A stretch of 64,000 bases of DNA from Haloplanus ruber. Lineage in GTDB: Archaea > Halobacteriota > Halobacteria > Halobacteriales > Haloferacaceae. The translations under genes and the position numbers were made by a program. The stretch's first letter is position 1. The number at the start of each line of letters is the position of its first letter. The notes below the pieces were generated by a model that did no database searches, had not been told where the DNA came from, and worked only from the letters and a program-made list of their open reading frames with translations. The DNA is taken from contig NZ_JANHDK010000001.1 in assembly GCF_024494725.1 (NCBI RefSeq), positions 1,302,001-1,366,000 on the forward strand. The letters are read 5' to 3'. This document shows, one piece after another, positions 1-64,000 of the stretch.

Positions 1-180
1 GCGGAAGAGCAGACCTCGACGCTGTCGGACGTCTCGGAGGGCGCACAGTCGCTCTCGGAGCGCGCCGAGTCGCTCCGGGAACTGCTGGCCGCGTTCACCG
101 TCGAGTCCGAACACGGCGCCGCGGCGGCCGGCGAGGCCGGAAGCCCGTCGGCCGCGGCCGACGGCGGCACGGAGCGATAG
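1..180 (+). CDS. Methyl-accepting chemotaxis transducer, C-terminal end (partial)
   Basis: Frame 1 is open from the window edge to a TAG at 178-180. It encodes 59 residues: a Ser/Glu-rich helix with heptad-like spacing (SEGAQSLSERAESLRELL) followed by an Ala/Gly/Glu-rich tail. This is the usual ending of haloarchaeal Htr-type chemotaxis transducers, whose long cytoplasmic coiled coil ends in a flexible acidic tail. The signalling tip and any sensor or membrane domains lie outside the window, so the ligand cannot be stated. The assignment rests on the tail only and another coiled-coil protein is possible. Confidence 0.6.
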   Translation, partial: AEEQTSTLSDVSEGAQSLSERAESLRELLAAFTVESEHGAAAAGEAGSPSAAADGGTER

Positions 181-250
181 CGCGGACGGGGGCGGTCCAC
201 ACGTCGAAACACGAGCGTTCAAGGGGACGCCGCCCCGCCTTTCGGGCGAT

Positions 251-1021
251 ATGTACATCGCAGACGAGACGTGGCCGGAACTCGGCGACTACTTCGACGA
301 CGAGTCCCTCGCGCTCGTCCCCCTAGGCTCGACCGAACAGCACGGCCCGCACCTCCCGCTGGCGACCGACCACCTGATCGCGGAGGCCCTCGCCAGCGAG
401 GCCGCCGAGCGAACCGGCTACCTCCGAACCCCGACGATCAACGTCGGCGTCAGCCCCCACCACCGCCAGTTCAACGGAACCATGTGGGTCGACGCCCCCG
501 AATTCCGCGACTACGTCGAGTCGTTCACCCGAAACCTCACGTACCACGGCATCGACCGCGTGGTCTACGTCAACGCCCACGGTGGCAACGTCGACCACCT
601 GCGCGAGGTGGGCCGACGCCTACGTGACGCCGAGGAACTCTACGCCGTCGAGTGGATGTGGGACGAGAGTATCCCCGAGTTGGTCGACGACCTGTTCGAA
701 CAGAACGGCCCGCACGGCGGGCCGAAGGAGACGGCGATGATCCAACATCTCCGCCCCGAGTTGGTCCGCGAGGACCGACTGGCCGACGCCCGGGACGGCG
801 GCGTCCCCGACGTCGAGGCCGCGGACACGGTCAAACACGGCGCGCGGACGTTCTACGACGCCGCCGACAACACCGGCAACGGTGTGTTGGGCGACCAGAC
901 CGACGCCACCGCCGAGAAGGGCGCCGAACTGTTCGAGGCGGCGAGCGAACAGCTCTGCCGGCTCTGCGAGTGGCTCGACGACCAGCCCTTCGAGGACCTA
1001 CTGCCCGAAGAGCACGTGTAG
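251..1021 (+). CDS. Creatininase family metal-dependent amidohydrolase
   Basis: The 256-residue protein has the creatininase fold signatures. An N-terminal STEQHGPHLPLATD segment (about residues 27-40) supplies Glu, His and Asp metal ligands, and VYVNAHGGN (about 105-113) is the second conserved metal-site loop. The family includes creatinine amidohydrolase, MftE peptidase and the archaeal ArfB formamide hydrolase of riboflavin/F420 synthesis. The substrate here cannot be read from sequence, though the ArfB-like role is plausible in an F420-making haloarchaeon. No membrane segment or signal peptide is seen, so it should be cytosolic. It follows the transducer gene by 70 bp and is probably transcribed alone. 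Confidence 0.85.
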   Translation: MYIADETWPELGDYFDDESLALVPLGSTEQHGPHLPLATDHLIAEALASEAAERTGYLRTPTINVGVSPHHRQFNGTMWVDAPEFRDYVESFTRNLTYHGIDRVVYVNAHGGNVDHLREVGRRLRDAEELYAVEWMWDESIPELVDDLFEQNGPHGGPKETAMIQHLRPELVREDRLADARDGGVPDVEAADTVKHGARTFYDAADNTGNGVLGDQTDATAEKGAELFEAASEQLCRLCEWLDDQPFEDLLPEEHV

Positions 1022-1067
1022 CGGTCTCCACCGGAGGCCATATACTGTCGACACACCTACACGACGT

Positions 1068-1583
1068 GTGTCTCTCCGTCGACGCCTCCGCCGACTCCCG
1101 GACGAGCGGCCTCGACTCGCCCTCGTCGCCGCCGTCCTCGCCGTCGAACTCGCCGGCGCGTCGGGCGCCGTCTTCACCGCCAGCGGCCTCGCGTCGTGGT
1201 ACGGGACGCTCCAGCGACCGGCGCTCGCACCGCCGAACTGGGTGTTCGGCCCGGTGTGGACCGCACTCTTTGCCCTCATGGGTGTCGCCGTCTGGCTGGT
1301 GTGGCGGCGCCTGTCGTCGCCACGGACCGGGCGCCGCGCTCGCGTCGCCCTCGCCTGTTTCGCCGTTCACTTCGTCGCCAATATTGGCTGGTCGCTGGCC
1401 TTCTTCGGCCTGCAGTCGGTCGACCTCGGCCTCGCCGTGATCGGCGTGCTCTTGGCGCTGATCCTGCTCACCGTGTGGGCGTTCGACGCGGTGGATCGAC
1501 GAGCGGCGCTCTTACTTGTCCCGTACCTCTGCTGGACGGCGTTCGCCGCGTATCTCAACTACCGGTTCTGGGCGTTGAACTAG
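1068..1583 (+). CDS. tspO: TspO/MBR family membrane protein
   Basis: The start is taken as GTG 1068 because a TATA-like element (CATATACT, 1039-1046) lies 22-29 bp upstream. The longer upstream reading frame overlaps the creatininase gene and is low-complexity. The 171-residue product has five hydrophobic segments and TspO signatures: a WYGTLQRPALAPPNWVFGPVW motif in the first half, N-I-G-WS-L-AFF in the middle, and a C-terminal YLNYRFWALN. TspO proteins bind porphyrins and related ligands in the membrane and act in tetrapyrrole or stress signalling. No partner gene is adjacent. Identification of the family is firm; the physiological role here is inferred. Confidence 0.92.
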   Translation: MSLRRRLRRLPDERPRLALVAAVLAVELAGASGAVFTASGLASWYGTLQRPALAPPNWVFGPVWTALFALMGVAVWLVWRRLSSPRTGRRARVALACFAVHFVANIGWSLAFFGLQSVDLGLAVIGVLLALILLTVWAFDAVDRRAALLLVPYLCWTAFAAYLNYRFWALN

Positions 1584-1639
1584 GCGTGTAACCGCGACCC
1601 TTCGCCATGCTTTTGCCGTCAGGTCCCCACCCTCGATCC

Positions 1640-2041
1640 ATGTTTGGTGGCGGCGGCATGAACCCACGGAAGATGAAACAGATGATGGAACAGATGGGCA
1701 TCGACGTAACCGAACTCGATGCCGAGGAGGTCGTCATCCGAACGGCCGACGAGGAACTCGTCTTCAGCGACGCACAGGTGACGCGCATGGACGCACAGGG
1801 ACAGGAGACTTACCAGGTCGTCGGCGAACCCGAACACCGCGAGCCTGGGAGCGCGGCCGGCGCCGTCGAGGCCGGCGGGGCGGACACGGACGCCGCGGCG
1901 AGTGACGACACCGCGGACGCCATCCCCGAGGACGACGTCGAACTCGTCGCGACGCGGGCTGGCGTCGGCAAAAGTGAGGCACGGGCAGCGCTCGAAGCCG
2001 CCGACGGCGACCTGGCGGCGGCCATCGCCAGCCTGGAGTGA
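1640..2041 (+). CDS. nac: Nascent polypeptide-associated complex protein (archaeal alpha-NAC)
   Basis: The 133-residue protein begins [20 protein letters not shown], the hallmark start of archaeal NAC. A NAC beta-barrel domain follows (about residues 20-60: [20 protein letters not shown]). After an Ala/Asp-rich linker comes a UBA-like C-terminal domain (about 95-133, [21 protein letters not shown]). Archaeal NAC forms homodimers on the ribosome near the exit tunnel. I chose ATG 1640 rather than an in-frame ATG at 1607, because the extra 11 residues are not family-like. The stop codon overlaps the start of the tRNA methyltransferase gene (GTGA), so the two are translationally coupled. Confidence 0.96.
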
Positions 2042-2766
2042 TCCTACTGGTTCGTGGCGACCGGGAGTATCTCCGGGCGCCCGGCGAGGAACTCCAGACC
2101 GACCTCGGCGTGTTGACGGTTCCCGAAGACGTCGAACCGGGACAGCGTCTGGAGACCCACCTCGGCGAGGAGTTCGTCGTTCGGGAGCCACGAGGGCCGG
2201 ACCTGTTCGATCACTTCGAACGGACCGGCGCGCCGATGATGCCCCGAGATATCGGACTGGTGATCGGCATGACGGGCGCCGCGGCCGACGACCGGGTGCT
2301 CGACGCGGGAACGGGCACGGGCGTGCTCGCGGCCTATCTCGGCCGGATCGGGGCGACGGTCCGAACCTACGAACAGGACCCGGAGTTTGCCGACGTGGCC
2401 CGAGAGAACATGCGCCTCGCGGGTGTCACCGACTGCGTCGACGTGCGGACGGGCGACGTGACCGCGGAACTCGACACCCTCGCCGCGGCGGAGGGCTTCG
2501 ACCTCCTCACCCTCGACACCGCGGACGCGCCGTCGGTGGTGCGTCGGGCGCCGGATCTTCTCGCCAGCGGCGGGTTCGTCGTCGTCTACTCGCCGTTCGT
2601 CGAGGGGACCCGTGCGGCCGTCGAGGCCGCAGACGAGGCGGGACTGGCGGACGTCGAGACCCACGAGACGATCCAGCGACGGATGCAGTTCGACGAGCGA
2701 GGGAGCCGTCCCGACACTCGGGGTGTCGGTCACACCGGCTACCTGACAATCGCGCGGCTGTCGTGA
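2038..2766 (+). CDS. trmI: tRNA (adenine-N1)-methyltransferase, TrmI family
   Basis: Translation starts at GTG 2038, overlapping the NAC stop by four bases. The 242-residue protein has the archaeal TrmI layout. A small N-terminal beta domain (about residues 1-65) is followed by a Rossmann SAM-binding fold with [16 protein letters not shown] (about 84-99) and an acidic ribose-binding residue in YEQDPEF. The family methylates N1 of adenine 57/58 in the T-loop of tRNA, stabilising the elbow. The motif preceding the SAM fold ([14 protein letters not shown]) is typical of this family rather than of generic methyltransferases. Coupling to NAC places it in a translation-related operon. Confidence 0.95.
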
Positions 2767-2827
2767 CGGTCCCGGGGGTCGGGAGCGTTGCCGACGGTAT
2801 AAGTACGTGGCCCCCGAATCGGCGCTC

Positions 2828-3049
2828 ATGAGTCGGGAGCGCGGCGCCGAGATCGAGGACGTGCGAACGTGGCCCGAGATGGCGGTGAGCCTCTACGAGC
2901 GGCTCATCGGTCGCGACGCCGAGATCACCTACGAGTTCGACGACCTGGAGATACGGGTGCCGGACCGAATGGGCCCTGACGCCGACCACGCCCGCTGGCG
3001 CCTCGACGGAACCGTACGCGTTCGGACCCGCGAGAGCGAACGCGAGTGA
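2828..3049 (+). CDS. Small acidic protein, paralogous to the gene at 44411-44683
   Basis: The 73-residue protein starts at ATG 2828, 25-30 bp downstream of TATAAG (2798-2803), which fits a leaderless message. No known domain is recognised. Its C-terminal half (RVPDRMGPDADHARWRLDGTVRVR) aligns closely with the product of 44411-44683 (DVPLRMDSESEFARWQLDGTVRVH). A shared Trp near the N-terminus and an acidic E-F/D-D segment also match, so the two are paralogues. The next gene starts at GTG 3046, overlapping this stop, so the two are probably co-translated. Function is unknown. Confidence 0.75.
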   Translation: MSRERGAEIEDVRTWPEMAVSLYERLIGRDAEITYEFDDLEIRVPDRMGPDADHARWRLDGTVRVRTRESERE

Positions 3050-3366
3050 CTGAGCCGGACCACCCGCTCGATGTCTACGCCGACCTGACCCTCGACATCG
3101 GCGAGACGACGGTGTCGATCCGGGGATACGGCGACCTCGTCGTCGTCCGGGTGCCCTCGCTGGCCGCCGCGCGGGCGCTCGGGACTGGAACGGCGCCCCT
3201 GCTAGACCGCCTGCACGACGCCGACGTGACCCTCGACCTGCGGGTCCGCGGTCACAGCGTCGCGCGGGCCGGGCCGGGACACGATCCAGGCCCGCTCTCG
3301 CGGGCTGTCGGAGCCGCCCCCGCACGGCTCTCCCTCGGCGGCCTGGTGCTCTCCTTGCTGGATTAG
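3046..3366 (+). CDS. Hypothetical haloarchaeal protein
   Basis: This 106-residue product starts at GTG 3046, overlapping the preceding stop by four bases. It shows alternating hydrophobic strands (VYADLTLDIG, VSIRGYGDLVVVRVP), a helix rich in Ala, and a C-terminal hydrophobic stretch (LSLGGLVLSLL) that is too short to be a confident membrane anchor. I do not recognise a family. Its partner upstream has a paralogue at 44.4 kb, but no second copy of this gene is evident there. The TAG stop (3364-3366) overlaps the TAA stop of the convergent gene at 3363-3365. Confidence 0.65.
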   Translation: MTEPDHPLDVYADLTLDIGETTVSIRGYGDLVVVRVPSLAAARALGTGTAPLLDRLHDADVTLDLRVRGHSVARAGPGHDPGPLSRAVGAAPARLSLGGLVLSLLD

Positions 3367-3953
3367 CCGGTCCCGCGGATCAGTTCGAACAGCTCCGCCC
3401 GGAACGCCTGTGGATCGAGGCGGGACTCCAGGGCGTCGACGACGCCGTCGGTCACCGACCTGTCGGTGTCGGCGACGGCGGTCGGATACGCGCCGCCGGC
3501 GAGCCTGAACGCCCGGTCGGGGACCCACACTGCCAGCCAGCCGTCGACGTCGAGGGTGACGCCATCGATCCGACACCGCGTATCGTACCGGAACAGGCGG
3601 GCGTCGGCGTCCCCGACCCGGAGCGACCGCCGCTCGGCTTGCTCGACGTCGTCGAACCCACGGTCAGCGAGACGAGTAGCGAACCCGCGACTCGCCCGCG
3701 AGGCGACCAAACCGCGGAGCGCGCCCGTCACGGGCGGCGACGGGGCGAGTTCGAGGCGGGCGGCGAGAAAAAAGCGCCAACTGCGGTCGAGACCGACCTG
3801 CTCGCGGACGGCCTCGCGGAGTCGGTCGTCCTCGTAGACGAGAATCCGGGCGGTGACGGTGAGTCCGCCGGCATCGAAGGGCGTCTCGCTGGTGTCGCTC
3901 ACCTGTCGCCAATCGCTCAGTCGCTCGCCGGGGACCGCGGGCGGCGCGACCAT
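3363..3953 (-). CDS. Hypothetical haloarchaeal protein of about 200 residues
   Basis: The 196-residue product begins at ATG 3953. It is a soluble-looking alpha/beta protein with no signal peptide or membrane segment. Conserved-looking elements are an N-terminal ERLSDWRQVSDTSETPFDAG segment, a central Arg-rich helical region, and a beta-rich second half containing CRIDGVTLDVDGWLAVWVPD. Haloarchaeal proteins of this general layout are annotated only as hypothetical, and I cannot assign a function. It converges on the 3046-3366 gene with overlapping stop codons, so transcription of each reads into the other. Confidence 0.7.
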   Translation of the reverse strand: MVAPPAVPGERLSDWRQVSDTSETPFDAGGLTVTARILVYEDDRLREAVREQVGLDRSWRFFLAARLELAPSPPVTGALRGLVASRASRGFATRLADRGFDDVEQAERRSLRVGDADARLFRYDTRCRIDGVTLDVDGWLAVWVPDRAFRLAGGAYPTAVADTDRSVTDGVVDALESRLDPQAFRAELFELIRGTG

Positions 3954-4002
3954 CGTCCGTCATCGGGGACGCGACGGATATATAGGTTCGTCCCGTGGCC
4001 GA

Positions 4003-4320
4003 TCAGTGGTCGTCCTCGCGCCACTTGTGCTCGCACTCGGTACAGACGAAAAAGCGTGTCTCGGACTCGTCGGCGGCACGGATCTGCTGCATGTACCAGT
4101 AGGCCTCCTCGTTGTCACAGGAGGGGCAGTTGGCGCTCGTCGTCGGGAGACCGCTCGTCCCGCCACCGGACTCGATGATCTCCGACTCCTCTTGGGCCTG
4201 TGTCGTGACCATCTCGGCTTCCTGCTCGGCGTCGCGTGCCTGCTCGAACCCACACTGCGTACAGATCCACAGGCCGTCCTCGGTTTGCATCATTGATCCG
4301 CATTCGTCGCAGAACTCCAT
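4003..4320 (-). CDS. tfs: Transcription factor S (TFIIS/RPB9-like)
   Basis: The 105-residue protein has two zinc ribbons joined by an acidic linker. The N-terminal ribbon has CDECGS and CTQCGF (about residues 4-23). The C-terminal ribbon has CPSCDNEEAYWYMQQIRAADE (about 65-85) and CTECEHKW (about 93-100). The C-terminal ribbon carries the RAADE acidic loop, which in archaeal TFS reaches into RNA polymerase and stimulates cleavage of backtracked transcripts. The Asp-Glu pair needed for that activity is present, so this looks like an active TFS rather than an inhibitory paralogue. It is monocistronic, with short intergenic regions on both sides. Confidence 0.97.
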   Translation of the reverse strand: MEFCDECGSMMQTEDGLWICTQCGFEQARDAEQEAEMVTTQAQEESEIIESGGGTSGLPTTSANCPSCDNEEAYWYMQQIRAADESETRFFVCTECEHKWREDDH

Positions 4321-4409
4321 GGTGGCTCGAACCCTGACGCTCGACGGTCTTTAACCCACGGATAGCCGGCGCTCGCGGGGGTTCGCGGCGCGGCGGGTCG
4401 CGGCCACGG

Positions 4410-4667
4410 TCAGGCGTCGCCGTCCGACTGTCCCGGTTCGCCCACAGCCTCGGCTGGAAGGACGGTCTGGAGTTCCTCGAACAGTTCGTCGGCGCTGTGG
4501 AAGGCGTCGCTCCCGAGTTCCGAGACGAGTTCACCGAGATTCGACTCTCCGTCGGCAAACAGGAGTGTCACGTCCGCGAACTCGGCGGCGGCGTCGTCGC
4601 GGGTGACCGGGTAGTCGAGACGCTCGAACGCCGACTGCACCCGGCTCAGTTTCACGCGTTCGGTCAT
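4410..4667 (-). CDS. DUF5789-like small protein
   Basis: The ATG at 4667 gives 85 residues beginning MTERVKLSRVQSAFERLDYP. The pattern of an N-terminal helix, a DVTLLFADGESNLGELV strand-turn segment and an acidic C-terminus matches the small haloarchaeal family known as DUF5789, recognised from memory. Function is unknown. The longer in-frame extension upstream of ATG 4667 is Arg-rich and lies antisense to nothing useful, so it was not used. It is downstream of, and on the same strand as, the ArsR-like regulator gene, with 38 bp between them, and could be co-transcribed with it. Confidence 0.75.
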   Translation of the reverse strand: MTERVKLSRVQSAFERLDYPVTRDDAAAEFADVTLLFADGESNLGELVSELGSDAFHSADELFEELQTVLPAEAVGEPGQSDGDA

Positions 4668-4705
4668 GGGCTGGCGTTGGACCCCTCGGCACTTAGTGGG
4701 TCCGA

Positions 4706-5335
4706 CTACCGGCGGACGTAGAACGCGATGGCGACGACGACGAGTGCGAGGAGTCCACCGAGGAAGAAGAGCAGTCCGGGGGGGAGACCGGCACCCGCGG
4801 CGTCGGCGGCCGTCGTCGTCGCCTCGGTACTCATCGTCCCCATGCCCCCACCGCCGTCGGCACCGCCCGCGCCGCCGGTCCGGGCCGCGCCCGACAGGTC
4901 GCCGAGCGCCCACTGTACGAGGAGGCTCGCGACGCCCAGCAGGCCAACGGCTCCCAGCAGGCGCTTGAGCGCGCTCTCCAGGCCGTCGCTCTCGGCGCCA
5001 CCGCCCGCAAACACCACGAGTGGCCGGTCGGCGGGGCCGTAGACGTTCATCTCGCGGCCCTTCTCGGAGTAGGCGGTGTCGACCACCTCGATCAGGCCCG
5101 CCTCTTCGAGGTTGCCGAGGTGATACTGGGCGTTTTGGAGGGAGGTGTCGACGGCGTCGGCGACGCGGGCGGGTGTGTCGGGTTCGTCGTGGAGGGTCGC
5201 GAGCACCTCGCGGGCCGTCTCGGAGGAGAGCGCGGAGAGGAGGTCGTCCGCGTCCTCGTCGTCGAGGCCGATGACGCGCGGATCGGCCTCCTCGGCCGCG
5301 GCGGCATCGGGACGGGAGGGCAGCAGATCAGCCAT
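4706..5335 (-). CDS. ArsR-like winged-helix regulator with C-terminal membrane segments
   Basis: The 209-residue protein has an N-terminal winged-helix domain (about residues 30-105). It includes LSSETAREVLATLHDEPDTP, a recognition-helix region with LQNAQYHLGNLEEAGLIEVV, and a wing. The second half has two hydrophobic segments (about 130-147 and 187-206) separated by a Gly/Thr/Ala-rich linker, ending in FYVRR. The DNA-binding domain would therefore sit at the cytoplasmic face of the membrane. Haloarchaea have many such membrane-attached one-component regulators, mostly of unknown targets. The sequence gives no ligand-binding Cys cluster typical of metal-sensing ArsR proteins. Confidence 0.85.
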   Translation of the reverse strand: MADLLPSRPDAAAAEEADPRVIGLDDEDADDLLSALSSETAREVLATLHDEPDTPARVADAVDTSLQNAQYHLGNLEEAGLIEVVDTAYSEKGREMNVYGPADRPLVVFAGGGAESDGLESALKRLLGAVGLLGVASLLVQWALGDLSGAARTGGAGGADGGGGMGTMSTEATTTAADAAGAGLPPGLLFFLGGLLALVVVAIAFYVRR

Positions 5336-5516
5336 GGGCGCCGCTACGATACGGGAGGGTACAAAGCTTCCTCTCTCGGCCTGTCAGCGACGGAAAACGC
5401 CCGGTCACAGACGGGGGATAGATACACCCGAGACGGCCGAATTTAGGCGCCTCAAATCGTGACAACGGGTCACAGCGAAAAAGGGTAAGTGGGTGGAGTC
5501 CCTATCTATAGTTGCG

Positions 5517-6065
5517 ATGAGCAAGCAAGAATCCATCCGACAGCAGGCCGACACGGTCGAGGGCAGCGAGGCGCTCCGACTCGAACAGGACAAGACCGAA
5601 CAGATCGTCGAGGCGCTCAACACCGACCTCGCCGCGACGTACGTGCTCTACCACCAGCTGAAAAAGCACCACTGGAACGTCGAGGGCGCCGAGTTCCTCA
5701 ATGTCCACGAGTATCTCGGCGAGGCAGCCGAGGACGCCGAGGACGCCGCCGACGAACTCGCGGAGCGGGCACAGGCGCTCGGCGCCGTCCCGCTGGCCGG
5801 CGGCAAGCGACTCGAGGAGAACGCCCCCGTCGAACCCGAGGGCGACGACGTCTACGACCTCCGCACCTCCCTCCGGAACGACATGGAGATGTACGGCGAC
5901 ATTATCGAGATGGTGCGCGAACACGTCGAGCTGACCGAGGGCCTCGGCGACCACGCCACCGCCGAACTGCTCCGCCAGCAGCTCCTCACCCTCGAAGAGC
6001 ACGCCCACCACCTCGAACACTACCTCGAAGACGACACCCTCGTCCTCGACTCCGCCACGAACTGA
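5517..6065 (+). CDS. dpsA: DNA starvation/ferritin-like protein DpsA
   Basis: The 182-residue protein starts at ATG 5517 (SKQESIRQQAD). It is a four-helix ferritin-like protein with Dps features: YVLYHQLKKHHWNVEG with the ferroxidase His and Trp (about residues 44-59), then FLNVHEYLGEAAEDAEDAADELAER with acidic ligands. A C-terminal helix is rich in His (EEHAHHLEHYLE). Haloarchaeal DpsA forms dodecamers that oxidise and store iron and protect DNA. An imperfect palindrome centred on AGGCGCCT lies upstream (about 5442-5458), but it does not fit the haloarchaeal iron box well. The gene is monocistronic. Confidence 0.97.
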   Translation: MSKQESIRQQADTVEGSEALRLEQDKTEQIVEALNTDLAATYVLYHQLKKHHWNVEGAEFLNVHEYLGEAAEDAEDAADELAERAQALGAVPLAGGKRLEENAPVEPEGDDVYDLRTSLRNDMEMYGDIIEMVREHVELTEGLGDHATAELLRQQLLTLEEHAHHLEHYLEDDTLVLDSATN

Positions 6066-6146
6066 ACGGCGTCGAGCTGCGACCGGCGCTTCCTGCTGAC
6101 GGACGCGGCCGGGACACCCCGGCTGTCCCCGCTTTTTCCCTCCGCT

Positions 6147-6917
6147 CTACGCACACCGGGTGAGGTGCGCCCGGACATTTCGCTGACAGCGCTCGCAGGT
6201 CGCGACCAGCGTCGCCACACCGTCGAGTACGGGATGCTCCACCGCCAGGTCGTCGTAGAGATACGAGACCAGACACCGGTGACCGAGGCCAACGTGTGCG
6301 TGTTCGCTGGTCGACCCGTCGAGGAATGACTGTCGTTCCCGGGCGCGCTCCGCACACCGGTCGCGGTGGTCGCCGAGGCGAGCGTGTCGGGTTCGGAGGC
6401 CGTCGAAGTCGAGCGCTGTCAGCGGCGTCTCGTCGGCCTGCTCCAGCCACCGGCGGATCGCCGTGAACTCTTCGCGGGCGGCGTCGAGCGCCGCCGCCTC
6501 GCGTTCTAGTGCGGTCGCCATCGTCCGGAGTTGCCACTGTCGCTCGGTGGCGGCCTCGGTCACCTGCTCGTGAAACTGCGGCGTGAGCGCAGGCCCCGTC
6601 GTCGGCGCCAGCGCCACCGCCACTTCCTCACCGAGTTCGGCCGCCAGCGTCTCGAAGACGGACTCGTCTTCGTCGATACCGTCGACCGACCGCACCGTCG
6701 CGGCGAAGGCCTCGCGGACCGCCGCACAGCCGCCGCCCTGCTGAGTCGTCGCGAGCGTCGTCCCCACCGGCCCGGGCGCGTCACCGCCGACGCCGTCGGT
6801 CGAGACGTCACGAAGCCGTTCGACGAAGGAGTCGTAGGCCGTCAGCTTCGCCGCCACCGCCTCGCGTTCCGCCGCAACGCGTGCGCTGGCCGCCGGGACG
6901 TGCGTCTCGACGGTCAT
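6147..6917 (-). CDS. Coiled-coil protein of a putatively iron-regulated operon (DUF7260-like)
   Basis: The 256-residue product starts MTVETHVPAASARVAAEREA and is almost entirely helical, with long Ala/Glu/Arg stretches predicted to form coiled coils. It ends in a Cys-containing tail (CERCQRNVRAHLTRCA). The layout matches the haloarchaeal DUF7260 family, recognised from memory; its function is not known. Its start codon overlaps the stop of the 6914-7216 gene, so both are translated from one message. A DtxR-type palindrome at 7254-7271 upstream of that message suggests iron control. Whether the Cys/His-bearing tail binds metal is a guess. Confidence 0.75.
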   Translation of the reverse strand: MTVETHVPAASARVAAEREAVAAKLTAYDSFVERLRDVSTDGVGGDAPGPVGTTLATTQQGGGCAAVREAFAATVRSVDGIDEDESVFETLAAELGEEVAVALAPTTGPALTPQFHEQVTEAATERQWQLRTMATALEREAAALDAAREEFTAIRRWLEQADETPLTALDFDGLRTRHARLGDHRDRCAERARERQSFLDGSTSEHAHVGLGHRCLVSYLYDDLAVEHPVLDGVATLVATCERCQRNVRAHLTRCA

Positions 6918-7216
6918 CGCTCGCCCTCAACTCCCACCGCGGCGCGGTCGGTCACCGCCCGCGCGTCTGTCGTCGCCGGCCGACAGTCGTGGACGATGGG
7001 GTCGACCCACGCCAGTTCGGAGTCCCACCGACGGAGCGCCACCCGGTACGTGCGGGTGAGCCGAGCGGCGACCGCCGCCGTCTCGCGGTCGGGGAACCGC
7101 AGCCCCGCAACCGGAACCGGCGGCTCGCCCGTGCGGGCCGACGCCACGCGATACGGGCCGCCATCGGCCAACGCCTCGATCCGCCGCCGCGTCTCACGGA
7201 GACCCATCGATGCCAC
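6914..7216 (-). CDS. Small protein, first gene of the putatively iron-regulated operon
   Basis: The 100-residue protein starts at ATG 7216 (an in-frame ATG at 7207 is an alternative). It contains GPYRVASARTGEPPVPVAGLRF followed by an Ala/Arg-rich helix and a short hydrophobic core, with a low-complexity acidic end. I recognise it only as a conserved small haloarchaeal protein of unknown function. It overlaps the downstream 6147-6917 gene by four bases. A perfect 7+7 bp palindrome lies 38-55 bp upstream, in the position expected for a repressor site over the promoter. Confidence 0.7.
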   Translation of the reverse strand: MASMGLRETRRRIEALADGGPYRVASARTGEPPVPVAGLRFPDRETAAVAARLTRTYRVALRRWDSELAWVDPIVHDCRPATTDARAVTDRAAVGVEGER

Positions 7217-7253
7217 CTCGTGTGGACGTGTGGGGACACACCTCTGCCATACG

Positions 7254-7271
7254 TTTTAGGCCACCCTAAAA
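7254..7271. promoter_or_regulatory. DtxR-type (iron-dependent repressor) palindrome
   Basis: The sequence TTTTAGG-CCAC-CCTAAAA is a perfect 7-bp inverted repeat around a 4-bp spacer. It resembles the TTAGG/CCTAA boxes bound by DtxR-family regulators (SirR/Idr type) in haloarchaea. It sits 38-55 bp upstream of the start of the minus-strand gene 6914-7216, overlapping the expected TATA/BRE position. It is also 27 bp beyond the 3' end of the convergently placed glycerate kinase gene. The palindrome is seen directly; the regulator identity is inferred. Confidence 0.75.
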
Positions 7272-7297
7272 CATCATAAGCGTTTCGTCGCTGGGGG

Positions 7298-8623
7298 TTA
7301 CTCGACGACCATGACACGCAGGTCGTTGACGTTCGTGCCCGTGGCGCCGGTTGTGATGACCGCCTCGCGGTCGTCGAGGTAGCCGAAGGCGTCGCTGCCC
7401 GCGAGCGCCCGGCGGGCCGCCGCGACGTCGTCGACGGTGTCGGCGTCGACCAGTGCCCCCGCGAAGTCGCTGCTGCCGTCGCGGCCGTCGGTGTCGACGC
7501 AGGCGAGGGTCGTTCCTGCGGGGCGTTCGACGGCCGCCGCCAGCGCGAACTCGGCGTTCGGCCCGCCGACGCCGTCGCCCCGGACGGTGGCCGTCGTCTC
7601 GCCGCCCGAGAGGACGACCGCCGGCGTCTCGATGGGGTTGCCCGTCGCGCCCACCTCCTCCGCGACGGCGACGTGGGTCAGCGCCGCCTCGCGGGCCTCG
7701 CCCCGTACCGACGACGAGAGGACGCAGGTTCCGTATCCGCGGTCGGCCGCCACCTCGCGTGCGGCGTCGATGGCCGTGAACGCGTCCGCGAGGACGTGAT
7801 TCGCCGTCCGGTCGAAGACAGGGTCGCCCGGTGCCGGCGTCTCGGCGAGGCTCCCGGCCGCCCCCGCTTCCAGTCGCTCCCGAACCGCGGCCGGCGGATC
7901 GACGCCGTACCGGTCCAGGGCGTCGAGGGCGTCGGCGTAGGTCGACCCGTCGGGGGCGGTCGGCCCGCTGGCAATCACGCTCAGATCGTTGCCCACCACG
8001 TCGCTGAACACGAGGCTCACGACGCGGGCGGGGGCGGCGAGTTCGGTGAGGCCGCCACCCTTGAGCGTCGAGAGGTGTTTGCGGACCGCGTTGAGGTCGC
8101 CGATTTCCGCGCCCGAATCGAGGAGCGCGTCGGTCGTCGACTGCAGGGCGTCAAGCGTGATTTCCTCGGCCGGCGCGGGCAGGAGGGCGCTTCCCCCGCC
8201 GGTGATGACTGCGAGGACCAGCGTCCGCTCGTCGGCGTCGGCAACGAGTTCGCGGAGGCGCTCGGTCCCCTCGACGCCCGCCCGACTGGGGACGGGGTGG
8301 TCGCCACGCCACCGTTCGATCCGGTCGCCGTCGCCAGGCTCCGGCGTGACGACCGCGCCGGCGTCGATGCGGTCGCCGAGGACCGTCTCCAGCGCCGACG
8401 CGACGCCGTCGGCCGCCTTTCCACCCCCGACGACGACGATACGGGTCACGCCCGACAGGTCGTAGGTGGCGTCGCCCACGCGGAGTCGGTCGTCGTCGAG
8501 GCTGACCGCCTCGGCGACGACGCGGTCGGGACGGGCAGCCTCGACCCCCGCGCGGACGCAGGCGAGCGCCGTCTCCCGTCCGCCGGTCGATGCAAGCCGG
8601 CTTTCGTTCTCGATGGAGACCAT
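7298..8623 (-). CDS. gckA: Glycerate 2-kinase (MOFRL family)
   Basis: The 441-residue protein starts at ATG 8623, ahead of a short divergent promoter region. A longer frame would run into the next gene. It has the two-domain glycerate kinase fold. The N-terminal region has VVGGGKAADGVA (about residues 65-76) and VITGGGSALLPAP (about 133-145). Further on are LNAVRKHLSTLKGGGL and the C-terminal MOFRL domain with SGGETTATVRGDGVGGPNAE and TDGRDGSSDFAGALVD. It phosphorylates D-glycerate to 2-phosphoglycerate, linking glycerate breakdown to lower glycolysis. The gene is divergent from the TraB-family gene and monocistronic. Confidence 0.95.
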   Translation of the reverse strand: MVSIENESRLASTGGRETALACVRAGVEAARPDRVVAEAVSLDDDRLRVGDATYDLSGVTRIVVVGGGKAADGVASALETVLGDRIDAGAVVTPEPGDGDRIERWRGDHPVPSRAGVEGTERLRELVADADERTLVLAVITGGGSALLPAPAEEITLDALQSTTDALLDSGAEIGDLNAVRKHLSTLKGGGLTELAAPARVVSLVFSDVVGNDLSVIASGPTAPDGSTYADALDALDRYGVDPPAAVRERLEAGAAGSLAETPAPGDPVFDRTANHVLADAFTAIDAAREVAADRGYGTCVLSSSVRGEAREAALTHVAVAEEVGATGNPIETPAVVLSGGETTATVRGDGVGGPNAEFALAAAVERPAGTTLACVDTDGRDGSSDFAGALVDADTVDDVAAARRALAGSDAFGYLDDREAVITTGATGTNVNDLRVMVVE

Positions 8624-8675
8624 ACCCCGCCTCTCTCCGACAAGGGTAAAAAGCGTGCCCCAGTAGCGACCGGTG

Positions 8676-10355
8676 ATGAACGACCAGGGGGCGTCGACCG
8701 ACCGCGAGGGTCGCGTCCGCGTCGTCGGCACGGCACACGTCTCGGCCGAAAGCGTCCGTGAGGTGGAAGCGGCCATCGAGGAGGAACGGCCCGACGCAGT
8801 CGCGGTCGAACTCGACGAGGGCCGCTACCGCCAACTCCAGGGCGAGACACCCGACGACATCGAACCCGGCGACCTCCTACGTGGCAATACCGTCTTCCAG
8901 TTTCTCGCCTACTGGATGCTCTCGTACGTCCAGTCGCGCCTCGGCGAGAAGTTCGACGTCACGCCCGGCGCGGACATGATGGCCGCCGTCGACACCGCGG
9001 AGGAACTCTGCATCGACGTCGCCCTCGTGGACCGCGACATTCAGACGACGATCCAGCGGTTCTGGGCGCGGCTGGGACCACTCGAAAAGGCACGCCTCGT
9101 CGGCGGCCTCGTCTTCGGCGTCACCGACGCCAGAGGAATCGGCCTCGCACTCGGTGTCGCCGCCGGCGTGATCGCCGGCCCACTCTTGGGGCTGTTCGGC
9201 CCCTCGCTCGGTCTCACCGTCCCGCTCCTTACCCGGATCACCGGGGGTGTCCTCCTCGCGCTCGCCGCCGGCCTCGTCACCCATACGCTTGCCGACACCG
9301 TCCTCGATCCGAACGACGCGCTCGTTGCGGCGGGCGGTGTTGGCGTCGCCGCCGGCCTGCTCGGGGGTGTCGGCCTCGGCCTCGCGGACGGCGCCGTCGG
9401 CGCGCTCGGCCCCTTCGTCGCCCGCGTCGTCGGCAGCCTCACCCTCGGCCTCGCCGGCGGCGTGAGCGTCGGCCTCGTCACCGGCTGGCTCGCCCACCGC
9501 GCCGGCTACGGCGCCGCCGACGCCGACGAACTCGACGACTTCGACGTCGAGGAACTCACCGACGCCGACGTGGTGAGCGTGATGATGGAGGAGTTTCGGG
9601 CCTTCAGTCCCGCCGGCGCCCGCGCACTCATCGACGAGCGCGACGCCTACATCGCTCACGAACTGATCCGACTCCGCGAGACGGGCCGGGACGTGGTGGC
9701 CGTCGTCGGCGCCGGCCACCGCGAGGGCATCGAGGGCTACCTCGACGCGCCCGAGACGCTGCCGCCCTGGGAGTCACTCGTCGGCACCGACTCGGGCGGC
9801 GGCGTCCCCTGGCTGAAGGCGGTCGGCGTTCTCGTCTCCGTCGGCTTCGTCGCCTTCTTCGTCCTCCTGGCGATGGCGGGGGTCCGCAACGGCTTCCTGC
9901 TTCGGCTCTTTGCCGCGTGGTTCGTCGTCAACGGCGTCTTCGCGGCGGGACTCGCCAGACTCGCCGGCGCCCGGTGGGATTCGACGCTCGTCGGTGGTCT
10001 CGTCGCGTGGATGACCTCGGTCAACCCGCTTCTCGCGCCGGGGTGGTTCACCGGCTACGTCGAACTCCGGCACAACCCGGTCAACGTCTCCGACATCGGC
10101 ACGCTGAACGAACTGTTGAGCGACGAGGAGACGCCCATCCGCCAGCTCGTCGCCGAGATGTTCGAGGTGCCGCTGTTCAAACTCATCATGGTCGTCGCGA
10201 TGACCAACGTCGGCAGTATGATCGCCAGCCTCCTGTTTGCGGTGTATGTCCTGCCGCTGTTCGCGACGGAGATTGGCGGCGTCGACGGTGTCACCCGGCT
10301 GATGATCGAGGGCGCACGCAACAGCGCCGAACTGCTCTGGAGGATCGTCACGTGA
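8676..10355 (+). CDS. TraB/PrgY family membrane protein
   Basis: The 559-residue protein starts at ATG 8676 (a GTG lies directly before it). The first part carries the TraB/Tiki-like hydrolase signatures: VVGTAHVSAESVREVE (about residues 15-30), AVELDEGRY (about 46-54), and a later VVGAGHREGIEGYL (about 345-358). Its conserved GTxH and GxGH His residues form the presumed metal or catalytic site. Many hydrophobic segments follow, both inserted in the middle (about 145-260) and at the C-terminus (about 370-555). PrgY degrades or sequesters a peptide pheromone, and the archaeal role is unknown. The stop overlaps the start of an M50 protease gene, suggesting a membrane proteolysis pair. Confidence 0.9.
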   Translation: MNDQGASTDREGRVRVVGTAHVSAESVREVEAAIEEERPDAVAVELDEGRYRQLQGETPDDIEPGDLLRGNTVFQFLAYWMLSYVQSRLGEKFDVTPGADMMAAVDTAEELCIDVALVDRDIQTTIQRFWARLGPLEKARLVGGLVFGVTDARGIGLALGVAAGVIAGPLLGLFGPSLGLTVPLLTRITGGVLLALAAGLVTHTLADTVLDPNDALVAAGGVGVAAGLLGGVGLGLADGAVGALGPFVARVVGSLTLGLAGGVSVGLVTGWLAHRAGYGAADADELDDFDVEELTDADVVSVMMEEFRAFSPAGARALIDERDAYIAHELIRLRETGRDVVAVVGAGHREGIEGYLDAPETLPPWESLVGTDSGGGVPWLKAVGVLVSVGFVAFFVLLAMAGVRNGFLLRLFAAWFVVNGVFAAGLARLAGARWDSTLVGGLVAWMTSVNPLLAPGWFTGYVELRHNPVNVSDIGTLNELLSDEETPIRQLVAEMFEVPLFKLIMVVAMTNVGSMIASLLFAVYVLPLFATEIGGVDGVTRLMIEGARNSAELLWRIVT

Positions 10356-10981
10356 CCCTCCGGTTCAGTGCGCGTGAACTCCGTGATCTGGGAATCGCGT
10401 GGATCGCCCTCGGCGTCGCCTTCGCCATCTTCTTTGCGGGCGGCGGGAGCCGCGCCGTGGCGATGCTGCTGGATCGAGGCGTGATCGGTCCCCTCCTGAT
10501 CTCGCTCATCACCGCCGGCCTCGGATTTCTCCTCCATGAAATCGCTCACAAGGTCGTCGCCGTCCGCTTCGATCAGATCGCCGAGTTCCGCGCCGACTAC
10601 GGCATGCTGTTTCTGGCCGTCATGAGCGCGCTCGTCGGGTTCCTCTTTGCCGCGCCGGGCGCCGTCCACCACCGCGGGCGACTCACGCCCCGCGAACACG
10701 GGCTTATCGCCCTCGCCGGCCCCGTCACCAACGGGCTTCTCGCGCTGGTGTTCGTCCCCATCTACGTCGCCGGCGCCCTCGTCGGCTCCCCCTTTCTCGC
10801 CCTCCTCGGTGGCCGCGGCGTCGCCATCAACCTCTTTCTGGCGGCGTTCAACCTCGTCCCCTTCGGACCGCTCGACGGGCGGACCGTTCTGGACTGGAGC
10901 ACGCCCGTCTTCGTCGCGTCGTTCGTTCCCGCCGCCGTCGTCGCCGTCTACGTGGTGTTCGTCCTCGGCGTCGGGTTCTGA
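10352..10981 (+). CDS. Site-2-protease-like (M50) membrane metallopeptidase
   Basis: GTG 10352 overlaps the TraB-family stop by four bases and gives 209 residues. It has about six hydrophobic segments. The zinc-binding HEIAH (HExxH) lies near residue 63, and the NLVPFGPLDGRTVL motif near 168-181 contains the conserved Asp that supplies the third ligand in M50 proteases. It lacks a PDZ domain, as usual in short archaeal versions. Site-2 proteases cut membrane-embedded substrates such as regulators. Coupling to a TraB-family protein suggests a joint job at the membrane, but the substrate is unknown. Confidence 0.93.
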   Translation: MTLRFSARELRDLGIAWIALGVAFAIFFAGGGSRAVAMLLDRGVIGPLLISLITAGLGFLLHEIAHKVVAVRFDQIAEFRADYGMLFLAVMSALVGFLFAAPGAVHHRGRLTPREHGLIALAGPVTNGLLALVFVPIYVAGALVGSPFLALLGGRGVAINLFLAAFNLVPFGPLDGRTVLDWSTPVFVASFVPAAVVAVYVVFVLGVGF

Positions 10982-11014
10982 TCGGGGCGGCCGGAGTTCC
11001 GAAGCCTTTTGCTG

Positions 11015-11028
11015 ACTGACCGGTCAGT
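11015..11028. promoter_or_regulatory. Operator palindrome upstream of the TetR-MATE operon
   Basis: ACTGACCGGTCAGT is a perfect 14-bp palindrome ending 6 bp before the GTG start of the TetR-family gene. It resembles the TGACYGGTCA-type sites of TetR-family proteins. In a leaderless message it would cover the transcription start, so autorepression of the TetR-MATE operon is the natural reading. Protein binding is inferred. Confidence 0.8.
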
Positions 11029-11034
11029 TACGGT

Positions 11035-11640
11035 GTGAACGGCGACGACTCGGTCTCCCGACCGACCGACGACATCATGTGTGCGACCTATCGGGCCCTC
11101 TGCCGGCACGGCTACGCCGACCTGACGATGCAGGATATCGCCGACGAGTGGGAAAAGAGCAAGCCCGCCCTCCACTACCATTACGACACCAAGCGGGGCC
11201 TCCTGCTTGCCTTCCTCGATCACCTCTTTACCAACTACACCGACCGCGTGGCTGCCCCCGAGGACGGGCCGGCGCGGGAGCGACTGGACGCGCTGATCGA
11301 CGCCGCCCTCGACCCGCCGCGAGCCGACACGCACCGCGAACTCCGGACGGCTCTCTTCGAGGTGAAGGCACAGGCGCCTCACGACGAGGCGTTTCGCGAG
11401 CGTCTGTCGCGGTTCGACGACTACCTCACCGACGAGGTGCGATCCGTCGTGGGCGACGGCGTCGAGTCGGGTGCCTTCCGTGCCGACACCGACATAGAGA
11501 CGACGGCAACGCTACTCGTGACCCTCCTCAACGGCGCCCACTCTCGCCGGGTCGCCCTCGGAGCCGACGATGGGGTGCGTGAGGCGATTCGTGCGTTCGT
11601 CGACGACCACCTCGGGAGGCGGGTCGATGAATCTCGGTGA
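11035..11640 (+). CDS. TetR/AcrR family transcriptional regulator
   Basis: The 201-residue protein starts at GTG 11035. Its N-terminal HTH is TetR-like: TYRALCRHGYADLTMQDIADEWEKSKPALHYHYDTKRGLLLAFLDHL (about residues 17-63). The rest is a helical ligand-binding and dimerisation domain. It is the first gene of an operon with a MATE exporter whose start lies inside its last codons (14-bp overlap). A perfect palindrome lies just upstream. The arrangement points to a repressor that senses a compound exported by the MATE protein; the ligand is unknown. Confidence 0.95.
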   Translation: MNGDDSVSRPTDDIMCATYRALCRHGYADLTMQDIADEWEKSKPALHYHYDTKRGLLLAFLDHLFTNYTDRVAAPEDGPARERLDALIDAALDPPRADTHRELRTALFEVKAQAPHDEAFRERLSRFDDYLTDEVRSVVGDGVESGAFRADTDIETTATLLVTLLNGAHSRRVALGADDGVREAIRAFVDDHLGRRVDESR

Positions 11641-13039
11641 CCTGTTCAAGTCCCGCGAGGAGTTCGACCTGACCGAGGGCGACGTGGGGCTGCCCCTGTT
11701 TTATCTCTCCTTGCCCATCGTCGTGACGAATCTCCTGCAGACGGCGTACAACCTCGCCGACACGTTCTGGATCGGCCAGTACAGCACGGAGGCCCTCGCG
11801 GCGATCAGTTTCGCCTTCCCGATGGTCTTTCTCATCATCTCGCTGGGAATGGGGCTGGCGGTAGCGGGGAGCATCCTCGTCGCACAGTACACCGGCGCGG
11901 ACAAACAGCGGGAGGCCGAGTACGCCGCCTCCCAGACCGTCGGGTTCGCGGCCGTCGTCTCGGTAGTCGTCGGCGCCGTCGCCTACGTCTTCGTCGGCGA
12001 CGTCCTCGCTCTCTTGGGACCCGAACCCGACGTGTTACCCCTCGCGACGGGGTACATGGAGATCATCTCGCTGGGCATCTTCTTCATGTTCGGCTTCCTC
12101 GTGTTCGTCTCTCTCATGCGCGGATATGGGGACACCGTTACCCCGATGCTCGTCATGCTCGGGTCCGTGGCGCTCAACGTCGTCCTCGATCCATTCCTCA
12201 TCTTCGGGTGGTGGTTGTTCCCGCAGTGGGGCATCGAGGGTGCGGCAATCGCCACCGTCTTCTCGCGTGGCCTGGCGCTCGTGGTCGGCCTCTGGATCAT
12301 GTTCACCGGGCGCCGTGGCGTTCGGATCAGGCTCCCAGACGTCGTTCCCGACCTCCAGTACGGCCGACGACTACTCCGAATCGGCGTTCCGGCCTCCGTC
12401 GAGGGGACCGGCCAAGCCGTCGCCATCAACCTCCTCATGTTCATCGTCGGCACCTTCGCGACGCCCGTCGTCGCGGCCTTCGGCATCGGCGTGCGGGTGT
12501 TCTCGGTCATCTTCCTGCCCGCCATCGCCGTCGCCCGCGGCGTCGAGACCATGTCCGGTCAGAATATCGGCGCCGGGAAACCGGACCGTGCGGCCCTGAC
12601 CGCCCGGGTCGCCGCTCGGACCACCTTCGTCGTCCTCGCGGCCGCAGGCGTCGTGACCTGGTTTTTCGCCGACCCCATCGTCGCACTCTTCACCGACGAC
12701 ACGCAGGTGATCGAGGTGGGCGCCACGTTCCTCCGCTATGTCGCCCCCTCCTTCGGCTTCATCGGCATCATGCGCTCGTACAACGGCGGATTCCGCGGGG
12801 CGGGCAAGACGCTCACCGCCGCCGCTATCGCGGTGACGATGCTCGGTGGGGTGCGCCTGCCAATCGCCTGGTTCGCCTCGCAGGTGATGGGCCCGCCAGG
12901 GATCTGGGTCTCCTTCCTGATCTCGAACGTCGTCGGTGCGGTCATCGCCTACGTCTGGTTCGGACGGGGAACCTGGCGAACCACCGAACCCCGCGGCCAG
13001 GCCGTGACCGACGTCGCCGACGATCCGGCCGACGACTGA
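11627..13039 (+). CDS. MATE family efflux transporter
   Basis: The 470-residue integral membrane protein has twelve hydrophobic segments in the two six-helix bundles of the MATE fold. Signatures include LPIVVTNLLQTAYNLADTFWIGQ (first helix region) and GMGLAVAGSILVAQYTGADK, with the second-half counterpart VAAFGIGVRVFSVIFLPAIAVARG. Later comes SGQNIGAGKPDRA. Members export organic cations and drugs in exchange for Na+ or H+. ATG 11627 overlaps the TetR gene by 14 bp, so expression should follow that regulator. The start (MNLGDLFKSREEFDLTEGDVGLPLF) fits the haloarchaeal family. Confidence 0.97.
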   Translation: MNLGDLFKSREEFDLTEGDVGLPLFYLSLPIVVTNLLQTAYNLADTFWIGQYSTEALAAISFAFPMVFLIISLGMGLAVAGSILVAQYTGADKQREAEYAASQTVGFAAVVSVVVGAVAYVFVGDVLALLGPEPDVLPLATGYMEIISLGIFFMFGFLVFVSLMRGYGDTVTPMLVMLGSVALNVVLDPFLIFGWWLFPQWGIEGAAIATVFSRGLALVVGLWIMFTGRRGVRIRLPDVVPDLQYGRRLLRIGVPASVEGTGQAVAINLLMFIVGTFATPVVAAFGIGVRVFSVIFLPAIAVARGVETMSGQNIGAGKPDRAALTARVAARTTFVVLAAAGVVTWFFADPIVALFTDDTQVIEVGATFLRYVAPSFGFIGIMRSYNGGFRGAGKTLTAAAIAVTMLGGVRLPIAWFASQVMGPPGIWVSFLISNVVGAVIAYVWFGRGTWRTTEPRGQAVTDVADDPADD

Positions 13040-13130
13040 CGCCGCGCGGGCCACAGGATACGCGTGGCTCCGGCGGGCCGGCCGCTATCTCGGCCGAACG
13101 ACTCCGCGGCCCAAGTCGAGGCGGCCGACG

Positions 13131-13147
13131 GTCGGGCGATACCCGAC
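13131..13147. terminator. Stem-loop between convergent MATE and CorA genes
   Basis: GTCGGG and CCCGAC form a 6-bp inverted repeat around CGATA in the 126-bp convergent intergenic region. A direct repeat of CGACGGTCGG overlaps it. There is no clear T-run on the plus strand, so the role as a terminator is tentative. Confidence 0.35.
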
Positions 13148-13165
13148 GGTCGGCTGGACCCGTGA

Positions 13166-14161
13166 TTAGAGCCACCCCGACGAACGGAAGTAGCCGAGCA
13201 TGACCGCGGCGATGAGGCCCATTCCCATCATGACCGCAGGGTAGCCAAAGCGCCACCCGAGTTCGGGCATGTTGTACGGCCCGCCGCCGAAGTTCATGCC
13301 GTAGACGCCGACCACGAACGTCAGCGGGAGGATGATCGTCGCCACGACCGTCAGCCGTTTCATCACCTCGTTTGTCGACTGTGAGAGCGTGTTGAGGTAG
13401 ATATCGCGGGCACCGCTGGCCAAGTCGCGGTACGTCTCGACGAGTTCGACGTGTTGGACGAGGTGGTCGTACACGTCGCGATAATATTTCTGGGTCCCCG
13501 AGCGGACGTGTGCCGCGTCGCCTCTGGCGAGGACGCTCACCGCGTCGCGGGTCGGCCAGACGATCCGCCGGATCGAGAGGAGTTCCCGTCGGAGGCTGTT
13601 GAGTATCTCCAGGGTCTCCGTGTCGGGGTCGTCGATGATGCGGTCTTCCACGGCCTCGATATCGCTACCGATCTCGTCGAGGATGTCGAAGTACTCGTCG
13701 ACGATGGCGTCGATGACCCGATAGGCGGTGAAGTCGGCGTCGTTGCCGAGCAGTCGCGGTTCCTCGCGGGTGACGCGCTCCCAGACGCTTCCGACGGCCG
13801 CCGTCTCCTCGGCGGTGATCGTCACGATCCAGTCGTGACCGAAGAAGAGACCGACCGGCTGATCGCGGATCTCCTCCTCGAAGGTCGTCTCGCCCCCGCG
13901 AAGGCGCGCGCTTTTCACCAGGACGAACGTGTGATCCGGAAACGCCTCGACCTTTGGCGCGGGGGTGCCTTGGACGTCTTCGATCTCTAGGGGGTGCAGG
14001 TCGAAGGCCTCGGCCACCCGGTCGAGTTCCTCGTCGGTGGGCGCGGAGACGCGAACCCACGTCGTCCCGGTCGCGGTCCGGGCCTCGCGCAACGCCTCCA
14101 GCCCCGTCCCCTCGCGTCCCTCGACGACGCGTCGGTCGTAGACCACCGTCCGGACCGTCAT
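13166..14161 (-). CDS. corA: CorA-type magnesium/cobalt transporter
   Basis: The 331-residue protein starts at ATG 14161. The large N-terminal cytoplasmic domain runs to about residue 265. Two C-terminal membrane helices follow, with the diagnostic YGMNFGG loop (GMN motif) between them at about 290-296. The last helix is followed by a short tail (GYFRSSGWL). CorA forms pentameric channels for Mg2+ (or Co2+/Ni2+) import gated by cytoplasmic Mg2+. The upstream small gene (14158-14322) overlaps its start by four bases, so the two form an operon. Confidence 0.96.
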   Translation of the reverse strand: MTVRTVVYDRRVVEGREGTGLEALREARTATGTTWVRVSAPTDEELDRVAEAFDLHPLEIEDVQGTPAPKVEAFPDHTFVLVKSARLRGGETTFEEEIRDQPVGLFFGHDWIVTITAEETAAVGSVWERVTREEPRLLGNDADFTAYRVIDAIVDEYFDILDEIGSDIEAVEDRIIDDPDTETLEILNSLRRELLSIRRIVWPTRDAVSVLARGDAAHVRSGTQKYYRDVYDHLVQHVELVETYRDLASGARDIYLNTLSQSTNEVMKRLTVVATIILPLTFVVGVYGMNFGGGPYNMPELGWRFGYPAVMMGMGLIAAVMLGYFRSSGWL

Positions 14162-14322
14162 GCCGTCGTCCTCCAACCCTCGCCGACGGCGACGAGCGTA
14201 ACCCCGACCATGACCGCCGTGATCGAGAACGCCCGGCCCGGGAACGGGACGGCCACGCCCACGAGGTAGCCACAGACGCCGATGACCGACAGGGCGGCGC
14301 CGACGCGGAAGGCTCGGTCCAT
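14158..14322 (-). CDS. Small two-helix membrane protein upstream of corA
   Basis: The ATG at 14322 gives 54 residues with two hydrophobic helices (about 8-25 and 31-48) and a short charged end. Its stop overlaps the corA start in the arrangement TCATG on the plus strand, so the two are translationally coupled. I do not recognise a family. A small accessory subunit for the transporter is possible, but only the gene order supports this. It is divergent from purM with an 82-bp gap. Confidence 0.65.
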   Translation of the reverse strand: MDRAFRVGAALSVIGVCGYLVGVAVPFPGRAFSITAVMVGVTLVAVGEGWRTTA

Positions 14323-14404
14323 ACTGTCTCTCGCGCACGAAGCACCAAATACCTCGGCCGGCGCAAGCGGTGTGCTTTTGCCGTCGGCCGACGGCGTCCA
14401 CCGC

Positions 14405-15376
14405 ATGAGCGACGACGACGAGGAACTCACGTACGCGTCCGCCGGCGTCGACATCGCGGAGAGCGAGGCGGCCACCGCCGCCCTCGTCGACGCCGTCGGC
14501 GAGAGCGACGGCGACTACGCGGGACTGCTCGATATCGGCGACCGGTACCTGGGGCTGGCGACCGACGGGGTCGGGACGAAACTCCTCGTCGCCGAAGCGC
14601 TCGGTGATTACTCCACTGTCGGCATCGACTGCATCGCGATGAACGCAAACGACCTCGTGGCCGCTGGGGTCCGACCGGTCGCGTTCGTCGACTATCTCGC
14701 GGTCGACGAACCCGACGAGGCGTTCGCCGAGCAGGTGGGCGAGGGCCTCGCCGCCGGCGCCGAGCGTGCCGGGATCGAACTCGTCGGGGGCGAGACGGCC
14801 GTGATGCCCGAGGTAATCAACGGTCTCGACCTCGCGGGAACGTGTGCCGGGTTGGCGGCCAAGGACGCCATCTTCCCGGGGCACGCCGAGGTGGGCGACG
14901 CACTCATCGGCGTGCCGTCCGCCGGAATCCACTCGAACGGACTCACGCTGGCCCGGGAGGCCGTCACCCGCCAGGGATCGTACACCGACCCCTGCCCGTT
15001 CGGTGACTACGACCGCCTCGGCGACGCGTTGCTCGAACCGACGCGCATCTACACCGACCTCCTCGACCCGATGCGGGAACACGGCGTCCACGCCGCGGCA
15101 CACGTCACCGGCGGCGGCTGGACGAACCTCGACCGTCTCGGCGACGCCCGCTACGTGATCGAGGACGCCTTCGACCCGCAGCCGGTGTTCGAGTTCGTCC
15201 AAGAGACCGGCAACGTCTCCGACGAGGAGATGTACCGCACCTTCAACATGGGGACGGGGTTCGTCGCGGCGCTTGATCCGGCGGACGCCGAGTCGCTGGC
15301 GGCGGCCGTCGACGGCCGCGTGATCGGCCGCGTCGAGTCGGGGACCGGTGTCTCGATCCGCGGGCTGGAACTGTAG
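14405..15376 (+). CDS. purM: Phosphoribosylformylglycinamidine cyclo-ligase (AIR synthase)
   Basis: The 323-residue enzyme catalyses the ATP-dependent closure of FGAM to aminoimidazole ribotide in purine synthesis. It has PurM signatures: YASAGVDIAESEAA at the N-terminus (about residues 9-22), LATDGVGTKLLVA (about 51-63) for ATP/substrate binding, and DCIAMNANDLVAAGVRPVAFVDY (about 77-99). Also present are LVGGETAVMPE and a C-terminal HVTGGGWTNLDRL and FNMGTGFV. Length agrees with the family. The start at ATG 14405 is the first that preserves the conserved N-terminus. It converges on the XRE-CBS gene with 8 bp between stops. Confidence 0.97.
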   Translation: MSDDDEELTYASAGVDIAESEAATAALVDAVGESDGDYAGLLDIGDRYLGLATDGVGTKLLVAEALGDYSTVGIDCIAMNANDLVAAGVRPVAFVDYLAVDEPDEAFAEQVGEGLAAGAERAGIELVGGETAVMPEVINGLDLAGTCAGLAAKDAIFPGHAEVGDALIGVPSAGIHSNGLTLAREAVTRQGSYTDPCPFGDYDRLGDALLEPTRIYTDLLDPMREHGVHAAAHVTGGGWTNLDRLGDARYVIEDAFDPQPVFEFVQETGNVSDEEMYRTFNMGTGFVAALDPADAESLAAAVDGRVIGRVESGTGVSIRGLEL

Positions 15377-15384
15377 CAGGTCGC

Positions 15385-15924
15385 CTACGACAGTTCGGAC
15401 GCGATGTCGGCCTCGGTGATGATGCCGACCGCCTCTCCGCTCTCGGTGACGATGACCGCCTTGTAGTAGTCGAGCAGGTTGCTGATCTTGTCGACCGAGT
15501 CCTCCCGCGAAACCGTCGGGAACTGCTCGCTCATGATCTCCGCGACGGCCTTTTGGCCGACGTTTTCGCCCTCGTGGCGGATATCGCTGAAGCTGATCGA
15601 GCCGACGGGGAGTCCGTTCTGCAACACCGGCAACTGCGAGAAGGCCGCCTCCTCCATCCGGCGCTCGGCGTCGGTCACGGCGTCGTCCGGCGCGACGCTG
15701 ACCAGCGTCTCGTTCATCAGATCCTCCGCGCGGACGACACCCCCCTCGGCCTCGTCGAGCGCCGCGACGATCCGTCGAAGCGTCGACAGCCGTGGATCGA
15801 CGTCCCCGCCCTCGATCCGCGCGATCAACGGCTGAGAGACGCCGGCCATCTCCGCGAGCGCACTCTGTGTCAAGTCGAGGGCGGTCCGGCGCTCCCGCAG
15901 GTCCTGCGGCGTCGGTAGTTCCAT
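15385..15924 (-). CDS. XRE-type HTH regulator with tandem CBS domains
   Basis: The 179-residue protein has an N-terminal Cro/C1-type helix-turn-helix (about residues 7-58: LRERRTALDLTQSALAEMAG, then VSQPLIARIEGGDVDPRLSTL). It is followed by two CBS motifs (about 67-120 and 122-178, ending VGIITEADIASEL). CBS pairs usually sense adenosyl nucleotides such as AMP, ATP or SAM, so this is probably a metabolite-responsive DNA-binding protein. A 5-bp inverted repeat (ATAAC-TATCG-GTTAT) lies 9-23 bp upstream of its start, suggesting autoregulation. It sits tail-to-tail with purM, which may or may not be a target. Confidence 0.93.
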   Translation of the reverse strand: MELPTPQDLRERRTALDLTQSALAEMAGVSQPLIARIEGGDVDPRLSTLRRIVAALDEAEGGVVRAEDLMNETLVSVAPDDAVTDAERRMEEAAFSQLPVLQNGLPVGSISFSDIRHEGENVGQKAVAEIMSEQFPTVSREDSVDKISNLLDYYKAVIVTESGEAVGIITEADIASELS

Positions 15925-15932
15925 GCGGACAG

Positions 15933-15947
15933 ATAACTATCGGTTAT
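15933..15947. promoter_or_regulatory. Candidate operator upstream of the XRE-CBS gene
   Basis: ATAAC-TATCG-GTTAT is a perfect 5-bp inverted repeat in an AT-rich patch that also supplies the minus-strand promoter. It ends 9 bp from the ATG at 15924, so a bound protein would block a leaderless transcript. Autoregulation is inferred from position only. Confidence 0.45.
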
Positions 15948-16021
15948 TAAAATTACTTTCGACCGGTGCGGCGCCGGGGTCGTGGCCGACAGTATAAGTC
16001 CCGCTCGCCCATACCGACGAC

Positions 16022-16324
16022 ATGGGCTATCCGGTCACCTACCACTGTCCGCGCTGCGAGGCTATCGTCGAGATCGAACGCGAGGGGTATCTCGCCGACA
16101 AGTCGGTGACGCCCTATCCGCTCGAAGGGTGGACGTACGCCGACGCCGACGGAGATATCGAGGCCGCGAACGGCGTTCGCTTTGTCTGTGGCGCGGACGG
16201 CACCCTGCGTGACGACGACGTCGAGGGCTGTGGCGAATCCTTCTACCTGAGCTACGTCCGCTTCGAGGGCGGCGACCCGGTCGACCCGATCCCCGAGAGC
16301 GAGTACGTCGAACTCGACCCCTGA
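16022..16324 (+). CDS. Small zinc-ribbon-like protein
   Basis: The 100-residue protein starts at ATG 16022, with a TATAAG element about 27 bp upstream. It opens MGYPVTYHCPRCEAIVEIE, with a CxxC pair at residues 9 and 12. A second pair of Cys (VCGADG and GCGESFYLSYVRF) follows in the second half, which together could bind one zinc. The C-terminus is acidic. I recognise it only as a conserved haloarchaeal zinc-ribbon protein without assigned function. The stop is 10 bp from the convergent rtcB stop. Confidence 0.75.
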   Translation: MGYPVTYHCPRCEAIVEIEREGYLADKSVTPYPLEGWTYADADGDIEAANGVRFVCGADGTLRDDDVEGCGESFYLSYVRFEGGDPVDPIPESEYVELDP

Positions 16325-16333
16325 GACGGGAGC

Positions 16334-17794
16334 CTACCCCTTGATGTTACAGACGGGATACGTTCGCGCCACCTTGTCACCGATGCCCAACTCGTCGGAG
16401 ACGCGGACCACCTCGTCGACGTCCTTGTAGACGCCCGGCGCCTCCTCGGCGACGGTCGCACCACTCTGGGCCTTGACGTAGACCTGTTGCTGGTCACGGA
16501 GTTCGTCCTGGACCGTCTCGCCCCAGAACTCCTGTTTGGCCTGGGTTCGGCTCATGAGACGGCCGGCGCCGTGAGCGGTCGACCCGAAGGTGAGATCCAT
16601 CGACGCCTCGCCGCCGCGCAGGACGTAGCTCCCTGCACCCATGCTTCCGGGGATGATGATCGGCTGGCCCACGTCGCGGTAGGCGGCGGGCACCTCGGGG
16701 TGACCGGCGGGGAACGCCCGCGTCGCCCCCTTTCGGTGGACGTAGAGTTTGCGCTCCGCGCCGTCGACCTCGTGGACTTCCCGTTTCGCGATGTTGTGGG
16801 CCACGTCGTAGAGCAGTTGCATATCCATCGACTCCCACGAGCGGTCGAACACCCGCTCGAACACCTGCCGGGTCCGGTGCATGATCAGCTGTCGGTTCAC
16901 CCACGCGAAGTTGATACAGGCACACATCGCGCCGTAATACGCCTCCGCGAGCTCGGAGCCGGCGGGGGCCGCGGCGAGTTCCTTGTCCGGCAAGGCCCCG
17001 AGCAGGTCGTCGTGGCGCTGCTCGATCTTTCGGAGGTAATCCGTGCAGGTCTGGTGGCCAAGTCCCCGGCTCCCACAGTGGATCAGGACGACGATCTGGT
17101 CGGGTTCCAGCCCGTACGCGGCGGCGACGTCGTCGCGGTAGATGTCGGTCACGCGCTGGACCTCGAGGAAGTGGTTGCCGCTCCCCAGGCTGCCGAGTTG
17201 GTTCTTGCCGCGATCCTTCGCCTTCTGGGAGACGGCGTCGGGATCGGCATCCGGGCGGCGCCCCTCGTCCTCGCAGTGTTCGAGGTCGGCGGGCACCGCC
17301 CACCCCTCCTCGAGGGCCCAGTCGACGCCGCGGTCGAGGACCGCCTCGACGGTCGGCATATCGCCGTCGACGATGCCGCCGCCACCCAGCCCCGAGGGGA
17401 CGTTCGCGAACAGCGACTCGACGAGTTCCTCCTCGCGGCCGCGGACGTCGTCGTAGGTGAGATTCGTCTTCATCATCCGCACGCCGCAGTTGATGTCGTA
17501 GCCGACCGCTCCCGGCGAGATACAGCCGTTCTCGGCGTCCGTCGCGCCGACGCCGCCGACAGGGAAGCCGTACCCCTGGTGGCCGTCGGGCATGCAGATG
17601 GCCTGGCCGGTCATCCCGGGCAGGTGAGTCGCGTTCGTCAACTGCTCGAGGGTCTTGTCGTCGCCGATCCGTTCGAGCAGTGACTCACTGGCCAACACCC
17701 GCGCCGGAACGCGCATCTCTCCCTCGCGGGGAATCTCCCAGACGTGCTCCCGAACTCGTTCGAGGCGGATGCCGTCGAACTCGCGTGTGGTCAT
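16334..17794 (-). CDS. rtcB: tRNA-splicing ligase RtcB
   Basis: The 486-residue protein starts at ATG 17794 and matches RtcB along its length. GYDINCGVRMMKT holds the metal-binding Cys (about residue 103). GSGNHFLEVQ and HCGSRGLGHQ supply further His and Asp ligands. PGSMGAGSYVLRG binds GTP, and GSTAHGAGRLMSRT contains the His that is guanylylated (about 405). RtcB joins 2',3'-cyclic-phosphate ends to 5'-OH ends of split tRNA exons using GTP. The archease gene lies 35 bp upstream on the same strand, which completes the known ligation system. No intein is seen, unlike in some archaeal RtcB genes. Confidence 0.98.
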   Translation of the reverse strand: MTTREFDGIRLERVREHVWEIPREGEMRVPARVLASESLLERIGDDKTLEQLTNATHLPGMTGQAICMPDGHQGYGFPVGGVGATDAENGCISPGAVGYDINCGVRMMKTNLTYDDVRGREEELVESLFANVPSGLGGGGIVDGDMPTVEAVLDRGVDWALEEGWAVPADLEHCEDEGRRPDADPDAVSQKAKDRGKNQLGSLGSGNHFLEVQRVTDIYRDDVAAAYGLEPDQIVVLIHCGSRGLGHQTCTDYLRKIEQRHDDLLGALPDKELAAAPAGSELAEAYYGAMCACINFAWVNRQLIMHRTRQVFERVFDRSWESMDMQLLYDVAHNIAKREVHEVDGAERKLYVHRKGATRAFPAGHPEVPAAYRDVGQPIIIPGSMGAGSYVLRGGEASMDLTFGSTAHGAGRLMSRTQAKQEFWGETVQDELRDQQQVYVKAQSGATVAEEAPGVYKDVDEVVRVSDELGIGDKVARTYPVCNIKG

Positions 17795-17829
17795 ACGCGC
17801 CCCGAGGGGGTCGACGCGGGAATACGTTA

Positions 17830-18240
17830 CTACACGTCGAGGACGACGTAGGTCTCCCAGCCGTCGTCGACGCGTTCGACCCGCATCTCGGAGTAGGTCA
17901 CTGCCTTCACGTCGCGGGCCGCGATAGCTCCGAGCGGGACGCCGCGAGCGCTCGCCTCGACGGTCCACTCCCCGTCAGCCTCCCGGACCGTCGCCTCGTT
18001 GTCGACGGGGAGCACCCCTCGGACGTCGCGTTCGTAGATGAGTCGGTCGAGATAGTCGAAGAGGAGCGCCTCCCGGCCCTCGGCGCGGACCGTGAGGGAG
18101 AAGCGCTCACCAGTCTCCGGAATCTCGTCACACATCGCCGCCGCGAGGCCGTCGGCGGCGGCGGCGAAAGCCTCGCCGAGGGTCCCGCCACGGGACGCGA
18201 CGGCGACGTCGGCGGTGTGGGGGCGGAGTTCGAAGCTCAT
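17830..18240 (-). CDS. Archease, RtcB activator
   Basis: The 136-residue protein begins MSFELRPHTADVAVASRGG, the characteristic archease start with a metal-site Asp in HTADV. A helix AFAAAADGLAAAM follows, with LLFDYLDRLIYERDV in the middle and a C-terminal AVTYSEMRV. Archease lets RtcB turn over many times by helping its guanylylation, and it also widens its nucleotide use. Placement directly upstream of rtcB on the same strand, 35 bp apart, supports one operon. The divergent glutamine-synthetase-like gene lies 115 bp away on the other side. Confidence 0.96.
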   Translation of the reverse strand: MSFELRPHTADVAVASRGGTLGEAFAAAADGLAAAMCDEIPETGERFSLTVRAEGREALLFDYLDRLIYERDVRGVLPVDNEATVREADGEWTVEASARGVPLGAIAARDVKAVTYSEMRVERVDDGWETYVVLDV

Positions 18241-18355
18241 CGACGGTTGTCGCCGGAACGAGGGGCGGGGGGGTCAAAACGCTTGCTCGACCAGAAAGGG
18301 GAAGCAATTGCCGATACGCCCCGGAATACGGGGACGACACGCGTCGTCACGACGT

Positions 18356-19708
18356 ATGACGACGAGCAAGGAAGTTCTCCGGCGGGCCGACGCGGAGGAC
18401 GTGGAACTGGTACGGGTCGTCTTCGTCAACAACAGCGGCGTGCCGCGGGGACGGGTCGTCGACCGGGAGTCGCTGCCGACGGCGCTGACCGACGGGGCGA
18501 ACGTCACCCACGCGATGCAGTCGTTCAACGCTCTGGACCGCCTGGCCCCGGAGGGACGGTTCGGGCCGGCGGGGGAAGTGCGGGTCGTCCCCGACCCGGA
18601 GACGTTCACCGTCCTGCCGTACGACGACCGGGCGGCGCTCATGCTCGCGGACCTGCGTGACTTGGACGGCGAGCCGTGGGCGGCCGGGCCGCGCGCGCAA
18701 CTCCGCCGGTACCTCGAGGAGTTGGGGGCCGAGGGGTACGCACCGGAGTTGGCCTACGAGAGCGAGTTCTACTACACGCGAACCGAGGACGGCGAGTCGG
18801 TTCCCCTCGACGACAGCACCTGCTTTTCGACCGACGGGATGCGTCGCACCCACGACGTCGTCCTCGACACCGTCGACGCTCTCAAGGACCAGGGAATGGG
18901 CCTGTCGGCGTACTACCCGGAGTACGGTCCCGGGCAGCAGGAACTCGTCATCGACCACGCGACGGGTGTCGCCGCGGCGGACGACTACGTCCGGTTCGCC
19001 GAGACGGTGCGGGCGGTGGCCGCTGACCACGGCATCGACGCCACCTTCCGCCCGAAGCCGTTCCCCGAACTGCCGGGGACAGGCTGTCACATCCACCTGT
19101 CGCTGTGGCGAGAGGGGGAGAACGTCCTCCACGACCCGGACGCGGACGGGCCGTACCCGCTCTCGGCGGCGGGGCGACACTTCGTCGGCGGCCTCGTCGA
19201 ACACGCGCCGGCGCTGGTGGCAGTGACGGCCCCGACGGTAGAGTCGTACGACCGGCTGGCGCCGGGAATGTGGTCCTCGGCGTACACCTGCTGGGGCGAG
19301 GACAACCGCGAGGCGGCGATTCGCGTGCCGTCAGCGAGTCGGAGCGCACCCGCGGCGACGACCCGTGTCGAGTTCAAGCCGGCCGACAACACGGCCAACC
19401 CCTATCTCGTGCAGTTGGCGTTGGTCGCGGCGGGGATGGACGGAATCGAGCGCGAACTCGACCCCGGTGAGCCGCTGAACCGCGATCCGACAACCCTCGA
19501 CGAGTCCGCGCGTGCGGCCCGTGGAATCGAACGCCTCCCGAGCACGCTCGCGGACGCGCTCGATGCGCTCGCGGACGACGACGTCCTCCGGTCGGCGATG
19601 GGCGAGGCCCTCTTCGGGTCGTACCTCGAAGTCAAGCGCAGCGAGTGGGCGATGTCGACCGACGACGACGGCGAGTGGGAGTCGGACTACCTCGACCGAG
19701 CCTTCTGA
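18356..19708 (+). CDS. Glutamine synthetase family ligase (GlnA3/PuuA-like)
   Basis: The 450-residue protein has the glutamine synthetase fold. An N-terminal beta-grasp domain includes VRVVFVNNSGVPRGRVV (about residues 20-36). The catalytic barrel has YESEFYY (about 135), EYGPGQQELVIDHA (about 187) and PGTGCHIHLSLW with its catalytic His (about 240-251). RVEFKPADNTANPYL follows (about 341-355). It is not the main ammonium-assimilating GlnA: the active-site surroundings fit the branch that includes gamma-glutamyl-amine ligases. The actual amine substrate is uncertain. The gene stands alone, divergent from archease, with AT-poor flanks and no obvious operator. Confidence 0.88.
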   Translation: MTTSKEVLRRADAEDVELVRVVFVNNSGVPRGRVVDRESLPTALTDGANVTHAMQSFNALDRLAPEGRFGPAGEVRVVPDPETFTVLPYDDRAALMLADLRDLDGEPWAAGPRAQLRRYLEELGAEGYAPELAYESEFYYTRTEDGESVPLDDSTCFSTDGMRRTHDVVLDTVDALKDQGMGLSAYYPEYGPGQQELVIDHATGVAAADDYVRFAETVRAVAADHGIDATFRPKPFPELPGTGCHIHLSLWREGENVLHDPDADGPYPLSAAGRHFVGGLVEHAPALVAVTAPTVESYDRLAPGMWSSAYTCWGEDNREAAIRVPSASRSAPAATTRVEFKPADNTANPYLVQLALVAAGMDGIERELDPGEPLNRDPTTLDESARAARGIERLPSTLADALDALADDDVLRSAMGEALFGSYLEVKRSEWAMSTDDDGEWESDYLDRAF

Positions 19709-19757
19709 CGAGGACGGCGCGGCGAGAATCCGGCGACGATAGACGCCGACGGTGAAG

Positions 19758-19763
19758 TTATAA
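19758..19763 (+). promoter_or_regulatory. TATA box of the GNAT acetyltransferase gene
   Basis: TTATAA lies 26-31 bp upstream of GTG 19789. That spacing places the transcription start at or next to the GTG and decides the start codon in favour of a leaderless message. Confidence 0.65.
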
Positions 19764-19788
19764 CGTCCGATGCGTCTAGAGTTCTCTA

Positions 19789-20265
19789 GTGAGCGTCACC
19801 GTCGAGAAGCGCGTGGACGGCCCCGGGGCGACCGATCACGCCGCCGAGGCTTGGGAACTCAAAGAGCGCATCCGCCGGACCGAGAACGTCCTGAAACAGC
19901 GAAAGCGGTTTTTCATGGACGCGTACCGGCGGGCGAAGACCCATCTCCTCTATCTCGACGACGACCTCGTGGGCTTTGCGACGACCAGGCGCGACGGCTA
20001 CATCCTCTTTCTGGCCGTCGCCCCCGAGTGGCGCGGCGAGGGGTTCGGCCGACGGCTGATCGCGGAGGTGGCCGAGGAACACCGGACGGTCACCTGTCAC
20101 GCCCGGGCGACGAACGAACGGGCGCTCGCCTTCTACGAGTCGGTCGGCTTCGAGATCAAGCGTCGCATCGAGAGCTACTACGAGGACGACGGCGACGCGT
20201 ACTACCTTCGGCTCGGTCCCGACGAACGGCTCCGGGACCGACTCTCCGAGTTGATCCGGCGGTAG
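19789..20265 (+). CDS. GNAT family N-acetyltransferase
   Basis: The 158-residue protein begins at GTG 19789. It has the GNAT core: LLYLDDDLVGFATTRR (about residues 52-67), the acetyl-CoA loop in LAVAPEWRGEGFGRRLI (about 75-91) and a motif B region ATNERALAFYESVGFEIKRR (about 105-124). The layout is RimI-like, which could mean protein N-terminal acetylation, but small-molecule substrates are equally possible. It is monocistronic and ends 19 bp from the convergent eIF-2B-like gene. Confidence 0.9.
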   Translation: MSVTVEKRVDGPGATDHAAEAWELKERIRRTENVLKQRKRFFMDAYRRAKTHLLYLDDDLVGFATTRRDGYILFLAVAPEWRGEGFGRRLIAEVAEEHRTVTCHARATNERALAFYESVGFEIKRRIESYYEDDGDAYYLRLGPDERLRDRLSELIRR

Positions 20266-20284
20266 CCGTCGGGAAGCGACGCCC

Positions 20285-21133
20285 TCAGTCGTCGTAGTGG
20301 CCCTGGTCGGTGACCACGTTGTCGACCAACGACATCGGTGTCGCGTCGTAGGCGGGGTTCTCGATCCGGACGCCCTCGATCGGTTCGCGGATCACCTCGG
20401 CAGGGGGGCGAGACTCGTTCTCGAAGACGAAGTCGTCCGCGATGATCTTCGACTGCGAGCCGACCACCGTCACCGGCACGCCGGCCACGTCGGCGGCGGC
20501 GGCGAGTGGGAAGGTCCCCACGCGGTTGTAGAGGGTGTCCTCGACGATACAGTCCATGCCGACGATCACCCGATCACACCGGTCAAGGAGGTGGCCGGCG
20601 GCGCTGTCGACGGCGAGGTGTGGCTCGACGCGGTCCATCTCGGCGAGTCGGCGGGAGGCCTTGCGGCCGAGATAGCGGGGACGCGCCTCGGTGACGTAGG
20701 CGGTGAGGTGCCGGCCGTCGGCGGCGGCCGTCTCGATAGCCTCCAAGACGGTCGAAGAGAAGTCGTGGGTGAGGAAGGTCTCGCCGTCCTCGAACGTCTC
20801 GGCGGCCTCCGCGGCGGCCCGCCGCTTGCCGGTTTCGATTGTCTCGGTGACGCGGTCGATCACCGCTTCGGTCTGAGATTTCGCCGCCTCGACGGTGTCG
20901 GTCGCGCCGAGGACCGCCTCGACGACCTCCCGCATCGCCTTGTGCAGCGAGGCGTGAGAGGGGTTGGCCCGGCGGAGCGCACCGGCGTTCCGCTCTAGGT
21001 CGCGCTCGTAGGCCTCGACGTTCCGGTAGTCCCGGTCGAGGAGTTCGCGGAGCGCGGCGGTGGCTTTGACCGCGACCACCGACGAACTGTGGGTCTGCAT
21101 CCGCTGAATCTCCTCGATGGTCTCGTCGATCAT
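20285..21133 (-). CDS. eIF-2B alpha/beta/delta family protein (sugar-phosphate isomerase-like)
   Basis: The 282-residue protein starts at ATG 21133. It has an N-terminal helical domain (about residues 1-110) and a C-terminal Rossmann-like domain. Conserved pieces include YVTEARPRYLGRK (about 145-157), DRVIVGMDCIVEDTLYNRVGTFPLA (about 185-209) with the catalytic-type Cys and Asp of the isomerase branch, and VVGSQSKI. Archaeal members act as ribose-1,5-bisphosphate isomerases in nucleoside breakdown; others are true translation-factor relatives. The Cys-Asp pair favours the isomerase reading. Upstream on the same strand is a DUF5822-like gene 44 bp away. Confidence 0.85.
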   Translation of the reverse strand: MIDETIEEIQRMQTHSSSVVAVKATAALRELLDRDYRNVEAYERDLERNAGALRRANPSHASLHKAMREVVEAVLGATDTVEAAKSQTEAVIDRVTETIETGKRRAAAEAAETFEDGETFLTHDFSSTVLEAIETAAADGRHLTAYVTEARPRYLGRKASRRLAEMDRVEPHLAVDSAAGHLLDRCDRVIVGMDCIVEDTLYNRVGTFPLAAAADVAGVPVTVVGSQSKIIADDFVFENESRPPAEVIREPIEGVRIENPAYDATPMSLVDNVVTDQGHYDD

Positions 21134-21177
21134 ACGGGGAGGTGTCGTGTCCGCGGCAAAGAGTTTCCGGCCGGCGA

Positions 21178-21447
21178 TCACTCGGTCCCGCTCCGGGCGT
21201 CGGCGTCGTCGGGGTCGTCGCCCGCCCGCCGAGCGTAGCCGTAGGCGAGGACGGCGGTGACGAACCAGACGAGCGCCCCGACCCGGACGGCGAAGGCGGC
21301 GCGAGCACCCCACGTCGGGAGCGTCGTCGTCGTCGAGAGCGCCGCCACCAGCGGCGCGCCGGCGACGATGGTCGTCACGAACGTCACCTGCATCACCCAC
21401 CCGAAGTCGACGCCGTCGGGGTCGGTTCGCTCGACGCGGTGTGGCAC
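21178..21447 (-). CDS. DUF5822-like small membrane protein
   Basis: The 89-residue protein begins MPHRVERTDPDGVDFGWVMQ, then has two hydrophobic helices (about residues 18-38 and 50-70), and ends in a charged Asp-rich tail. This opening is typical of the haloarchaeal DUF5822 family, recognised from memory. Function is unknown. It lies between the hydrolase and the eIF-2B-like gene on the same strand, with gaps of 24 and 44 bp, so the three may share a transcript. Confidence 0.8.
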   Translation of the reverse strand: MPHRVERTDPDGVDFGWVMQVTFVTTIVAGAPLVAALSTTTTLPTWGARAAFAVRVGALVWFVTAVLAYGYARRAGDDPDDADARSGTE

Positions 21448-21471
21448 GCCCGTGGCTTCGCGGCCGACCCG

Positions 21472-22251
21472 CTAATGCGTGGCGATTCGCTCCAGAAACG
21501 CCGAGAGGGCCTCGTTGAACGCCGCGGGCCGTTCCAGCATCGCGATGTGGGCCGCGTCGGAGACGGTCGTCCACTCTGCGTCGGGGATCGACTCGGCGAG
21601 CGACTCGTGATACCAGGGCGGGGTCAAGGCGTCGTGTTCCCCGACCACCGCGAGCGTCGGGACCGTCACGTCGTCGAGTCGCCCGCGAACGTCGAACTCG
21701 TGGCAGGTCCGAAAGTCCCGGTGGACCACGGCCTGTCCCGTCTCGCGGAGCGCCTCCTCCGAGGCGGCCACCAGCGCCGCGTCGGGGTCGTGAAAGAGCC
21801 GATCCGGTCCGTGCAGGAACTCGAGTGCCCGCTCGAAGTCCGTCCGGAGCCACCGAAGCAGATCCTCGAGGACCGCGAGTCTGGCGCCCGTCCCCGCAAG
21901 TACCGCCCCCGAGAGATCGATATCACGGTCGAGTACGAGCGTCAGGACGACGGCACCGCCGAGAGAGTGCCCACAGCAGACGCGGGCGTTCGTCTCACGG
22001 GCGACGGCGGCGACGTCGTCGGCGTAGGCCGACAGCGTCTCGTACCCCGGCGCGGCGTCGACGTCGTCGCTCGCGCCGTGGCCGCTCAGATCCACGGCGA
22101 TCACGGGCCGCCGGTCGGCGAGGCGGGTCTGCCCACTCCAGACCTCGCTCGTCCCGCCGCTGCCGTGGACGAGGAGGATCGGCGCCCCGCCGCCACCCCG
22201 GTCGTGTCGCCGGTAGGCCGTCGTCCGGCCGTGGTGTGTAACCGTCTCCAT
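21472..22251 (-). CDS. Alpha/beta hydrolase
   Basis: The 259-residue protein starts at ATG 22251. It has the alpha/beta-hydrolase layout: the oxyanion HGSGG loop (about residues 30-34), the nucleophile elbow CCGHSLGGAV with Ser (about 93-102), an Asp in VVGEHDALTPP (about 207-217) and a His in SDAAHIAML (about 236-244). A helical cap lies between the nucleophile and the acid. No secretion signal is present. The substrate is unknown; members include esterases, haloperoxidase-like and dienelactone hydrolases. Confidence 0.92.
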   Translation of the reverse strand: METVTHHGRTTAYRRHDRGGGGAPILLVHGSGGTSEVWSGQTRLADRRPVIAVDLSGHGASDDVDAAPGYETLSAYADDVAAVARETNARVCCGHSLGGAVVLTLVLDRDIDLSGAVLAGTGARLAVLEDLLRWLRTDFERALEFLHGPDRLFHDPDAALVAASEEALRETGQAVVHRDFRTCHEFDVRGRLDDVTVPTLAVVGEHDALTPPWYHESLAESIPDAEWTTVSDAAHIAMLERPAAFNEALSAFLERIATH

Positions 22252-22366
22252 ACGACCGATAGCGCAGGGAGGTGTATAAACCCCGTCCGCGGGAGCGAGT
22301 CGTGTGAACCGCAATTTTATCGAACGAGATTACCCCGACACCGTACTGCGATTAGCCGTCAAAAGG

Positions 22367-22374
22367 TTTATATA
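22367..22374 (+). promoter_or_regulatory. TATA box of the cdc48 operon
   Basis: TTTATATA, preceded by the purine-rich AAAAGG, lies 33-40 bp upstream of ATG 22407. Its strength and clean spacing mark a strong promoter. A start at the GTG 22389 would put the codon too close to the box, which favours ATG 22407. Confidence 0.7.
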
Positions 22375-22406
22375 CGTGCGTAGCTAACGTGGAGTTAGGA
22401 AGTATC

Positions 22407-22646
22407 ATGGAGAGACAGCAATACGCCGGTGAGGACGGGACGTTCGTCCGCCGGTACGACTACGAGGACGAGTGGATGATCGCGGTCGACGTCGACGTGG
22501 CGGACGACCGGCTGGCCACCGACGTTATCGACGGGACCGCCATCGTGCTCGTCGACGAGGAGGTCGAACTGGAGTTTGAGGTTCCCGGCCCGGTCGGGGA
22601 CGTCGAGACGAACAACGGCGTGCTCGTGGTGCGGGGTGAACGATGA
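22407..22646 (+). CDS. Hsp20-like small protein coupled to CDC48 (DUF7127-like)
   Basis: The 79-residue protein starts at ATG 22407 ([19 protein letters not shown]). It is an all-beta, strongly acidic sequence with alternating hydrophobic strands and a final GVLVVRGER, like the last strand of an alpha-crystallin domain. Haloarchaeal homologues are annotated DUF7127 or Hsp20-like (from memory). Its stop overlaps the CDC48 ATG (ATGA), and the coupled ribosome site GGGGTGA (22633-22639) lies inside it. Co-translation suggests it works with the unfoldase, perhaps as a small chaperone or adaptor. That role is inferred from position. Confidence 0.8.
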
Positions 22647-24913
22647 AACTCATCGTCAAGCCACTGAAGCAGAAGGACGCCGGTCGTGGCCTCGCCGCCA
22701 TCGACCGCGCGGCCGTCGCCGAGATGGGACTCGATGTCGGGGATTACATCCGCATCGAGGGGAGCGACGGCACCGCCATCGCGCGTGTCTGGCCGGGACT
22801 GCCCGAGGACCAAGGCACCGGCGTCGTCCGGATCGACGGCCAACTCCGCCAGCAGGCGAACGTCGGCATCGACGACCGCGTCGAGGTCGAGAAGGCCGAA
22901 GTGAGCCAGGCCGAGCGCGTGACCGTCGCACTCCCCCAGCAGATCGGGATTCGTGGCGATATCGGCCCGTATCTCCGCGATAAGCTCACCGACAAGCCGC
23001 TCACGAAAGGGCAGACCCTCCGGGTTCCCTTCGGCTTCGGCTTCATGGGCGGCCGCGGGAACAAGGCCCTCCCGCTGAAGGTGGCCGACACCGACCCCTC
23101 GGGGACGGTCGTCGTCACCGACTCCACCGAGGTGCAGATCAGCGAACGGCCCGCCGAGCAGATCCGAGAGACCGGGGCCGCGGACGCGAGCCCCGAGACG
23201 CCGGACGTGACCTACGAGGACATCGGCGGCCTGGATCGCGAACTCGAACAGGTTCGCGAGATGATCGAGTTGCCGATGCGCCACCCCGAGCTATTCCGAC
23301 GGCTCGGCATCGACCCGCCGAAGGGCGTGCTCCTGCACGGCCCGCCCGGCACCGGCAAGACGCTGATCGCGAAGGCCGTCGCCAACGAGATCGACGCCTC
23401 CTTCCACGACATCAGCGGGCCGGAGATCATGTCGAAATACTACGGCGAGAGCGAGGAGCAACTCCGCGAAATCTTCGAGGAGGCCGAGGAGAACGCGCCC
23501 GCGATCGTCTTTATCGACGAGATCGACTCCATCGCGCCAGAACGCGGCGAGGCCGGCGGTGACGTGGAGCGCCGCGTGGTGGCCCAACTCCTCTCGCTGA
23601 TGGACGGGCTGGAGGAGCGCGGCGAGGTCGTCGTGATCGGTGCGACCAACCGCGTCGACGCCATCGACCCCGCGCTCCGTCGGGGTGGCCGCTTCGACCG
23701 CGAGATCGAAATCGGCGTCCCCGACCGCGACGGCCGCCGCGAGATCCTCCAGGTTCACACCCGCAACATGCCACTGTCCGAGGACGTCGACGTCGACGAG
23801 TTCGCGGACTCGACGCACGGCTACGTCGGCGCCGACCTCGAGAGTCTCGCCAAGGAGGCCGCGATGAACGCCCTCCGGCGCATCCGCCCGGAGATCGACC
23901 TCGAAGAGGACGAGATCGACGCCGAGATCCTCGAATCCCTGGAGGTCGACGAGGACGACTTCCGCGAGGCGCTGAAAGGCATCGAGCCGTCGGCGCTTCG
24001 CGAGGTGTTCGTGGAGGTTCCCGACGTCACCTGGAACGACGTTGGCGGCCTCGAAGACACCAAGGAACGCCTCCGCGAGACGATCCAGTGGCCCCTCGAC
24101 TACCCCGAGGTGTTCGAGGCCATGGACATGCAGTCCGCGAAGGGCGTTCTCATGTACGGCCCGCCCGGCACCGGCAAGACGCTCCTGGCTAAGGCCGTCG
24201 CCAACGAGGCCGAGTCCAACTTCATCTCGGTGAAAGGGCCCGAACTGCTCGATAAGTACGTCGGGGAAAGCGAGAAGGGCGTCCGCGAGATCTTCAGCAA
24301 GGCTCGCGAGAACGCCCCGACCGTCATCTTCTTCGACGAGATCGACGCTATCGCCACCGAACGCGGCCAGAACACCGGCGACTCCGGCGTCTCCGAGCGC
24401 GTCGTCTCACAGCTCCTGACGGAGCTCGACGGGCTGGAGAGCTTAGAGGACGTCGTGGTGATCGCCACCTCGAACCGCCCCGACCTCATCGACTCGGCGC
24501 TACTGCGCCCCGGCCGACTGGACCGGCACGTCCACGTGCCTGTCCCCGACGAGAGCGCGCGCCGCGCCATCTTCGAGGTCCACACCCGGAGCAAGCCGCT
24601 GGCCGACGACGTCGACCTCGACCGGCTCGCGCGGCGCACCGAGAACTACGTCGGCGCCGACATCGAGGCGGTCTGCCGCGAGGCCTCGATGGCCGCCTCC
24701 CGGGAGTTCATCAACAGCGTCTCGCCCGACGAAATCGGCGACTCCATCGGCAACGTCCGCGTCACGATGGACCACTTCGAGCAGGCGCTCGACGAGGTGA
24801 CCGCGAGCGTCACCGAAGAGACTCGCGAGCGCTACCGCGAAATCGAACAGCGCTTCACGACCGAGGATGGTGCCGCCGCCTCCAAGGGCGAAACCAGTCG
24901 GACCTTCCACTAG
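22643..24913 (+). CDS. cdc48: CDC48/VCP-type AAA+ ATPase
   Basis: The 756-residue protein has an N-terminal double-psi barrel domain (about residues 1-175) and two AAA+ modules. D1 has Walker A GPPGTGKT at about 233 and Walker [16 protein letters not shown]2 has Walker A at about 506 and [14 protein letters not shown]. Arginine-finger and sensor regions are present in both (for example [19 protein letters not shown] and [19 protein letters not shown]). CDC48 hexamers unfold and extract proteins, feeding the archaeal proteasome. It is translationally coupled to the small Hsp20-like gene upstream. Haloarchaea carry several cdc48 paralogues, and which one this is cannot be told from the window. 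Confidence 0.98.
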
Positions 24914-24962
24914 GTCCACCCGGAACCGGGCGCTATTTGGGGGTCGCCCGCGATGACGAGGC

Positions 24963-26243
24963 GTGTTCCGCTCGATGCGACGGCGACGGGCTGCACTCTG
25001 GACCCTTCTCGCGGCCGGCTTCCTGTTCGTCAACTTCCACCGTACCGCGACGGCCGTCCTCGCAGACTCGCTCGCGCGGACCTTCGACGCGACGGGCGCC
25101 GAGCTCGGCGTGCTGCACGCCTCGTTTTTCTACATCTACGCCCCCCTCCAGCTCCCGGCGGGGCTGATCGTCGACCGCTACGGACCGCGGCGAGTCGGGG
25201 CCGGCGGTCTGGGACTCCTCTCTCTCGGTGTCGGCTGGTTTGCCCTCTCCGAGTCGCTCGCGAGTGCGTTTCTCGCCCGTGCGGTCGTCGGCCTCGGGGG
25301 GAGCGTACTCTATATCGGGACGCTCCGCTTCTGTGCTAACTGGTTCCGTGCCGACCAGTACGCGACCATGACCGGCTACACCGTCGCGGCCGCGGGGTTG
25401 GGCGGCATCCTCGCGACGACGCCACTCGCCGTCGCCACCGGAGCCGTCGGCTGGCGGACGGCAGTTCTCGCGACGGCGGTCACGACCGGCGTGCTCACCC
25501 TCGCAATCGCGGGGTTCGTCCGCGACACGCCGGCACAGGCGGGGGTGGCGACCGACGGCGATGGCCACGGTGTCGACACCAGCGCCGCCACCCTCACCGA
25601 CGTCGTCGCCAACGTCCGAACCGTCGTCGCCGAGCGCGAGACGTGGCTGATGGGGCTGATCCTCTTCTGTGTACTCGGGGTGAACTTCACCGTCCTCGGC
25701 CTCTGGGGGGTGCCCTTCCTCGTCGACAGCTACGACATCTCCCTCGCTCGCGCTTCGACGGTCGTACTCGTCGGCAACGTCGGGTTCGTCCTCGGATCGC
25801 CGCTCCTGGGAGCGCTCTCTGATCGCCTCGGTCGCCGGACGGAAGTCGTCGTCGCCACGACAGGACTGTTCACGGTCGCGTACGCCGTTCTCGCCGTTGT
25901 CCCGCCGTTCCGGGTCGTCGCCCCCGTGTTGTTCGTCGCGCTCATCGCCAACGGCGGCGTAGCGCTGGTGTTCACCGTGGGCAAGGAGCGCCACCCTCCG
26001 TCGGTCGCCGGAACGGTCACGGGGGTCGTCAACGGGTTCGGCTACGCCGGCGCCGCACTCCTTCCCGCTCTCATGGGTGGGGTTCTCGACGCCTACTGGA
26101 CGGGTGAGACCCTCAACGGCGCCCGGGTGTACACCGTCTTCGGCTACCGGATCGCCTTCGGTATCGCGACGGCCGCGGGACTCGTCGCCACGCTGGCGGC
26201 CATGTGGCTCCACCGACGGGAGACCGCGCCGGGCGAGCGGTGA
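24963..26243 (+). CDS. Major facilitator superfamily transporter
   Basis: The 426-residue protein has twelve hydrophobic segments with a longer hydrophilic loop in the middle (about residues 195-225). The loop-2 signature GLIVDRYGPRRVG (about 67-79) and its second-half counterpart GALSDRLGRRTEV (about 280-292) are typical of MFS carriers. The start is GTG 24963; an in-frame ATG at 24975 is an alternative. Substrate is unknown. The relatives it most resembles are nitrate/oxalate-like and drug-like families. It lies 49 bp after cdc48 but the functional link is not evident. Confidence 0.93.
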   Translation: MFRSMRRRRAALWTLLAAGFLFVNFHRTATAVLADSLARTFDATGAELGVLHASFFYIYAPLQLPAGLIVDRYGPRRVGAGGLGLLSLGVGWFALSESLASAFLARAVVGLGGSVLYIGTLRFCANWFRADQYATMTGYTVAAAGLGGILATTPLAVATGAVGWRTAVLATAVTTGVLTLAIAGFVRDTPAQAGVATDGDGHGVDTSAATLTDVVANVRTVVAERETWLMGLILFCVLGVNFTVLGLWGVPFLVDSYDISLARASTVVLVGNVGFVLGSPLLGALSDRLGRRTEVVVATTGLFTVAYAVLAVVPPFRVVAPVLFVALIANGGVALVFTVGKERHPPSVAGTVTGVVNGFGYAGAALLPALMGGVLDAYWTGETLNGARVYTVFGYRIAFGIATAAGLVATLAAMWLHRRETAPGER

Positions 26244-26244
26244 C

Positions 26245-26730
26245 TCAGCCCCGATACCGGCGTAATCCGGCGGTTGCGAGGCCGGCAGCGATGAACAACA
26301 GGCCGAGCGGGCGGATCGCAGAGAACGCGAGGCCGACGGCCAGCGCCGCCAGATTGAGCGCCTCGCTCCGTCGCTCCGTGCGGACCGCGTACACCGTCCC
26401 GTCGTAGCTGACGGCGTAGAGTCCCTCGTTCAGGCTGACGTGGTCGCTGGTGTACCGGAACTCCGGGGCCGTCGCCGACGCGTGTTCGACGACGTACGGC
26501 GAGTCCGCGGCGCCGCGAGCGACCGCCCGCTGGGCGGGCGCCGAGAGGTCCTCGTAGGGTAACACGTCCCGCTCGTCGTACGCGATGCCGTGGGCGAGCG
26601 TGCCGTTCTCCGCGGGGTCGACCCGGTGGACGTAGTCGGTATCCACCCCGTTGCCGACGGGGACCGCCGAGAGCAACAAGAGGGCGATGCCCACGGCGAC
26701 GAGCGCCGAGGGGAGGGAGACGCGGACCAT
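26245..26730 (-). CDS. Membrane protein with extracytoplasmic domain, unknown function
   Basis: The 161-residue product starts at ATG 26730 (MVRVSLPSALVAVGIALLLLSAVPVGN). It has one N-terminal hydrophobic helix, an external domain of about 90 residues with YVHRVDPAENGTLAHGIAYDE and TSDHVSLNEGLYAVSYDGTVY, and two C-terminal hydrophobic segments ending in RYRG. It looks like a conserved haloarchaeal surface protein but I cannot assign a function. It converges with the MFS gene (2 bp between stops) and is divergent from the MscS gene. Confidence 0.8.
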   Translation of the reverse strand: MVRVSLPSALVAVGIALLLLSAVPVGNGVDTDYVHRVDPAENGTLAHGIAYDERDVLPYEDLSAPAQRAVARGAADSPYVVEHASATAPEFRYTSDHVSLNEGLYAVSYDGTVYAVRTERRSEALNLAALAVGLAFSAIRPLGLLFIAAGLATAGLRRYRG

Positions 26731-26815
26731 ATCGACGCCGTCGACCGCCGGCCACGTGGGTCTTGCCTTCCGGTCCGATCCGAGGCTTTTTGCCGATACC
26801 TCGTGGGGTACCGGT

Positions 26816-27763
26816 ATGCGCCACGCCGGGTGGGCCGCCCTCGTCAGCGCTCTTGTCCTCCAGGCCGGCGCCGAGACCGTTCGACGGGTCGGCCTCAACG
26901 GGACGGCCTTCGGGGTGGCTCTCGGCCCACCGATCCTGCTCTCCCTCTCGGTGGCCGCCGTCTGTCTCGGCGCGTACGGTGGGTACCGACTCGTCGGCGG
27001 TGCGTTGCTCGCCCGCACCGCGAGCAAGCGCCGGCGCCACGACGTCCGCAACGTGCTTCGCCTCGCGTTCGGCGTCCTCGGACTGATCGCCGTCTTCGGT
27101 GTCGTCACGCGCAATTGGGTGAGCGTTCTGTTCTCGCTCGGGGTCGTCGGGGTCGCCGTTACCTTCGCGCTCCAGCAACCCCTGTTTTCGCTGATCGGCT
27201 GGCTCTACATCGTTACCAAGCGCCCCTACCAGGTCGGCGACCGGATCGCCATCGAGGACACGCGCGGCGACGTGGCGGCCATCGACTTCTTCACGACGGA
27301 AGTGTGGGAGATCGACGGCGAACTCGTCTCCAGCAACCAGCCGTCGGGCCGGATCGTCACCGTTCCCAACAGCGTCGTCCTCTCCTCTCACGTCGTCAAC
27401 TTCTACGGCAAGGGCGTCCCTCACGTCTGGAACGAACTCTCGATACAGGTGGCCTACGAGACGGATCTAGCGTTCGCAAGCGATCTGATGGCCGAGGTGG
27501 CAGACGACCACATCGGCGACGAGATGGCGCGCCACGTCGCCGAGTACCGCGACCGCCTCAAGGAGACGCCGGTCGAACTCGACGTGAACGACCGGCCGAC
27601 GGTCAACGTCGTCCAGCGGGAGTCGTGGGTCGAACTCCGCCTCCGATATCTGGTCCACCCACGGCGGGGCACCCAGACGCGAAACACGCTGTCCCGGGCG
27701 ATCCTCGACCGGATCAACGAACACCCCGAGCGCGTGAAATTTCCGGTCAGTCGCAGTCGGTGA
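26816..27763 (+). CDS. MscS family mechanosensitive channel (first of two in the window)
   Basis: The 315-residue protein starts at ATG 26816. It has about four hydrophobic helices in the first 130 residues. The pore-lining TM3 and beta domain region is recognisable: LGVVGVAVTFALQQPLFSLIGWLYIVTKRPYQVGDRI (about 105-141) and TVPNSVVLSSHVVNFYGKG (about 180-198). Such channels release solutes on hypo-osmotic shock. It differs clearly from the second MscS at 38195-39217 in length and sequence, so the two are not a recent duplication. It ends 3 bp from the convergent permease gene. Confidence 0.94.
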   Translation: MRHAGWAALVSALVLQAGAETVRRVGLNGTAFGVALGPPILLSLSVAAVCLGAYGGYRLVGGALLARTASKRRRHDVRNVLRLAFGVLGLIAVFGVVTRNWVSVLFSLGVVGVAVTFALQQPLFSLIGWLYIVTKRPYQVGDRIAIEDTRGDVAAIDFFTTEVWEIDGELVSSNQPSGRIVTVPNSVVLSSHVVNFYGKGVPHVWNELSIQVAYETDLAFASDLMAEVADDHIGDEMARHVAEYRDRLKETPVELDVNDRPTVNVVQRESWVELRLRYLVHPRRGTQTRNTLSRAILDRINEHPERVKFPVSRSR

Positions 27764-27766
27764 CCC

Positions 27767-29002
27767 TCAGGCGCGGGAGTCCGCCATCTCTCCTTCGGTG
27801 TCGTCCGCCCCGCGGTCGATCCGCCCGACGTACACCTGCCACAGAAAGAGGAGCGTGAAGACGGCGTTGAGCGAGGTGGTGTAGCCTCCGGGAGCGGTGC
27901 CACCGGTCTCGCCGCCCGCCGGGATCAGTCCGAGACCGGACCAGAGGTAGTGGATGGCCACCCCGGAGACGACAGCGGCGACGAAGACACCGGCGAACAG
28001 GACCGCCGCCATCCGGAGGCCGTAGTACCGTCGGTAGGCGTCGACGATGGTCGGCACGATCAGATCGGCGAAGATGAAACTCATCACGCCGCCGAAGGCG
28101 ATGCCGTTCGACCAGAGGATGAGTGCGAACGGGACGTTCCCGACCGAACAGACGAAGGTGGCGACCCCGACGACGACACCGATGACGGCGCTCGCGGCGA
28201 CCCAAGTGACCGATCCCGCGGCGCCGACGCCGAACAGCGTCGTCCACCACGCCCGCGGGACGAAGGCGGCGATCAACCCCGCGATCAGGAATCCGGCGAC
28301 GATGTCTGTCCACAACATTCCCCACTCGCCGAGGGTGTTCTTGGCGGCCAGCCGCCATCCGTCGCGGGTCAGCAGACGGTCGCGCCACGTCGCGTCCGAT
28401 TGCCGCCGTGACTCGACGTACGCCGCCTTGCACGACGCCGAACAGAAGTATTCGGTGCCGCGCTCGGTCGCCAGTTCGACGGTGTCCGCCGCCGTCGGAT
28501 CGACCGTCATCCCGCAGGTGGGGTCGCGGACGCCCTCCGTGGATCGCAGGTGCTCGCGGGCGGCCACGAACCACTCCGCGGGAACGAGCACAGCAAACGT
28601 CGCGGCGAGGAGGCCGATGAGCAGAAGCCCGGCGACGTAGTCGGCGACGACGAACTGCCAGCCGAGCAACACCCACATCACCAAGCCGAGTTCGATCACG
28701 AGATTCGTCGAGGCGAACTGGAAGGCCGCGAGGCTGGCGACCGGTGACGCACCCTTCTTGAACAGCGACTTCGTGGTCGCCACCGCGCCGAACGAACACG
28801 ACGAGGACGCGGCGCCGAAGGCCGTCCCCAGTGCGAGTTCGCGCCACCCGCTCCCGCCGAGGACGGCGGACATCCGCTCTTCGCTCACGAACGCCTCTAC
28901 CGCGCCGGCGATGGTGAATCCGAGGACGAGCGCCCACCACGTCTCCCAGCCCATCTCCGCGGCCAGACCCACCCCCTCGACGAACGATTCGACGACCGTC
29001 AC
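27767..29002 (-). CDS. UPF0718/YraQ-type permease with embedded YHS domain
   Basis: The 411-residue protein has two halves of about four to five membrane helices each (about residues 10-145 and 245-395). Each half contains the family motifs: GAASSSCSFGAVATTKSLFKKG and the related VATFVCSVGNVPFALILWSNG. Between them is a YHS domain (about 160-200) with DPTCGMTVDP and FCSASCKAAY, whose Cys residues bind metal. The first start codon in frame is TTG 29023, but GTG 29002 fits the promoter position better. Related permeases export arsenic or other thiol-reactive metals, and the YHS insertion suggests copper or similar. The exact metal is not shown. Confidence 0.9.
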   Translation of the reverse strand: MTVVESFVEGVGLAAEMGWETWWALVLGFTIAGAVEAFVSEERMSAVLGGSGWRELALGTAFGAASSSCSFGAVATTKSLFKKGASPVASLAAFQFASTNLVIELGLVMWVLLGWQFVVADYVAGLLLIGLLAATFAVLVPAEWFVAAREHLRSTEGVRDPTCGMTVDPTAADTVELATERGTEYFCSASCKAAYVESRRQSDATWRDRLLTRDGWRLAAKNTLGEWGMLWTDIVAGFLIAGLIAAFVPRAWWTTLFGVGAAGSVTWVAASAVIGVVVGVATFVCSVGNVPFALILWSNGIAFGGVMSFIFADLIVPTIVDAYRRYYGLRMAAVLFAGVFVAAVVSGVAIHYLWSGLGLIPAGGETGGTAPGGYTTSLNAVFTLLFLWQVYVGRIDRGADDTEGEMADSRA

Positions 29003-29026
29003 ACGCCCCACCTCGCGGGCCAAGCG

Positions 29027-29038
29027 TCGGTCGACCGA
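29027..29038. promoter_or_regulatory. Palindrome in the promoter of the permease gene
   Basis: TCGGTCGACCGA is a perfect 12-bp palindrome about 25-36 bp upstream of GTG 29002, where the TATA/BRE would sit. Two nearby copies of CGTACG follow. A metal-responsive repressor is a reasonable guess, but nothing in the window encodes one beside it. Confidence 0.45.
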
Positions 29039-29259
29039 TACATCGTACGTCTCGTACGCCGGCCTCGTTCACCTCGATTGTGGTTTCGATTCCTCTGTCA
29101 GCACCCGAAGAAAATTTTCGAAAACAGCGGATTGTCTACAGATACGTTCGGAACTGAATGTGGGGCGCGGCGCTACACCAGCCCGATTCCCAGCGTGCAG
29201 GAACCGGCTGTACGGTATATCGGCTCGGCGGCTCGATCTGCGAATGCGGGGTGTGTACC

Positions 29260-29784
29260 ATGGCATACGACACGTCGAACCGCATAGAGGAACCGTTCGA
29301 GTTCGGCGGATCGAGTCCGATCACGGCGTTCTGGATCGCGTTCCTCCGGATCGCCGTCGGCTGGTGGTTCCTTCACGCCGGCGTGACGAAACTCGTCGAA
29401 TCCGGGTTGAGCTACGCGTACGGCCCGACCTATCTCACGGAGATGGGCGGGACCGTCCTCGGCCCGGTCGCAGTGACGATGGGGACCTCGATCCCGTGGT
29501 TCGTCGCCGCCATCGTCCCGGTGGCCGAGACGCTGATCGGCCTGGCGCTGATGGCCGGGGTCGCCGTCAGACTCGCGTCCATCGGCGGCGCCGTGTTCAT
29601 GTCGTTCTTCTGGGTCGGCAACGCCGAGTTCGGCCACGGCGTCGTCAACGGCGACCTGCTGGGACTGTTGCTGTTCGTCACGCTGATCGTCCTCGCCGCC
29701 GGCCGGTATTACGGCTTGGACGCGATGATCGAACGCACCGAACTCGTCCAGCGCTACCCGCGGCTCAGATACCTGCTCGGCTGA
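29260..29784 (+). CDS. DoxX family membrane protein
   Basis: The 174-residue protein starts at ATG 29260. It has four hydrophobic helices and the DoxX-like features FLRIAVGWWFLHAGVTKL (about residues 25-42), a GxxLxxGxxxR-type VAETLIGLALMAGVAVRLAS (about 88-107) and GNAEFGHGVVNGDL. DoxX proteins are small quinone-linked or thiosulfate-related membrane proteins, and the haloarchaeal role is not defined. It is followed directly by a small membrane protein gene whose ribosome-binding site lies right after its stop. Confidence 0.9.
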   Translation: MAYDTSNRIEEPFEFGGSSPITAFWIAFLRIAVGWWFLHAGVTKLVESGLSYAYGPTYLTEMGGTVLGPVAVTMGTSIPWFVAAIVPVAETLIGLALMAGVAVRLASIGGAVFMSFFWVGNAEFGHGVVNGDLLGLLLFVTLIVLAAGRYYGLDAMIERTELVQRYPRLRYLLG

Positions 29785-29792
29785 GGAGGTGA
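29785..29792 (+). promoter_or_regulatory. Shine-Dalgarno site for the gene at 29799
   Basis: GGAGGTGA starts immediately after the DoxX stop codon and ends 6 bp before ATG 29799. It is a near-perfect match to the 16S rRNA 3' end. Such a strong site is expected for a downstream gene in a haloarchaeal operon. Confidence 0.8.
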
Positions 29793-29798
29793 CCACCC

Positions 29799-30095
29799 AT
29801 GCCAACCACCACCATCGACGACGTGGCGATGGCGCTGAGCGGCACGCTGCTGACGCTCGGGGTCGTCGTCCTCGGAATCGTAGAACTCGTCGACGGGGCG
29901 CCGTACGGGGCGTCTCCCGTGACGAACGAGGCGGGCGAAATCGTCGCCACCCCTGGCGTCGATCCCGCCATACGGACGGCGCTGGTGCTCGCGGGCCTGG
30001 TCGTGTTGTTGCTGTGGGGCGGCTACCGGGTCGTCGTGGGTCCGGAGCCGAGCGGAGCGACGACGGACGCCACCGCGGCGCCGGGGACGCAGTGA
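29799..30095 (+). CDS. Small membrane protein downstream of doxX
   Basis: The 98-residue protein has two hydrophobic helices (about residues 10-31 and 60-81) separated by an external loop with VDGAPYGASPVTNEAGEIV. It ends in an Ala/Thr-rich tail. It follows doxX by 14 bp with a strong Shine-Dalgarno site and is surely co-transcribed. I do not recognise a family. A structural partner of the DoxX protein is possible, since DoxX-like proteins often have small membrane partners. Confidence 0.75.
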   Translation: MPTTTIDDVAMALSGTLLTLGVVVLGIVELVDGAPYGASPVTNEAGEIVATPGVDPAIRTALVLAGLVVLLLWGGYRVVVGPEPSGATTDATAAPGTQ

Positions 30096-30145
30096 CCCCG
30101 TCGCCGTGAGGCCCCCACGGCCGAAGTGTTATTCACGGGGCGTGT

Positions 30146-30152
30146 GAGGAGG
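30146..30152 (+). promoter_or_regulatory. Shine-Dalgarno site for the amidase gene
   Basis: GAGGAGG ends 5 bp before ATG 30158. It shows that the amidase message is led, in contrast to the many leaderless genes nearby. Confidence 0.65.
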
Positions 30153-30157
30153 AACCG

Positions 30158-31474
30158 ATGGCAACCGACCCGCAGGCAGTGGATCCTCTCGCCGTCACGC
30201 TCCGCGCGGGCGAGCGTACGCCAACCGGCGTGATCGAGAACTGTATCGACCGCATCGACGCCGTCGAGGGCGACGTGCAGGCGCTGGTTCCCGAATCCGG
30301 ACGGGAACCCCGGCTGCGCCGGGAGGCCGCGGCGCTCGCGGCACGACACGGCGAGTCGGCCACCAGACCGCCGCTGTTCGGCGTTCCCGTCGGCGTCAAG
30401 GACATCTTCCACGTCGACGGCTACCAGACCCGCGCTGGATCGTCAGTCCCGGCGGCAGCGATCACCGACGCCGAGGCGACTGCCGTGCGGCGACTCCGCG
30501 ACGCCGGCGCGCTCCACCTCGGCAAGACCCACACGACCGAGTTCGCCTACTTCGAGCCGGGGCCGACCCGAAATCCGCGTGACCTCGGGCACACGCCCGG
30601 CGGGTCGTCCAGTGGCTCGGCCGCCGCCGTCGCCGCTGGGATGTGCCCGCTCGCGCTCGGCACCCAGACCGTCGGCTCGGTGATCCGACCGGCCGCATTC
30701 TGCGGGATCGTCGGCTTCAAACCCAGCCACGGCCGGATCCCGCTCGACGGCGTGGTGCCGTTCTCGCCAACCGTCGATCACGTCGGGACCTTCACCGCCG
30801 ACGTGGCCGGCGCGGCCCGTGCCGCCTCGGTCCTGTGTGACGGCTGGGCGCCGGCGACCCCCGACGAGCAGCCGATTCTCGGGGTCGTCGAGGGGCCGTA
30901 TTTCGAGCAGGCGACGCCGGCCGGTCGGGCCGGCCTCGATGCTGGCGCTGACGCCCTCGCCGACGCTGGCTACGAGGTTCGCCGGGTGTCGGTGTTCGAC
31001 GACATCGAAGCGATAAACGACCGTCACGACGCACTGACCGCCGCCGAACTGGCACTCACCCACGCGGAGCGGTTCGCCGACCACGGCGAGCGGTTCGCCG
31101 ACACGACGGCCGACCTGATCGAAACGGGACGGACGGTGGGCGTCGACGAACTGGTCGACGCTCGCGCGGCCACCCGCGAGGTCCGCGCCCAGGTCGGAGA
31201 GCGACTCCACGAGGCCGGCGTCGACCTCCTCCTCTCGCCGGCCGCCCCGGGTCCCGCACCGGCGGGCATCGACGACACCGGTGATCCGATCATGAACCTC
31301 CCGTGGACACACGCCGGCGTTCCCGCGTTGACCGTCCCCTGTGGTCGGGTCGACGGGCTTCCGCTCGGCCTTCAGGTGGTCGCGCCGTTCGGCGCCGACG
31401 AGTCGCTCGTAGCCTGGGGCGAGGGGGTCGCTGCCGCCGTCGCCGACGTGGGATCGGTCGCCGGCAGGGCCTGA
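30158..31474 (+). CDS. Amidase-signature family hydrolase
   Basis: The 438-residue protein has the Ser-cisSer-Lys amidase signature. The catalytic Lys is in GVPVGVKDIF (about residues 74-83). The Gly/Ser-rich loop TPGGSSSGSAAAVAAG (about 147-162) contains both serines, and LGTQTVGSVIRPAAFCG lies next to it. Members cut amides, including GatA, which makes Gln-tRNA from Glu-tRNA. This one lacks neighbouring gatB/gatC, so a stand-alone amidase is more likely. A strong Shine-Dalgarno site precedes ATG 30158. Substrate is unknown. It ends 4 bp from the convergent lipoprotein gene. Confidence 0.93.
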   Translation: MATDPQAVDPLAVTLRAGERTPTGVIENCIDRIDAVEGDVQALVPESGREPRLRREAAALAARHGESATRPPLFGVPVGVKDIFHVDGYQTRAGSSVPAAAITDAEATAVRRLRDAGALHLGKTHTTEFAYFEPGPTRNPRDLGHTPGGSSSGSAAAVAAGMCPLALGTQTVGSVIRPAAFCGIVGFKPSHGRIPLDGVVPFSPTVDHVGTFTADVAGAARAASVLCDGWAPATPDEQPILGVVEGPYFEQATPAGRAGLDAGADALADAGYEVRRVSVFDDIEAINDRHDALTAAELALTHAERFADHGERFADTTADLIETGRTVGVDELVDARAATREVRAQVGERLHEAGVDLLLSPAAPGPAPAGIDDTGDPIMNLPWTHAGVPALTVPCGRVDGLPLGLQVVAPFGADESLVAWGEGVAAAVADVGSVAGRA

Positions 31475-31478
31475 GCGG

Positions 31479-32003
31479 CTACGCCATCTGGGTGTCGTTG
31501 CCCGACCCCGAGGCCGGCGTCCCGGTGCCAGCCTGTGCCCGGGCCTCCTCGAACACCGAGGCGGGGAAGAGACCGTTCACACCGTCGAAGCCGAGCGTAT
31601 CCAGCAGGGCCGCCGGCTCACCGGTGACGAGAAGGACGCCGAACTCGGTGATCGTCTCGTCGACCGAGACGGACATGTTCGCCGAGCGGTTGCGGAAGCG
31701 GTCCACCGCCGCACCCGTCAGTTCGGCGCGCCGGGTCTGAAACTCCTGTTGGGCCTCTCGCCGGCCGAGTTCCCCCGACTCGACCCGAGAGCTGATCTCC
31801 GACTGGAGTTCCTGCAGCGACTCCTCGTCGGGCTGGACTCCGAGCGTGACCGTCGACATCTCGGCCTCGGTGCCGCCGTCACCGCCGGCGCCGGCCTCGC
31901 CATCGCCGTCCTGGTTCGAGAGCGCACTACAGCCGGCTATCGAAAGCGCCGTGCCCGTCCCGGCGAGTTGCAGGAACCGGCGTCGGTCGGTGTCGTCGAA
32001 CAT
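31479..32003 (-). CDS. Tat-exported lipoprotein
   Basis: The 174-residue product starts at ATG 32003. It has a twin-arginine signal with DRRRFLQLAG, a hydrophobic core and a lipobox ending SIAGC (about residue 25). The mature part begins with a Gly/Asp-rich acidic linker, followed by a helical Glu/Arg-rich domain and a C-terminal domain (SVDETITEFGVLLVTGEP). It should be anchored in the outer leaflet of the cell membrane. Haloarchaea encode many such surface lipoproteins, and I do not recognise a specific family. It is divergent from tRNA-Leu. Confidence 0.88.
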   Translation of the reverse strand: MFDDTDRRRFLQLAGTGTALSIAGCSALSNQDGDGEAGAGGDGGTEAEMSTVTLGVQPDEESLQELQSEISSRVESGELGRREAQQEFQTRRAELTGAAVDRFRNRSANMSVSVDETITEFGVLLVTGEPAALLDTLGFDGVNGLFPASVFEEARAQAGTGTPASGSGNDTQMA

Positions 32004-32150
32004 AACGGAATCTCTTCGGCTACGAGCGGCATAAGCCCTCGCTTCCCGCCACGGGGGCGTTTCGAGGCGGTGACGATGGTCCGGCGACCGGGGCCGCCGA
32101 CCGGAAATCGGTGGGTTGAACCGCACCCCCCGTCTACCGGTCGGGTGCGT

Positions 32151-32234
32151 GCGAGGGTAGCCAAGCCTGGAAACGGCGGCGGACTCAAGATCCGCTCCTG
32201 TAGAGGTCCAAGGGTTCAAATCCCTTCCCTCGCA
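32151..32234 (+). tRNA. tRNA-Leu (anticodon CAA)
   Basis: The 84-nt gene folds as a class II tRNA. The acceptor is GCGAGGG paired with CCCTCGC, with discriminator A at 32234. The anticodon arm GCGGA-CTCAAGA-TCCGC has anticodon CAA, which reads UUG leucine. A long variable arm follows, and the T arm has loop TTCAAAT. CCA is not encoded. The gene borders an AT-rich islet; an 11-bp copy of its 3' end (CTTCCCTCGCA) recurs at 32302-32312. Confidence 0.96.
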
Positions 32235-32253
32235 TCGAAGGGCTCGCGCCCGA

Positions 32254-32312
32254 CGCGGTGAGACTCACCGCGGAAGATGCGGAAGGCGCTCTGGGAGCGC
32301 TCTTCCCTCGCA
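32254..32312 (+). repeat. Two tandem hairpins and a copy of the tRNA-Leu 3' end
   Basis: Directly after tRNA-Leu come two strong inverted repeats. The first is CGCGGTGAG-A-CTCACCGCG (32254-32272). The second pairs GGAAGGCGCTC (32281-32291) with GAGCGCTCTTCC (32295-32306), with one bulged base. The second runs into CTTCCCTCGCA (32302-32312), an exact copy of the last 11 bases of the tRNA (32224-32234). The copy may be an attachment-site remnant, and the hairpins may stabilise the tRNA-trailing transcript. Neither role is proven. Confidence 0.5.
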
Positions 32313-32483
32313 AAACCCCATTTGACCGGCACTCAATGAGTGGCAACACCGACCGTATAGGTCGATAGAATACACCGATCTCGGCACGATTATTGGCGTA
32401 CTGGCAGAGAATTTTAATTCCGATACGGTATTGATACCTTCTCAATAGAGCGAAATATAGTCAGAATACCGATAAGTGGCTGG

Positions 32484-32693
32484 TTAAAAAGATCGCTCGT
32501 GGTTGCGCGTCCAATACAATAAGATCAGCACTGCCACTGTGACGTTTGCGAGCAAGATGAGAATAGTCGGGGTGAGAAAGGCAAGGGCGGCGAGTGAAAC
32601 AACTCTTACTTTTTTGTCCTTGTTGAAACCCTCAATTAGTGATAGGTTTTCGTAGCCATGCTGAATACACAGCGCATATCGGTCACCGACGAG
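32484..32693 (-). pseudogene. Membrane protein gene remnant, C-terminal part
   Basis: Read in the same frame as, and directly after, the TAG stop of the 32694-33104 lipoprotein gene, the minus strand is open to a TAA at 32484-32486. It encodes about 69 residues: a charged part (ALCIQHGYENLSLIEGF) and two hydrophobic stretches (LAALAFLTPTILILLANV and AVLILLYW), ending NHERSF. No plausible ATG or GTG starts it. A degenerate inverted copy of its beginning lies at 33237-33280. This looks like the tail of a decayed small membrane protein, perhaps DUF3784/SdpI-like. Confidence 0.4.
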
Positions 32694-33104
32694 CTACTCG
32701 AATTGTTCGTATGAGGGAAGTATTCGTATCTGACCGTCCTCGGTAATTCGGAATCTGAGTTCTTGTAACTCAGCGCTGAGTTCGAACTCGGCCGTCCCTG
32801 TGGTTTCGTCATCTAGCATCATCATCGCGAGTAAGTTCGGCGGATAGTCGGTAAGCGCGAGCGTTTCGTCGTACGTTTCGCTCTCACCGATATCCAACTG
32901 TAACGTCTCGCTCGCATATGAAGTGTATCCTCCGCTCCCCTCTGGTGGGGATATAACCGCGATCGAGATTGCATGCTTCGTGTTATGGCTGTTTTCGACG
33001 ACTACGGGGACATACTCCGCTGAACCCATGAAACTACAGCCGGCGAGTGAGGAGACAACGCCGATGCTACCGAACTGGAGGAGAGTTCGACGCTGAATAT
33101 CCAT
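32694..33104 (-). CDS. Lipoprotein with Tat signal in an AT-rich islet
   Basis: The 136-residue protein starts at ATG 33104. It has a twin-arginine signal (QRRTLLQFGS) and a lipobox ending SSLAGC. The mature part is beta-rich with EYVPVVVENSHNTKHAISI and YETLALTDYPPNLLAM-type strands, ending in LRFRITEDGQIRILPSYEQ. No family is recognised. Its codon use is more AT-rich than its neighbours, in line with acquisition by transfer. It lies between two opposed remnants of another gene (32621-32669 and 33237-33280). Confidence 0.8.
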   Translation of the reverse strand: MDIQRRTLLQFGSIGVVSSLAGCSFMGSAEYVPVVVENSHNTKHAISIAVISPPEGSGGYTSYASETLQLDIGESETYDETLALTDYPPNLLAMMMLDDETTGTAEFELSAELQELRFRITEDGQIRILPSYEQFE

Positions 33105-33531
33105 ACGCGAGATATTGGATCATCGTCATAAATTGATTTCGAACAACCTGACAGACTATCGGAGGCACCCATTATTCCGAATCCGGACACAGAAGATCGT
33201 GAACCGAATGCGTTCAGCGTGCTAATCACAACCTCTGTATTCAGCATGCCAATTCTATCAACTACTGAGGGTTTCAACAGGGCAGATTTTTTATCCCTAA
33301 CCCCTTAATAAAAGGGGTAATTTACTTTTACCATAATATTGATATCAATTAGGCAAAAGAAAAGGCGCTACTGTGTGTCGTTTTTGCGGTTGAATCTGGT
33401 TCGTCTTGCCAAACTTTTATAACATTCAACACACACCGTGAGCGGCCGCGCTGGGCGTTCCGGAACAACCGATCCGCCGACGCTCCACCGGGGCGGTTGC
33501 CCGCGAGCGAAGGCGAGCACCGACGCCCCGC
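33105..33531. other. Gene-free AT-rich stretch with a gene remnant
   Basis: No intact gene is seen. The stretch contains the inverted remnant at 33237-33280, an AT-rich patch with repeated TAATA/ATATTGATATC-type sequence (about 33285-33350) and a TATA-like box at about 33418. GC rises sharply after about 33430, where the core sequence resumes. Confidence 0.7.
33237..33280 (+). repeat. Degenerate inverted copy of the 32621-32669 segment
   Basis: TGTATTCAGCATG (33237-33249) and TGAGGGTTTCAACA (33267-33280) match the minus strand at 32657-32669 and 32621-32634 exactly. Between them the two copies differ and have a length change. The plus-strand copy reads CIQH in frame like the other but then hits a stop. 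The pair flanks the lipoprotein gene and is best read as two opposed relics of one gene. Confidence 0.65.
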
Positions 33532-34575
33532 TCAACCCAGTTCGAGCGTCTCCATGTACCGGAGAAACGACTCCAGCGCGGGATTGCCGTGGTACTGGAT
33601 CGCCGCCGACTCGGCATCGAGTTCGAGGATTCCGAGGTCCGCCAGTTTGGGGAGGTGGGCGTGGACGAGCGAGACGCGGACCGATTCGGGGGAGTCCGGC
33701 GACTCACGCGCCGGGATGGCGCGTTCGCGAGTCACCACCGCGTCTACGAGTTCGTCGATAGGGACGGTCCCGACACCCAGGTCCTTCAGGTGATAGAGCA
33801 GCGTGCGGCGCCGGGGGACGGAGATGAGGTCCAGGGTCTGATCGAAGGAGTACGGCATCGGAATCGTCTCGGGGCAACTGGGGTCGGTGCCCGCCGTCCC
33901 GCCCGGCGGCGCCGTCGACCGGCGAAAGGAGGGGCGCTCGGCGTCGTCCGGCGCTTGGGTCACCGTCCACCCATCCTCGGGGACGTGTTCGATCACCGCG
34001 TCGTACAGCGGGCGAACCGTCGCCACGACGCCGTCGTCGTGAGCGGTCGGATCGAGGTGGTGGTGTGCGGTGGCGCCGGTGGCGTCACAGAGGTCGTTGA
34101 GCGCCGATATCAGGGAGACGACGGCGTCGCGGTCGAAGCTGTCGAGGAGGGTGGTCAGGGAGTGCAGACAGATCCGCGTCTGCTCGGGTGTCGACTCCCA
34201 CGCGCCCAGATGTCGGGCGAGGGCCATCCCGATGTCCACCGGTTCGGCGTTCGAGCGGAGGACATCGACCGCGAAGGTCGACGACAGGTCGTCCTCGGGG
34301 TCGGTCGCCGACTCCGTCTCCCCGTGGTCCGCACTCGCGTCGACGATGATCGCCCGTGCCGGCGACTGCTCGGACGTCTGGCGATTCCAGACGGTCATCC
34401 GCTCGGCGGGCGGCTGCGTGAGGGTCACGCTGAGGACGTTTCCCCCCGACACGTCGTCGGCGGTCATGAGGTCGACGCAGGCGCCCTCGTCGAAATCACT
34501 CCCGGACGGAGCCAAGAGGAGAACTGACGACGGCTCCCCGAGAGCGACGTCGGCTGGCGTAGGTGACCCCCCCAT
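33532..34575 (-). CDS. DUF7504/DUF7344-like regulator
   Basis: The 347-residue protein starts at ATG 34575. The N-terminal part (about residues 1-190) looks like an inactive RecA-like signalling domain (SSVLLLAPSGSDFDEGACVDLM, RICLHSLTTLLDSF). This is the haloarchaeal DUF7504 type, recognised from memory. The C-terminal part (about 245-347) is a winged-helix domain of the DUF7344 type, with SVPRRRTLLYHLKD and a VHAHLPKLADLGILELD stretch. The same C-terminal pattern recurs in the genes at 41239 and 46708. Such proteins are probably DNA-binding regulators of unknown signals. An alternative ATG lies at 34599. Confidence 0.8.
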   Translation of the reverse strand: MGGSPTPADVALGEPSSVLLLAPSGSDFDEGACVDLMTADDVSGGNVLSVTLTQPPAERMTVWNRQTSEQSPARAIIVDASADHGETESATDPEDDLSSTFAVDVLRSNAEPVDIGMALARHLGAWESTPEQTRICLHSLTTLLDSFDRDAVVSLISALNDLCDATGATAHHHLDPTAHDDGVVATVRPLYDAVIEHVPEDGWTVTQAPDDAERPSFRRSTAPPGGTAGTDPSCPETIPMPYSFDQTLDLISVPRRRTLLYHLKDLGVGTVPIDELVDAVVTRERAIPARESPDSPESVRVSLVHAHLPKLADLGILELDAESAAIQYHGNPALESFLRYMETLELG

Positions 34576-34747
34576 ACGTGGCCCGATACGGCACGGCATC
34601 GTAAAAGCGTATCACCCGTCCTGCTGGCCGAGCAACGGCCACAGGCGTCACCGCTCCCGTCGCCGCCGAGAGACGCGGGCGACTCGGGCGTGGCCTCGGA
34701 CGGCCCCAATCGCGGACGTTAAACGGCCTCGCCGGCAACGACGGGTA

Positions 34748-35782
34748 ATGAGTCAGGACGCGTCTACCGAGGGCGACCTCCGGAACACGGGGCTGTCGCT
34801 CAAGCACGACCGGGAGTGGGATTACGAACTCGACCGGATCGTCGAAGCGGTCGAGGAACGGGACGCCACCAAGGTCGGTCTGCAGTTCCCCGAGGGGCTG
34901 AAACGCCGGGGGCCGGCGGTCGCCGACGACCTCCGAGCACTCACCGACGACGACGTCACCTACATGCTCTCGGGCCAGCCCTGTTACGGCGCCTGTGACC
35001 TCGACACCTACCTCATGCGCCGGACGGACGTGTTCGTCCACTTCGGGCACTCGCCGATGAAGGAGTCGGACAAGATCATCTACGTCCCCCTGTTCTCGAA
35101 CGTCGACCCCTTCCCGATGATGGAAGACGCCCGCGAGGAACTCCCCGAGGAGGACGTCGGTCTCGTCACGACGGCTCAGCATATGAACCGCTTCGAGGAG
35201 ATGCGCGAGTGGCTGGAGGCGGAGGGCTACACCGTCCACACCCGCAAGGGCGACGACCGCCTCACCCACGAGGGGCAGGTGCTCGGCTGCAACTACGCCT
35301 CGGCCGATATCGACGCCGACCAGGTGCTCTACGTCGGCGGCGGGAAGTTCCACCCCCTCGGGCTGGCGATGGAGCATCCGGACAAGAAGGTGGTCATCGC
35401 CGACCCCGTCAACAACGTCGTCACGGTCGCGGACACGGAGAAGTTCATGAAACAGCGCTACGGCGCCGTCCACCGCGCGATGGACGCCGAGAAGTGGGGC
35501 GTCATCTTCTGTACCAAGATCGGGCAGGGCCGCTGGGACATGGCCGAGAAAATCGTGAACGACAACGACAACGCCTATCTGATCACGATGGACGAGGTGA
35601 CACCCGACCGCCTACGGAACTTCGACATGGACGCCTTCGTCAACACCGGCTGTCCCCGAATTACGACCGACGACGGCCCACAGTTCCACAAGCCCATGCT
35701 CACGCCCGGCGAGTACCGCATCGCCGTCGGCGACGAACCCCTCGATTCCCTCTCGTTCGACACCTTCCACGGAACGTGGTGA
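34748..35782 (+). CDS. dph2: Diphthamide biosynthesis enzyme Dph2
   Basis: The 344-residue protein starts at ATG 34748. It has the three conserved Cys that hold a radical-SAM-like [4Fe-4S] cluster: SGQPCYGACD (about residue 80), VLGCNYA (about 180) and NTGCPRI (about 302). It transfers the 3-amino-3-carboxypropyl group of SAM to a His of elongation factor 2, the first step of diphthamide synthesis. Length and motif spacing match archaeal Dph2, which acts as a homodimer. It stands alone, divergent from the DUF7504-like gene. Confidence 0.97.
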   Translation: MSQDASTEGDLRNTGLSLKHDREWDYELDRIVEAVEERDATKVGLQFPEGLKRRGPAVADDLRALTDDDVTYMLSGQPCYGACDLDTYLMRRTDVFVHFGHSPMKESDKIIYVPLFSNVDPFPMMEDAREELPEEDVGLVTTAQHMNRFEEMREWLEAEGYTVHTRKGDDRLTHEGQVLGCNYASADIDADQVLYVGGGKFHPLGLAMEHPDKKVVIADPVNNVVTVADTEKFMKQRYGAVHRAMDAEKWGVIFCTKIGQGRWDMAEKIVNDNDNAYLITMDEVTPDRLRNFDMDAFVNTGCPRITTDDGPQFHKPMLTPGEYRIAVGDEPLDSLSFDTFHGTW

Positions 35783-36051
35783 GCGGGCCTCGCGGACGAA
35801 ATCGACCACCGTCGCGCTGAGCCGTCACCGCGACGGGGGCAACGCCACCGGCGAAGCTCCCACCGGACGAGCGTGCCGACCCTGAGATCACGACCGAGGA
35901 GCGCCGGGGCTGGCGGCGGCGGCGTCGCGGTCGCTCGGAGGCAGAGCTTGACAACTGAGACACGAGAAGGGGTGACAGCGTACACATCGCGCTCCCGGCG
36001 GAGTGACCGACGGCGCGAGCGACACCGAGGCCAGCCCTCGGGAGGCGACGA

Positions 36052-36945
36052 CTACTCCAGTCGTTCGGCGGCGTCTCGCTCCAAGAGTGGCTCGGCGTTC
36101 GGGGTCGGCAGCGTCACCACGTCCTCGCTGGCGAGGTCGTACTCCCGTTCGTCGACCCCGAATATCGCACCCACGTCGCTGGTGATCCGCAGGGTCGTCC
36201 GCTCGGTCCCCGTCTCGCCGCCATCGGGTGCCGGCGAGTCGTCGCGGGCGGGCGCGTCGGGATCGGGGGCCGGCCCCGGCGGCGAGGACGTCGGATCGGC
36301 GTCGGTCGACCCGGCGTCCCCGCCGTTGGCGGTCGCTGGCGACGAGTCGTCTCCGCCCATCGCCTCCGCGAGGATGTCGTCCGGATCAGGGGGCGCTCCG
36401 TCGTCGCCGGAGCGGATCGGGTCGGGAGATGTCGGTGACCGGTCTGCGGCGTCGGCCGGCGCGTCGCCGGCGTCCCCCGACGGCCTGTCGTCGGAGGCCG
36501 TGGGTGGAGTCGACTCCTCCGTGGCGTCCGGGTCTGCATCCTCGGCGTCCGCGGGCGACTCGCCGGATAGCGTGTCGAGAACGGTGTCGCGGTTGGCCTC
36601 GATGCGGGCGACCAGATCGTCGAAGAGGTCGCGTTCCTCGGTTGTGAGTCCCTCGTCTTCGGTCGCCATGCCGGCGGCGGCGAAGGTCGCGCGCTTGACG
36701 ATCTTGCCGATTCGGCGCTCGTAGATGCTCTCGACGACTTCCTCGGCGGTTTCGATCTCGTCGGTGAGACGGCTGACCTCCGGCGAAGAGAAGGGGTCGT
36801 CCGCGGCCGCCGCGATCTGTTCGCGTTCGGCCTTGCGCTCGGCGATGTAGTCCGCCACGTCCCGATAGAACGAGTCCCGGAGGTGCTGGAGGCTGTCTTT
36901 CTGCCGTTCGGTGCGCTGGACCGTGCGCAGTTCCTCGACGTTCAT
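36052..36945 (-). CDS. Archaeal GINS subunit, Gins51 type
   Basis: The 297-residue protein starts at ATG 36945. The first 130 residues are helical (MNVEELRTVQRTERQKDSLQ, then FYRDVADYIAERKAE). A long acidic, Pro/Asp/Gly-rich linker follows (about 135-240). The small C-terminal beta domain (about 240-297) has TLRITSDVGAIFGVDEREYDL. This A-then-B order is that of archaeal Gins51 (Sld5/Psf1 class), a part of the CMG-type replicative helicase. The low-complexity linker is longer than in many archaea. Its start overlaps the primase stop by four bases, so it is translated together with priS. Confidence 0.92.
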   Translation of the reverse strand: MNVEELRTVQRTERQKDSLQHLRDSFYRDVADYIAERKAEREQIAAAADDPFSSPEVSRLTDEIETAEEVVESIYERRIGKIVKRATFAAAGMATEDEGLTTEERDLFDDLVARIEANRDTVLDTLSGESPADAEDADPDATEESTPPTASDDRPSGDAGDAPADAADRSPTSPDPIRSGDDGAPPDPDDILAEAMGGDDSSPATANGGDAGSTDADPTSSPPGPAPDPDAPARDDSPAPDGGETGTERTTLRITSDVGAIFGVDEREYDLASEDVVTLPTPNAEPLLERDAAERLE

Positions 36946-38099
36946 TCTTTCACCTTCCGGGCCCGGCCGCGTGTCATCAGGAACACGGCGACACACTCCG
37001 GTACCGTTTGCTCTCCGGCGTCCACTGTAAACGTGTCGCCGTCGAGTTCGACCGTCCCCGGATCGGTCACCGCGACCCGCACCGACCGCCGGGTGAACCG
37101 CTCGGGGACGGCATCGACCAGCGGGTCGAAGTCGTCGATCTCGTCACGGTCGAGGCGCCGGACCACGAGGCCGCTGCCGCCGTGGAGCGTTCCCGGCAAG
37201 CGGATCAAGCGGCGGGTGTCGGTCGTCACGGGTTCGTCGATGGGGGCCGTCTCGGCGGCGACTGTCTCCGCAGCGAGTGCCTCGACCAGCCGTCTGGCCC
37301 CCGGGCCACCAGCCTCGACGTTGCCCCGTTCGACCGCGCGCTCGTTGTCGACGAAGGCGTCGAGGAGCGTCTCGGCCCGGCCCTCGCCGATGCCGTCGAA
37401 CGCCGTGAGTCGCTCCGTCGCCTCGTCCGCCGGGAGATCCCGCACGTCCGTGACGAACGACCGGAGGCGGTGGTGGGTGCGTCGCCCCCAGCCGCCACCG
37501 GTGCGGAGCTCCCGCCGTGTCGCCCCGCCCACGGCCCGCGTTCGCACCAGTCCCTCGACGTCGAGGTCGACGGCGCGGACGTAATCGACCACCTCGCGTC
37601 GCGCCGCCGAGTCGAGGTCGGCGACGCCGTCGTCCCGGACGTGGACGTGGTAGCCACGCCCCCCCGAGAACACGACGGTTACGTCCTCGAATCCGAAGTC
37701 GGTCTCCAACAGGTCGAGCAGCCGGCAGAGTGCGTCCTTACACGCCGCGAGCATCTCGGCGTACGTCACCGCCTCGGGGTCGACCCCCGGGAGGTGATCG
37801 GCGTCGAGGTCGAACACGAGGTCTGCACCTTGCCACCCCTTGTCGTCCATCGACCCCGCGCCGGGGTCGTCGTAGCGCGCGGCCGAGAAGTAGACGTGTC
37901 GCGGGGCCTCCCGCTGGAGGAAGTCGGCGACATCACCGAGGTCGTAGATCGACTGGTGGCGGACCATCGTGGTCGATCCGCTCGTCCAGGGGATATGTCC
38001 CCACTCCCGCCGCTCCGGGGCGGGCGGGAGCGCCGGATCGGCGCTCCGGTAGTAGTCGCCGAACCGGCCAGAGAGGTAGTTGCGCGTTCGTCGATCCAT
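36942..38099 (-). CDS. priS: DNA primase catalytic (small) subunit
   Basis: The 385-residue protein starts at ATG 38099. Archaeal PriS motifs are clear. DLVFDLDADHLPG carries the catalytic acidic residues (about 100-112). VVFSGGRGYHVHV (about 145-157) is the nucleotide-binding SGxRGxH motif. RLIRLPGTLHGGSGLVV is the C-terminal conserved loop. PriS makes RNA/DNA primers with PriL. It overlaps the GINS gene by four bases, the usual archaeal arrangement linking primase and GINS. The region upstream to 38194 holds the divergent promoter shared with the MscS gene. Confidence 0.97.
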   Translation of the reverse strand: MDRRTRNYLSGRFGDYYRSADPALPPAPERREWGHIPWTSGSTTMVRHQSIYDLGDVADFLQREAPRHVYFSAARYDDPGAGSMDDKGWQGADLVFDLDADHLPGVDPEAVTYAEMLAACKDALCRLLDLLETDFGFEDVTVVFSGGRGYHVHVRDDGVADLDSAARREVVDYVRAVDLDVEGLVRTRAVGGATRRELRTGGGWGRRTHHRLRSFVTDVRDLPADEATERLTAFDGIGEGRAETLLDAFVDNERAVERGNVEAGGPGARRLVEALAAETVAAETAPIDEPVTTDTRRLIRLPGTLHGGSGLVVRRLDRDEIDDFDPLVDAVPERFTRRSVRVAVTDPGTVELDGDTFTVDAGEQTVPECVAVFLMTRGRARKVKE

Positions 38100-38194
38100 G
38101 CCGATATGGGTTGGATCGGCGACGGTATAGAGACTTGTGATCGAGCCGCCCCCACCGTGGAAACGCTTTTTTTCGGTGACGGTGAGGGACGAAC

Positions 38195-39217
38195 ATGAAC
38201 CTCGGGGCGGTCGCGCTGGCGGGGGCAGCACCACCGGTCGGCTCCGTGGAGTGGCTGCGGTGGCTCTGGTCGTTCGCCACCGTGCGAGCCGTCGTCGCCG
38301 GCCTGGTCGTCGCCGCGGGGGTCGTCCTCTCGAAGTTCCTCGTGCGCCTGCTCGGCCGTCCGGTAGCCCGACGCTTCCAGCGACAGAGCGTCGCCCAGAC
38401 GGTGCTCGGGCTGTTGCGCGTCTCGACGGTGCTGACCGCGGTCCTGATCGCGGCGAGCATGGTCGGTCTCGGCATCGGCGACATCGTCCTCTCGGTGACC
38501 GTCTTCTCGGCGGTCCTCGGTATCGTCCTCGCGCCAATCGTCGGCAGCGTCGTCAGCGGCCTGTTCGTGTTGGCGGACAACCCCTACGAGATCGGCGATA
38601 TGATCGAACTCGAGGACGGCCGCCGTGGGTTCGTCGACGACATCACGATCCGGTATACGAAGATCCTCACGCTCGATAACACGTTTCTCGTGGTGCCGAA
38701 CGCCCAGATGCGCGAGCGAGACGTGACCAACTTCTCCGCCGAGGACGAGCGAACGCGGCTCTCGATTTCGCTTCTCGTCACCTACGAGGGAGACCTTGAC
38801 GCCGCTCGCCGCATCATGGAGCGGGCCGCTCGCAACTGCGAGGACGTCATCGAGGGTGGGCCGGACATCCGCGTCGGGAGCGCCCGCTATCCGGCGAAGC
38901 CGACCTGTCTGATCGGGGCCTACGCCGACGACGGCGTCCGTCTCGTCCTCCGGTTCTGGGTGCGGACCCCGTACAAGATTCCGCGGATCGAATCCAACGT
39001 CCGCGAGCGCATCCGAGAGAACCTCGCCGACGTCGACGTCGAGATTGCCTACCCTCACCAGCACCTACTGTTCGACGAGACGAGCGGCCAGGCGCGCGTG
39101 GCCGTCGAGGACGGGTCCCAGCCACCGCCGGCGACCGACCGCGGCGCCGACGCCGTGACGACCCGATACGAGGAAGCGGACGTCGTTGCCGACGCGGACG
39201 GGTCGACACCGGAGTGA
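38195..39217 (+). CDS. MscS family mechanosensitive channel (second of two)
   Basis: The 340-residue protein starts at ATG 38195. The three or four N-terminal helices end in the MscS pore and beta domain: GIVLAPIVGSVVSGLFVLADNPYEIGDMI (about residues 110-138) and FLVVPNAQMRERDVTNF (about 160-176). A C-terminal acidic tail follows (about 310-340). The role is release of solutes on osmotic downshift. It is adjacent to priS only by position. Its stop abuts that of the convergent Usp gene with no spacer. Confidence 0.93.
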   Translation: MNLGAVALAGAAPPVGSVEWLRWLWSFATVRAVVAGLVVAAGVVLSKFLVRLLGRPVARRFQRQSVAQTVLGLLRVSTVLTAVLIAASMVGLGIGDIVLSVTVFSAVLGIVLAPIVGSVVSGLFVLADNPYEIGDMIELEDGRRGFVDDITIRYTKILTLDNTFLVVPNAQMRERDVTNFSAEDERTRLSISLLVTYEGDLDAARRIMERAARNCEDVIEGGPDIRVGSARYPAKPTCLIGAYADDGVRLVLRFWVRTPYKIPRIESNVRERIRENLADVDVEIAYPHQHLLFDETSGQARVAVEDGSQPPPATDRGADAVTTRYEEADVVADADGSTPE

Positions 39218-39619
39218 CTACCCGCCGACGGTAACCACGTCGCAGTCGAGTTGCTCGCGCAGGAACTGGTCGATGTCGGGTTCGTCGAGAAAGCGGGCGA
39301 CGGTGCGGCGCAACCGGCCGACCTGCTTCGAGCCGATGACCACCACGTCGGCGCCCTCGGCGGCCACCTCGTCGAGGATCGTTTCCTCGACAAGAAAGCC
39401 CCGGCGCACCACGTAGCGGGACCGCGGGACGCGGCCGAACTCCGCCTCCACGGTGCGTTTCAGGTCCGTCCGCGTTACCTCGCCGCTCTCCTGGTAGAGG
39501 TCGACGTGCATCACCGTGAGGTCGGCATCGCGGTCCTCGGCGATCCGGATGGCCTCCGCGAGCGTCGCGCGGGAGTGGCTACTGAGCGGATACCGGACCG
39601 GGACGACCACCAGCGTCAT
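39218..39619 (-). CDS. Universal stress protein (UspA family)
   Basis: The 133-residue protein starts at ATG 39619. It is a single Usp domain with an N-terminal strand (TLVVVPVRYPL), a helical segment (LAEAIRIAEDRDADLTVMHVD) and the C-terminal VVIGSKQVGRLRRTVARFL. This last piece takes the place of the ATP-binding GSxGxxxxxxxLLGS loop but lacks some glycines, so ATP binding is uncertain. The stop touches that of the MscS gene. Confidence 0.88.
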   Translation of the reverse strand: MTLVVVPVRYPLSSHSRATLAEAIRIAEDRDADLTVMHVDLYQESGEVTRTDLKRTVEAEFGRVPRSRYVVRRGFLVEETILDEVAAEGADVVVIGSKQVGRLRRTVARFLDEPDIDQFLREQLDCDVVTVGG

Positions 39620-39708
39620 GACGCCAACAAACTCACCGCGCGGTTTTAACCTGTGCGATCCGGCCACTCAGGTGGCCGTCGACCCGGGGACGGAGCGGGC
39701 GACGACCC

Positions 39709-39909
39709 TTACCCTTCGAGTTCGAACGCCACTTCGACTTCGGCTTGGTATTCGCGGTCTTCGACGCCCGCCATCTCGACCCCGAGTTGCTCGACTTCCA
39801 GCCACTTGACACGGTCGAGCGTCACCGTCGCGCGGTCGATGGCGTCGTCGACGGCGTCGTCGAAACTGTCCGGACTCCGGCCGATCAGCGTGATTTTCTT
39901 GAAAACCAT
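39709..39909 (-). CDS. Dodecin, flavin-binding protein
   Basis: The 66-residue protein begins [20 protein letters not shown] and ends in a strand rich in Glu and Val ([13 protein letters not shown]). It has the dodecin beta-alpha-beta-beta fold, with the Trp of VKWLEVEQ that stacks on the flavin in the haloarchaeal protein. Dodecins form hollow dodecamers that store or buffer riboflavin. The gene is monocistronic, with about 90 bp on its 3' side to the Usp gene. Confidence 0.96.
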
Positions 39910-39977
39910 GGGTCAGGCACTCCGGGAAGACGTTCGCTCAGCGACACCTTAAATCCACGTCCCGACCGGGGTACCAC

Positions 39978-40160
39978 TCACTCGGCGGTCCGTAGCCAGG
40001 TTGAGCGGTGCAGCACGCCGCCGACGGCGACGGCGGCGACGACGGCGAGCGCCGCCGCGAGGAGGCCGGTGGGATCGGGTGCGAGAAGCGGGCCGAGGGT
40101 CACGCCGGCGAGGAGGCCGACGACGCTACACAGAGCGGTGCGGAGGGAACGGTGGACCAT
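39978..40160 (-). CDS. Small two-helix membrane protein
   Basis: The 60-residue product has two hydrophobic segments (about residues 8-25 and 31-50), rich in Ala, Val and Leu, with short charged ends (MVHRSLRT and STWLRTAE). No family is recognised. The third-codon bias is normal for the region, which supports a real gene. It is downstream of the HTH regulator on the same strand, 42 bp away, and could share its transcript. Confidence 0.55.
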   Translation of the reverse strand: MVHRSLRTALCSVVGLLAGVTLGPLLAPDPTGLLAAALAVVAAVAVGGVLHRSTWLRTAE

Positions 40161-40202
40161 CGCGCGGCGATTGTCGGGGACGACGCAAGTCGCTTGTGCC
40201 GC

Positions 40203-40991
40203 CTACGACGGCTCCGCCGTGACCGGCGACGACCGCTCGTGAGCCTCGCGGAGCGTGCGCTCGGCCCAAGCCACCGCCGCGGGACGGTCCGTGCCGAGCA
40301 GGACGCGAACGCGGTCGGTCGTCCGGTCGTGGATCGACAGTCGGACGCTCGACGCACCGTCCGTCTCGAACAAGAACAGCCCCGAGTGAAGCGAGTCGGG
40401 GTACGCCCGGACTGTGACGTGTGTCAGGTCGAGTACCTGTTGGAGGTCGGTGCCGTGATACGAGCGCATGACTTCGACGGAGTCCGGGCAGAGGGCCACC
40501 TCGATTGCGAGCGAGCCGTTGAACATCCGCTCGCGCACCTCGGCGGCAAAGACCGGCCTGATCGTCCCACGGACGAGCCGACATCGGTCGGCCGTCAGAA
40601 ACGCTTCGACCAAGCGCTCTCCGGGGGCGTGCGCGTCGTCGTCGGCCGTCACGACCGTCGTTTCGCCGAAAAATGAGGGCGGCGGGCGGAACACGTCGTC
40701 GAGGGCGTCCAGATACGGCGCCAGCGTCAGCAATTCGTCGACACCCGCGGTGGCGTCCCGGTAGAGCGTCGAGACGAGGTCGCCGGCGGCGGTCGACCGC
40801 ACCCGGCCATCCGCGTCGGCGACGAGACCGAGTGCCGAGAGTTCGGTCACCGCACGGTCAACCGTCGACCGCGAGACCGACAGCGCCGACACCAGCGTCC
40901 GCTTCTCCCGCGGCCCGTCTTGGAGTTCGTCGAGCAGGGCGGCGCGCCGAGCTACGAGCTCCCACACCGCCGCGGGTGAGTCCCCTGACAT
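40203..40991 (-). CDS. Haloarchaeal winged-helix transcriptional regulator
   Basis: The 262-residue protein starts at ATG 40991. The N-terminal part (about residues 8-80) is a winged helix with RAALLDELQDGPREKRTLVSA and VSRSTVDRAVTELSALGLVADADGRV. The larger C-terminal part is alpha/beta and carries LFLFETDGASSVRLSIHD, typical of the haloarchaeal GvpE-unrelated HTH family of about 260 residues. It lacks membrane segments. Its ligand is unknown. A perfect 13-bp palindrome lies 65-77 bp upstream (41056-41068) and may be its operator. Confidence 0.88.
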   Translation of the reverse strand: MSGDSPAAVWELVARRAALLDELQDGPREKRTLVSALSVSRSTVDRAVTELSALGLVADADGRVRSTAAGDLVSTLYRDATAGVDELLTLAPYLDALDDVFRPPPSFFGETTVVTADDDAHAPGERLVEAFLTADRCRLVRGTIRPVFAAEVRERMFNGSLAIEVALCPDSVEVMRSYHGTDLQQVLDLTHVTVRAYPDSLHSGLFLFETDGASSVRLSIHDRTTDRVRVLLGTDRPAAVAWAERTLREAHERSSPVTAEPS

Positions 40992-41055
40992 GAATCGGTT
41001 CGGCTATCCGCTCCACCGGGATAACGCTTGGTTCTGTCGGCGCCTGTCGCTCACA

Positions 41056-41068
41056 GTGTGAGTCACAC
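41056..41068. promoter_or_regulatory. Palindrome between divergent regulator genes
   Basis: GTGTGA-G-TCACAC is a perfect 6+6 bp inverted repeat around one base. It lies in the 247-bp divergent region between the regulator at 40203-40991 and the DUF7344-like gene at 41239. No other clear element is seen in this region apart from a possible short leader frame ending at 41236. Regulator binding is inferred from symmetry only. Confidence 0.45.
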
Positions 41069-41238
41069 CCCCATCGTCTTTCACGTGATGCGTACCGAAG
41101 CGGTGCTACCGCGCCGGTCTGCGGGGTCGCGGCGTGGGTGCAGGGGGTAACACTATGACGGCGGGGTGTGGGTGTACTATCATGAATCGAGGGGAGTGGG
41201 GAGCGGCGGTCGCCGGAGCGGCGCGGATGGGGTGAGCG

Positions 41239-41763
41239 ATGTCGCCACAACTCCATTCGACCGACCCCGACCGCCTCTCCCGGGATGCGCTGTTCTCGAT
41301 GCTCCGCAACGAACGGCGCCGCGAGGTCATCATCTACCTGCGTGACCGCGAGGAGCCGGTCGACCTGCGTGAACTGAGCGAGCACATCGCGGCCATCGAG
41401 AACGACTGTTCGCCCGACGAAGTTACCTACAAGCAACGCAAGCGAGTCCAGACCGCTCTCTATCAGATGCACCTCCCTAAGCTCGCCGACCGGGATATCG
41501 TCGCCTACGACCGGCGAGCGGGACGGGTCGAACTCGCTGACGGCGCCGACGACTGTCTCGCGTATCTGGACGCCGTCAGCGAACCGAATCCGGTCTCCTG
41601 GTGGCGCCGATATCTCGTCGTCGCTGCCGCCGTTGCGGTCCCGGTCGGGTTGGCCGCCGTCGGTGTGACGCCTTTCGCCGCGGTGCCCGGATTGGGGTAC
41701 GCGGTCGTCGCGTCGGCGGCCTTCGTCACCGTGTCGGTCGCACAGGCCCTCGACGAGCGCTAA
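41239..41763 (+). CDS. DUF7344-like regulator with two membrane helices
   Basis: The 174-residue protein starts at ATG 41239. The first 110 residues are a winged-helix domain of the DUF7344 type (LFSMLRNERRREVIIYLRD, then KRVQTALYQMHLPKLADRDIVAYD). Two C-terminal hydrophobic helices follow (about 120-140 and 145-170), so the DNA-binding part should sit next to the membrane. The same domain, without membrane helices, occurs at 46708 and as the C-terminal part of the 33532 gene. Targets are unknown. The TAA stop overlaps the convergent stop codon at 41760. Confidence 0.85.
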   Translation: MSPQLHSTDPDRLSRDALFSMLRNERRREVIIYLRDREEPVDLRELSEHIAAIENDCSPDEVTYKQRKRVQTALYQMHLPKLADRDIVAYDRRAGRVELADGADDCLAYLDAVSEPNPVSWWRRYLVVAAAVAVPVGLAAVGVTPFAAVPGLGYAVVASAAFVTVSVAQALDER

Positions 41764-42419
41764 GCGTCCGTTCTCCCGAACCGCGCGGAGAGCACGCCCA
41801 CCAGATCCGTGAGGTGGGCCGTCCCCCACACCGCGACGACGACGCCGCCGAGCGTATCGAACAGCAGGTCGAGCATCGTATCCCCGAGACCGTACTGCGT
41901 GAGGACACTCTGTGTCCCCGAAAGTGAGGCGACGCTCGCGACGCTGAACTCGATGACCTCCCAGAACACGCCGAAGGCGAGGACGAAAAGCAGGATGAAC
42001 ACGAACATGAACCGGTCGGGCAGCGAGACGCCGTCGGAGTGGAGTTCGATGGCGCGGGCGGTTGCGTATCCCGCCGCGGCGACGATGGAGGACGATAGCG
42101 TGTGGGTGAGGTGGTCCCACCACCAGACGCTCCGATAGAGGTTGACCGACGCCCCCGGGAGGCCGGCAGTGCCCAAGGCGTGCAGGAACACGGCGAGGGT
42201 GATCCAGAGGGTCAACGCGGTGTCCATCGGGATCCCGTAGTCGCGTTCGAGGATCGCGGGCAACTGGGTCACGCCGAAGCCGATGGCCGCGTTGACAACG
42301 ATGCCGGCGTTGCCTTCGTAGACGCCGACGCCGACGAACCCGACGAGGGTCAACTGCATGGCTCGGGAGAGCCGTCGTTGGTGGCGCTCGCTCAGGCCCA
42401 AGCGTTCCCGCAGGCGCAT
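41760..42419 (-). CDS. DUF2238-like integral membrane protein
   Basis: The 219-residue protein starts at ATG 42419. It has about six hydrophobic helices with WWDHLTHTLSSSIVAAAGYA (about residues 97-116) and FGVFWEVIEFSVASV (about 146-160). The conserved His and Glu residues in these helices are a feature of the DUF2238/YjdF-like family. Function is unknown. Its start overlaps the stop of the upstream membrane-protein gene by one base (in the order catca on the plus strand), so the two are coupled. Confidence 0.82.
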   Translation of the reverse strand: MRLRERLGLSERHQRRLSRAMQLTLVGFVGVGVYEGNAGIVVNAAIGFGVTQLPAILERDYGIPMDTALTLWITLAVFLHALGTAGLPGASVNLYRSVWWWDHLTHTLSSSIVAAAGYATARAIELHSDGVSLPDRFMFVFILLFVLAFGVFWEVIEFSVASVASLSGTQSVLTQYGLGDTMLDLLFDTLGGVVVAVWGTAHLTDLVGVLSARFGRTDA

Positions 42420-43090
42420 CAGTCCCGCACCTCCTCACCCGTCGCGTGTTCGGTTGGATAGCGGGGCGTGACGTCGGCGAACCGTCGAAAGTAGTATTCG
42501 AAGACGACGCCGGCGACGGCGCCGGCGACCGTCGCGGCCACGAAGTCCCACATGAGCGCCGTTTCGACGACGTGCTCCGGTCGCCCGTCGAGAAGGATGG
42601 CCGTTCCGAGCAGCGTATCCGAGAGCCAGCGCGCCTCGGCCCACAGGCCCGCGGTGGCGACGGTGGCGACGACGACGAACAGCACCGCGAAGGAGTGAGT
42701 CATCCGCACCGGCGTGAACACGTCGAGTTCGACCGCGATGATGAGCGCGGCGGCCGCGACGGCTACGTACGTCGTGATCCGTCCGGTGAGCGTCACGCCG
42801 CCGACGGTTTGTCCGATGACGAGGAGGCGACCCAGCGCCGGGACGGACGCGAGTGCCAACACCTCCCACGGAACCATCGCGTCGACGCGGCGGAGGCCGA
42901 CCGCCGGCGCGACGGCGAGGGCTACGAGCGCGACGGTGAAGCCCGCCCAGAGCGGGCGGCCACTAGCCACCGCGACGGCACCAGAGACGAGAAGGACGCC
43001 GACGAACGCCCACCCGAGAGCGGCGTTGAGTCGACGGCGTTCGAACAGTTCGAGGAGCCCCGGCGCGCGGCCGGGGTTGGGAGTCGGCAT
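42419..43090 (-). CDS. Integral membrane protein, partner of 41760-42419
   Basis: The 223-residue protein starts at ATG 43090. It has about seven hydrophobic helices. VELDVFTPVRMTHSFAVLFVVVATVATAG (about residues 105-133) contains an Arg/His pattern resembling the downstream gene's motif. MWDFVAATVAGAVAGVVFEYYF (about 180-201) follows, with the same spacing of acidic and aromatic residues. The two proteins may be distant relatives that work as a pair. Function is unknown. Confidence 0.78.
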   Translation of the reverse strand: MPTPNPGRAPGLLELFERRRLNAALGWAFVGVLLVSGAVAVASGRPLWAGFTVALVALAVAPAVGLRRVDAMVPWEVLALASVPALGRLLVIGQTVGGVTLTGRITTYVAVAAAALIIAVELDVFTPVRMTHSFAVLFVVVATVATAGLWAEARWLSDTLLGTAILLDGRPEHVVETALMWDFVAATVAGAVAGVVFEYYFRRFADVTPRYPTEHATGEEVRD

Positions 43091-43149
43091 CAATACACGT
43101 TCGAACGCGCCCAGTCAAAGCGCTTGGGATGGCCAAGCTCCCAACTCGC

Positions 43150-43626
43150 TCACTCGTAGACGTCGACAAACCGCGGATCGGTGGCGTCGACGAGCGTCGC
43201 CGTCGGCAGCGGAAACACCGTCTCCGGCGTCCCGGCCGCGGCCCAGAGGGTGTCGTACGCCTCGAAGGCGGGGTCGGCCAGCGTCGGCAGATCGGCATCG
43301 TGACAGAACGGGGGGACACCGCCGATGCTCCACCCGGTCGTCTCCTTGACCGTCGCGGCGTCGGCGGTGTGGACCCGGTCCGGGTCGGCGTCGAACGCCG
43401 CGGCCAGCGCCTGTTCGTCGACGCGGTTGGCCCCGCTGGTCAGGACGAGAACGGGCTGGTCGCCGACCTGCATGACGATGCTTTTGACGATCTGGCCGAC
43501 GCGACAGTCGACGGCCTCCGCGGCTGCCGCTGCGGTCTTCGTCCCGTCCGGGAACTCGTGTACGTCGACGTCGACTCCGTGGCGCTCGTGTGCCCGCTCG
43601 ACGAAGGATTCGACGGTGGGATGCAT
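43150..43626 (-). CDS. YbaK/EbsC-type aminoacyl-tRNA deacylase
   Basis: The 158-residue protein starts at ATG 43626. It has the YbaK fold with VKSIVMQVGDQPVLVLTSGANRVD (about residues 46-69), the conserved Lys of the active site in that segment, and the TGWSIGGVPPFCH loop (about 95-107). Family members hydrolyse mischarged Cys-tRNA or Pro-tRNA. It is monocistronic. Confidence 0.92.
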   Translation of the reverse strand: MHPTVESFVERAHERHGVDVDVHEFPDGTKTAAAAAEAVDCRVGQIVKSIVMQVGDQPVLVLTSGANRVDEQALAAAFDADPDRVHTADAATVKETTGWSIGGVPPFCHDADLPTLADPAFEAYDTLWAAAGTPETVFPLPTATLVDATDPRFVDVYE

Positions 43627-43809
43627 ACCGGCCGGTCGCAGTCCCCTCTGTTAGGCGTGACGGTCGCCACGGGCGGAGCAGCCACCGACCACTCCCGACG
43701 ACGAGAGACCGAGCAATGATCCGGCAATATTTCGGACGTTATTCGAATCTGCTCCCGATATCGGTGAAAATTCGATAAAATATTAGTGTGTGCAGTGTCA
43801 GGAACGATC

Positions 43810-44340
43810 ATGCCGGAGATGGACTCGGACGACTGGGTGGGGCCCGACGAGCTTGACGAGACCGACCTCCGACTGTTGGAGTGTGTCGACGAAGACTTCG
43901 ACGTGAGCCTGAAGGAACTGTCCGACAAACTCGGTCTCTCGAATTCGGCGATTCACTACCGGTTGAACAAGCTCAAGGACGCGGGCGTTATCGACGGCGT
44001 CACAGCCGACATCGATCCGACATCGCTCGGTCTCAGCATGATCGCGATCACCGAGGTGTCCGTAGTCCACGAACCCGGATACTCCGAACACGTCGGCACG
44101 GATCTGGCCGACATCGACGGCGTCGAACAACTGTACTACACGATGGGCGACGTCGATTTCGTCGCTATCTCCCGAGTGCAGGACCGTTCGCAGATGAACC
44201 GGCTGATCGAGCAGATGGTCAGCGTCGAGGGTGTCGACGAAACCTCCTCCCGGTTTGTCATGGACGAACTCAAGACCGCCCCCCGAACGGTGGCCACCCT
44301 CTCCGACGAGATGCGCGGGACACTCGTGGGCGAGGAGTGA
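43810..44340 (+). CDS. Lrp/AsnC family transcriptional regulator
   Basis: The 176-residue protein starts at ATG 43810, with a TATA-like AAAATATTA (43777-43785) about 25-33 bp upstream. The N-terminal HTH (about residues 15-60) has LDETDLRLLECV and LSNSAIHYRLNKLKDAGVIDG. The RAM-like domain (about 65-150) has ITEVSVVHEPGYSE and YYTMGDVDFVAISRVQD. A C-terminal extension of about 20 residues is extra. Lrp proteins respond to amino acids and control nitrogen or metabolic genes. The closest gene is the small protein at 44411, but target genes cannot be told. Confidence 0.94.
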   Translation: MPEMDSDDWVGPDELDETDLRLLECVDEDFDVSLKELSDKLGLSNSAIHYRLNKLKDAGVIDGVTADIDPTSLGLSMIAITEVSVVHEPGYSEHVGTDLADIDGVEQLYYTMGDVDFVAISRVQDRSQMNRLIEQMVSVEGVDETSSRFVMDELKTAPRTVATLSDEMRGTLVGEE

Positions 44341-44410
44341 CTTGGCGCGGACTCCGGCGGGCACGGGTCGAGGCGAAGATACAAGCCACCGCCGCCACCA
44401 CGCCTAGGTG

Positions 44411-44683
44411 ATGTCGAAGGATGTGTCCGGGAATCTCCCGACCGAGACGGCGGACGAACAGACGTGGCTCGATCTCGTCGACGAGGTACTCGACACCGCC
44501 ATCGACCGCGAGGAGGATCTGGAGTGCTCCTTCGAGGACGTGACCGTCGACGTACCGCTTCGGATGGACTCCGAGTCGGAGTTCGCCCGCTGGCAACTCG
44601 ACGGAACCGTCCGCGTCCACGTCGACGGGAGACGGGGGCCGCTGTCGGACTGGCTCCGCTGGTGGTCCAGACAGCTCTCGTAG
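44411..44683 (+). CDS. Small acidic protein, paralogue of 2828-3049
   Basis: The 90-residue protein starts at ATG 44411 (a GTG lies directly before it). It shares TWLDLVDEVLD with a matching Trp and acidic pattern, and the C-terminal DVPLRMDSESEFARWQLDGTVRVHV with the 2828 gene. The rest (RRGPLSDWLRWWSRQL) is a Trp-rich tail absent from the other copy. Both proteins belong to an unnamed haloarchaeal family of unknown function. The gene follows the Lrp gene by 70 bp on the same strand. Confidence 0.75.
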   Translation: MSKDVSGNLPTETADEQTWLDLVDEVLDTAIDREEDLECSFEDVTVDVPLRMDSESEFARWQLDGTVRVHVDGRRGPLSDWLRWWSRQLS

Positions 44684-44731
44684 GGCGACGGCAGGACAAG
44701 GCGTTTCACCGTGGCGTTCCTCCCCGTCCGC

Positions 44732-44920
44732 ATGACCGGCCCGACCTTTCGGATCGTCGAGACCGACGCAGGCGCGTTTCGCTGGACCCTCCACGACGAC
44801 GGCACCGTCCTCGCGACGAGTGGTGACGCCTATCCGACGCGACAGGTCGCGGCCCGCCGGATACAGCGACTCAAGTGCGTCGTCCCCGAGGCTGGCGTCG
44901 CAACGGCCGAGAGTCCGTGA
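44732..44920 (+). CDS. HVO_2922-like (DUF1508/YegP type) small protein
   Basis: The 62-residue protein starts at ATG 44732 (MTGPTFRIVETDAGAFRWTL). It has one YegP-like unit, FRWTLHDDGTVLATSGDAY, followed by a helix with VAARRIQRLKCVVP. This is the small single-domain form seen in haloarchaea. Function is unknown. It lies between the 44411 gene and the convergent SDR gene, 5 bp from the latter. Confidence 0.85.
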   Translation: MTGPTFRIVETDAGAFRWTLHDDGTVLATSGDAYPTRQVAARRIQRLKCVVPEAGVATAESP

Positions 44921-44925
44921 TCACG

Positions 44926-45657
44926 CTACCAGCCGTCGAACTTGTCTCGACGGAAGACGTCGATTTCGTGAACCGTCGAGTGATCCTGCGCGGCGGCGAA
45001 CCCGATGGCGTCGGCAATCTCCTTGGGTTCGGTTACCTCGCCGGGTTCGAACCGCTCGGCAAAGCTCTCGCCATCGTCGCCGCCGAACTCCGTCCGGACC
45101 TCGGTGGGGTTGACGACGGTGACGCCGACGCCGTCCGGTCCGGCCTGTCCCTCGACCCCGTGGGCGAACCCGCGAACCCACCACTTCGTCGCGGCGTACA
45201 CCGGGTTACCAGGGCGGGGGTACTGTCCGGCGAAACTACCAACGAAGATCAGGTTGCCGTCCGAGGCCGCCAAGTGCGGCAGGGCCGCCCGCGTCGCGAA
45301 GAAGACGCCGTCGACGTTCGTGTCCATCATCGCCCGGTAATCCTCGGTTGAGAGGTCTGCCACCTCGCCACCCCGGCCCAGTCCCGCGTTGTTCACGAGG
45401 ACGTCCAGCCCGCCGAAGGCGTCGACGACCGCCTCGATCAGGTGCTCGACGGCCGCCTCGTCGCGGACGTCCGTCGGGACGACCAGCGTCTCCGCGCCGT
45501 ACTCCCGTTCGAGATCGTCGGCGATGGCACTCAGTCGGTCCTCGCTCCGCGCGGCGAGGGCGACCCGCGCACCGCGGCTGGCGAACTCGTGGGCTGTCGC
45601 CTCCCCGATGCCGGAACTTGCGCCGGTCACGACCGTCGCGCTGTCTTCGAGACTCAT
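44926..45657 (-). CDS. Short-chain dehydrogenase/reductase
   Basis: The 243-residue protein starts at ATG 45657. It has the classical SDR features: TGASSGIGEATAHEF cofactor loop (about residues 11-25), NNAGLG (about 87-92), the catalytic Ser in FVGSFAGQYP (about 138-147) and Tyr-x-x-x-Lys in YAATKWW (about 154-160). The Arg residues after the first strand (AARSEDR) favour NADP(H). The substrate is unknown. It is monocistronic, upstream of tRNA-Glu. Confidence 0.94.
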   Translation of the reverse strand: MSLEDSATVVTGASSGIGEATAHEFASRGARVALAARSEDRLSAIADDLEREYGAETLVVPTDVRDEAAVEHLIEAVVDAFGGLDVLVNNAGLGRGGEVADLSTEDYRAMMDTNVDGVFFATRAALPHLAASDGNLIFVGSFAGQYPRPGNPVYAATKWWVRGFAHGVEGQAGPDGVGVTVVNPTEVRTEFGGDDGESFAERFEPGEVTEPKEIADAIGFAAAQDHSTVHEIDVFRRDKFDGW

Positions 45658-45874
45658 AGTCGTCCGACCCCTCGTCGCGGAGACCCTTTACTCTCCGCCT
45701 CGCGGCGATCCGACCGACGGGTCCCACATCGGAGCCGTGGTGTCGGCCCCGATTCGAGCCGGGTCGAACCGGCCGCCCTCGCCGCCGTCGATGGAAAGAA
45801 CAGAGTTTATAACCGACCGGTCCCTCGCTCACAATGTAGACGACGTGACGGCGACGACGACCGGTAGGCGGTGC

Positions 45875-45949
45875 GCTCCGATGGTGTAGTCCGGCCAATC
45901 ATATTGCCCTCTCACGGCAATGACCAGGGTTCGAATCCCTGTCGGAGCA
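45875..45949 (+). tRNA. tRNA-Glu (anticodon CUC)
   Basis: The 75-nt gene has acceptor GCTCCGA paired with TCGGAGC, discriminator A at 45949, anticodon arm TTGCC-CTCTCAC-GGCAA with anticodon CTC (reads GAG), and T arm CAGGG-TTCGAAT-CCCTG. CCA is not encoded. The base composition changes sharply right after its 3' end, so it is the likely integration site of the following island. Confidence 0.96.
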
Positions 45950-46277
45950 TACTTATCCTTCCGCTGTCTGGTGATTTCGGCCGATGAGGACCTTAGTCTT
46001 TCACCAAATGCTCAGGGCAATCCGATTGCGATGAAATTACTATTCCACTGCCGTCCTGCGTTTTCGGTTCTTGGCTCACCATCATGGTTCGGATGAATCT
46101 CTCGAAAAACTCCTAAGAGAATCGTTTGATATTTGCGCTGTTTTCCGGAACGATTGGATTGTCTTGACCGCGCGATCGATCTCCTCGGCTACTGTTCAGT
46201 CAGGGTGAGTCCAATTACAGCACTAGCTACTGGCAGTGGCTGTTAGTTTCTGTCTCCGCAGGTCAGTCGTGTTTTTA
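45950..46277. other. Gene-free start of the AT-rich island
   Basis: No open frame with gene-like codon use is seen here. The stretch is visibly less GC-rich than everything to the left of 45949. If the island integrated in tRNA-Glu, the left attachment site would be at its start. I searched by eye for another copy of the tRNA 3' end further right in the window and found none. Confidence 0.6.
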
Positions 46278-46547
46278 CTATGATGGAGAGTCTCCTTGTT
46301 GTATTTCATCTGCATCTGCTTCTCCCGTGAGAAATTTCTCACCAAGCGTCGTCAAGCGATAGTTCGATGCGTCTACCCGCTGTAGAAGGCTGGCATCGGC
46401 TAGCTTTCGACACCGTCGAGAGATGTATTCTCCAGTATAGTCGATATTAGCTGCGATTACTGAGGGAGAAGCAATAATCTCCTTCTCAAAGAGGAACTCC
46501 AAAATACGCTCATCGGCTTGAGTCATCCAGTCGATACGAGGACGCAT
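46278..46547 (-). CDS. PhiH1-repressor-like winged-helix protein
   Basis: The 89-residue protein starts at ATG 46547 (MRPRIDWMTQADERILEFL). It is a small winged helix: IIASPSVIAANIDYTGEYISRRCRKLADASLL is the DNA-binding helix pair and wing (about residues 24-55). The same opening (MRPR-DWMTQADERILEFL) is typical of repressors and regulators in haloviruses and plasmids, including phiH1. A 14-bp palindrome, GTGTCT-GT-AGACAC (46592-46605), lies 45-58 bp upstream of its start and may be its operator. It probably governs island maintenance. Confidence 0.85.
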   Translation of the reverse strand: MRPRIDWMTQADERILEFLFEKEIIASPSVIAANIDYTGEYISRRCRKLADASLLQRVDASNYRLTTLGEKFLTGEADADEIQQGDSPS

Positions 46548-46591
46548 TTGCTAATCAATAGGAAAAATCAGGCCTAAGAGCCGATGCGAAC

Positions 46592-46605
46592 GTGTCTGTA
46601 GACAC
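46592..46605. promoter_or_regulatory. Operator-like palindrome of the island repressor
   Basis: GTGTCT-GT-AGACAC is a perfect inverted repeat in the 160-bp divergent region between the phiH1-like repressor and the DUF7344 gene. Nearby is a direct repeat of TATCAGA. A repressor bound here could control both divergent promoters. Binding is inferred. Confidence 0.55.
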
Positions 46606-46707
46606 AATATCAGATACTATCAGACCTAGATTTTTGTGTTTGAGTGCTCTATAGTATCACACAGATTCCAAGATTCGATTGAATCAACATACGGATTGAG
46701 ATCAATC

Positions 46708-47109
46708 ATGAACGGATCACCCCAACCCAATGAGTTTCTGTCCGTACTTTACCATGCTTTGCGAGCGACACGAAGACGATGTATCATCCGACATTTGCGG
46801 GAGAACCGCAACAAAGAGGTCACAACTCGAGAGCTTGCCCGAGAAGTAGCTAGTTTTGAACAGGATATGTCTCGATCGAAGGTCTCTGGAGAACCCTACC
46901 GGAATGCCTACAATGCCCTTTCTCAAACGCATTTACCTACTCTTTCGGAGGCCGGGATAATCATCTATGACTCCAATCGACAGACGGTGTCGACCGGAGA
47001 AAACTTCGACCTATCCGTGATTCTGGTTGAAAATAATGCAACCACAGTCGAGCTGTTTCTGGCGCTGACCAGTGGATACCAGCCAGACCATGCTAACGGA
47101 CCACAATAG
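46708..47109 (+). CDS. DUF7344-like winged-helix protein
   Basis: The 133-residue protein starts at ATG 46708. It has the DUF7344 pattern: ALRATRRRCIIRHLRE, then TTRELAREVAS and YNALSQTHLPTLSEAGIIIYD (about residues 20-92). No membrane segment is present. Codon use is AT-richer than in the chromosomal homologue at 41239-41763. It is divergent from the island repressor and precedes the Cas4-like gene by 39 bp, so it may regulate that operon. Confidence 0.82.
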   Translation: MNGSPQPNEFLSVLYHALRATRRRCIIRHLRENRNKEVTTRELAREVASFEQDMSRSKVSGEPYRNAYNALSQTHLPTLSEAGIIIYDSNRQTVSTGENFDLSVILVENNATTVELFLALTSGYQPDHANGPQ

Positions 47110-47148
47110 CCGATTGAGCAAATAGATGGCTACCGTTGGTGAGGCAAA

Positions 47149-48270
47149 ATGGCTTCGGAACACCGGTCGGTTCCCATCGGCGAGCAAGCTAACAAAAGCC
47201 AGTTGGAAAGAGCTCTGTCTTCGGAGACATTCCGTGATTGGTATCAGGAGCGGCAATATCGGGAGAACATCGAAAATGGGACGCCATATTTTAATGAATC
47301 AGATCACGTTCCGGATCCGGAGAGACACAGTCCAAGCAAACTCCTCCGATGTCACCGTCGGCTGTTCTACCAGGACTACAACGCACCTGAGGAACAACCT
47401 GACCCAGACGGAATCTTCTGGGTCGGGTCAAAGTTTGAGGAAGAAATCATCTTTCCGTTTCTGAGAGATGCAGTCACCGGCCAGAACACATACGTTCAGA
47501 ATTCGATCTGGATTGACTATACTATCGAAACATCTGCTGACGATCTCCAGCTCAAGGGCGAAACTGACCCTGTTATCGTTGATGCAGACGGCAGCCCAAT
47601 TCTCCCAACAGAAATCAAAACGAAGCGCTCGGTCAAGGATCTCTCATCTCCCAATCGTGCACACCGCGCACAACTACACGCGTACCTAGTCGGGCTTTCC
47701 GAAAAATTCGATATTGATCTCACGACGGGGGTCATTCTGTACGGAAGTAGAAGGTCACTGGACATCACGACATTCCATGTTGAGTTTGATGCTGACTTTT
47801 GGCGAGATATCGTGCTTGAGTGGGCTGTCGATCATACCGAGTATCGAATCAACCAGAGATTGCCGCCTGCCGATCCAATGACGGGATGGGAGTGTGACTT
47901 CTGTTCCTACTGTGAACGGTGTGGCGAAGGCAACAGGCACTTCTCGGAAAAAGGGCCTGCCGGTCTGTTGACGAGATTTACCGCATATCCTCGCGAGAAG
48001 CTTATCGAATATCTTGAGGCCTATTCGAATGCGAAGCTCACGCCTTCACTCGCCTTTGAGTACGAAGAGTTAGCAAACAAGTATGGCGTTTATGACTGGG
48101 AGTGTCCCCAGTGCTTTGGAACGTACGCGTGGGATGCTCTCGGGTGGGATGGAGATGTCACACAGCCACCACGGTGTCCTCGCTGTGCCGAGGACGGATC
48201 CGTTAGCTTGCTCCATGGGCCAAACCCGGATGATCAGATCAATAGAGGTGACAAAAATGAAACAAAATGA
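47149..48270 (+). CDS. Cas4-like PD-(D/E)XK nuclease with Cys cluster
   Basis: The 373-residue protein has the layout of Cas4/AddB-type exonucleases. An N-terminal SPSKLLRCHRRLFYQD places one Cys (residue 68) before the nuclease core. The core has GETD (Asp140), EIKTKR (Glu155, Lys157) and QLHAYL (Gln175), which form the PD-(D/E)XK motifs and the QxxxY-type motif. The C-terminal part has WECDFCSYCERC (Cys249, 252, 255, 258), which with Cys68 can hold an Fe-S cluster. A second Cys-rich segment (CPQC and CPRC, about residues 318-345) is extra. No cas1 or CRISPR array is nearby. It leads an operon with a TFB-like gene and a serine recombinase. Confidence 0.8.
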   Translation: MASEHRSVPIGEQANKSQLERALSSETFRDWYQERQYRENIENGTPYFNESDHVPDPERHSPSKLLRCHRRLFYQDYNAPEEQPDPDGIFWVGSKFEEEIIFPFLRDAVTGQNTYVQNSIWIDYTIETSADDLQLKGETDPVIVDADGSPILPTEIKTKRSVKDLSSPNRAHRAQLHAYLVGLSEKFDIDLTTGVILYGSRRSLDITTFHVEFDADFWRDIVLEWAVDHTEYRINQRLPPADPMTGWECDFCSYCERCGEGNRHFSEKGPAGLLTRFTAYPREKLIEYLEAYSNAKLTPSLAFEYEELANKYGVYDWECPQCFGTYAWDALGWDGDVTQPPRCPRCAEDGSVSLLHGPNPDDQINRGDKNETK

Positions 48271-48330
48271 TTGGTGGTATCTCGCCGATCGCTGGAAAAG
48301 ATGGCTGTTGCATCTGATGTGGGGTCGAAC

Positions 48331-49137
48331 ATGAGTAAGAATCCCACTCAAACGACAGCCTCGACCGGCGAGTCAGATGGAAATCAATCCGTTGACGAGT
48401 GTCCTGCTTGCGGGGGATCTGAATTAGACACGCCCTCCGGAATTCCGGCTCCGATTTGTACTACCTGTGGGTTTGCTGTTGGCACTTCCGCTGATCCGCA
48501 AATCCCTCTCAATGACTCGAATGAGGAAGGTGGCACAACCTCAAACTCGTGGACTACCTATTATTCTGTGACGAACAGTACGGAACAGCAGATTGCAACC
48601 GCACTTGAGGAAGTAGAAGCGGTACGCGATGAACTTTCTCTGTCGACTGAGATTCGTTCTCGAACTGCGGATGTGTATGCGTCCGCCGCGATAGAGAATC
48701 TAACCGATGGACGGCGTACCCGACTGACGGTCGCAGCTGCCGTCTGTATTGGGTCCAGAGAAGTTGGATATCCGCGTCCAACTGAACGCGTCGCTCGCGC
48801 TGCCAATCTCGAAGCTAAAAATGTGAAACGTGCTCTTCGGTGTTTTCAGGAAGAACTCGATCGAGGATTCACCGAGACCCCTCCAGCATCCTACGTTCCC
48901 TTTCTCTGTTCAGATACTGAACTCGGATCTGAAATCGAAACTGAAGCGGTTGAATTGGTGCAGGAGTTGCCAGACGCTGAGCAAAGAGGAGTTCATCCAG
49001 TAGGGATTGCAGGCGCTGCGATTTACCTTGCCGCTGATGGTGATGTGACCCAACGGACTATTGCGGAAATAGCGGGGGTTACGAAGGAAACGATTCGTGT
49101 ACGGCTAGCGGATTTTCGGAGTGAGGTAGTCGAATGA
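48331..49137 (+). CDS. TFB-like factor encoded in the island
   Basis: The 268-residue protein starts at ATG 48331 (ATG 48301 is an alternative). It has an N-terminal zinc ribbon (CPACGG and CTTCG, about residues 24-47). Two cyclin-like repeats follow (about 80-170 and 180-268), ending AEIAGVTKETIRVRLADF. The B-reader and linker region after the ribbon is short and divergent compared with standard TFB, so its ability to start transcription is uncertain. It sits between the Cas4-like nuclease and the recombinase, with a stop overlapping the recombinase ATG. A specialised factor for its own element is a fair guess. Confidence 0.85.
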   Translation: MSKNPTQTTASTGESDGNQSVDECPACGGSELDTPSGIPAPICTTCGFAVGTSADPQIPLNDSNEEGGTTSNSWTTYYSVTNSTEQQIATALEEVEAVRDELSLSTEIRSRTADVYASAAIENLTDGRRTRLTVAAAVCIGSREVGYPRPTERVARAANLEAKNVKRALRCFQEELDRGFTETPPASYVPFLCSDTELGSEIETEAVELVQELPDAEQRGVHPVGIAGAAIYLAADGDVTQRTIAEIAGVTKETIRVRLADFRSEVVE

Positions 49138-50084
49138 GCGAACAATCACCCAACGGGATGGCTTTCGGGATGCAGAGTACCGCGCCGCTTCAGACTGCAG
49201 AAGGATTAACTGCCGCGATATACGCCCGAACATCGTCACCTGGACAGCAGCATGGTTATTCGCTCAATGAACAGGTGCGGCAGTGTTGGCAGCGATGCGA
49301 CGAATTAGGGTGGACCGTTTCTCATGTCTACCGAGATGAGGCCGTGAGTGGGAAAGATACCGACCGCGAGATGTTCCAGAAGCTACTCTCAGCGGCCGAA
49401 CAGGACTGCTTCGACGTAGTATTGGTATGGAAGTTGGATCGATTTTCGAGATCGTTGATGCATGCCGTGAAATTGGAACAACGCCTTCGCGACTGGGAGG
49501 TTGGCCTCCATAGTGTGACCGAGCAAATTGACACGACTACCCCGACTGGGAGGTTTAATTTTCGGAGTATTTCGTCTGCGTCAGAGTTGGAACGGGATTT
49601 AATAAAACAGCGCTCACAGATGGGATTGCGAGCGTTAGCTTTGGAACACAAATGGCCGAATGACAACCCTCCAGTTGGATATACAAAACAAGATGACGGA
49701 ACCTTGGAAATTGTGGAGCCAGAGGCAGAGTTTGTCCGAGAGATTTTCACGCGTTACATAGAGGTCCAGTCCATGCCAAATCTGGCCGAAGAGTTGAATG
49801 CTCAAAATCGTCTTGAGTATCGGAAATCGAAGTGGACCCCGTATGCCGTCGGCGAGATCTTAAAGAATCAATTATACATCGGAGAATATTCCGTTGCCGG
49901 GATACACGAATATGTGGAAGAATATCAAATACTCCCGGAGTCGCTTTTCGAGAAGGTAACTGCGGTTCGTACTCGGTTTCAGTCGGGCAAAGAGTCGAAA
50001 CGTCAACCGATGTCGAAGGACCGAAAAAACCGATATATAAAGAAGATCACCACTCAATATTCAGAATATTTGGAAGACTCGTGA
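49134..50084 (+). CDS. Serine recombinase (resolvase plus recombinase domain)
   Basis: The 316-residue protein starts at ATG 49134, overlapping the TFB-like stop. The resolvase domain (about residues 24-160) has AAIYARTSSPGQQHG with the catalytic Ser (34), YRDEAVSGKD and VWKLDRFSRS. The recombinase domain (about 180-290) has PPVGYTKQDDGTLEIVEPEAEFVREIF and YAVGEILKNQLYIGEY. It ends soon after this and lacks the zinc ribbon and long coiled coil of large serine integrases. It is expected to move or invert DNA of its own element. The att site is not known. Confidence 0.92.
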   Translation: MSEQSPNGMAFGMQSTAPLQTAEGLTAAIYARTSSPGQQHGYSLNEQVRQCWQRCDELGWTVSHVYRDEAVSGKDTDREMFQKLLSAAEQDCFDVVLVWKLDRFSRSLMHAVKLEQRLRDWEVGLHSVTEQIDTTTPTGRFNFRSISSASELERDLIKQRSQMGLRALALEHKWPNDNPPVGYTKQDDGTLEIVEPEAEFVREIFTRYIEVQSMPNLAEELNAQNRLEYRKSKWTPYAVGEILKNQLYIGEYSVAGIHEYVEEYQILPESLFEKVTAVRTRFQSGKESKRQPMSKDRKNRYIKKITTQYSEYLEDS

Positions 50085-50295
50085 ATAGCGGAACTACCCG
50101 GAACTAATCACTCATTGTTGAGTACGACGGATGACATTCTGCCCGAGCGGAGCAGAAAATAACAGCATGAATCATCGCTGTTTCGTTGCTGAGGTTTGCC
50201 GTATTTACTCATCCTCATACACACATTAAATATATCTGAATAATATGACATTTATAAGTATGTGGATATAAAAACACTCAGAAAGAAGCATCACT

Positions 50296-51810
50296 GTGTC
50301 TTCTGATAGAGATTCAAGCGAATGCCCAGAGTGTGGAATTGGGTCTTCGTCTCCACTTGATTCGTATCAAGACCTGACTTTCTCGGAACTGACGGAGAGA
50401 GACGTTCAACAAGGCGAGTATTTTTTCTGTTTACTCTGCCAAGTCGCGTGGGATGCTCAAGAGCGAGTACCCTATGACGTTCCGAAGAGGAGCTGTGGCC
50501 CCAATGGCTTCCTAACAGAGGTGACTTCGGGCAAGGCAGTCTCGAACACGAAAACGAGTCATTACCGGCTGCTTGGCTATAATGATGGGAATTTAATACT
50601 ACGTGATGTCGGTGATATGGCCTTCGCGAACGAACCGTGGCCGTCGTCCCGAGAGGATATGGAGAATCAGCTCGGAGACGTCATGGAAGTCACACACTCT
50701 GGATATCCGCAATCGATCCAGACTATCCTCAACGCACTGAGAGTCGGCTACTGCGTTCATGGTACGATTGGTGATACAGATAATGGAGACACGTTAGAAT
50801 TCGATGCCGAAGAGCCATGCGAGATCGTGGAAGCAGTGCCTGTCGATTACGCTCTCGAAACGGAATTTGTTCCCGAAGTGGCTGACAAGGTGTGGAAGAC
50901 GGAGTTCACCGAGTCACAGTCGGAAGGCGAAATTCCACAGGCTCGAGTGTCGGTCCAGGGGGAAAACGGGCCTGCTGCTGACGTCTACGTGTTCCCAAAG
51001 GAACTCCAAGTTGCGGATGGATTATCACTACTCGAAGCGATGGGGCAGGGAGTCACGCATCATCTCGAAGAATTCACTGCCAACTTTACTGGAGCGTTCG
51101 AGGGTGGAGTGATCGATGTGCTGTTTATCGCTCCCGCAGACCGGCCCTACTTTGCTGTCTACTCCCTTGGAAGAGATCACATAGATCTGTCGCACGAACT
51201 ACGCACGGAACTGAATTTACCCGTGGTACACCATGGTCAGAAAGCAGATCCTGCCCTGGTGTACGACATTCGGTACAATCCCCACTACGTGAGGAGAGAA
51301 ACTAGTAACTCTGAAGATGTGTTGGTTGCTGTCGGCGACGAAGAGACGATCATCGATATCGAAGCCGGAACTGTTGAGGGAGATGCCTTTGAGATCTCTC
51401 CGGACTCGCATGAACTCGTCGTGACTGGGTCCGAGAATGGCAAAAAGATCGAAATCGCCCGCTTACGAGCACCAACAGCTCGACTTGGAATGGCAGCGGA
51501 GGACAGAGTACGAGACCCTGGCCAGATGAACTCAAGTGGTGGAACCGTGGGAAAGACCGATGATCAACGAAAAAAACCGGAGATGGAACTACCGGAATGC
51601 CTCTCAAGAAGAGACGTGTCGCGGCTCGCCGATATCGCCGAATTACAACCCACATCAAATAGTGAACTAGCTGATCGGTGGGGGCTCGCCGGTGGTTCAG
51701 AGGTGTATCAGTATCTTTCGTCGGCTCTCGACGACCACTACTACAGAGATGCGGAAAAGTATATTCGCGTGACTGATCAAGGAAAGCGTATACTACAAAA
51801 GTTCGAATAA
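50296..51810 (+). CDS. Zinc-ribbon protein with DUF5797-like C-terminal winged helix
   Basis: The 504-residue protein starts at GTG 50296. A TATA-like TTTATAAG box lies about 45 bp upstream. The N-terminal segment has CPECGIGSSS and a second CLLC (about residues 10-48), probably one zinc ribbon. The middle (about 70-390) is beta-rich and unrecognised. The last 90 residues (about 430-504) have SRRDVSRLADIAELQPTSNSELADRWG, then VYQYLSSALDDHYYRDAEKYIRV, which resembles the haloarchaeal DUF5797 domain. A DNA-binding role at the C-terminus is likely. Its position after the recombinase operon suggests element cargo. Confidence 0.78.
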   Translation: MSSDRDSSECPECGIGSSSPLDSYQDLTFSELTERDVQQGEYFFCLLCQVAWDAQERVPYDVPKRSCGPNGFLTEVTSGKAVSNTKTSHYRLLGYNDGNLILRDVGDMAFANEPWPSSREDMENQLGDVMEVTHSGYPQSIQTILNALRVGYCVHGTIGDTDNGDTLEFDAEEPCEIVEAVPVDYALETEFVPEVADKVWKTEFTESQSEGEIPQARVSVQGENGPAADVYVFPKELQVADGLSLLEAMGQGVTHHLEEFTANFTGAFEGGVIDVLFIAPADRPYFAVYSLGRDHIDLSHELRTELNLPVVHHGQKADPALVYDIRYNPHYVRRETSNSEDVLVAVGDEETIIDIEAGTVEGDAFEISPDSHELVVTGSENGKKIEIARLRAPTARLGMAAEDRVRDPGQMNSSGGTVGKTDDQRKKPEMELPECLSRRDVSRLADIAELQPTSNSELADRWGLAGGSEVYQYLSSALDDHYYRDAEKYIRVTDQGKRILQKFE

Positions 51811-52258
51811 ACCGAATTTCGCCCTTGACCGTTAGTCGTTCACTTCAGGCAGAGATCTTCGTGATCGTGCCGAGACTGACCGACGATGTAGGCTTGAATT
51901 CCTGGGTGAGCACATATCGTTTCGGCACGGTCTGCTGAGGCAAGGCTATCTTGACAGTACATCTATCAGATCAATCGGCCCACACCAGTTTGTTTGAAGA
52001 TCACTGGATGTAGTAGAAGATAGACTTCAAGAACTGGGAGGTGATACAAAGTGGTCTTGGTTCATTCGTTAACGCAACCAAGTGATTCGGGCAACCTCCC
52101 TGTCGCCCTCCGTGAAGATTTGCTCCGCCAAGTTGCACTCTACTGGTAGCTCACGACGGGTGGAGCAGAGCTATCTGGTCTATTCAACAATATCGGCGAG
52201 ATGAGAATCTACTCGATAGGTGTTCGAGTACTACACTCGGAACGCAATCGACTGAATC
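51811..52258. other. Gene-free gap with an inverted repeat
   Basis: No convincing gene is seen. CGTGCCGA and TCGGCACG (about 51868-51926) form an 8-bp inverted repeat around about 45 bp. A short frame reading VVLVHSLTQPSDSGNLPVAL lies at about 52050-52149 and is followed by a stop. It may be a transposase relic, but the match is too weak to name. Confidence 0.5.
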
Positions 52259-53932
52259 TCAGTCTTTCGGTGGACATACCTTCAGTAGGACAATATCCGA
52301 ACGGTCAGTATAGGCTTCTTCAAGGTCGTTCTGTATTGCCTCCCACTCGTTTTTGTACGGAACCTTTCGCTGGCAGTCAGCCTCTGCCCCCTCTTCTTTA
52401 TATTTCGGACATATCCAGTAATGGGCGATTCTACCGTCCTCTAGTGGATGATTAGTATCTTCTCCGTTTCGTACCATTCCGCGATTACATTGTGGACAGA
52501 CTGGCTTGATGGCATCTACTACGTCGATGGCTAACAACAGCATTCCATAGTCTGCAAGACCGTCTACTGTGATACTGTCCTCTGCATCTGTGCTGTATTT
52601 CTTCTCCTCTTGTTCAAGGAACTCATTCACCTCATCGAACAATTCCTGATCGACAATCTGAAGCGTGGGATCCTCAATAGCAGTCTGCTCTTCGTAGGGC
52701 TTACTTCGCGGGTAACGCACTTCCCCAGTTAGCAAGGGATTCGTCAATAGACGTTTGAGTCTCGAACTATCAAATTCTGTGAGAGTATAATCCGACCTAT
52801 CGAACACTTCCTGAATCTTTTCGGCCTCGATCTCACCTAAAGTTATTTTGTCACCTGAGTCTCTCGATTGCTTGTCACCGACTAATTCGTTCTTGCCCGC
52901 ACTTTTTAGCTTGGCAATCGTTTCCGTGCGCGTCTCAGTTTCAAGCAAATCGTTTATCGTTGCCGTAATGACTTCTGTTGCGTGCGGTGCGGGCTCGATC
53001 CACTCCTCATTATCCGATTGATATCCAACGGGGACGTTGTTGAACCATGTCTTCCACTTTCTATCGTCGCTAAAGCGCAGGCGGATAGAATTCCAGGCCG
53101 CTCGAATTCTGTTTTCAACTGATTTTCCTGCAATAATCGCATTCAGAACCAGATCAAGCTGCTCCTCAATCTTGTCTAACTCATAATGTCCGTGTTCGGC
53201 CGTGATGATGGGGACGTCATAATCGTAGTGAATCTTAGCTGCGATGTAGACCGTTTCAAGCGTATCGCGCCCAAGACGATCGATACGGTCTAGAACGACG
53301 GGTCGGGGCTCTCGTTCGAGCGCATTAATGAGGTTTTGAAAACCCTCACGCTCAAATGTATATCCTGATTGATTTTTGTCCACGAAGAAAACTGGATCAC
53401 TGTAGCCCTCGTTTTTTGCAGCTCTACTAGCCTCTTGTTTTTGTGACTCGATGCTTGCTGATTCGTCTCCATCCGTCTGACTTTGACGAACGTACCCATA
53501 GACTCGATCTGCTATAGAAGATATCCACGAGTCTACATCGGTCAGATTGTCTTCTATTGTTGAGCCATCGGGATCTATATCTCCGAGCTTGGTCTGAGTG
53601 TCCGCAATCAGCGAGAGAAATAGGACTGATAAGAGAGCGGCAGCTGGTGATCCCCCGACAGCTTCCAGGATGTATGATCCAAGATACCCTGTGAGGGTGT
53701 ATGATCTAAGACAGCCTACGGAGTATGATCCAACACACCCTACGCTGGCGTGCCAATTGATTCCGACAGCAGTACCGAGAGATACGACCAGCCATAGGGG
53801 CGTATAAGAAGATTGGCCAGATCTTATATCATAGGCTATGATATTGTCGCGGTACCGCTGTAATATCATACGTAAAATAAGAAGGCTGTACAGCACGGCG
53901 TTGATGAGCCGTGAGTCAGTCCGGTTCTGCAC
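52259..53932 (-). CDS. Serine recombinase with hydrophobic N-terminal extension
   Basis: The 557-residue protein starts at GTG 53932, three bases after the stop of the tyrosine recombinase gene. The resolvase domain (about residues 143-270) has YGYVRQSQTD with the catalytic Ser (about 151), VFFVDKNQSGYTF and VLDRIDRLGRDT. A recombinase domain and a C-terminal zinc ribbon (CPQCNRGMVRNGE with a second CPKY/C pair) follow. The first 140 residues are unusual: three hydrophobic stretches (about 9-24, 44-60 and 95-110) surround a repeated GSY-type segment (about 64-88). No ATG lies between residue 22 and the resolvase domain, so the extension seems part of the protein. Confidence 0.85.
   Translation of the reverse strand: MQNRTDSRLINAVLYSLLILRMILQRYRDNIIAYDIRSGQSSYTPLWLVVSLGTAVGINWHASVGCVGSYSVGCLRSYTLTGYLGSYILEAVGGSPAAALLSVLFLSLIADTQTKLGDIDPDGSTIEDNLTDVDSWISSIADRVYGYVRQSQTDGDESASIESQKQEASRAAKNEGYSDPVFFVDKNQSGYTFEREGFQNLINALEREPRPVVLDRIDRLGRDTLETVYIAAKIHYDYDVPIITAEHGHYELDKIEEQLDLVLNAIIAGKSVENRIRAAWNSIRLRFSDDRKWKTWFNNVPVGYQSDNEEWIEPAPHATEVITATINDLLETETRTETIAKLKSAGKNELVGDKQSRDSGDKITLGEIEAEKIQEVFDRSDYTLTEFDSSRLKRLLTNPLLTGEVRYPRSKPYEEQTAIEDPTLQIVDQELFDEVNEFLEQEEKKYSTDAEDSITVDGLADYGMLLLAIDVVDAIKPVCPQCNRGMVRNGEDTNHPLEDGRIAHYWICPKYKEEGAEADCQRKVPYKNEWEAIQNDLEEAYTDRSDIVLLKVCPPKD
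53673..53745. repeat. Three imperfect direct repeats inside the recombinase gene
   Basis: TATGATC plus a following AAGAYACCCT-like tail starts at 53673, 53700 and 53724 (spacing 27 and 24 bp, multiples of three). On the minus strand it encodes a repeated GSY/RSY-type segment. It may be a protein repeat or a set of DNA-binding sites for a recombination protein. Confidence 0.6.
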
Positions 53933-53935
53933 CTC

Positions 53936-55105
53936 TCAAACACCCCCCGAGATATCTTCGATTACCTCACGCTTTGCTTCCGGAGTCGGATGGGCGTACT
54001 TTCGAGCTGCCTCCAGAGTTTTGTGCCGGAGAATTTCTGCGACGAAGCCTAAATCCTGCGTTCTAGCGTAGACATACGTCCCAACGCTATGGCGAATCGA
54101 GTGCCAAGTAAATGATCTTCCTCCGGGGGCTACATCGGACTCGTCAATGAGGTTGCTTAGGAGCCTGTTGAGACTTTTTGACTGGTAGGGATTGCCCTTC
54201 CGGTTAAGCCAGACACGATTTGATTTATCGTAGTTTTGGTTGTTAGAACGTTGCTCAAACCAGCGCTTGAGCATTTCTACTGATTGACTTGAAATCTCAT
54301 TTTCCCATTGCTCGTCGTTCTTCACCGCTACCTCTGGAGGGATGACGATGACACCGTTCTCTAGATCTATGAAATCGGATCTCAGATCGCGAATTAGCTG
54401 ACAGCGTGGCCCGATGTCCGTCGCAACGCCAATTAACGAGGGAATTTTCCAACTGCGCTGGAGCTGCTCCCAATCCGCTACTGTGATCTCATTTTTCGGC
54501 TTTCCAAGATACTGTGCAAGGTGCGTTTTCCATCGATCTCGCTCTTCAGGCGAGAGATTACTGTACGACGGCGGTGTCTTATAATCTAATGCGGCATCCA
54601 GTAGTGAGTCCAATTCGGCAGACCTGAAGTAATCAGCTACGAATCCTGACCCGGTATCCTCAAATTCAACGGGCGGGGACCAATTTCGGTTTTGGAATCT
54701 GAAGTAAATCCGCAGTGCATCGTTGAAATGCCTCTTCGTTATCTCTTTGTAGGGTTCTCCGCCACGAGTCTGGATGGTGTCTTCGTTGAGATTTTCTATG
54801 AATTCATCCGCTACTGTTGGCGTGAGCTCCAAGATCTCGTGACCATTCCGCCATTCATACTCGAAGACTTGGAAGATACGACGGCTGATCGGTCTTATAT
54901 TCGAATCAGCATATCCAATGCCTTTGTTCGGGTTTTTGCCTTTGGTCCGAATGAAATGCAGTAATTCTTCCCAGTGTTTTTGAAAGAGGATTCGCTTCTT
55001 GAGTTTGATCGCGGAAATTTTTGAATTGGAAATGAATTCCAGATCGACCTCCGTAGGAGTCGATGTTGGGGTGCCCGAGTCGTTTGATCCTAGCCTTTCT
55101 GGCAT
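53936..55105 (-). CDS. Tyrosine recombinase/integrase (first of two)
   Basis: The 389-residue protein starts at ATG 55105. The N-terminal SAM-like DNA-binding domain (about residues 35-145) is followed by the catalytic domain. This has the Arg of ATDIGPRCQLIRDL (about 234), HSIRHSVG (His 335, Arg 338), His 361 of ILRHKT and the Tyr nucleophile at about 370. All needed residues are present. The stop is three bases from the start of the serine recombinase, so the two are coupled. It is clearly homologous along its length to the 56787-57890 protein. Confidence 0.93.
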   Translation of the reverse strand: MPERLGSNDSGTPTSTPTEVDLEFISNSKISAIKLKKRILFQKHWEELLHFIRTKGKNPNKGIGYADSNIRPISRRIFQVFEYEWRNGHEILELTPTVADEFIENLNEDTIQTRGGEPYKEITKRHFNDALRIYFRFQNRNWSPPVEFEDTGSGFVADYFRSAELDSLLDAALDYKTPPSYSNLSPEERDRWKTHLAQYLGKPKNEITVADWEQLQRSWKIPSLIGVATDIGPRCQLIRDLRSDFIDLENGVIVIPPEVAVKNDEQWENEISSQSVEMLKRWFEQRSNNQNYDKSNRVWLNRKGNPYQSKSLNRLLSNLIDESDVAPGGRSFTWHSIRHSVGTYVYARTQDLGFVAEILRHKTLEAARKYAHPTPEAKREVIEDISGGV

Positions 55106-55682
55106 TCTTGGTTCACACAATGGAGGGAAGTAGATTGAGTGACTCTTGAGTGCGAATTCTAGCAAAAATATCCTCCAGAACGGTTTGAGGAAAAATTTAA
55201 ATATAGCCTATATCTCAAGCCATCGACCAACTGTTCTCACGTCCACGTATCTACTATATCGGAAAATTCGAACTCTCAGAACTACCTAACCGAACTGTCT
55301 GCCTTGCTTCTACTCGGTTGCGTGTTTGATAAGGAGTACTGCAAAGTCTCACAGCACTGAGGAGTCTCTGAATACTCAATCCGATATTATACTTCTATGT
55401 GTATGACACATGGCGTTCAACCGTACAGAATCATATCTTGCCCATCCAATCTCATCTTTTCAATCCGCGCTATGTGCGCGTGATCAATACTGCGTAGAGA
55501 CAGTATCAGGTTATTGGATGATCTGTGGTGGCATCAAGCTCGCAAATCCTGAAAGTGCGCACTTGCCTATTCGAAGACTTGGTGAATGAGACTTATCGAA
55601 GATGTTTGACCGTGATTTGGGCACACCGGATAAGTCAAGTAACAAAAGGATGAAAACTCACCACCTGAATACTTGATCTATC
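55106..55682. other. Gene-free gap between integrase and unknown gene
   Basis: The region between the minus-strand integrase and the plus-strand unknown gene holds no credible gene. It is AT-rich and contains a small inverted repeat (CGCGC-TATGT-GCGCG, about 55467-55481). It must hold two divergent promoters, and possibly a recombination site, since integrase genes are often next to their att. Confidence 0.5.
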
Positions 55683-56750
55683 ATGTCTGATTCGTCAGCC
55701 AACCTCCTTACTGAACGACAAAAGCGTATTGCCCGAAACTGGGATGACCATGACAAAAGTGAAAAAGAAGAGATCAAAGAGAAATTCAAGGGGGCGGTCG
55801 CTGATCTTCATCTCCTTTACCAACTCCCTCCTATAGAAGCACAGAAAGTGGTGGGGCAGGCAATCGAGACGTACTATCGGAGTCCGGATTTTGATACGGA
55901 ATTGAATTTGGGGGCCTATGAAAAAAGACACAATGTCGGCGAAGCGATCGCTGCTCAGGAATTAATAGCTGAACTCATCTCTGTGTTATATAATGGGACA
56001 AACAACCGAATATTCGAGAGAGGTGTTAATGAGGGTGTTACACAAACTTTGGAGTGGTTGGCAGATGCCGGCGTTAGTGATGCTGGAAGAATATGCGAGA
56101 ACATCCATTTATTATCTGACGGCAACGGAAAAACAGCATTCACCGAGCATCTGAATGAGGGTCACATTGAGTCCTCATCACTTACTATACAAGAAGAGCT
56201 ACTAAGACGGATTTACCAGCGAGAGAATTTTTCTGCAGAACAACAAGAATCGGCAGTCGAGTTCGCATCCGATCAGGGTTGGTATGACTTAAAAATAGAC
56301 CAACTCAGAGAAGAAAGGGAGGAAATAATTGAGTCGCTTCAAGATGCGGAGGAAAATGACCGCCCTCACAACAGCATTCAAACAGCACTTAAACAACTGG
56401 ATGCGCTAATAAAGAGTAGAGAAAAAGCACGAGAGATAGCTCACTCGATAAATAACCCGAAAGTCTCCGTTTTTAGTAGAGAACAGTTCACTCAGCACGA
56501 GCAACGGGAGTACATTGAGCTGCACCGTGATGCACTTGACGAGGAGGGTATTCTACCGGACGAAGAGGATCTCCCAAAATACCCGAATCTGGACACATCG
56601 AATACCCCTGATCCTACACAACTTGACCTTGGGAAGTGGGTTAATACTGAAAAAATAAGAGAAGAATATCAGCAAGACACAGATAAATACGAAAGTAAAT
56701 CAGATATTAAAACAATTGATCAAGATACAACTGATGAGCTCGACAGCTAG
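55683..56750 (+). CDS. Unknown helical protein between two integrases
   Basis: The 355-residue protein starts at ATG 55683. It is acidic and mostly helical, with a coiled-coil-like middle (LREEREEIIESLQDAEEND, about residues 208-226). The opening LTERQKRIARNWDDHDKSEKEEI looks like a domain found at the start of several haloarchaeal mobile-element proteins. It has no recognised catalytic motif. Codon use matches the island. It lies between the two tyrosine recombinases, so it may be a cofactor or a cargo gene. Confidence 0.75.
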   Translation: MSDSSANLLTERQKRIARNWDDHDKSEKEEIKEKFKGAVADLHLLYQLPPIEAQKVVGQAIETYYRSPDFDTELNLGAYEKRHNVGEAIAAQELIAELISVLYNGTNNRIFERGVNEGVTQTLEWLADAGVSDAGRICENIHLLSDGNGKTAFTEHLNEGHIESSSLTIQEELLRRIYQRENFSAEQQESAVEFASDQGWYDLKIDQLREEREEIIESLQDAEENDRPHNSIQTALKQLDALIKSREKAREIAHSINNPKVSVFSREQFTQHEQREYIELHRDALDEEGILPDEEDLPKYPNLDTSNTPDPTQLDLGKWVNTEKIREEYQQDTDKYESKSDIKTIDQDTTDELDS

Positions 56751-56786
56751 TGCCTTCACCTAATAATTGATTACGACTCTTCCGTT

Positions 56787-57890
56787 CTACCCCATTCTAT
56801 CGAGAGCATTTCGTCGATCTTCGACCGGTGCTTGGTCGTATTTCATAGTCGTCTCTACCGATTTGTGCCGCAGCTGTGCTTGAGTTGCTGCGAGGTCCTC
56901 CTCTCGAGTCATGTACGTTCCCAAAGAATGACGAATCGAATACCAACTCATTTGGCGCGTTTCCGTCTCGATGCCAGCAAGTTCACACAGCTGAGTGAGA
57001 ATATATTTGAGTGACTGAGAGCTGAAGGTATTTTGTTCACGAGTAAGCCAGAGGGCGTTCGTATCATCATACTTTGAGTATGCTTCCCGCTCTTCCAGCC
57101 ATCGTTCAAGAAAGAGCGAAGTTTGTTCTGTGAGCCCGACTACCCAATTATCCTGAGATTTTGAACTCTCTTGCTTCGGTATCCGGAGGAGACAGTTTTC
57201 GGGTTCGACCCACGACGTGGAAGCTCGTGATACTTCTACTGGCCGCAGACCGGCATCGAGCGATGTCCACACCAGTGATGGTATCTTCCATCCATTTGCT
57301 CTATCCCAATCTTCTGGTGTTATCTCACTCTTCGGTTTCTCGAATCGTTGGGCGAGATACCTTTTCCATCGGTCGCGTTCTAGCGGTGTCTGGTTTGCGT
57401 AGGACGGTACGGATCCATACTCTAGTGCAGCATCCCGAATCTTCTCGCGCTCTCGCTCCGTCAGGTAATCGCGTGGGTGATTGCTGCTATCCTCGCTAAA
57501 TTTGAGTGATGGCTCCCATTGAGAGGTCCCACTTTCGTGATGTCGCCATTTGAATAGCATTTGGATAGCCTTCTGACAATTCGATTTGTGCGTGCTACTG
57601 TAATCTGTCTGTGCGAGATATCGGAGCCATTCATCTCCGTGTTCTGGCTGTACATTTGCAGTGTACCCATCCTCTTGTTCCCAGACCCAGCGATAGAACT
57701 GATCCATGCGATATGATCGCGGTTGAACCGTCCCAAAGGCGTACCCCTCACCCTTTGCAGGATTTTTTCCAAATGTGAGTAACCACTGGAGACAGTCTTT
57801 CCGTTCGCTTTTGTAATTTAGCAACTGTCTGGGATTCAGGTGTGCTTTGGCTGGCTCTGTGACAATCGGTAGATCAGACACATCTGGCAT
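56787..57890 (-). CDS. Tyrosine recombinase/integrase (second of two)
   Basis: The 367-residue protein starts at ATG 57890 (ATG 57920 is possible). The catalytic residues are Arg in LDAGLRPVEVSRA (about 216), YSIRHSLG where a Tyr replaces the usual His before the second Arg (about 317-320), His of QLRHKS (about 342) and the Tyr nucleophile (about 351). The missing His is tolerated in some members. It is homologous over its full length to the first recombinase, sharing the RDRWK-x-LAQ and KPKxEIT-x-x-DW segments. It lies downstream of a TFB gene on the same strand. Confidence 0.92.
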   Translation of the reverse strand: MPDVSDLPIVTEPAKAHLNPRQLLNYKSERKDCLQWLLTFGKNPAKGEGYAFGTVQPRSYRMDQFYRWVWEQEDGYTANVQPEHGDEWLRYLAQTDYSSTHKSNCQKAIQMLFKWRHHESGTSQWEPSLKFSEDSSNHPRDYLTEREREKIRDAALEYGSVPSYANQTPLERDRWKRYLAQRFEKPKSEITPEDWDRANGWKIPSLVWTSLDAGLRPVEVSRASTSWVEPENCLLRIPKQESSKSQDNWVVGLTEQTSLFLERWLEEREAYSKYDDTNALWLTREQNTFSSQSLKYILTQLCELAGIETETRQMSWYSIRHSLGTYMTREEDLAATQAQLRHKSVETTMKYDQAPVEDRRNALDRMG

Positions 57891-58004
57891 TGTGAGATTC
57901 TCTACCGCACGGATACACATAGACAATCGGTGATTGATGCCCAACACCCGTCGATCTTTTGAGGAAGGAATCAAAGTCTCCTATCCGGAGACATTGAAAT
58001 CTGA

Positions 58005-58910
58005 CTACTTGGACACCTCCTTCTTGAAATACTGATACTGTCGGGAGATTGTGACTGTGCTTACGCCGGCCACTTCGGCGACTGTCTCCTGCGTGAGCGG
58101 CTCGTTGTACTCTTCTGCTGCAGCGTACACTGCCGCCGCAGCTACACCAGATGGGCTTTGACCGATATGTGTACCGTCCCCCGTTGCTTTCTCCAGCAGT
58201 TCACGACTGCGGCGCTGAATGCGAAACGGTACTCCGATGGCAGTGGCAATTTTCGGAAGGAACTCTTGAGGCTCGGGTGGTCGTAATCCAATTCCAAGTT
58301 CCTTGAGGAGTGTTCGATAGTCACTCGAGATTCGCTGTTCGGTAACCGGCGATGCGGTGGCGACATCCGAGAGTGTAACTGGCTGACTGTATCGACGCGT
58401 AGCAGTGTAGACGCAAGCACCTGCGATGCTTTCCTGGGACCTGCCTTTCAGCAAACCCTCCTGCGATGCTCGGCGATAGAGGTAGGCAGCATGCTCCTCG
58501 GTAGGATCAGAGAGTTCACAGCCAGTACACAGGGCGCGAACTTCTCGGAGCCCCGTCTTGAGTGCCCTCGTCGAGTATTCTAAGCGGTTGTTGTGATGTT
58601 CCAGTACCCCAGTACGGTCGTTCGAGTTTCCCCAGAGCGTTGTACCGACCGATTCGTGGTTGACTGAAGTAGCGGGACCCATTCGCCGCTGCTCACGCGG
58701 TTTCCATCCCGGCTCACTGCGTTCGATAGGATGTTGTGAAAGAACGAGACCGCACTCTTGGCAGTACCGCGTGCCCTCTTCACTGGAACCGATGGTGGTC
58801 GAATCACATTCGGGGCATGTGGTATTCGTACTGACCGTGGCAGATACCGACGGTTCGGGGGATGATTGGTTAGCGGTAGCGACGGCTGTGGCCTGTGGTG
58901 TGTACTCCAT
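58005..58910 (-). CDS. Transcription initiation factor TFB family protein
   Basis: The 301-residue protein starts at ATG 58910. It has an N-terminal zinc ribbon (CPECDSTT and YCQECGLV, about residues 34-57). A B-reader-like segment (ERSEPGWKPREQRRMG) follows, then two cyclin repeats (about 110-200 and 205-301). Compared with the chromosome-type TFB it has a full domain set and could work with TBP. Haloarchaea have many TFBs on mobile elements. It lies 114 bp upstream of, and on the same strand as, the second integrase. Confidence 0.93.
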   Translation of the reverse strand: MEYTPQATAVATANQSSPEPSVSATVSTNTTCPECDSTTIGSSEEGTRYCQECGLVLSQHPIERSEPGWKPREQRRMGPATSVNHESVGTTLWGNSNDRTGVLEHHNNRLEYSTRALKTGLREVRALCTGCELSDPTEEHAAYLYRRASQEGLLKGRSQESIAGACVYTATRRYSQPVTLSDVATASPVTEQRISSDYRTLLKELGIGLRPPEPQEFLPKIATAIGVPFRIQRRSRELLEKATGDGTHIGQSPSGVAAAAVYAAAEEYNEPLTQETVAEVAGVSTVTISRQYQYFKKEVSK

Positions 58911-59755
58911 GGGCGAAGAATGTCTGAGTGTCGTCCGGAGCTACCACTCGACAGGAGGCAGTATCGGCTCACAGAATCAAGCATAGCGAAGCGAGCCAGC
59001 GTGAGGCATTGCTGATACGCTACGCTGAGGCTACTGCGAACCAGCTTGCCGCGAGCGGACTTCGGACGGTAGTTGAACGGCGGTACCAACAGGCCTTGCT
59101 GCTTCGACGTTCCTATTGTGGGATCGATTGCATATAGATGTGGCGACGGTTTGAGTGGAGGCACTGCAGCCTCCCTTCCCCCCTAAACCGGGTTTTCCTT
59201 CCCGGCATTCGTGGAGTGACAGCATAGTATATAAATTGCAAATCGAATTCCTGATTCTATCTGTCTGAAGCTGCTCTCCTTTGAGTTCATCACCACGTAG
59301 CCGCCGCTGTCGCATTCCTCCGTTTTCCGTGTATTTACCGGTGATACTGTCGGGACTAAACACCGTTCCAATCCCTTGATTTCAGCTCGAAAAATAGCGA
59401 GACGACCGAAATACTAACTGATTACTCATCTATCTTTCTGCCTCCCTTGTCGTGGCCAAGAGCGGATAACAATTTATGTGGGTTAGACTCACTTTCCGAC
59501 TGATCGGCTCAATGTCTGTGTCCTCAAATACTCCCTTTCCGGAGTGGTTCACAAAATTAGCTGGAGTCATGGTTCATGATCCGACAAAGTGGCGTCTCCG
59601 TTGAGCTATCGAAAGAAGTGTACTCGATAAAAACAACCCGTCGTCGAGACTCGCTTCAATCGGTTGTAGCAATCGTGCTGAAAGACGGCCGCTTCAAAGA
59701 GCGAACTCCGAGATTTGCGACCGAAGAGATTTACTGACAAACATGCGTTCGTAAA
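58911..59755. other. Long gap without a clear gene
   Basis: No gene is convincing in this stretch of about 845 bp. It is AT-rich in the second half. A small frame on the plus strand at 59476-59604 (42 residues, MWVRLTFRLIGSMSVSSNTP) is open but unremarkable. Another stretch at about 58975-59137 has a protein-like ALLIRYAEATANQLAASG segment without a good start. The gap may mark a boundary between the integrase section and the defence section. Confidence 0.5.
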
Positions 59756-60862
59756 ATGAACGAAGCTCCCGAAGTGAGCGACGACACTCAGATGGTAGAA
59801 ATAACTGACACGGAGTCCGACCTCGTCACGCAATTGCTTGCCGGAATAGACGAGGCTATTACCAGCGTCGCCGAGATTGATCCCACTTACGCGAATAAGA
59901 CAAAGGTACAGAAATTACTCTATCTCGCAATCGACGAGTTCGACATCCCCATTACGTACAGTTGGTACCTTGCCGGTGCGGTCGTTCCAGATCGTTCTAT
60001 CTCTCCTTCGTCACTCGATGTCTATACCGACCAACCGACCTCGCCATCCGAGCCGAGTATTGCAGGATCGGCAGACGAATCGGTAGGAGAGGAGTCGTCC
60101 GAAACCAGCCCAATCGAGCCGATCATGTTCCGTGACGAAACGAACGAGTCCGATCCGGACCCACCCGCTGACGACCTAGAGAGTTATGTTTCCAAGGGCG
60201 AACTCGTCGCGTTCTATCGTGACGTCCTTCCGGAGGTATGGCACCAAGAGACGATGCGCTTCTTGCAGAACTTCTACCAAGAGGAGGCTCCTGAAGAGTA
60301 TCGTCTTCTCTATATCGAAAGCACGCACCTCCGGACTCATCTTGCGGAGCTTATCGACACGGTTGAAATCTACCTTGACGATGGGGACCCTACCCGCGAG
60401 ATTGATTCCTTGAGAGAGTCGATTGAACTGAGTATATCAGACCTCCACCACTACATACGCGCTGACGACCAGCTTCGCGAAACGTTCGAGGTTGTCGTTC
60501 TGGGGACGGACTTGATCGAGGATACGCTACTCAAACTCGAGCGACTGCAGCCGGATGACTTCACCGATGAACATCTCTCACTATTACGCGACCTCCAAGA
60601 TTTCTTCTACTATTACGTGTGGAAGCACCCCTGTCTGCGGATTTCGTACCAGACGGCAACCGGACCGCAGGCAGACGAACTGCGCACCGAACGGCTCGCC
60701 GAATTCGAATCTTTCAAAGAGCGGGTTATCGAACGACGTGACGAACTCAGAGCGGAGCTAGCTTCTGCTGGTCTTCGTCCGGCTCCCGGTGACTACGCAT
60801 CACCAGAAGATCAGGAGCTAACTGAGACGCTAAGGGATTTATCTTCGCAGTATCTGGAGTAA
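59756..60862 (+). CDS. Panacea-like (DUF4065-type) N-terminal domain protein, partner of PIN protein
   Basis: The 368-residue protein starts at ATG 59756. Its N-terminus (about residues 22-82) has NKTKVQKLLYLAIDEF and YSWYLAGAVVP, which resemble the KLQKLLY and YGP-type core of Panacea/SocA-like antitoxin domains. A Ser/Glu-rich linker (about 90-145) and a helical C-terminal domain (about 150-368) follow. The next gene, a PIN-domain protein, starts 4 bp downstream. That order fits a toxin-antitoxin or defence pair. The Panacea match is by eye and needs a profile search. Confidence 0.7.
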   Translation: MNEAPEVSDDTQMVEITDTESDLVTQLLAGIDEAITSVAEIDPTYANKTKVQKLLYLAIDEFDIPITYSWYLAGAVVPDRSISPSSLDVYTDQPTSPSEPSIAGSADESVGEESSETSPIEPIMFRDETNESDPDPPADDLESYVSKGELVAFYRDVLPEVWHQETMRFLQNFYQEEAPEEYRLLYIESTHLRTHLAELIDTVEIYLDDGDPTREIDSLRESIELSISDLHHYIRADDQLRETFEVVVLGTDLIEDTLLKLERLQPDDFTDEHLSLLRDLQDFFYYYVWKHPCLRISYQTATGPQADELRTERLAEFESFKERVIERRDELRAELASAGLRPAPGDYASPEDQELTETLRDLSSQYLE

Positions 60863-60866
60863 TTGT

Positions 60867-61598
60867 ATGGCGGAGAGTCCCGACGATGAGTCTACTGAAA
60901 CTGTATCTCTGGACAATGTCTTCGTTGACACCAGCATTCTCCTCAACTACGTCCAACAGGGACTTGAGCCCGATCACACGTCAGAGTTGATCGAAGGCAA
61001 TCACATTGACCTCGTCGTTGGTGTCACGGTTGCGGACGAATTCGATGATGTGGGTGACCGGCGTGCAGATATTTATCCTGACTTTCTCGACTTTCTTCTC
61101 GTCGAGGAGGGCAAACTTACCGACTATTCACCTGAAGAACGCCGACCGTACTTCCAAGAGAACGACTACCGACACCTACGAAACATTCAGATGCAACTCT
61201 CACAGCTCGATGACCGAGCCGAGATTCAGCGACAAGTACGATACTTTATTCGAGCCATCCAGAGACGTATCGAATACATCCGCGAAGAGATCATTCCTAG
61301 TGCGAAGTTCGATCTACAGCCAGGAATGACGCTCCTATTCGCTCTCGGAGACGTGATTCCAAACGATAGTGATCGGAACGTCGTCGGTGACGCAGCACTA
61401 TGGTCTGCCGAGGTTTCCGACAGTTCGGGTGTTTTCGCCACTATGGATAGGAAGGATCTGCTCAACTTGGCAGGAGACATCAATTCGGCACTCCACGAGA
61501 CAAAAGGGAAGGAATGGGAGCTCACGTTCCTCGTTCCGAGCGATCTCACCTCTCCAACTGACGACGTAGACTCCCCTGTCGCCGGTTCGTTCGATTAA
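60867..61598 (+). CDS. PIN-domain ribonuclease-like protein
   Basis: The 243-residue protein starts at ATG 60867. The PIN acidic set is visible: Asp21 in FVDTSILLNY, Glu58 in VADEFDDVGD, Asp175 in VVGDAALWSAE and Asp194 in ATMDRKDL. A helical insertion of about 80 residues (about 85-165) separates the second and third acids and is longer than in small VapC toxins. It is probably an endonuclease acting on RNA. It lies 4 bp after the Panacea-like gene, and its stop codon overlaps the stop of the convergent PLD gene. Confidence 0.82.
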   Translation: MAESPDDESTETVSLDNVFVDTSILLNYVQQGLEPDHTSELIEGNHIDLVVGVTVADEFDDVGDRRADIYPDFLDFLLVEEGKLTDYSPEERRPYFQENDYRHLRNIQMQLSQLDDRAEIQRQVRYFIRAIQRRIEYIREEIIPSAKFDLQPGMTLLFALGDVIPNDSDRNVVGDAALWSAEVSDSSGVFATMDRKDLLNLAGDINSALHETKGKEWELTFLVPSDLTSPTDDVDSPVAGSFD

Positions 61599-62056
61599 TC
61601 AGGTGACTGCTGAACCAAATCCAAACCGAGTTTTTTCTCTACGTACTCCTCGGCGGATCCGTACTCGTTCTCGAGTATTTCACATAATTCATGGTTGAGC
61701 GTCAAACCGCCGCGTGTAATGTTTGCCGAGCCCATATAGACGAACGCGTCACAGACAACAGCTTTTGCATGGAGATCTGAGATTTCCTGTATGACGACGT
61801 GTTCCGGAAGCCGCTCACTAATATAATCGTTATGTGATTCCCCCTCACGTACGAGCAACTGGATGTCCTTGTCCACGAGTTCTTCCAGTGCTTCCAAGAG
61901 TGTTATTTCTCGATCGTCGAAGCGGTCATTGACTGGCAGACGTAACGTAACATCGCTCAACCACGGAGAGATGATGACCACCCTATCGCTGTGTAACAGC
62001 GAGAAACCGATGAAATACGCAAGACTCTCAGAAGTCAAGGAAAATGCTCGTACCAT
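61595..62056 (-). CDS. PLD-family nuclease, DrmC-like
   Basis: The 153-residue protein starts at ATG 62056, inside the last codons of the upstream DUF1998 gene. It has the second half of a phospholipase D fold. VVIISPWLSDVTLRL leads (about residues 26-40) and HAKAVVCD (His96, Lys98, Asp103) is the HKD motif, followed by YMGSANITRGG. Only one HKD motif is present, so it must dimerise, as the nuclease Nuc does. It is shorter than typical DrmC of DISARM. The coupling to a DUF1998 protein is the main reason for the DrmC link. Confidence 0.85.
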   Translation of the reverse strand: MVRAFSLTSESLAYFIGFSLLHSDRVVIISPWLSDVTLRLPVNDRFDDREITLLEALEELVDKDIQLLVREGESHNDYISERLPEHVVIQEISDLHAKAVVCDAFVYMGSANITRGGLTLNHELCEILENEYGSAEEYVEKKLGLDLVQQSPD

Positions 62057-64000
62057 CAAATTCACCTGCCGGGAGGAGATTGCGTTCGAACATCTCGTCA
62101 CTTGTATCGTCCGTCGGAACAGCCCGAGTGAGTTCTTCTCGTAGTGCCTCGAGGAGAACGTAACTCAACGAGTCGCTCTGTCCGGTCGCGGCGATGCACT
62201 CGCTTAGGTGTAGATTCTCTACACAGCCGTCGATATCAGGTGAAGAAAACACCGTGTCAGCCCGTTCAACCTCGGAAAGATCGTAGCCGAGGGCTGAGAC
62301 AGTCTCCTCTGGGAAGTCCTCAGATCCAGATACCTGCTCCTGAGCGATTACGTGCTTTATCGAATAGGCGTCGTCGATATCGATCCCTTCGTCGGTCGAA
62401 AACTGATCCGCCTTGTCGATACTCGAAAGGACCTCTTGAACGACTCGTTCGACGACGGTGTCGAACGGTGTGTCCAACATGTCGGTGACCAAGCCCTCGA
62501 TTTCGTCCTCATTCTCGGGCTGGCACGGAAGTTTCTCGACGAACTCTTCGCGAGCCCACAGCCGTTCGTTGATGACTTGGGGATTGTAGGCAATTCGATT
62601 GATGGCTTCGAGGACGGTTCCAGGATCACTGGACAGTTCGTCGTACACTAAATCAGTGATTCCCTGTCCGCCTTCCGTCCGCTCGAAAATGTACACTTCA
62701 CCTACCTCACGGTTGAAGCCATAGAACAACATCGTCGTATTGACGGCGCTGACATCGGAGACGAGTTGAAGGAGAAAGTGAGCAGCTGTGTGATAGGCGA
62801 CGTATTCATAGTCGACTTCGTCGAAGTCGTTGTATCGTGCTACGATGTCGCGGATATCATCGTGGCCAACGCGTTGTAGGTACGATTCCATATCGAATAC
62901 GAGACCGCGAGTATCAATTTGGAAGCCAATCGTCTCCTCGGGACGGTCTATCTTGACCTCGAACGGATCGGTCCCATCGAAATTCACACTCCCACCCCAG
63001 TAACTGGCTGGGCGAATGTTGAGGGTCACACCCTCTAATGTGACTTCAGACGTGAGTTCTGCTAGTGCGATCGAACCAGTTGCAACCTCCTCATTACGTT
63101 CCGTAATTCGAGTCCGAACTTGGGGATCAGAATGAATTTTCCCCAGAGCGCTTTTTCCGTGCCGGAGACAGTTATCCAAGTCGGAGATAATCTGGTAGCA
63201 CTCAGGACAGTACCGGACGATGTTGAGTGCTGCTTCCTCACTTAGATCGGTCATAGAGGACAACTCGATCGAATCGGGGACGAGAACGCCATCACGAACT
63301 TCCCCGCTGACGTGTTGTGAGAAATCGAAGACGACGCCGTTTTCGGTAACCTCTGTACGGGGGAGGAATGCATGCATTTCGTTCGTTTCTGATTGATACT
63401 CCGACCGGTACGGCGTGTAGGTACTGACGAGTTTGTCGATCGACTCGTCGGTGCTGTCGCGAGAGTCAGGGCGGAAAACGCTGAAGAACTGACCAGCATC
63501 CCCGTAGTAATTGGGCGGAACGTACCAGACGTCACCGAGACTCCGGTCGTCAATCTGGAGGTAGCGGTCGAAATAGTATGCCCCCCTGAGGAGATGCTTG
63601 ATCGCGTACAAGCTAAGGAAAGGCGTACGATAATCGGCGTACTCTCGGAGTTCGTCCAGCGCCTCTTGGAGGTAGTAGACCCGCTTTTGAGTTCGATAAT
63701 ACGCTTCGATCCGATCGTCATCGCTCAGGCTGTTGAGGCGCGTGACCGCATCTTGAACCTCGTTCAGTCGGTCCGTCCGAACCTGCGGGATCGGCCGGTC
63801 AGAGAGTCGATTTACTTGACTCTGAAGTTTGATCAGATCGCCGCTCAGTCCAAACAGATCGCCGAGTAGTGCTTCGAAGTGCTGGACTTTCGTCTGAGAA
63901 TCGCCGTCCGGAATCGCTGACGCCTTGCTTCGTAGTGCATCGAGCGTTGTCTCTAACTCTTCGATTTCGGTCGTATGTGTTTTCTCGTCAAGATGGTCAA
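62028..64000 (-). CDS. DUF1998-type protein, DrmB-like or end of a defence helicase (partial)
   Basis: The frame is open from the stop at 62028 through the window edge, giving at least 657 residues. The N-terminal visible part (about the first 125 residues) is a coiled coil rich in Glu, Leu and Arg. The rest has Cys/His-bearing YCPECYQIISDLDNCLRH and a DUF1998-like C-terminal domain with AYHTAAHFLLQLVSD, YIFERTEGGQGITDLVYDEL and later GCVENLHLSEC. DUF1998 domains occur in DrmB of DISARM, in DruE-like helicases and in MrfA-type helicases. It overlaps the PLD gene by 29 bases. The start and any helicase domain lie outside the window. Confidence 0.8.
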   Translation of the reverse strand, partial: DHLDEKTHTTEIEELETTLDALRSKASAIPDGDSQTKVQHFEALLGDLFGLSGDLIKLQSQVNRLSDRPIPQVRTDRLNEVQDAVTRLNSLSDDDRIEAYYRTQKRVYYLQEALDELREYADYRTPFLSLYAIKHLLRGAYYFDRYLQIDDRSLGDVWYVPPNYYGDAGQFFSVFRPDSRDSTDESIDKLVSTYTPYRSEYQSETNEMHAFLPRTEVTENGVVFDFSQHVSGEVRDGVLVPDSIELSSMTDLSEEAALNIVRYCPECYQIISDLDNCLRHGKSALGKIHSDPQVRTRITERNEEVATGSIALAELTSEVTLEGVTLNIRPASYWGGSVNFDGTDPFEVKIDRPEETIGFQIDTRGLVFDMESYLQRVGHDDIRDIVARYNDFDEVDYEYVAYHTAAHFLLQLVSDVSAVNTTMLFYGFNREVGEVYIFERTEGGQGITDLVYDELSSDPGTVLEAINRIAYNPQVINERLWAREEFVEKLPCQPENEDEIEGLVTDMLDTPFDTVVERVVQEVLSSIDKADQFSTDEGIDIDDAYSIKHVIAQEQVSGSEDFPEETVSALGYDLSEVERADTVFSSPDIDGCVENLHLSECIAATGQSDSLSYVLLEALREELTRAVPTDDTSDEMFERNLLPAGEFDGTSIFLDF

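Follow-up and report, generated by a model that had tools for sequence, protein, structure and literature searches.

A TFB homologue linked to serine recombinases in haloarchaeal mobile islands

Described systems and the layout of the locus

Archaeal serine recombinases have been termed 'never fully investigated' (PMC8371274). Homologues of the basal factor TFB have been described in several settings: Sulfolobus TFB3 lacks the B-finger (PMC2246294) and affects transcription (PMC2246294, PMC7289017), multiple TFBs serve promoter choice in haloarchaea (PMC7289017), and TFIIB genes occur in thaumarchaeal integrative-conjugative elements, coupled to ParB and conjugation genes (PMC6563490). The locus analysed here likewise places a TFB homologue on an archaeal mobile element, in this case coupled to serine recombinases; in a Halonotius relative (L105), ParB-like genes lie just upstream of the TFB-SR1 pair described below. 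Our window, i.e. the whole stretch of DNA analysed, comprises 64,000 nt of Haloplanus ruber (GCF_024494725.1, contig NZ_JANHDK010000001.1, positions 1,302,001-1,366,000, forward strand).

Three genes are packed on its + strand, encoding a Cas4-like nuclease (47149..48270), a TFB-like protein (TFB, 48331..49137) and a short serine recombinase (SR1, 49134..50084). The original prediction of this arrangement was confirmed: all three ORFs are intact, the ATG of TFB at 48331 lies 60 bp past the nuclease stop (an alternative in-frame TTG start at 48271 is possible and would close the gap), and TFB and SR1 overlap by 4 bp (ATGA).

SR1 has a catalytic serine domain and a Recombinase domain (Pfam Resolvase 2.5e-35, Recombinase 1.5e-12), as do large serine recombinases of the Ccr type; its catalytic Ser34 is invariant in 22 relatives, and its best NCBIfam matches were CcrB (6.5e-31), XisF (3.9e-27) and CcrA (2.9e-21), all below the family cut-offs. 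It resembles the CcrA/CcrB/CcrC systems of the staphylococcal cassette chromosome also in that two serine recombinases are encoded together in a defence-gene island, the second being the large serine recombinase SRL (52259..53932, - strand; Resolvase 1.3e-16, Recombinase 8.2e-9, and Zn_ribbon_recom 2.9e-4, below cut-off), whose true start is probably near 53740. However, SR1 differs from Ccr recombinases in lacking the C-terminal zinc-ribbon/coiled-coil part (Pfam gave no match in SR1 to the zinc-ribbon recombinase domain, and the protein ends near 312 aa), its partner SRL is convergent, the haloarchaeal module has an added TFB and nuclease, and no att site was found. SR1 and SRL are separated in the window by a gene for a DUF5797 protein (50296..51810, +; Pfam 2.3e-20), which was absent from the other loci viewed. 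The tyrosine recombinase INT1 (53936..55165, -; Phage_integrase 9e-18) shares the strand of SRL and lies 3 bp upstream of it, and a tyrosine recombinase also precedes SRL in several other loci.

Conservation of TFB, SR1 and SRL

Using a threshold of E<=1e-50, we found SR1 relatives in 23 of 292 Halobacteria genomes, distributed over 18 of 77 genera with one relative per genome. TFB was the adjacent co-directional gene in all 23, the nuclease was directly upstream of TFB/SR1 in 18 of them, and SRL was convergent in 20 of 22 loci. Mantel tests gave co-divergence for TFB-SR1 (rho 0.63), SRL-SR1 (0.71) and SRL-TFB (0.69; each p=0.001) and none for the nuclease (-0.02 with SR1, 0.16 with TFB). Judged by these comparisons, the conserved unit is TFB, SR1 and convergent SRL, and not the trio of nuclease, TFB and SR1 that had been proposed. 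Gene content, TFB-SR1 adjacency, the co-divergence of TFB, SR1 and SRL and an interchangeable nuclease block can all be read from the sequences, and an architecture of two joined modules is very probable on this basis.

These islands are mosaic, and the one studied here contains further TFB and integrase genes, which would fit a chance gathering of TFB, nuclease and recombinase genes without any functional link. We consider such hitchhiking highly improbable: it is already contradicted by the co-occurrence (adjacency in 23/23 genomes over 18 genera, with overlapping or near-overlapping genes), by the co-divergence and by the clade-specific gene order, i.e. there are two TFB/SR1 orders and each corresponds to one TFB subclade (13 and 21 sequences).

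Relatives were also present outside Halobacteria. A Bathyarchaeota MAG carries SR1-TFB with adjoining Dnd genes; a contig binned as Poribacteria has a YprA/DpdH-like operon next to a putative nuclease-SR1-TFB cluster; and an Archaeoglobi MAG carries a putative nuclease-SR1-SRL cluster. As no TFB was found near the Archaeoglobi SR1 locus, SR1 may work without TFB there. Putative PD-(D/E)XK genes lie upstream of SR1 in four loci (L107, L131, L134 and L137). The fold predicted for the small upstream gene in three of these (L131, L107 and L134) has a pLDDT of 64, with best matches to PD-(D/E)XK nucleases at E>0.1. Because this fold is of low confidence, the nuclease assignment rests on a D..ExK..Q motif and one Cys near either end, seen in an alignment of the three sequences.

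The control-and-nuclease block

The nuclease (373 aa; Pfam PDDEXK_1 2.4e-5, and Cas_Cas4 2.9e-4, below cut-off) shares the catalytic and four-Cys arrangement of the Cas4/Dna2/AddB-type Fe-S PD-(D/E)XK nucleases. The RecB-type catalytic residues D140, E155, K157 and Q175 are invariant across 41 relatives, as are the four Cas4-type Fe-S cysteines (C68, C249, C252 and C258), whose arrangement had been noted in the original prediction, together with four further C-terminal cysteines forming an added Cys4 motif. It differs from Cas4 in this extra motif, in scoring below the cut-off of the Cas4 model (TIGR00372, 4.9e-12, 46.0 bits against a cut-off of 65) and in its surroundings, with no CRISPR-like direct repeats found in 45.8-60 kb of the window and no match to Cas1 or Cas2 among the neighbouring proteins scanned. 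We therefore rejected the possibility that it is a standard Cas4 of a CRISPR locus.

The operon begins upstream of the nuclease with a DUF7344 gene (46636..47109, +; Pfam 1.1e-20), and divergent from it, across a control region (46548..46635), is a small wHTH gene (46278..46547, -; Pfam HVO_A0261_N 1.1e-4, below cut-off) that is kept at the same place in most loci. Elsewhere, the nuclease family is followed by tyrosine recombinases or adjoins Cdc6. Gene neighbourhoods place the nuclease in a control block of wHTH, DUF7344 and nuclease genes, for which tyrosine recombinases are equally common partners. This block is probably a repressor switch over the operon ending in the Fe-S PD-(D/E)XK nuclease, and the nuclease would act during excision by trimming or removing DNA ends or competing DNA.

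The control region bears on a second part of the original prediction, namely that nuclease, TFB and SR1 form one self-controlled transposition or integration system in which TFB activates the element's own promoters. Among relatives this region has two types of inverted-repeat-like motifs, which track the wHTH type and not the recombinase type, and the same region precedes the nuclease whether or not a locus has TFB. Two loci of one genus, L067 (with SR1-TFB) and L076 (with tyrosine recombinases), share 87% identity between -836 and +1138, spanning the promoter and most of a 1155-bp nuclease gene, and carry different modules past the nuclease 3' end. Since they share a promoter and one of them is without the TFB module, the nuclease-operon promoter does not require TFB. 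Inspection by eye revealed no shared motif upstream of the SRL/tyrosine recombinase operon. The idea of TFB driving its own operon is unsupported, and for the main promoter it is contradicted. The adjacency of the three genes in most SR1 genomes, and the putative nuclease genes in the four loci above, speak for the single-system reading; we nevertheless regard it as improbable, since it has already been weakened by the module swap between L067 and L076, the nuclease combines freely with tyrosine recombinases and does not co-diverge with SR1 or TFB, and insertion into tRNA-Glu is accounted for by another integrase (see below).

The island and the putative role of TFB

The 3' 42 nt of tRNA-Glu (CTC; ARAGORN, 45875..45949, +), at 45908-45949, recur as a direct repeat in L112 (composite position 96889-96930), 51 kb downstream. 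The sequence thus delimits a 51-kb island inserted in its attachment site, tRNA-Glu, with the tRNA at one end and the 3' repeat at the other. The adjoining attL arm-like region (45950..46066) resembles the tRNA-Glu/integrase intergenic region of elements with an integrase of the INT2 type; blastn identity was 75-97% over the tRNA plus up to ~38 nt beyond, with short weaker matches to 46066. INT2 (56787..57974, -) is a tyrosine integrase whose family adjoins tRNA-Glu in 26 of 29 relatives. This family best explains the integration, and INT2 is the likely integrase of the whole island, a better candidate than SR1, which we rejected for this role. The earlier idea of a mobile system holds in that the genes sit in a mobile island; because INT2 better explains its integration, the role of the serine module in it is putative. 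A second TFB (TFB2, 58005..58910, -) lies 30 bp upstream of INT2 and falls outside the SR1-linked clade. TFB2-INT2 was rejected as a second conserved TFB-recombinase pair, since 28 of 29 relatives have no TFB next to INT2; in one (L184) there is a TFB beyond the tRNA.

We found neither an attachment site nor a product for the serine recombinases, and a search for flanking repeats, as had been suggested, revealed none common to the serine modules. When genomes of the G079 genus were searched for an empty site, a shared stretch of 13.7 kb and a single 6-bp junction (AGCGTC, G050 against G079) emerged; the junction could be a microhomology deletion, and the picture was too complex for att sites to be defined. 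An invertible cassette was rejected, as the window region and two of three other loci lacked inverted repeats of >=20 nt; L088 has one weak pair. A viral origin was also rejected: the nuclease was without match in phages, and SR1 matches in viral contigs were weak.

The defence-like cargo begins in the window with a PLD nuclease gene related to DpdK/DrmC (61595..62101, -) and continues in L111-L112. It represents a 7-deazaguanine/YprA-type system with DpdK-, DpdH- and DpdJ/YprA-like genes and a QueC match, and sister islands carry Pbe/Dnd genes. In a survey that had no matched control set, PbeA was found in 6/55 and PbeC/DndD in 5/55 upstream proteins of haloarchaeal loci, whose cargo also includes type I restriction. 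The Dpd, BRIGADE and other YprA-helicase defence systems (PMC12458937) and DndCDEA-PbeABCD (PMC6459918) match the island cargo only, and a term search of PMC12458937, PMC6459918 and PMC10853773 did not bring up a TFB-recombinase module of this kind.

TFB itself (Pfam TFIIB 2.9e-19) resembles archaeal TFB/TFIIB in having a zinc ribbon (C24, C27, C43 and C46, invariant in 22 sequences) and two cyclin repeats with a BRE-type helix-turn-helix. The cyclin core aligns to the TFB of 1D3U at 8e-44, which the predicted model also matches (TMt 0.79), and Glu replaces Val in the BRE-type helix throughout the haloarchaeal set. The reduced linker noted originally is real: the distance between the fourth zinc-ribbon Cys and the Gly-Arg that marks cyclin repeat 1 is 80 aa in TFB and, for 20 of 22 relatives, 78-88 aa, whereas 12 of 13 full-length TFBs have 123 aa (the pattern was misplaced in the other two and one, respectively). 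The B-reader/B-linker region (GPEW...RVGAP) is absent, replaced by an unconserved stretch of about 30 aa, and the predicted model shows a disordered linker (53-72) connecting zinc ribbon and cyclin folds; the loss of the region, like the island context, is apparent from sequence comparison. TFB differs from other archaeal TFBs also in always adjoining a recombinase and in its separate clade, in which the SR1-linked haloarchaeal proteins group with support of 100/100; the bathyarchaeal and L134 TFBs fall outside it on long branches. Sulfolobus TFB3 is likewise without the B-finger region, but its core is abbreviated and lacks the BRE helix-turn-helix, whereas the SR1-linked TFB keeps both complete.

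In our best explanation, the operon belongs to the recombination section of a mobile archaeal island carrying DNA-modification/defence genes, and it joins the control-and-nuclease block, which couples to differing recombinase modules, to a recombination unit of TFB, SR1 and convergent SRL; a tyrosine recombinase is often encoded just upstream of SRL. As a whole, we give this explanation an even chance of being correct. SR1, without the usual C-terminal DNA-binding domain, would form a two-subunit serine recombinase with SRL, and the degenerate TFB would most likely be a dedicated DNA-binding partner of both. Its cyclin folds and helix-turn-helix would contact a BRE/TATA-like site, or else bend the DNA where recombination occurs, thereby setting site choice or direction, and its zinc ribbon may retain RNA polymerase at that place. 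We infer every catalytic and binding step of this scheme, as well as the action of TFB on recombination instead of transcription, and hold the mechanism tentatively, at somewhat less than even chances.

Alternatively, TFB could be an element-encoded transcription factor that acts with host TBP and RNA polymerase, or with a host TFB, as has been proposed for Sulfolobus TFB3, activating or blocking promoters of SRL, the tyrosine recombinase, cargo or host genes, and that is linked to SR1 only because both proteins must be made together. The invariant zinc ribbon, the well-kept BRE-type helix, the match to 1D3U, the example of TFB3 and the multiple haloarchaeal TFBs noted above argue for this, while the missing B-reader/B-linker region, the co-divergence with recombinases, the retention of the same control region by TFB-free elements and the lack by eye of a shared motif before the SRL operon argue against it. 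We consider it a possible, rather doubtful alternative. In its boldest form, the recombination model would make TFB, lacking the polymerase-activating linker, a recombinase subunit that directs the serine recombinase pair to a BRE/TATA-like site; this is unlikely, and if true, defence islands would move or rearrange at promoter-like sites, for which the use of TFIIIB by Ty3 offers a loose parallel.

The TFB-serine recombinase module is conserved and apparently undescribed, as we found no description of such a module. Because TFB adjoins the recombinase in every tested genome that has it, the comparison suggests that a transcription factor has been recruited into a DNA-rearranging machine in islands with virus-defence genes. 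A dedicated TFB beside the recombinase in every tested haloarchaeal SR1 genome provides a clear and testable case of a basal factor linked to DNA rearrangement, and a possible TFB-assisted serine recombinase could serve as a tool for archaea. The module also hints at a route by which 7-deazaguanine, phosphorothioate and restriction systems may pass from one archaeon to another.

Island borders, integration and cargo

The host of the window is a haloarchaeon, and the relatives found in the class search belong to Halobacteria. The base composition shifts at 45.9 kb, where a GC content of 0.68 gives way to roughly 0.49 right after a tRNA-Glu gene whose last 42 nt are repeated 51 kb downstream, past the window end. 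This repeat places the operon of the Cas4-like nuclease (NUC), the shortened transcription factor B (TFB) and the short serine recombinase (SR1) in the leftmost part of a tRNA-Glu island, and so establishes the island setting of the module. The gene order there is wHTH (minus strand), DUF7344, NUC, TFB, SR1 and DUF5797 (all plus), followed by the large serine recombinase SRL and the tyrosine recombinase INT1 (minus), a 355-aa protein (plus), a second tyrosine recombinase, INT2 (56787-57974), with a second TFB gene, TFB2 (both minus), and then cargo. TFB2 (58005-58910) lies 30 bp upstream of INT2 and differs from the operon TFB, its linker being likewise short (101 aa vs 123); this pairing was not kept among INT2 relatives. 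A second GC dip (0.56) at 32000-34000, adjoining tRNA-Leu (32150-32236), is probably a small second insertion.

Relatives of INT2 occur in 136 of the 292 genomes searched and adjoin tRNA-Glu in 26 of 29 fetched loci, i.e. tRNA-Glu is an island hotspot. The window retains an INT2-type left arm behind tRNA-Glu (gene and arm together 45875-46066), with the SR1/TFB block occupying the usual INT2 place. Judged from these sequence comparisons, the island was likely integrated by INT2, and the same evidence points to the serine module as an extra or nested recombination unit. No recombination sites of the module's own were found in the loci compared, including two genomes (G050 vs G079) whose single 6-bp junction fits module loss and falls short of proof. 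Several genomes of the window's genus also hold partial tRNA-Glu copies of 45-46 nt.

The island carries DpdK-, DpdH- and DpdJ/YprA-like proteins and QueC (59756-64000 and its continuation, L111-L112), whose neighbours appear by eye to be QueD, QueE, FolE and two TGT-like proteins; this cargo is a Dpd/YprA-type DNA-modification defence set, possibly of the BRIGADE type (PMC12458937). In other loci, 55 cargo proteins from the wHTH side gave, as raw counts, six matches to PbeA and five to PbeC/DndD, and they include a type I restriction enzyme.

Conservation of the TFB-SR1 pair

We read the gene neighbourhoods of NUC relatives (48/292 genomes) and SR1 relatives (23/292, E<=1e-50) in fetched loci no longer than 20 kb. 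Each of the 23 SR1 genes stands directly next to a TFB gene of the same orientation, the two mostly overlapping by 1-11 bp, and NUC lies directly upstream in 18 of these loci. Both TFB-SR1 and SR1-TFB arrangements were found. A tree of 62 TFBs joins the 34 SR1-linked sequences from haloarchaea in one clade (support 100/100) with two subclades (21 and 13 sequences), each corresponding to one gene order. A convergent SRL lies downstream in 20 of 22 loci, frequently just downstream of a tyrosine recombinase gene. Distance-matrix tests revealed co-divergence of TFB with SR1 (rho 0.63), SRL with SR1 (rho 0.71) and SRL with TFB (rho 0.69; p=0.001 for each). TFB and SR1 are an obligate pair, with SRL as a co-evolving partner. 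No description of a TFB-recombinase module was met in the literature searched by term, including single-paper checks.

Scanning species genomes for SR1 added further haloarchaea and three non-haloarchaeal loci. An Archaeoglobi MAG has a 212-aa putative nuclease, SR1 and a convergent SRL, with no TFB nearby. A Bathyarchaeota MAG has SR1-TFB and convergent serine recombinases adjoining dndA, B, C and D (PADLOC matches 1e-151 to 2e-189). The third, a contig binned as Candidatus Poribacteria (L134), encodes a putative nuclease, SR1 and a TFB (10909-11784); as this is the only TFB found in the bin, L134 is probably an archaeal contig placed in the wrong bin. The SR1-TFB pair of L134 adjoins genes for a YprA-type helicase, two unknowns and a DpdH-like ATPase, whose order matches that of four genes of the window island (identities 28%, 24%, 26% and 22%). 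Inspection by eye shows no usual linker motif in the Bathyarchaeota and L134 TFBs, which fall outside the haloarchaeal clade as long branches. In Halonotius aquaticus (L105, 6993-9175) two ParB-like genes and no nuclease precede TFB-SR1, which recalls the TFIIB-ParB coupling of thaumarchaeal elements.

Exchange of the nuclease block

NUC showed no co-divergence with SR1 (rho -0.02, p=0.64) and none that was significant with TFB (rho 0.16, p=0.07) in the distance-matrix tests. It belongs to a wHTH-DUF7344-NUC block that is elsewhere followed by tyrosine recombinases or adjoins Cdc6 and DDE transposase genes. The clearest swap is between two species of one genus, G181 (L067, SR1-TFB) and G064 (L076, tyrosine recombinases), whose loci are 87% identical in nucleotide sequence between a point 836 bp ahead of NUC and one 17 bp short of its end and carry unrelated modules beyond that. 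This is a clean natural exchange between serine/TFB and tyrosine-recombinase modules at the NUC 3' end, and the nuclease block is exchangeable. In L076, L075, L078 and L081 the alternative module starts with a 190-aa protein, continues with a wHTH-like protein and tyrosine recombinase pair present twice, and ends with two further recombinase-like genes, giving up to four recombinases in series.

The shortened TFB

The zinc-ribbon cysteines are unchanged in 22/22 TFB sequences. In the BRE-type helix, all haloarchaeal SR1-linked TFBs carry Glu in place of the Val of the compared TFBs, a residue that makes a BRE contact in human TFIIB. The predicted structure (mean pLDDT 83.9) comprises a ribbon, a disordered stretch (53-72) and two cyclin folds, and matches the TFB of 1D3U (TMt 0.79). 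The spacing between the fourth Cys and the Gly-Arg in cyclin repeat 1 is 78-88 aa for 20 of 22 SR1-linked TFBs (the pattern being misplaced in the other two) vs 123 aa for 12 of the 13 full-length TFBs. SR1-linked TFBs are without their polymerase-activating linker, i.e. the region that carries GPEWRAF..RVGAPTT (B-reader and B-linker) in full-length TFBs; these elements stabilise the template strand and extend to the active site of RNA polymerase (PMC7289017).

The divergent control regions are of two types, which track the wHTH type and not TFB presence; the main rival explanation, in which the TFB works in transcription, would place its action at sites other than the NUC promoter. We infer instead that the TFB may act as a DNA-binding partner of the serine recombinases.
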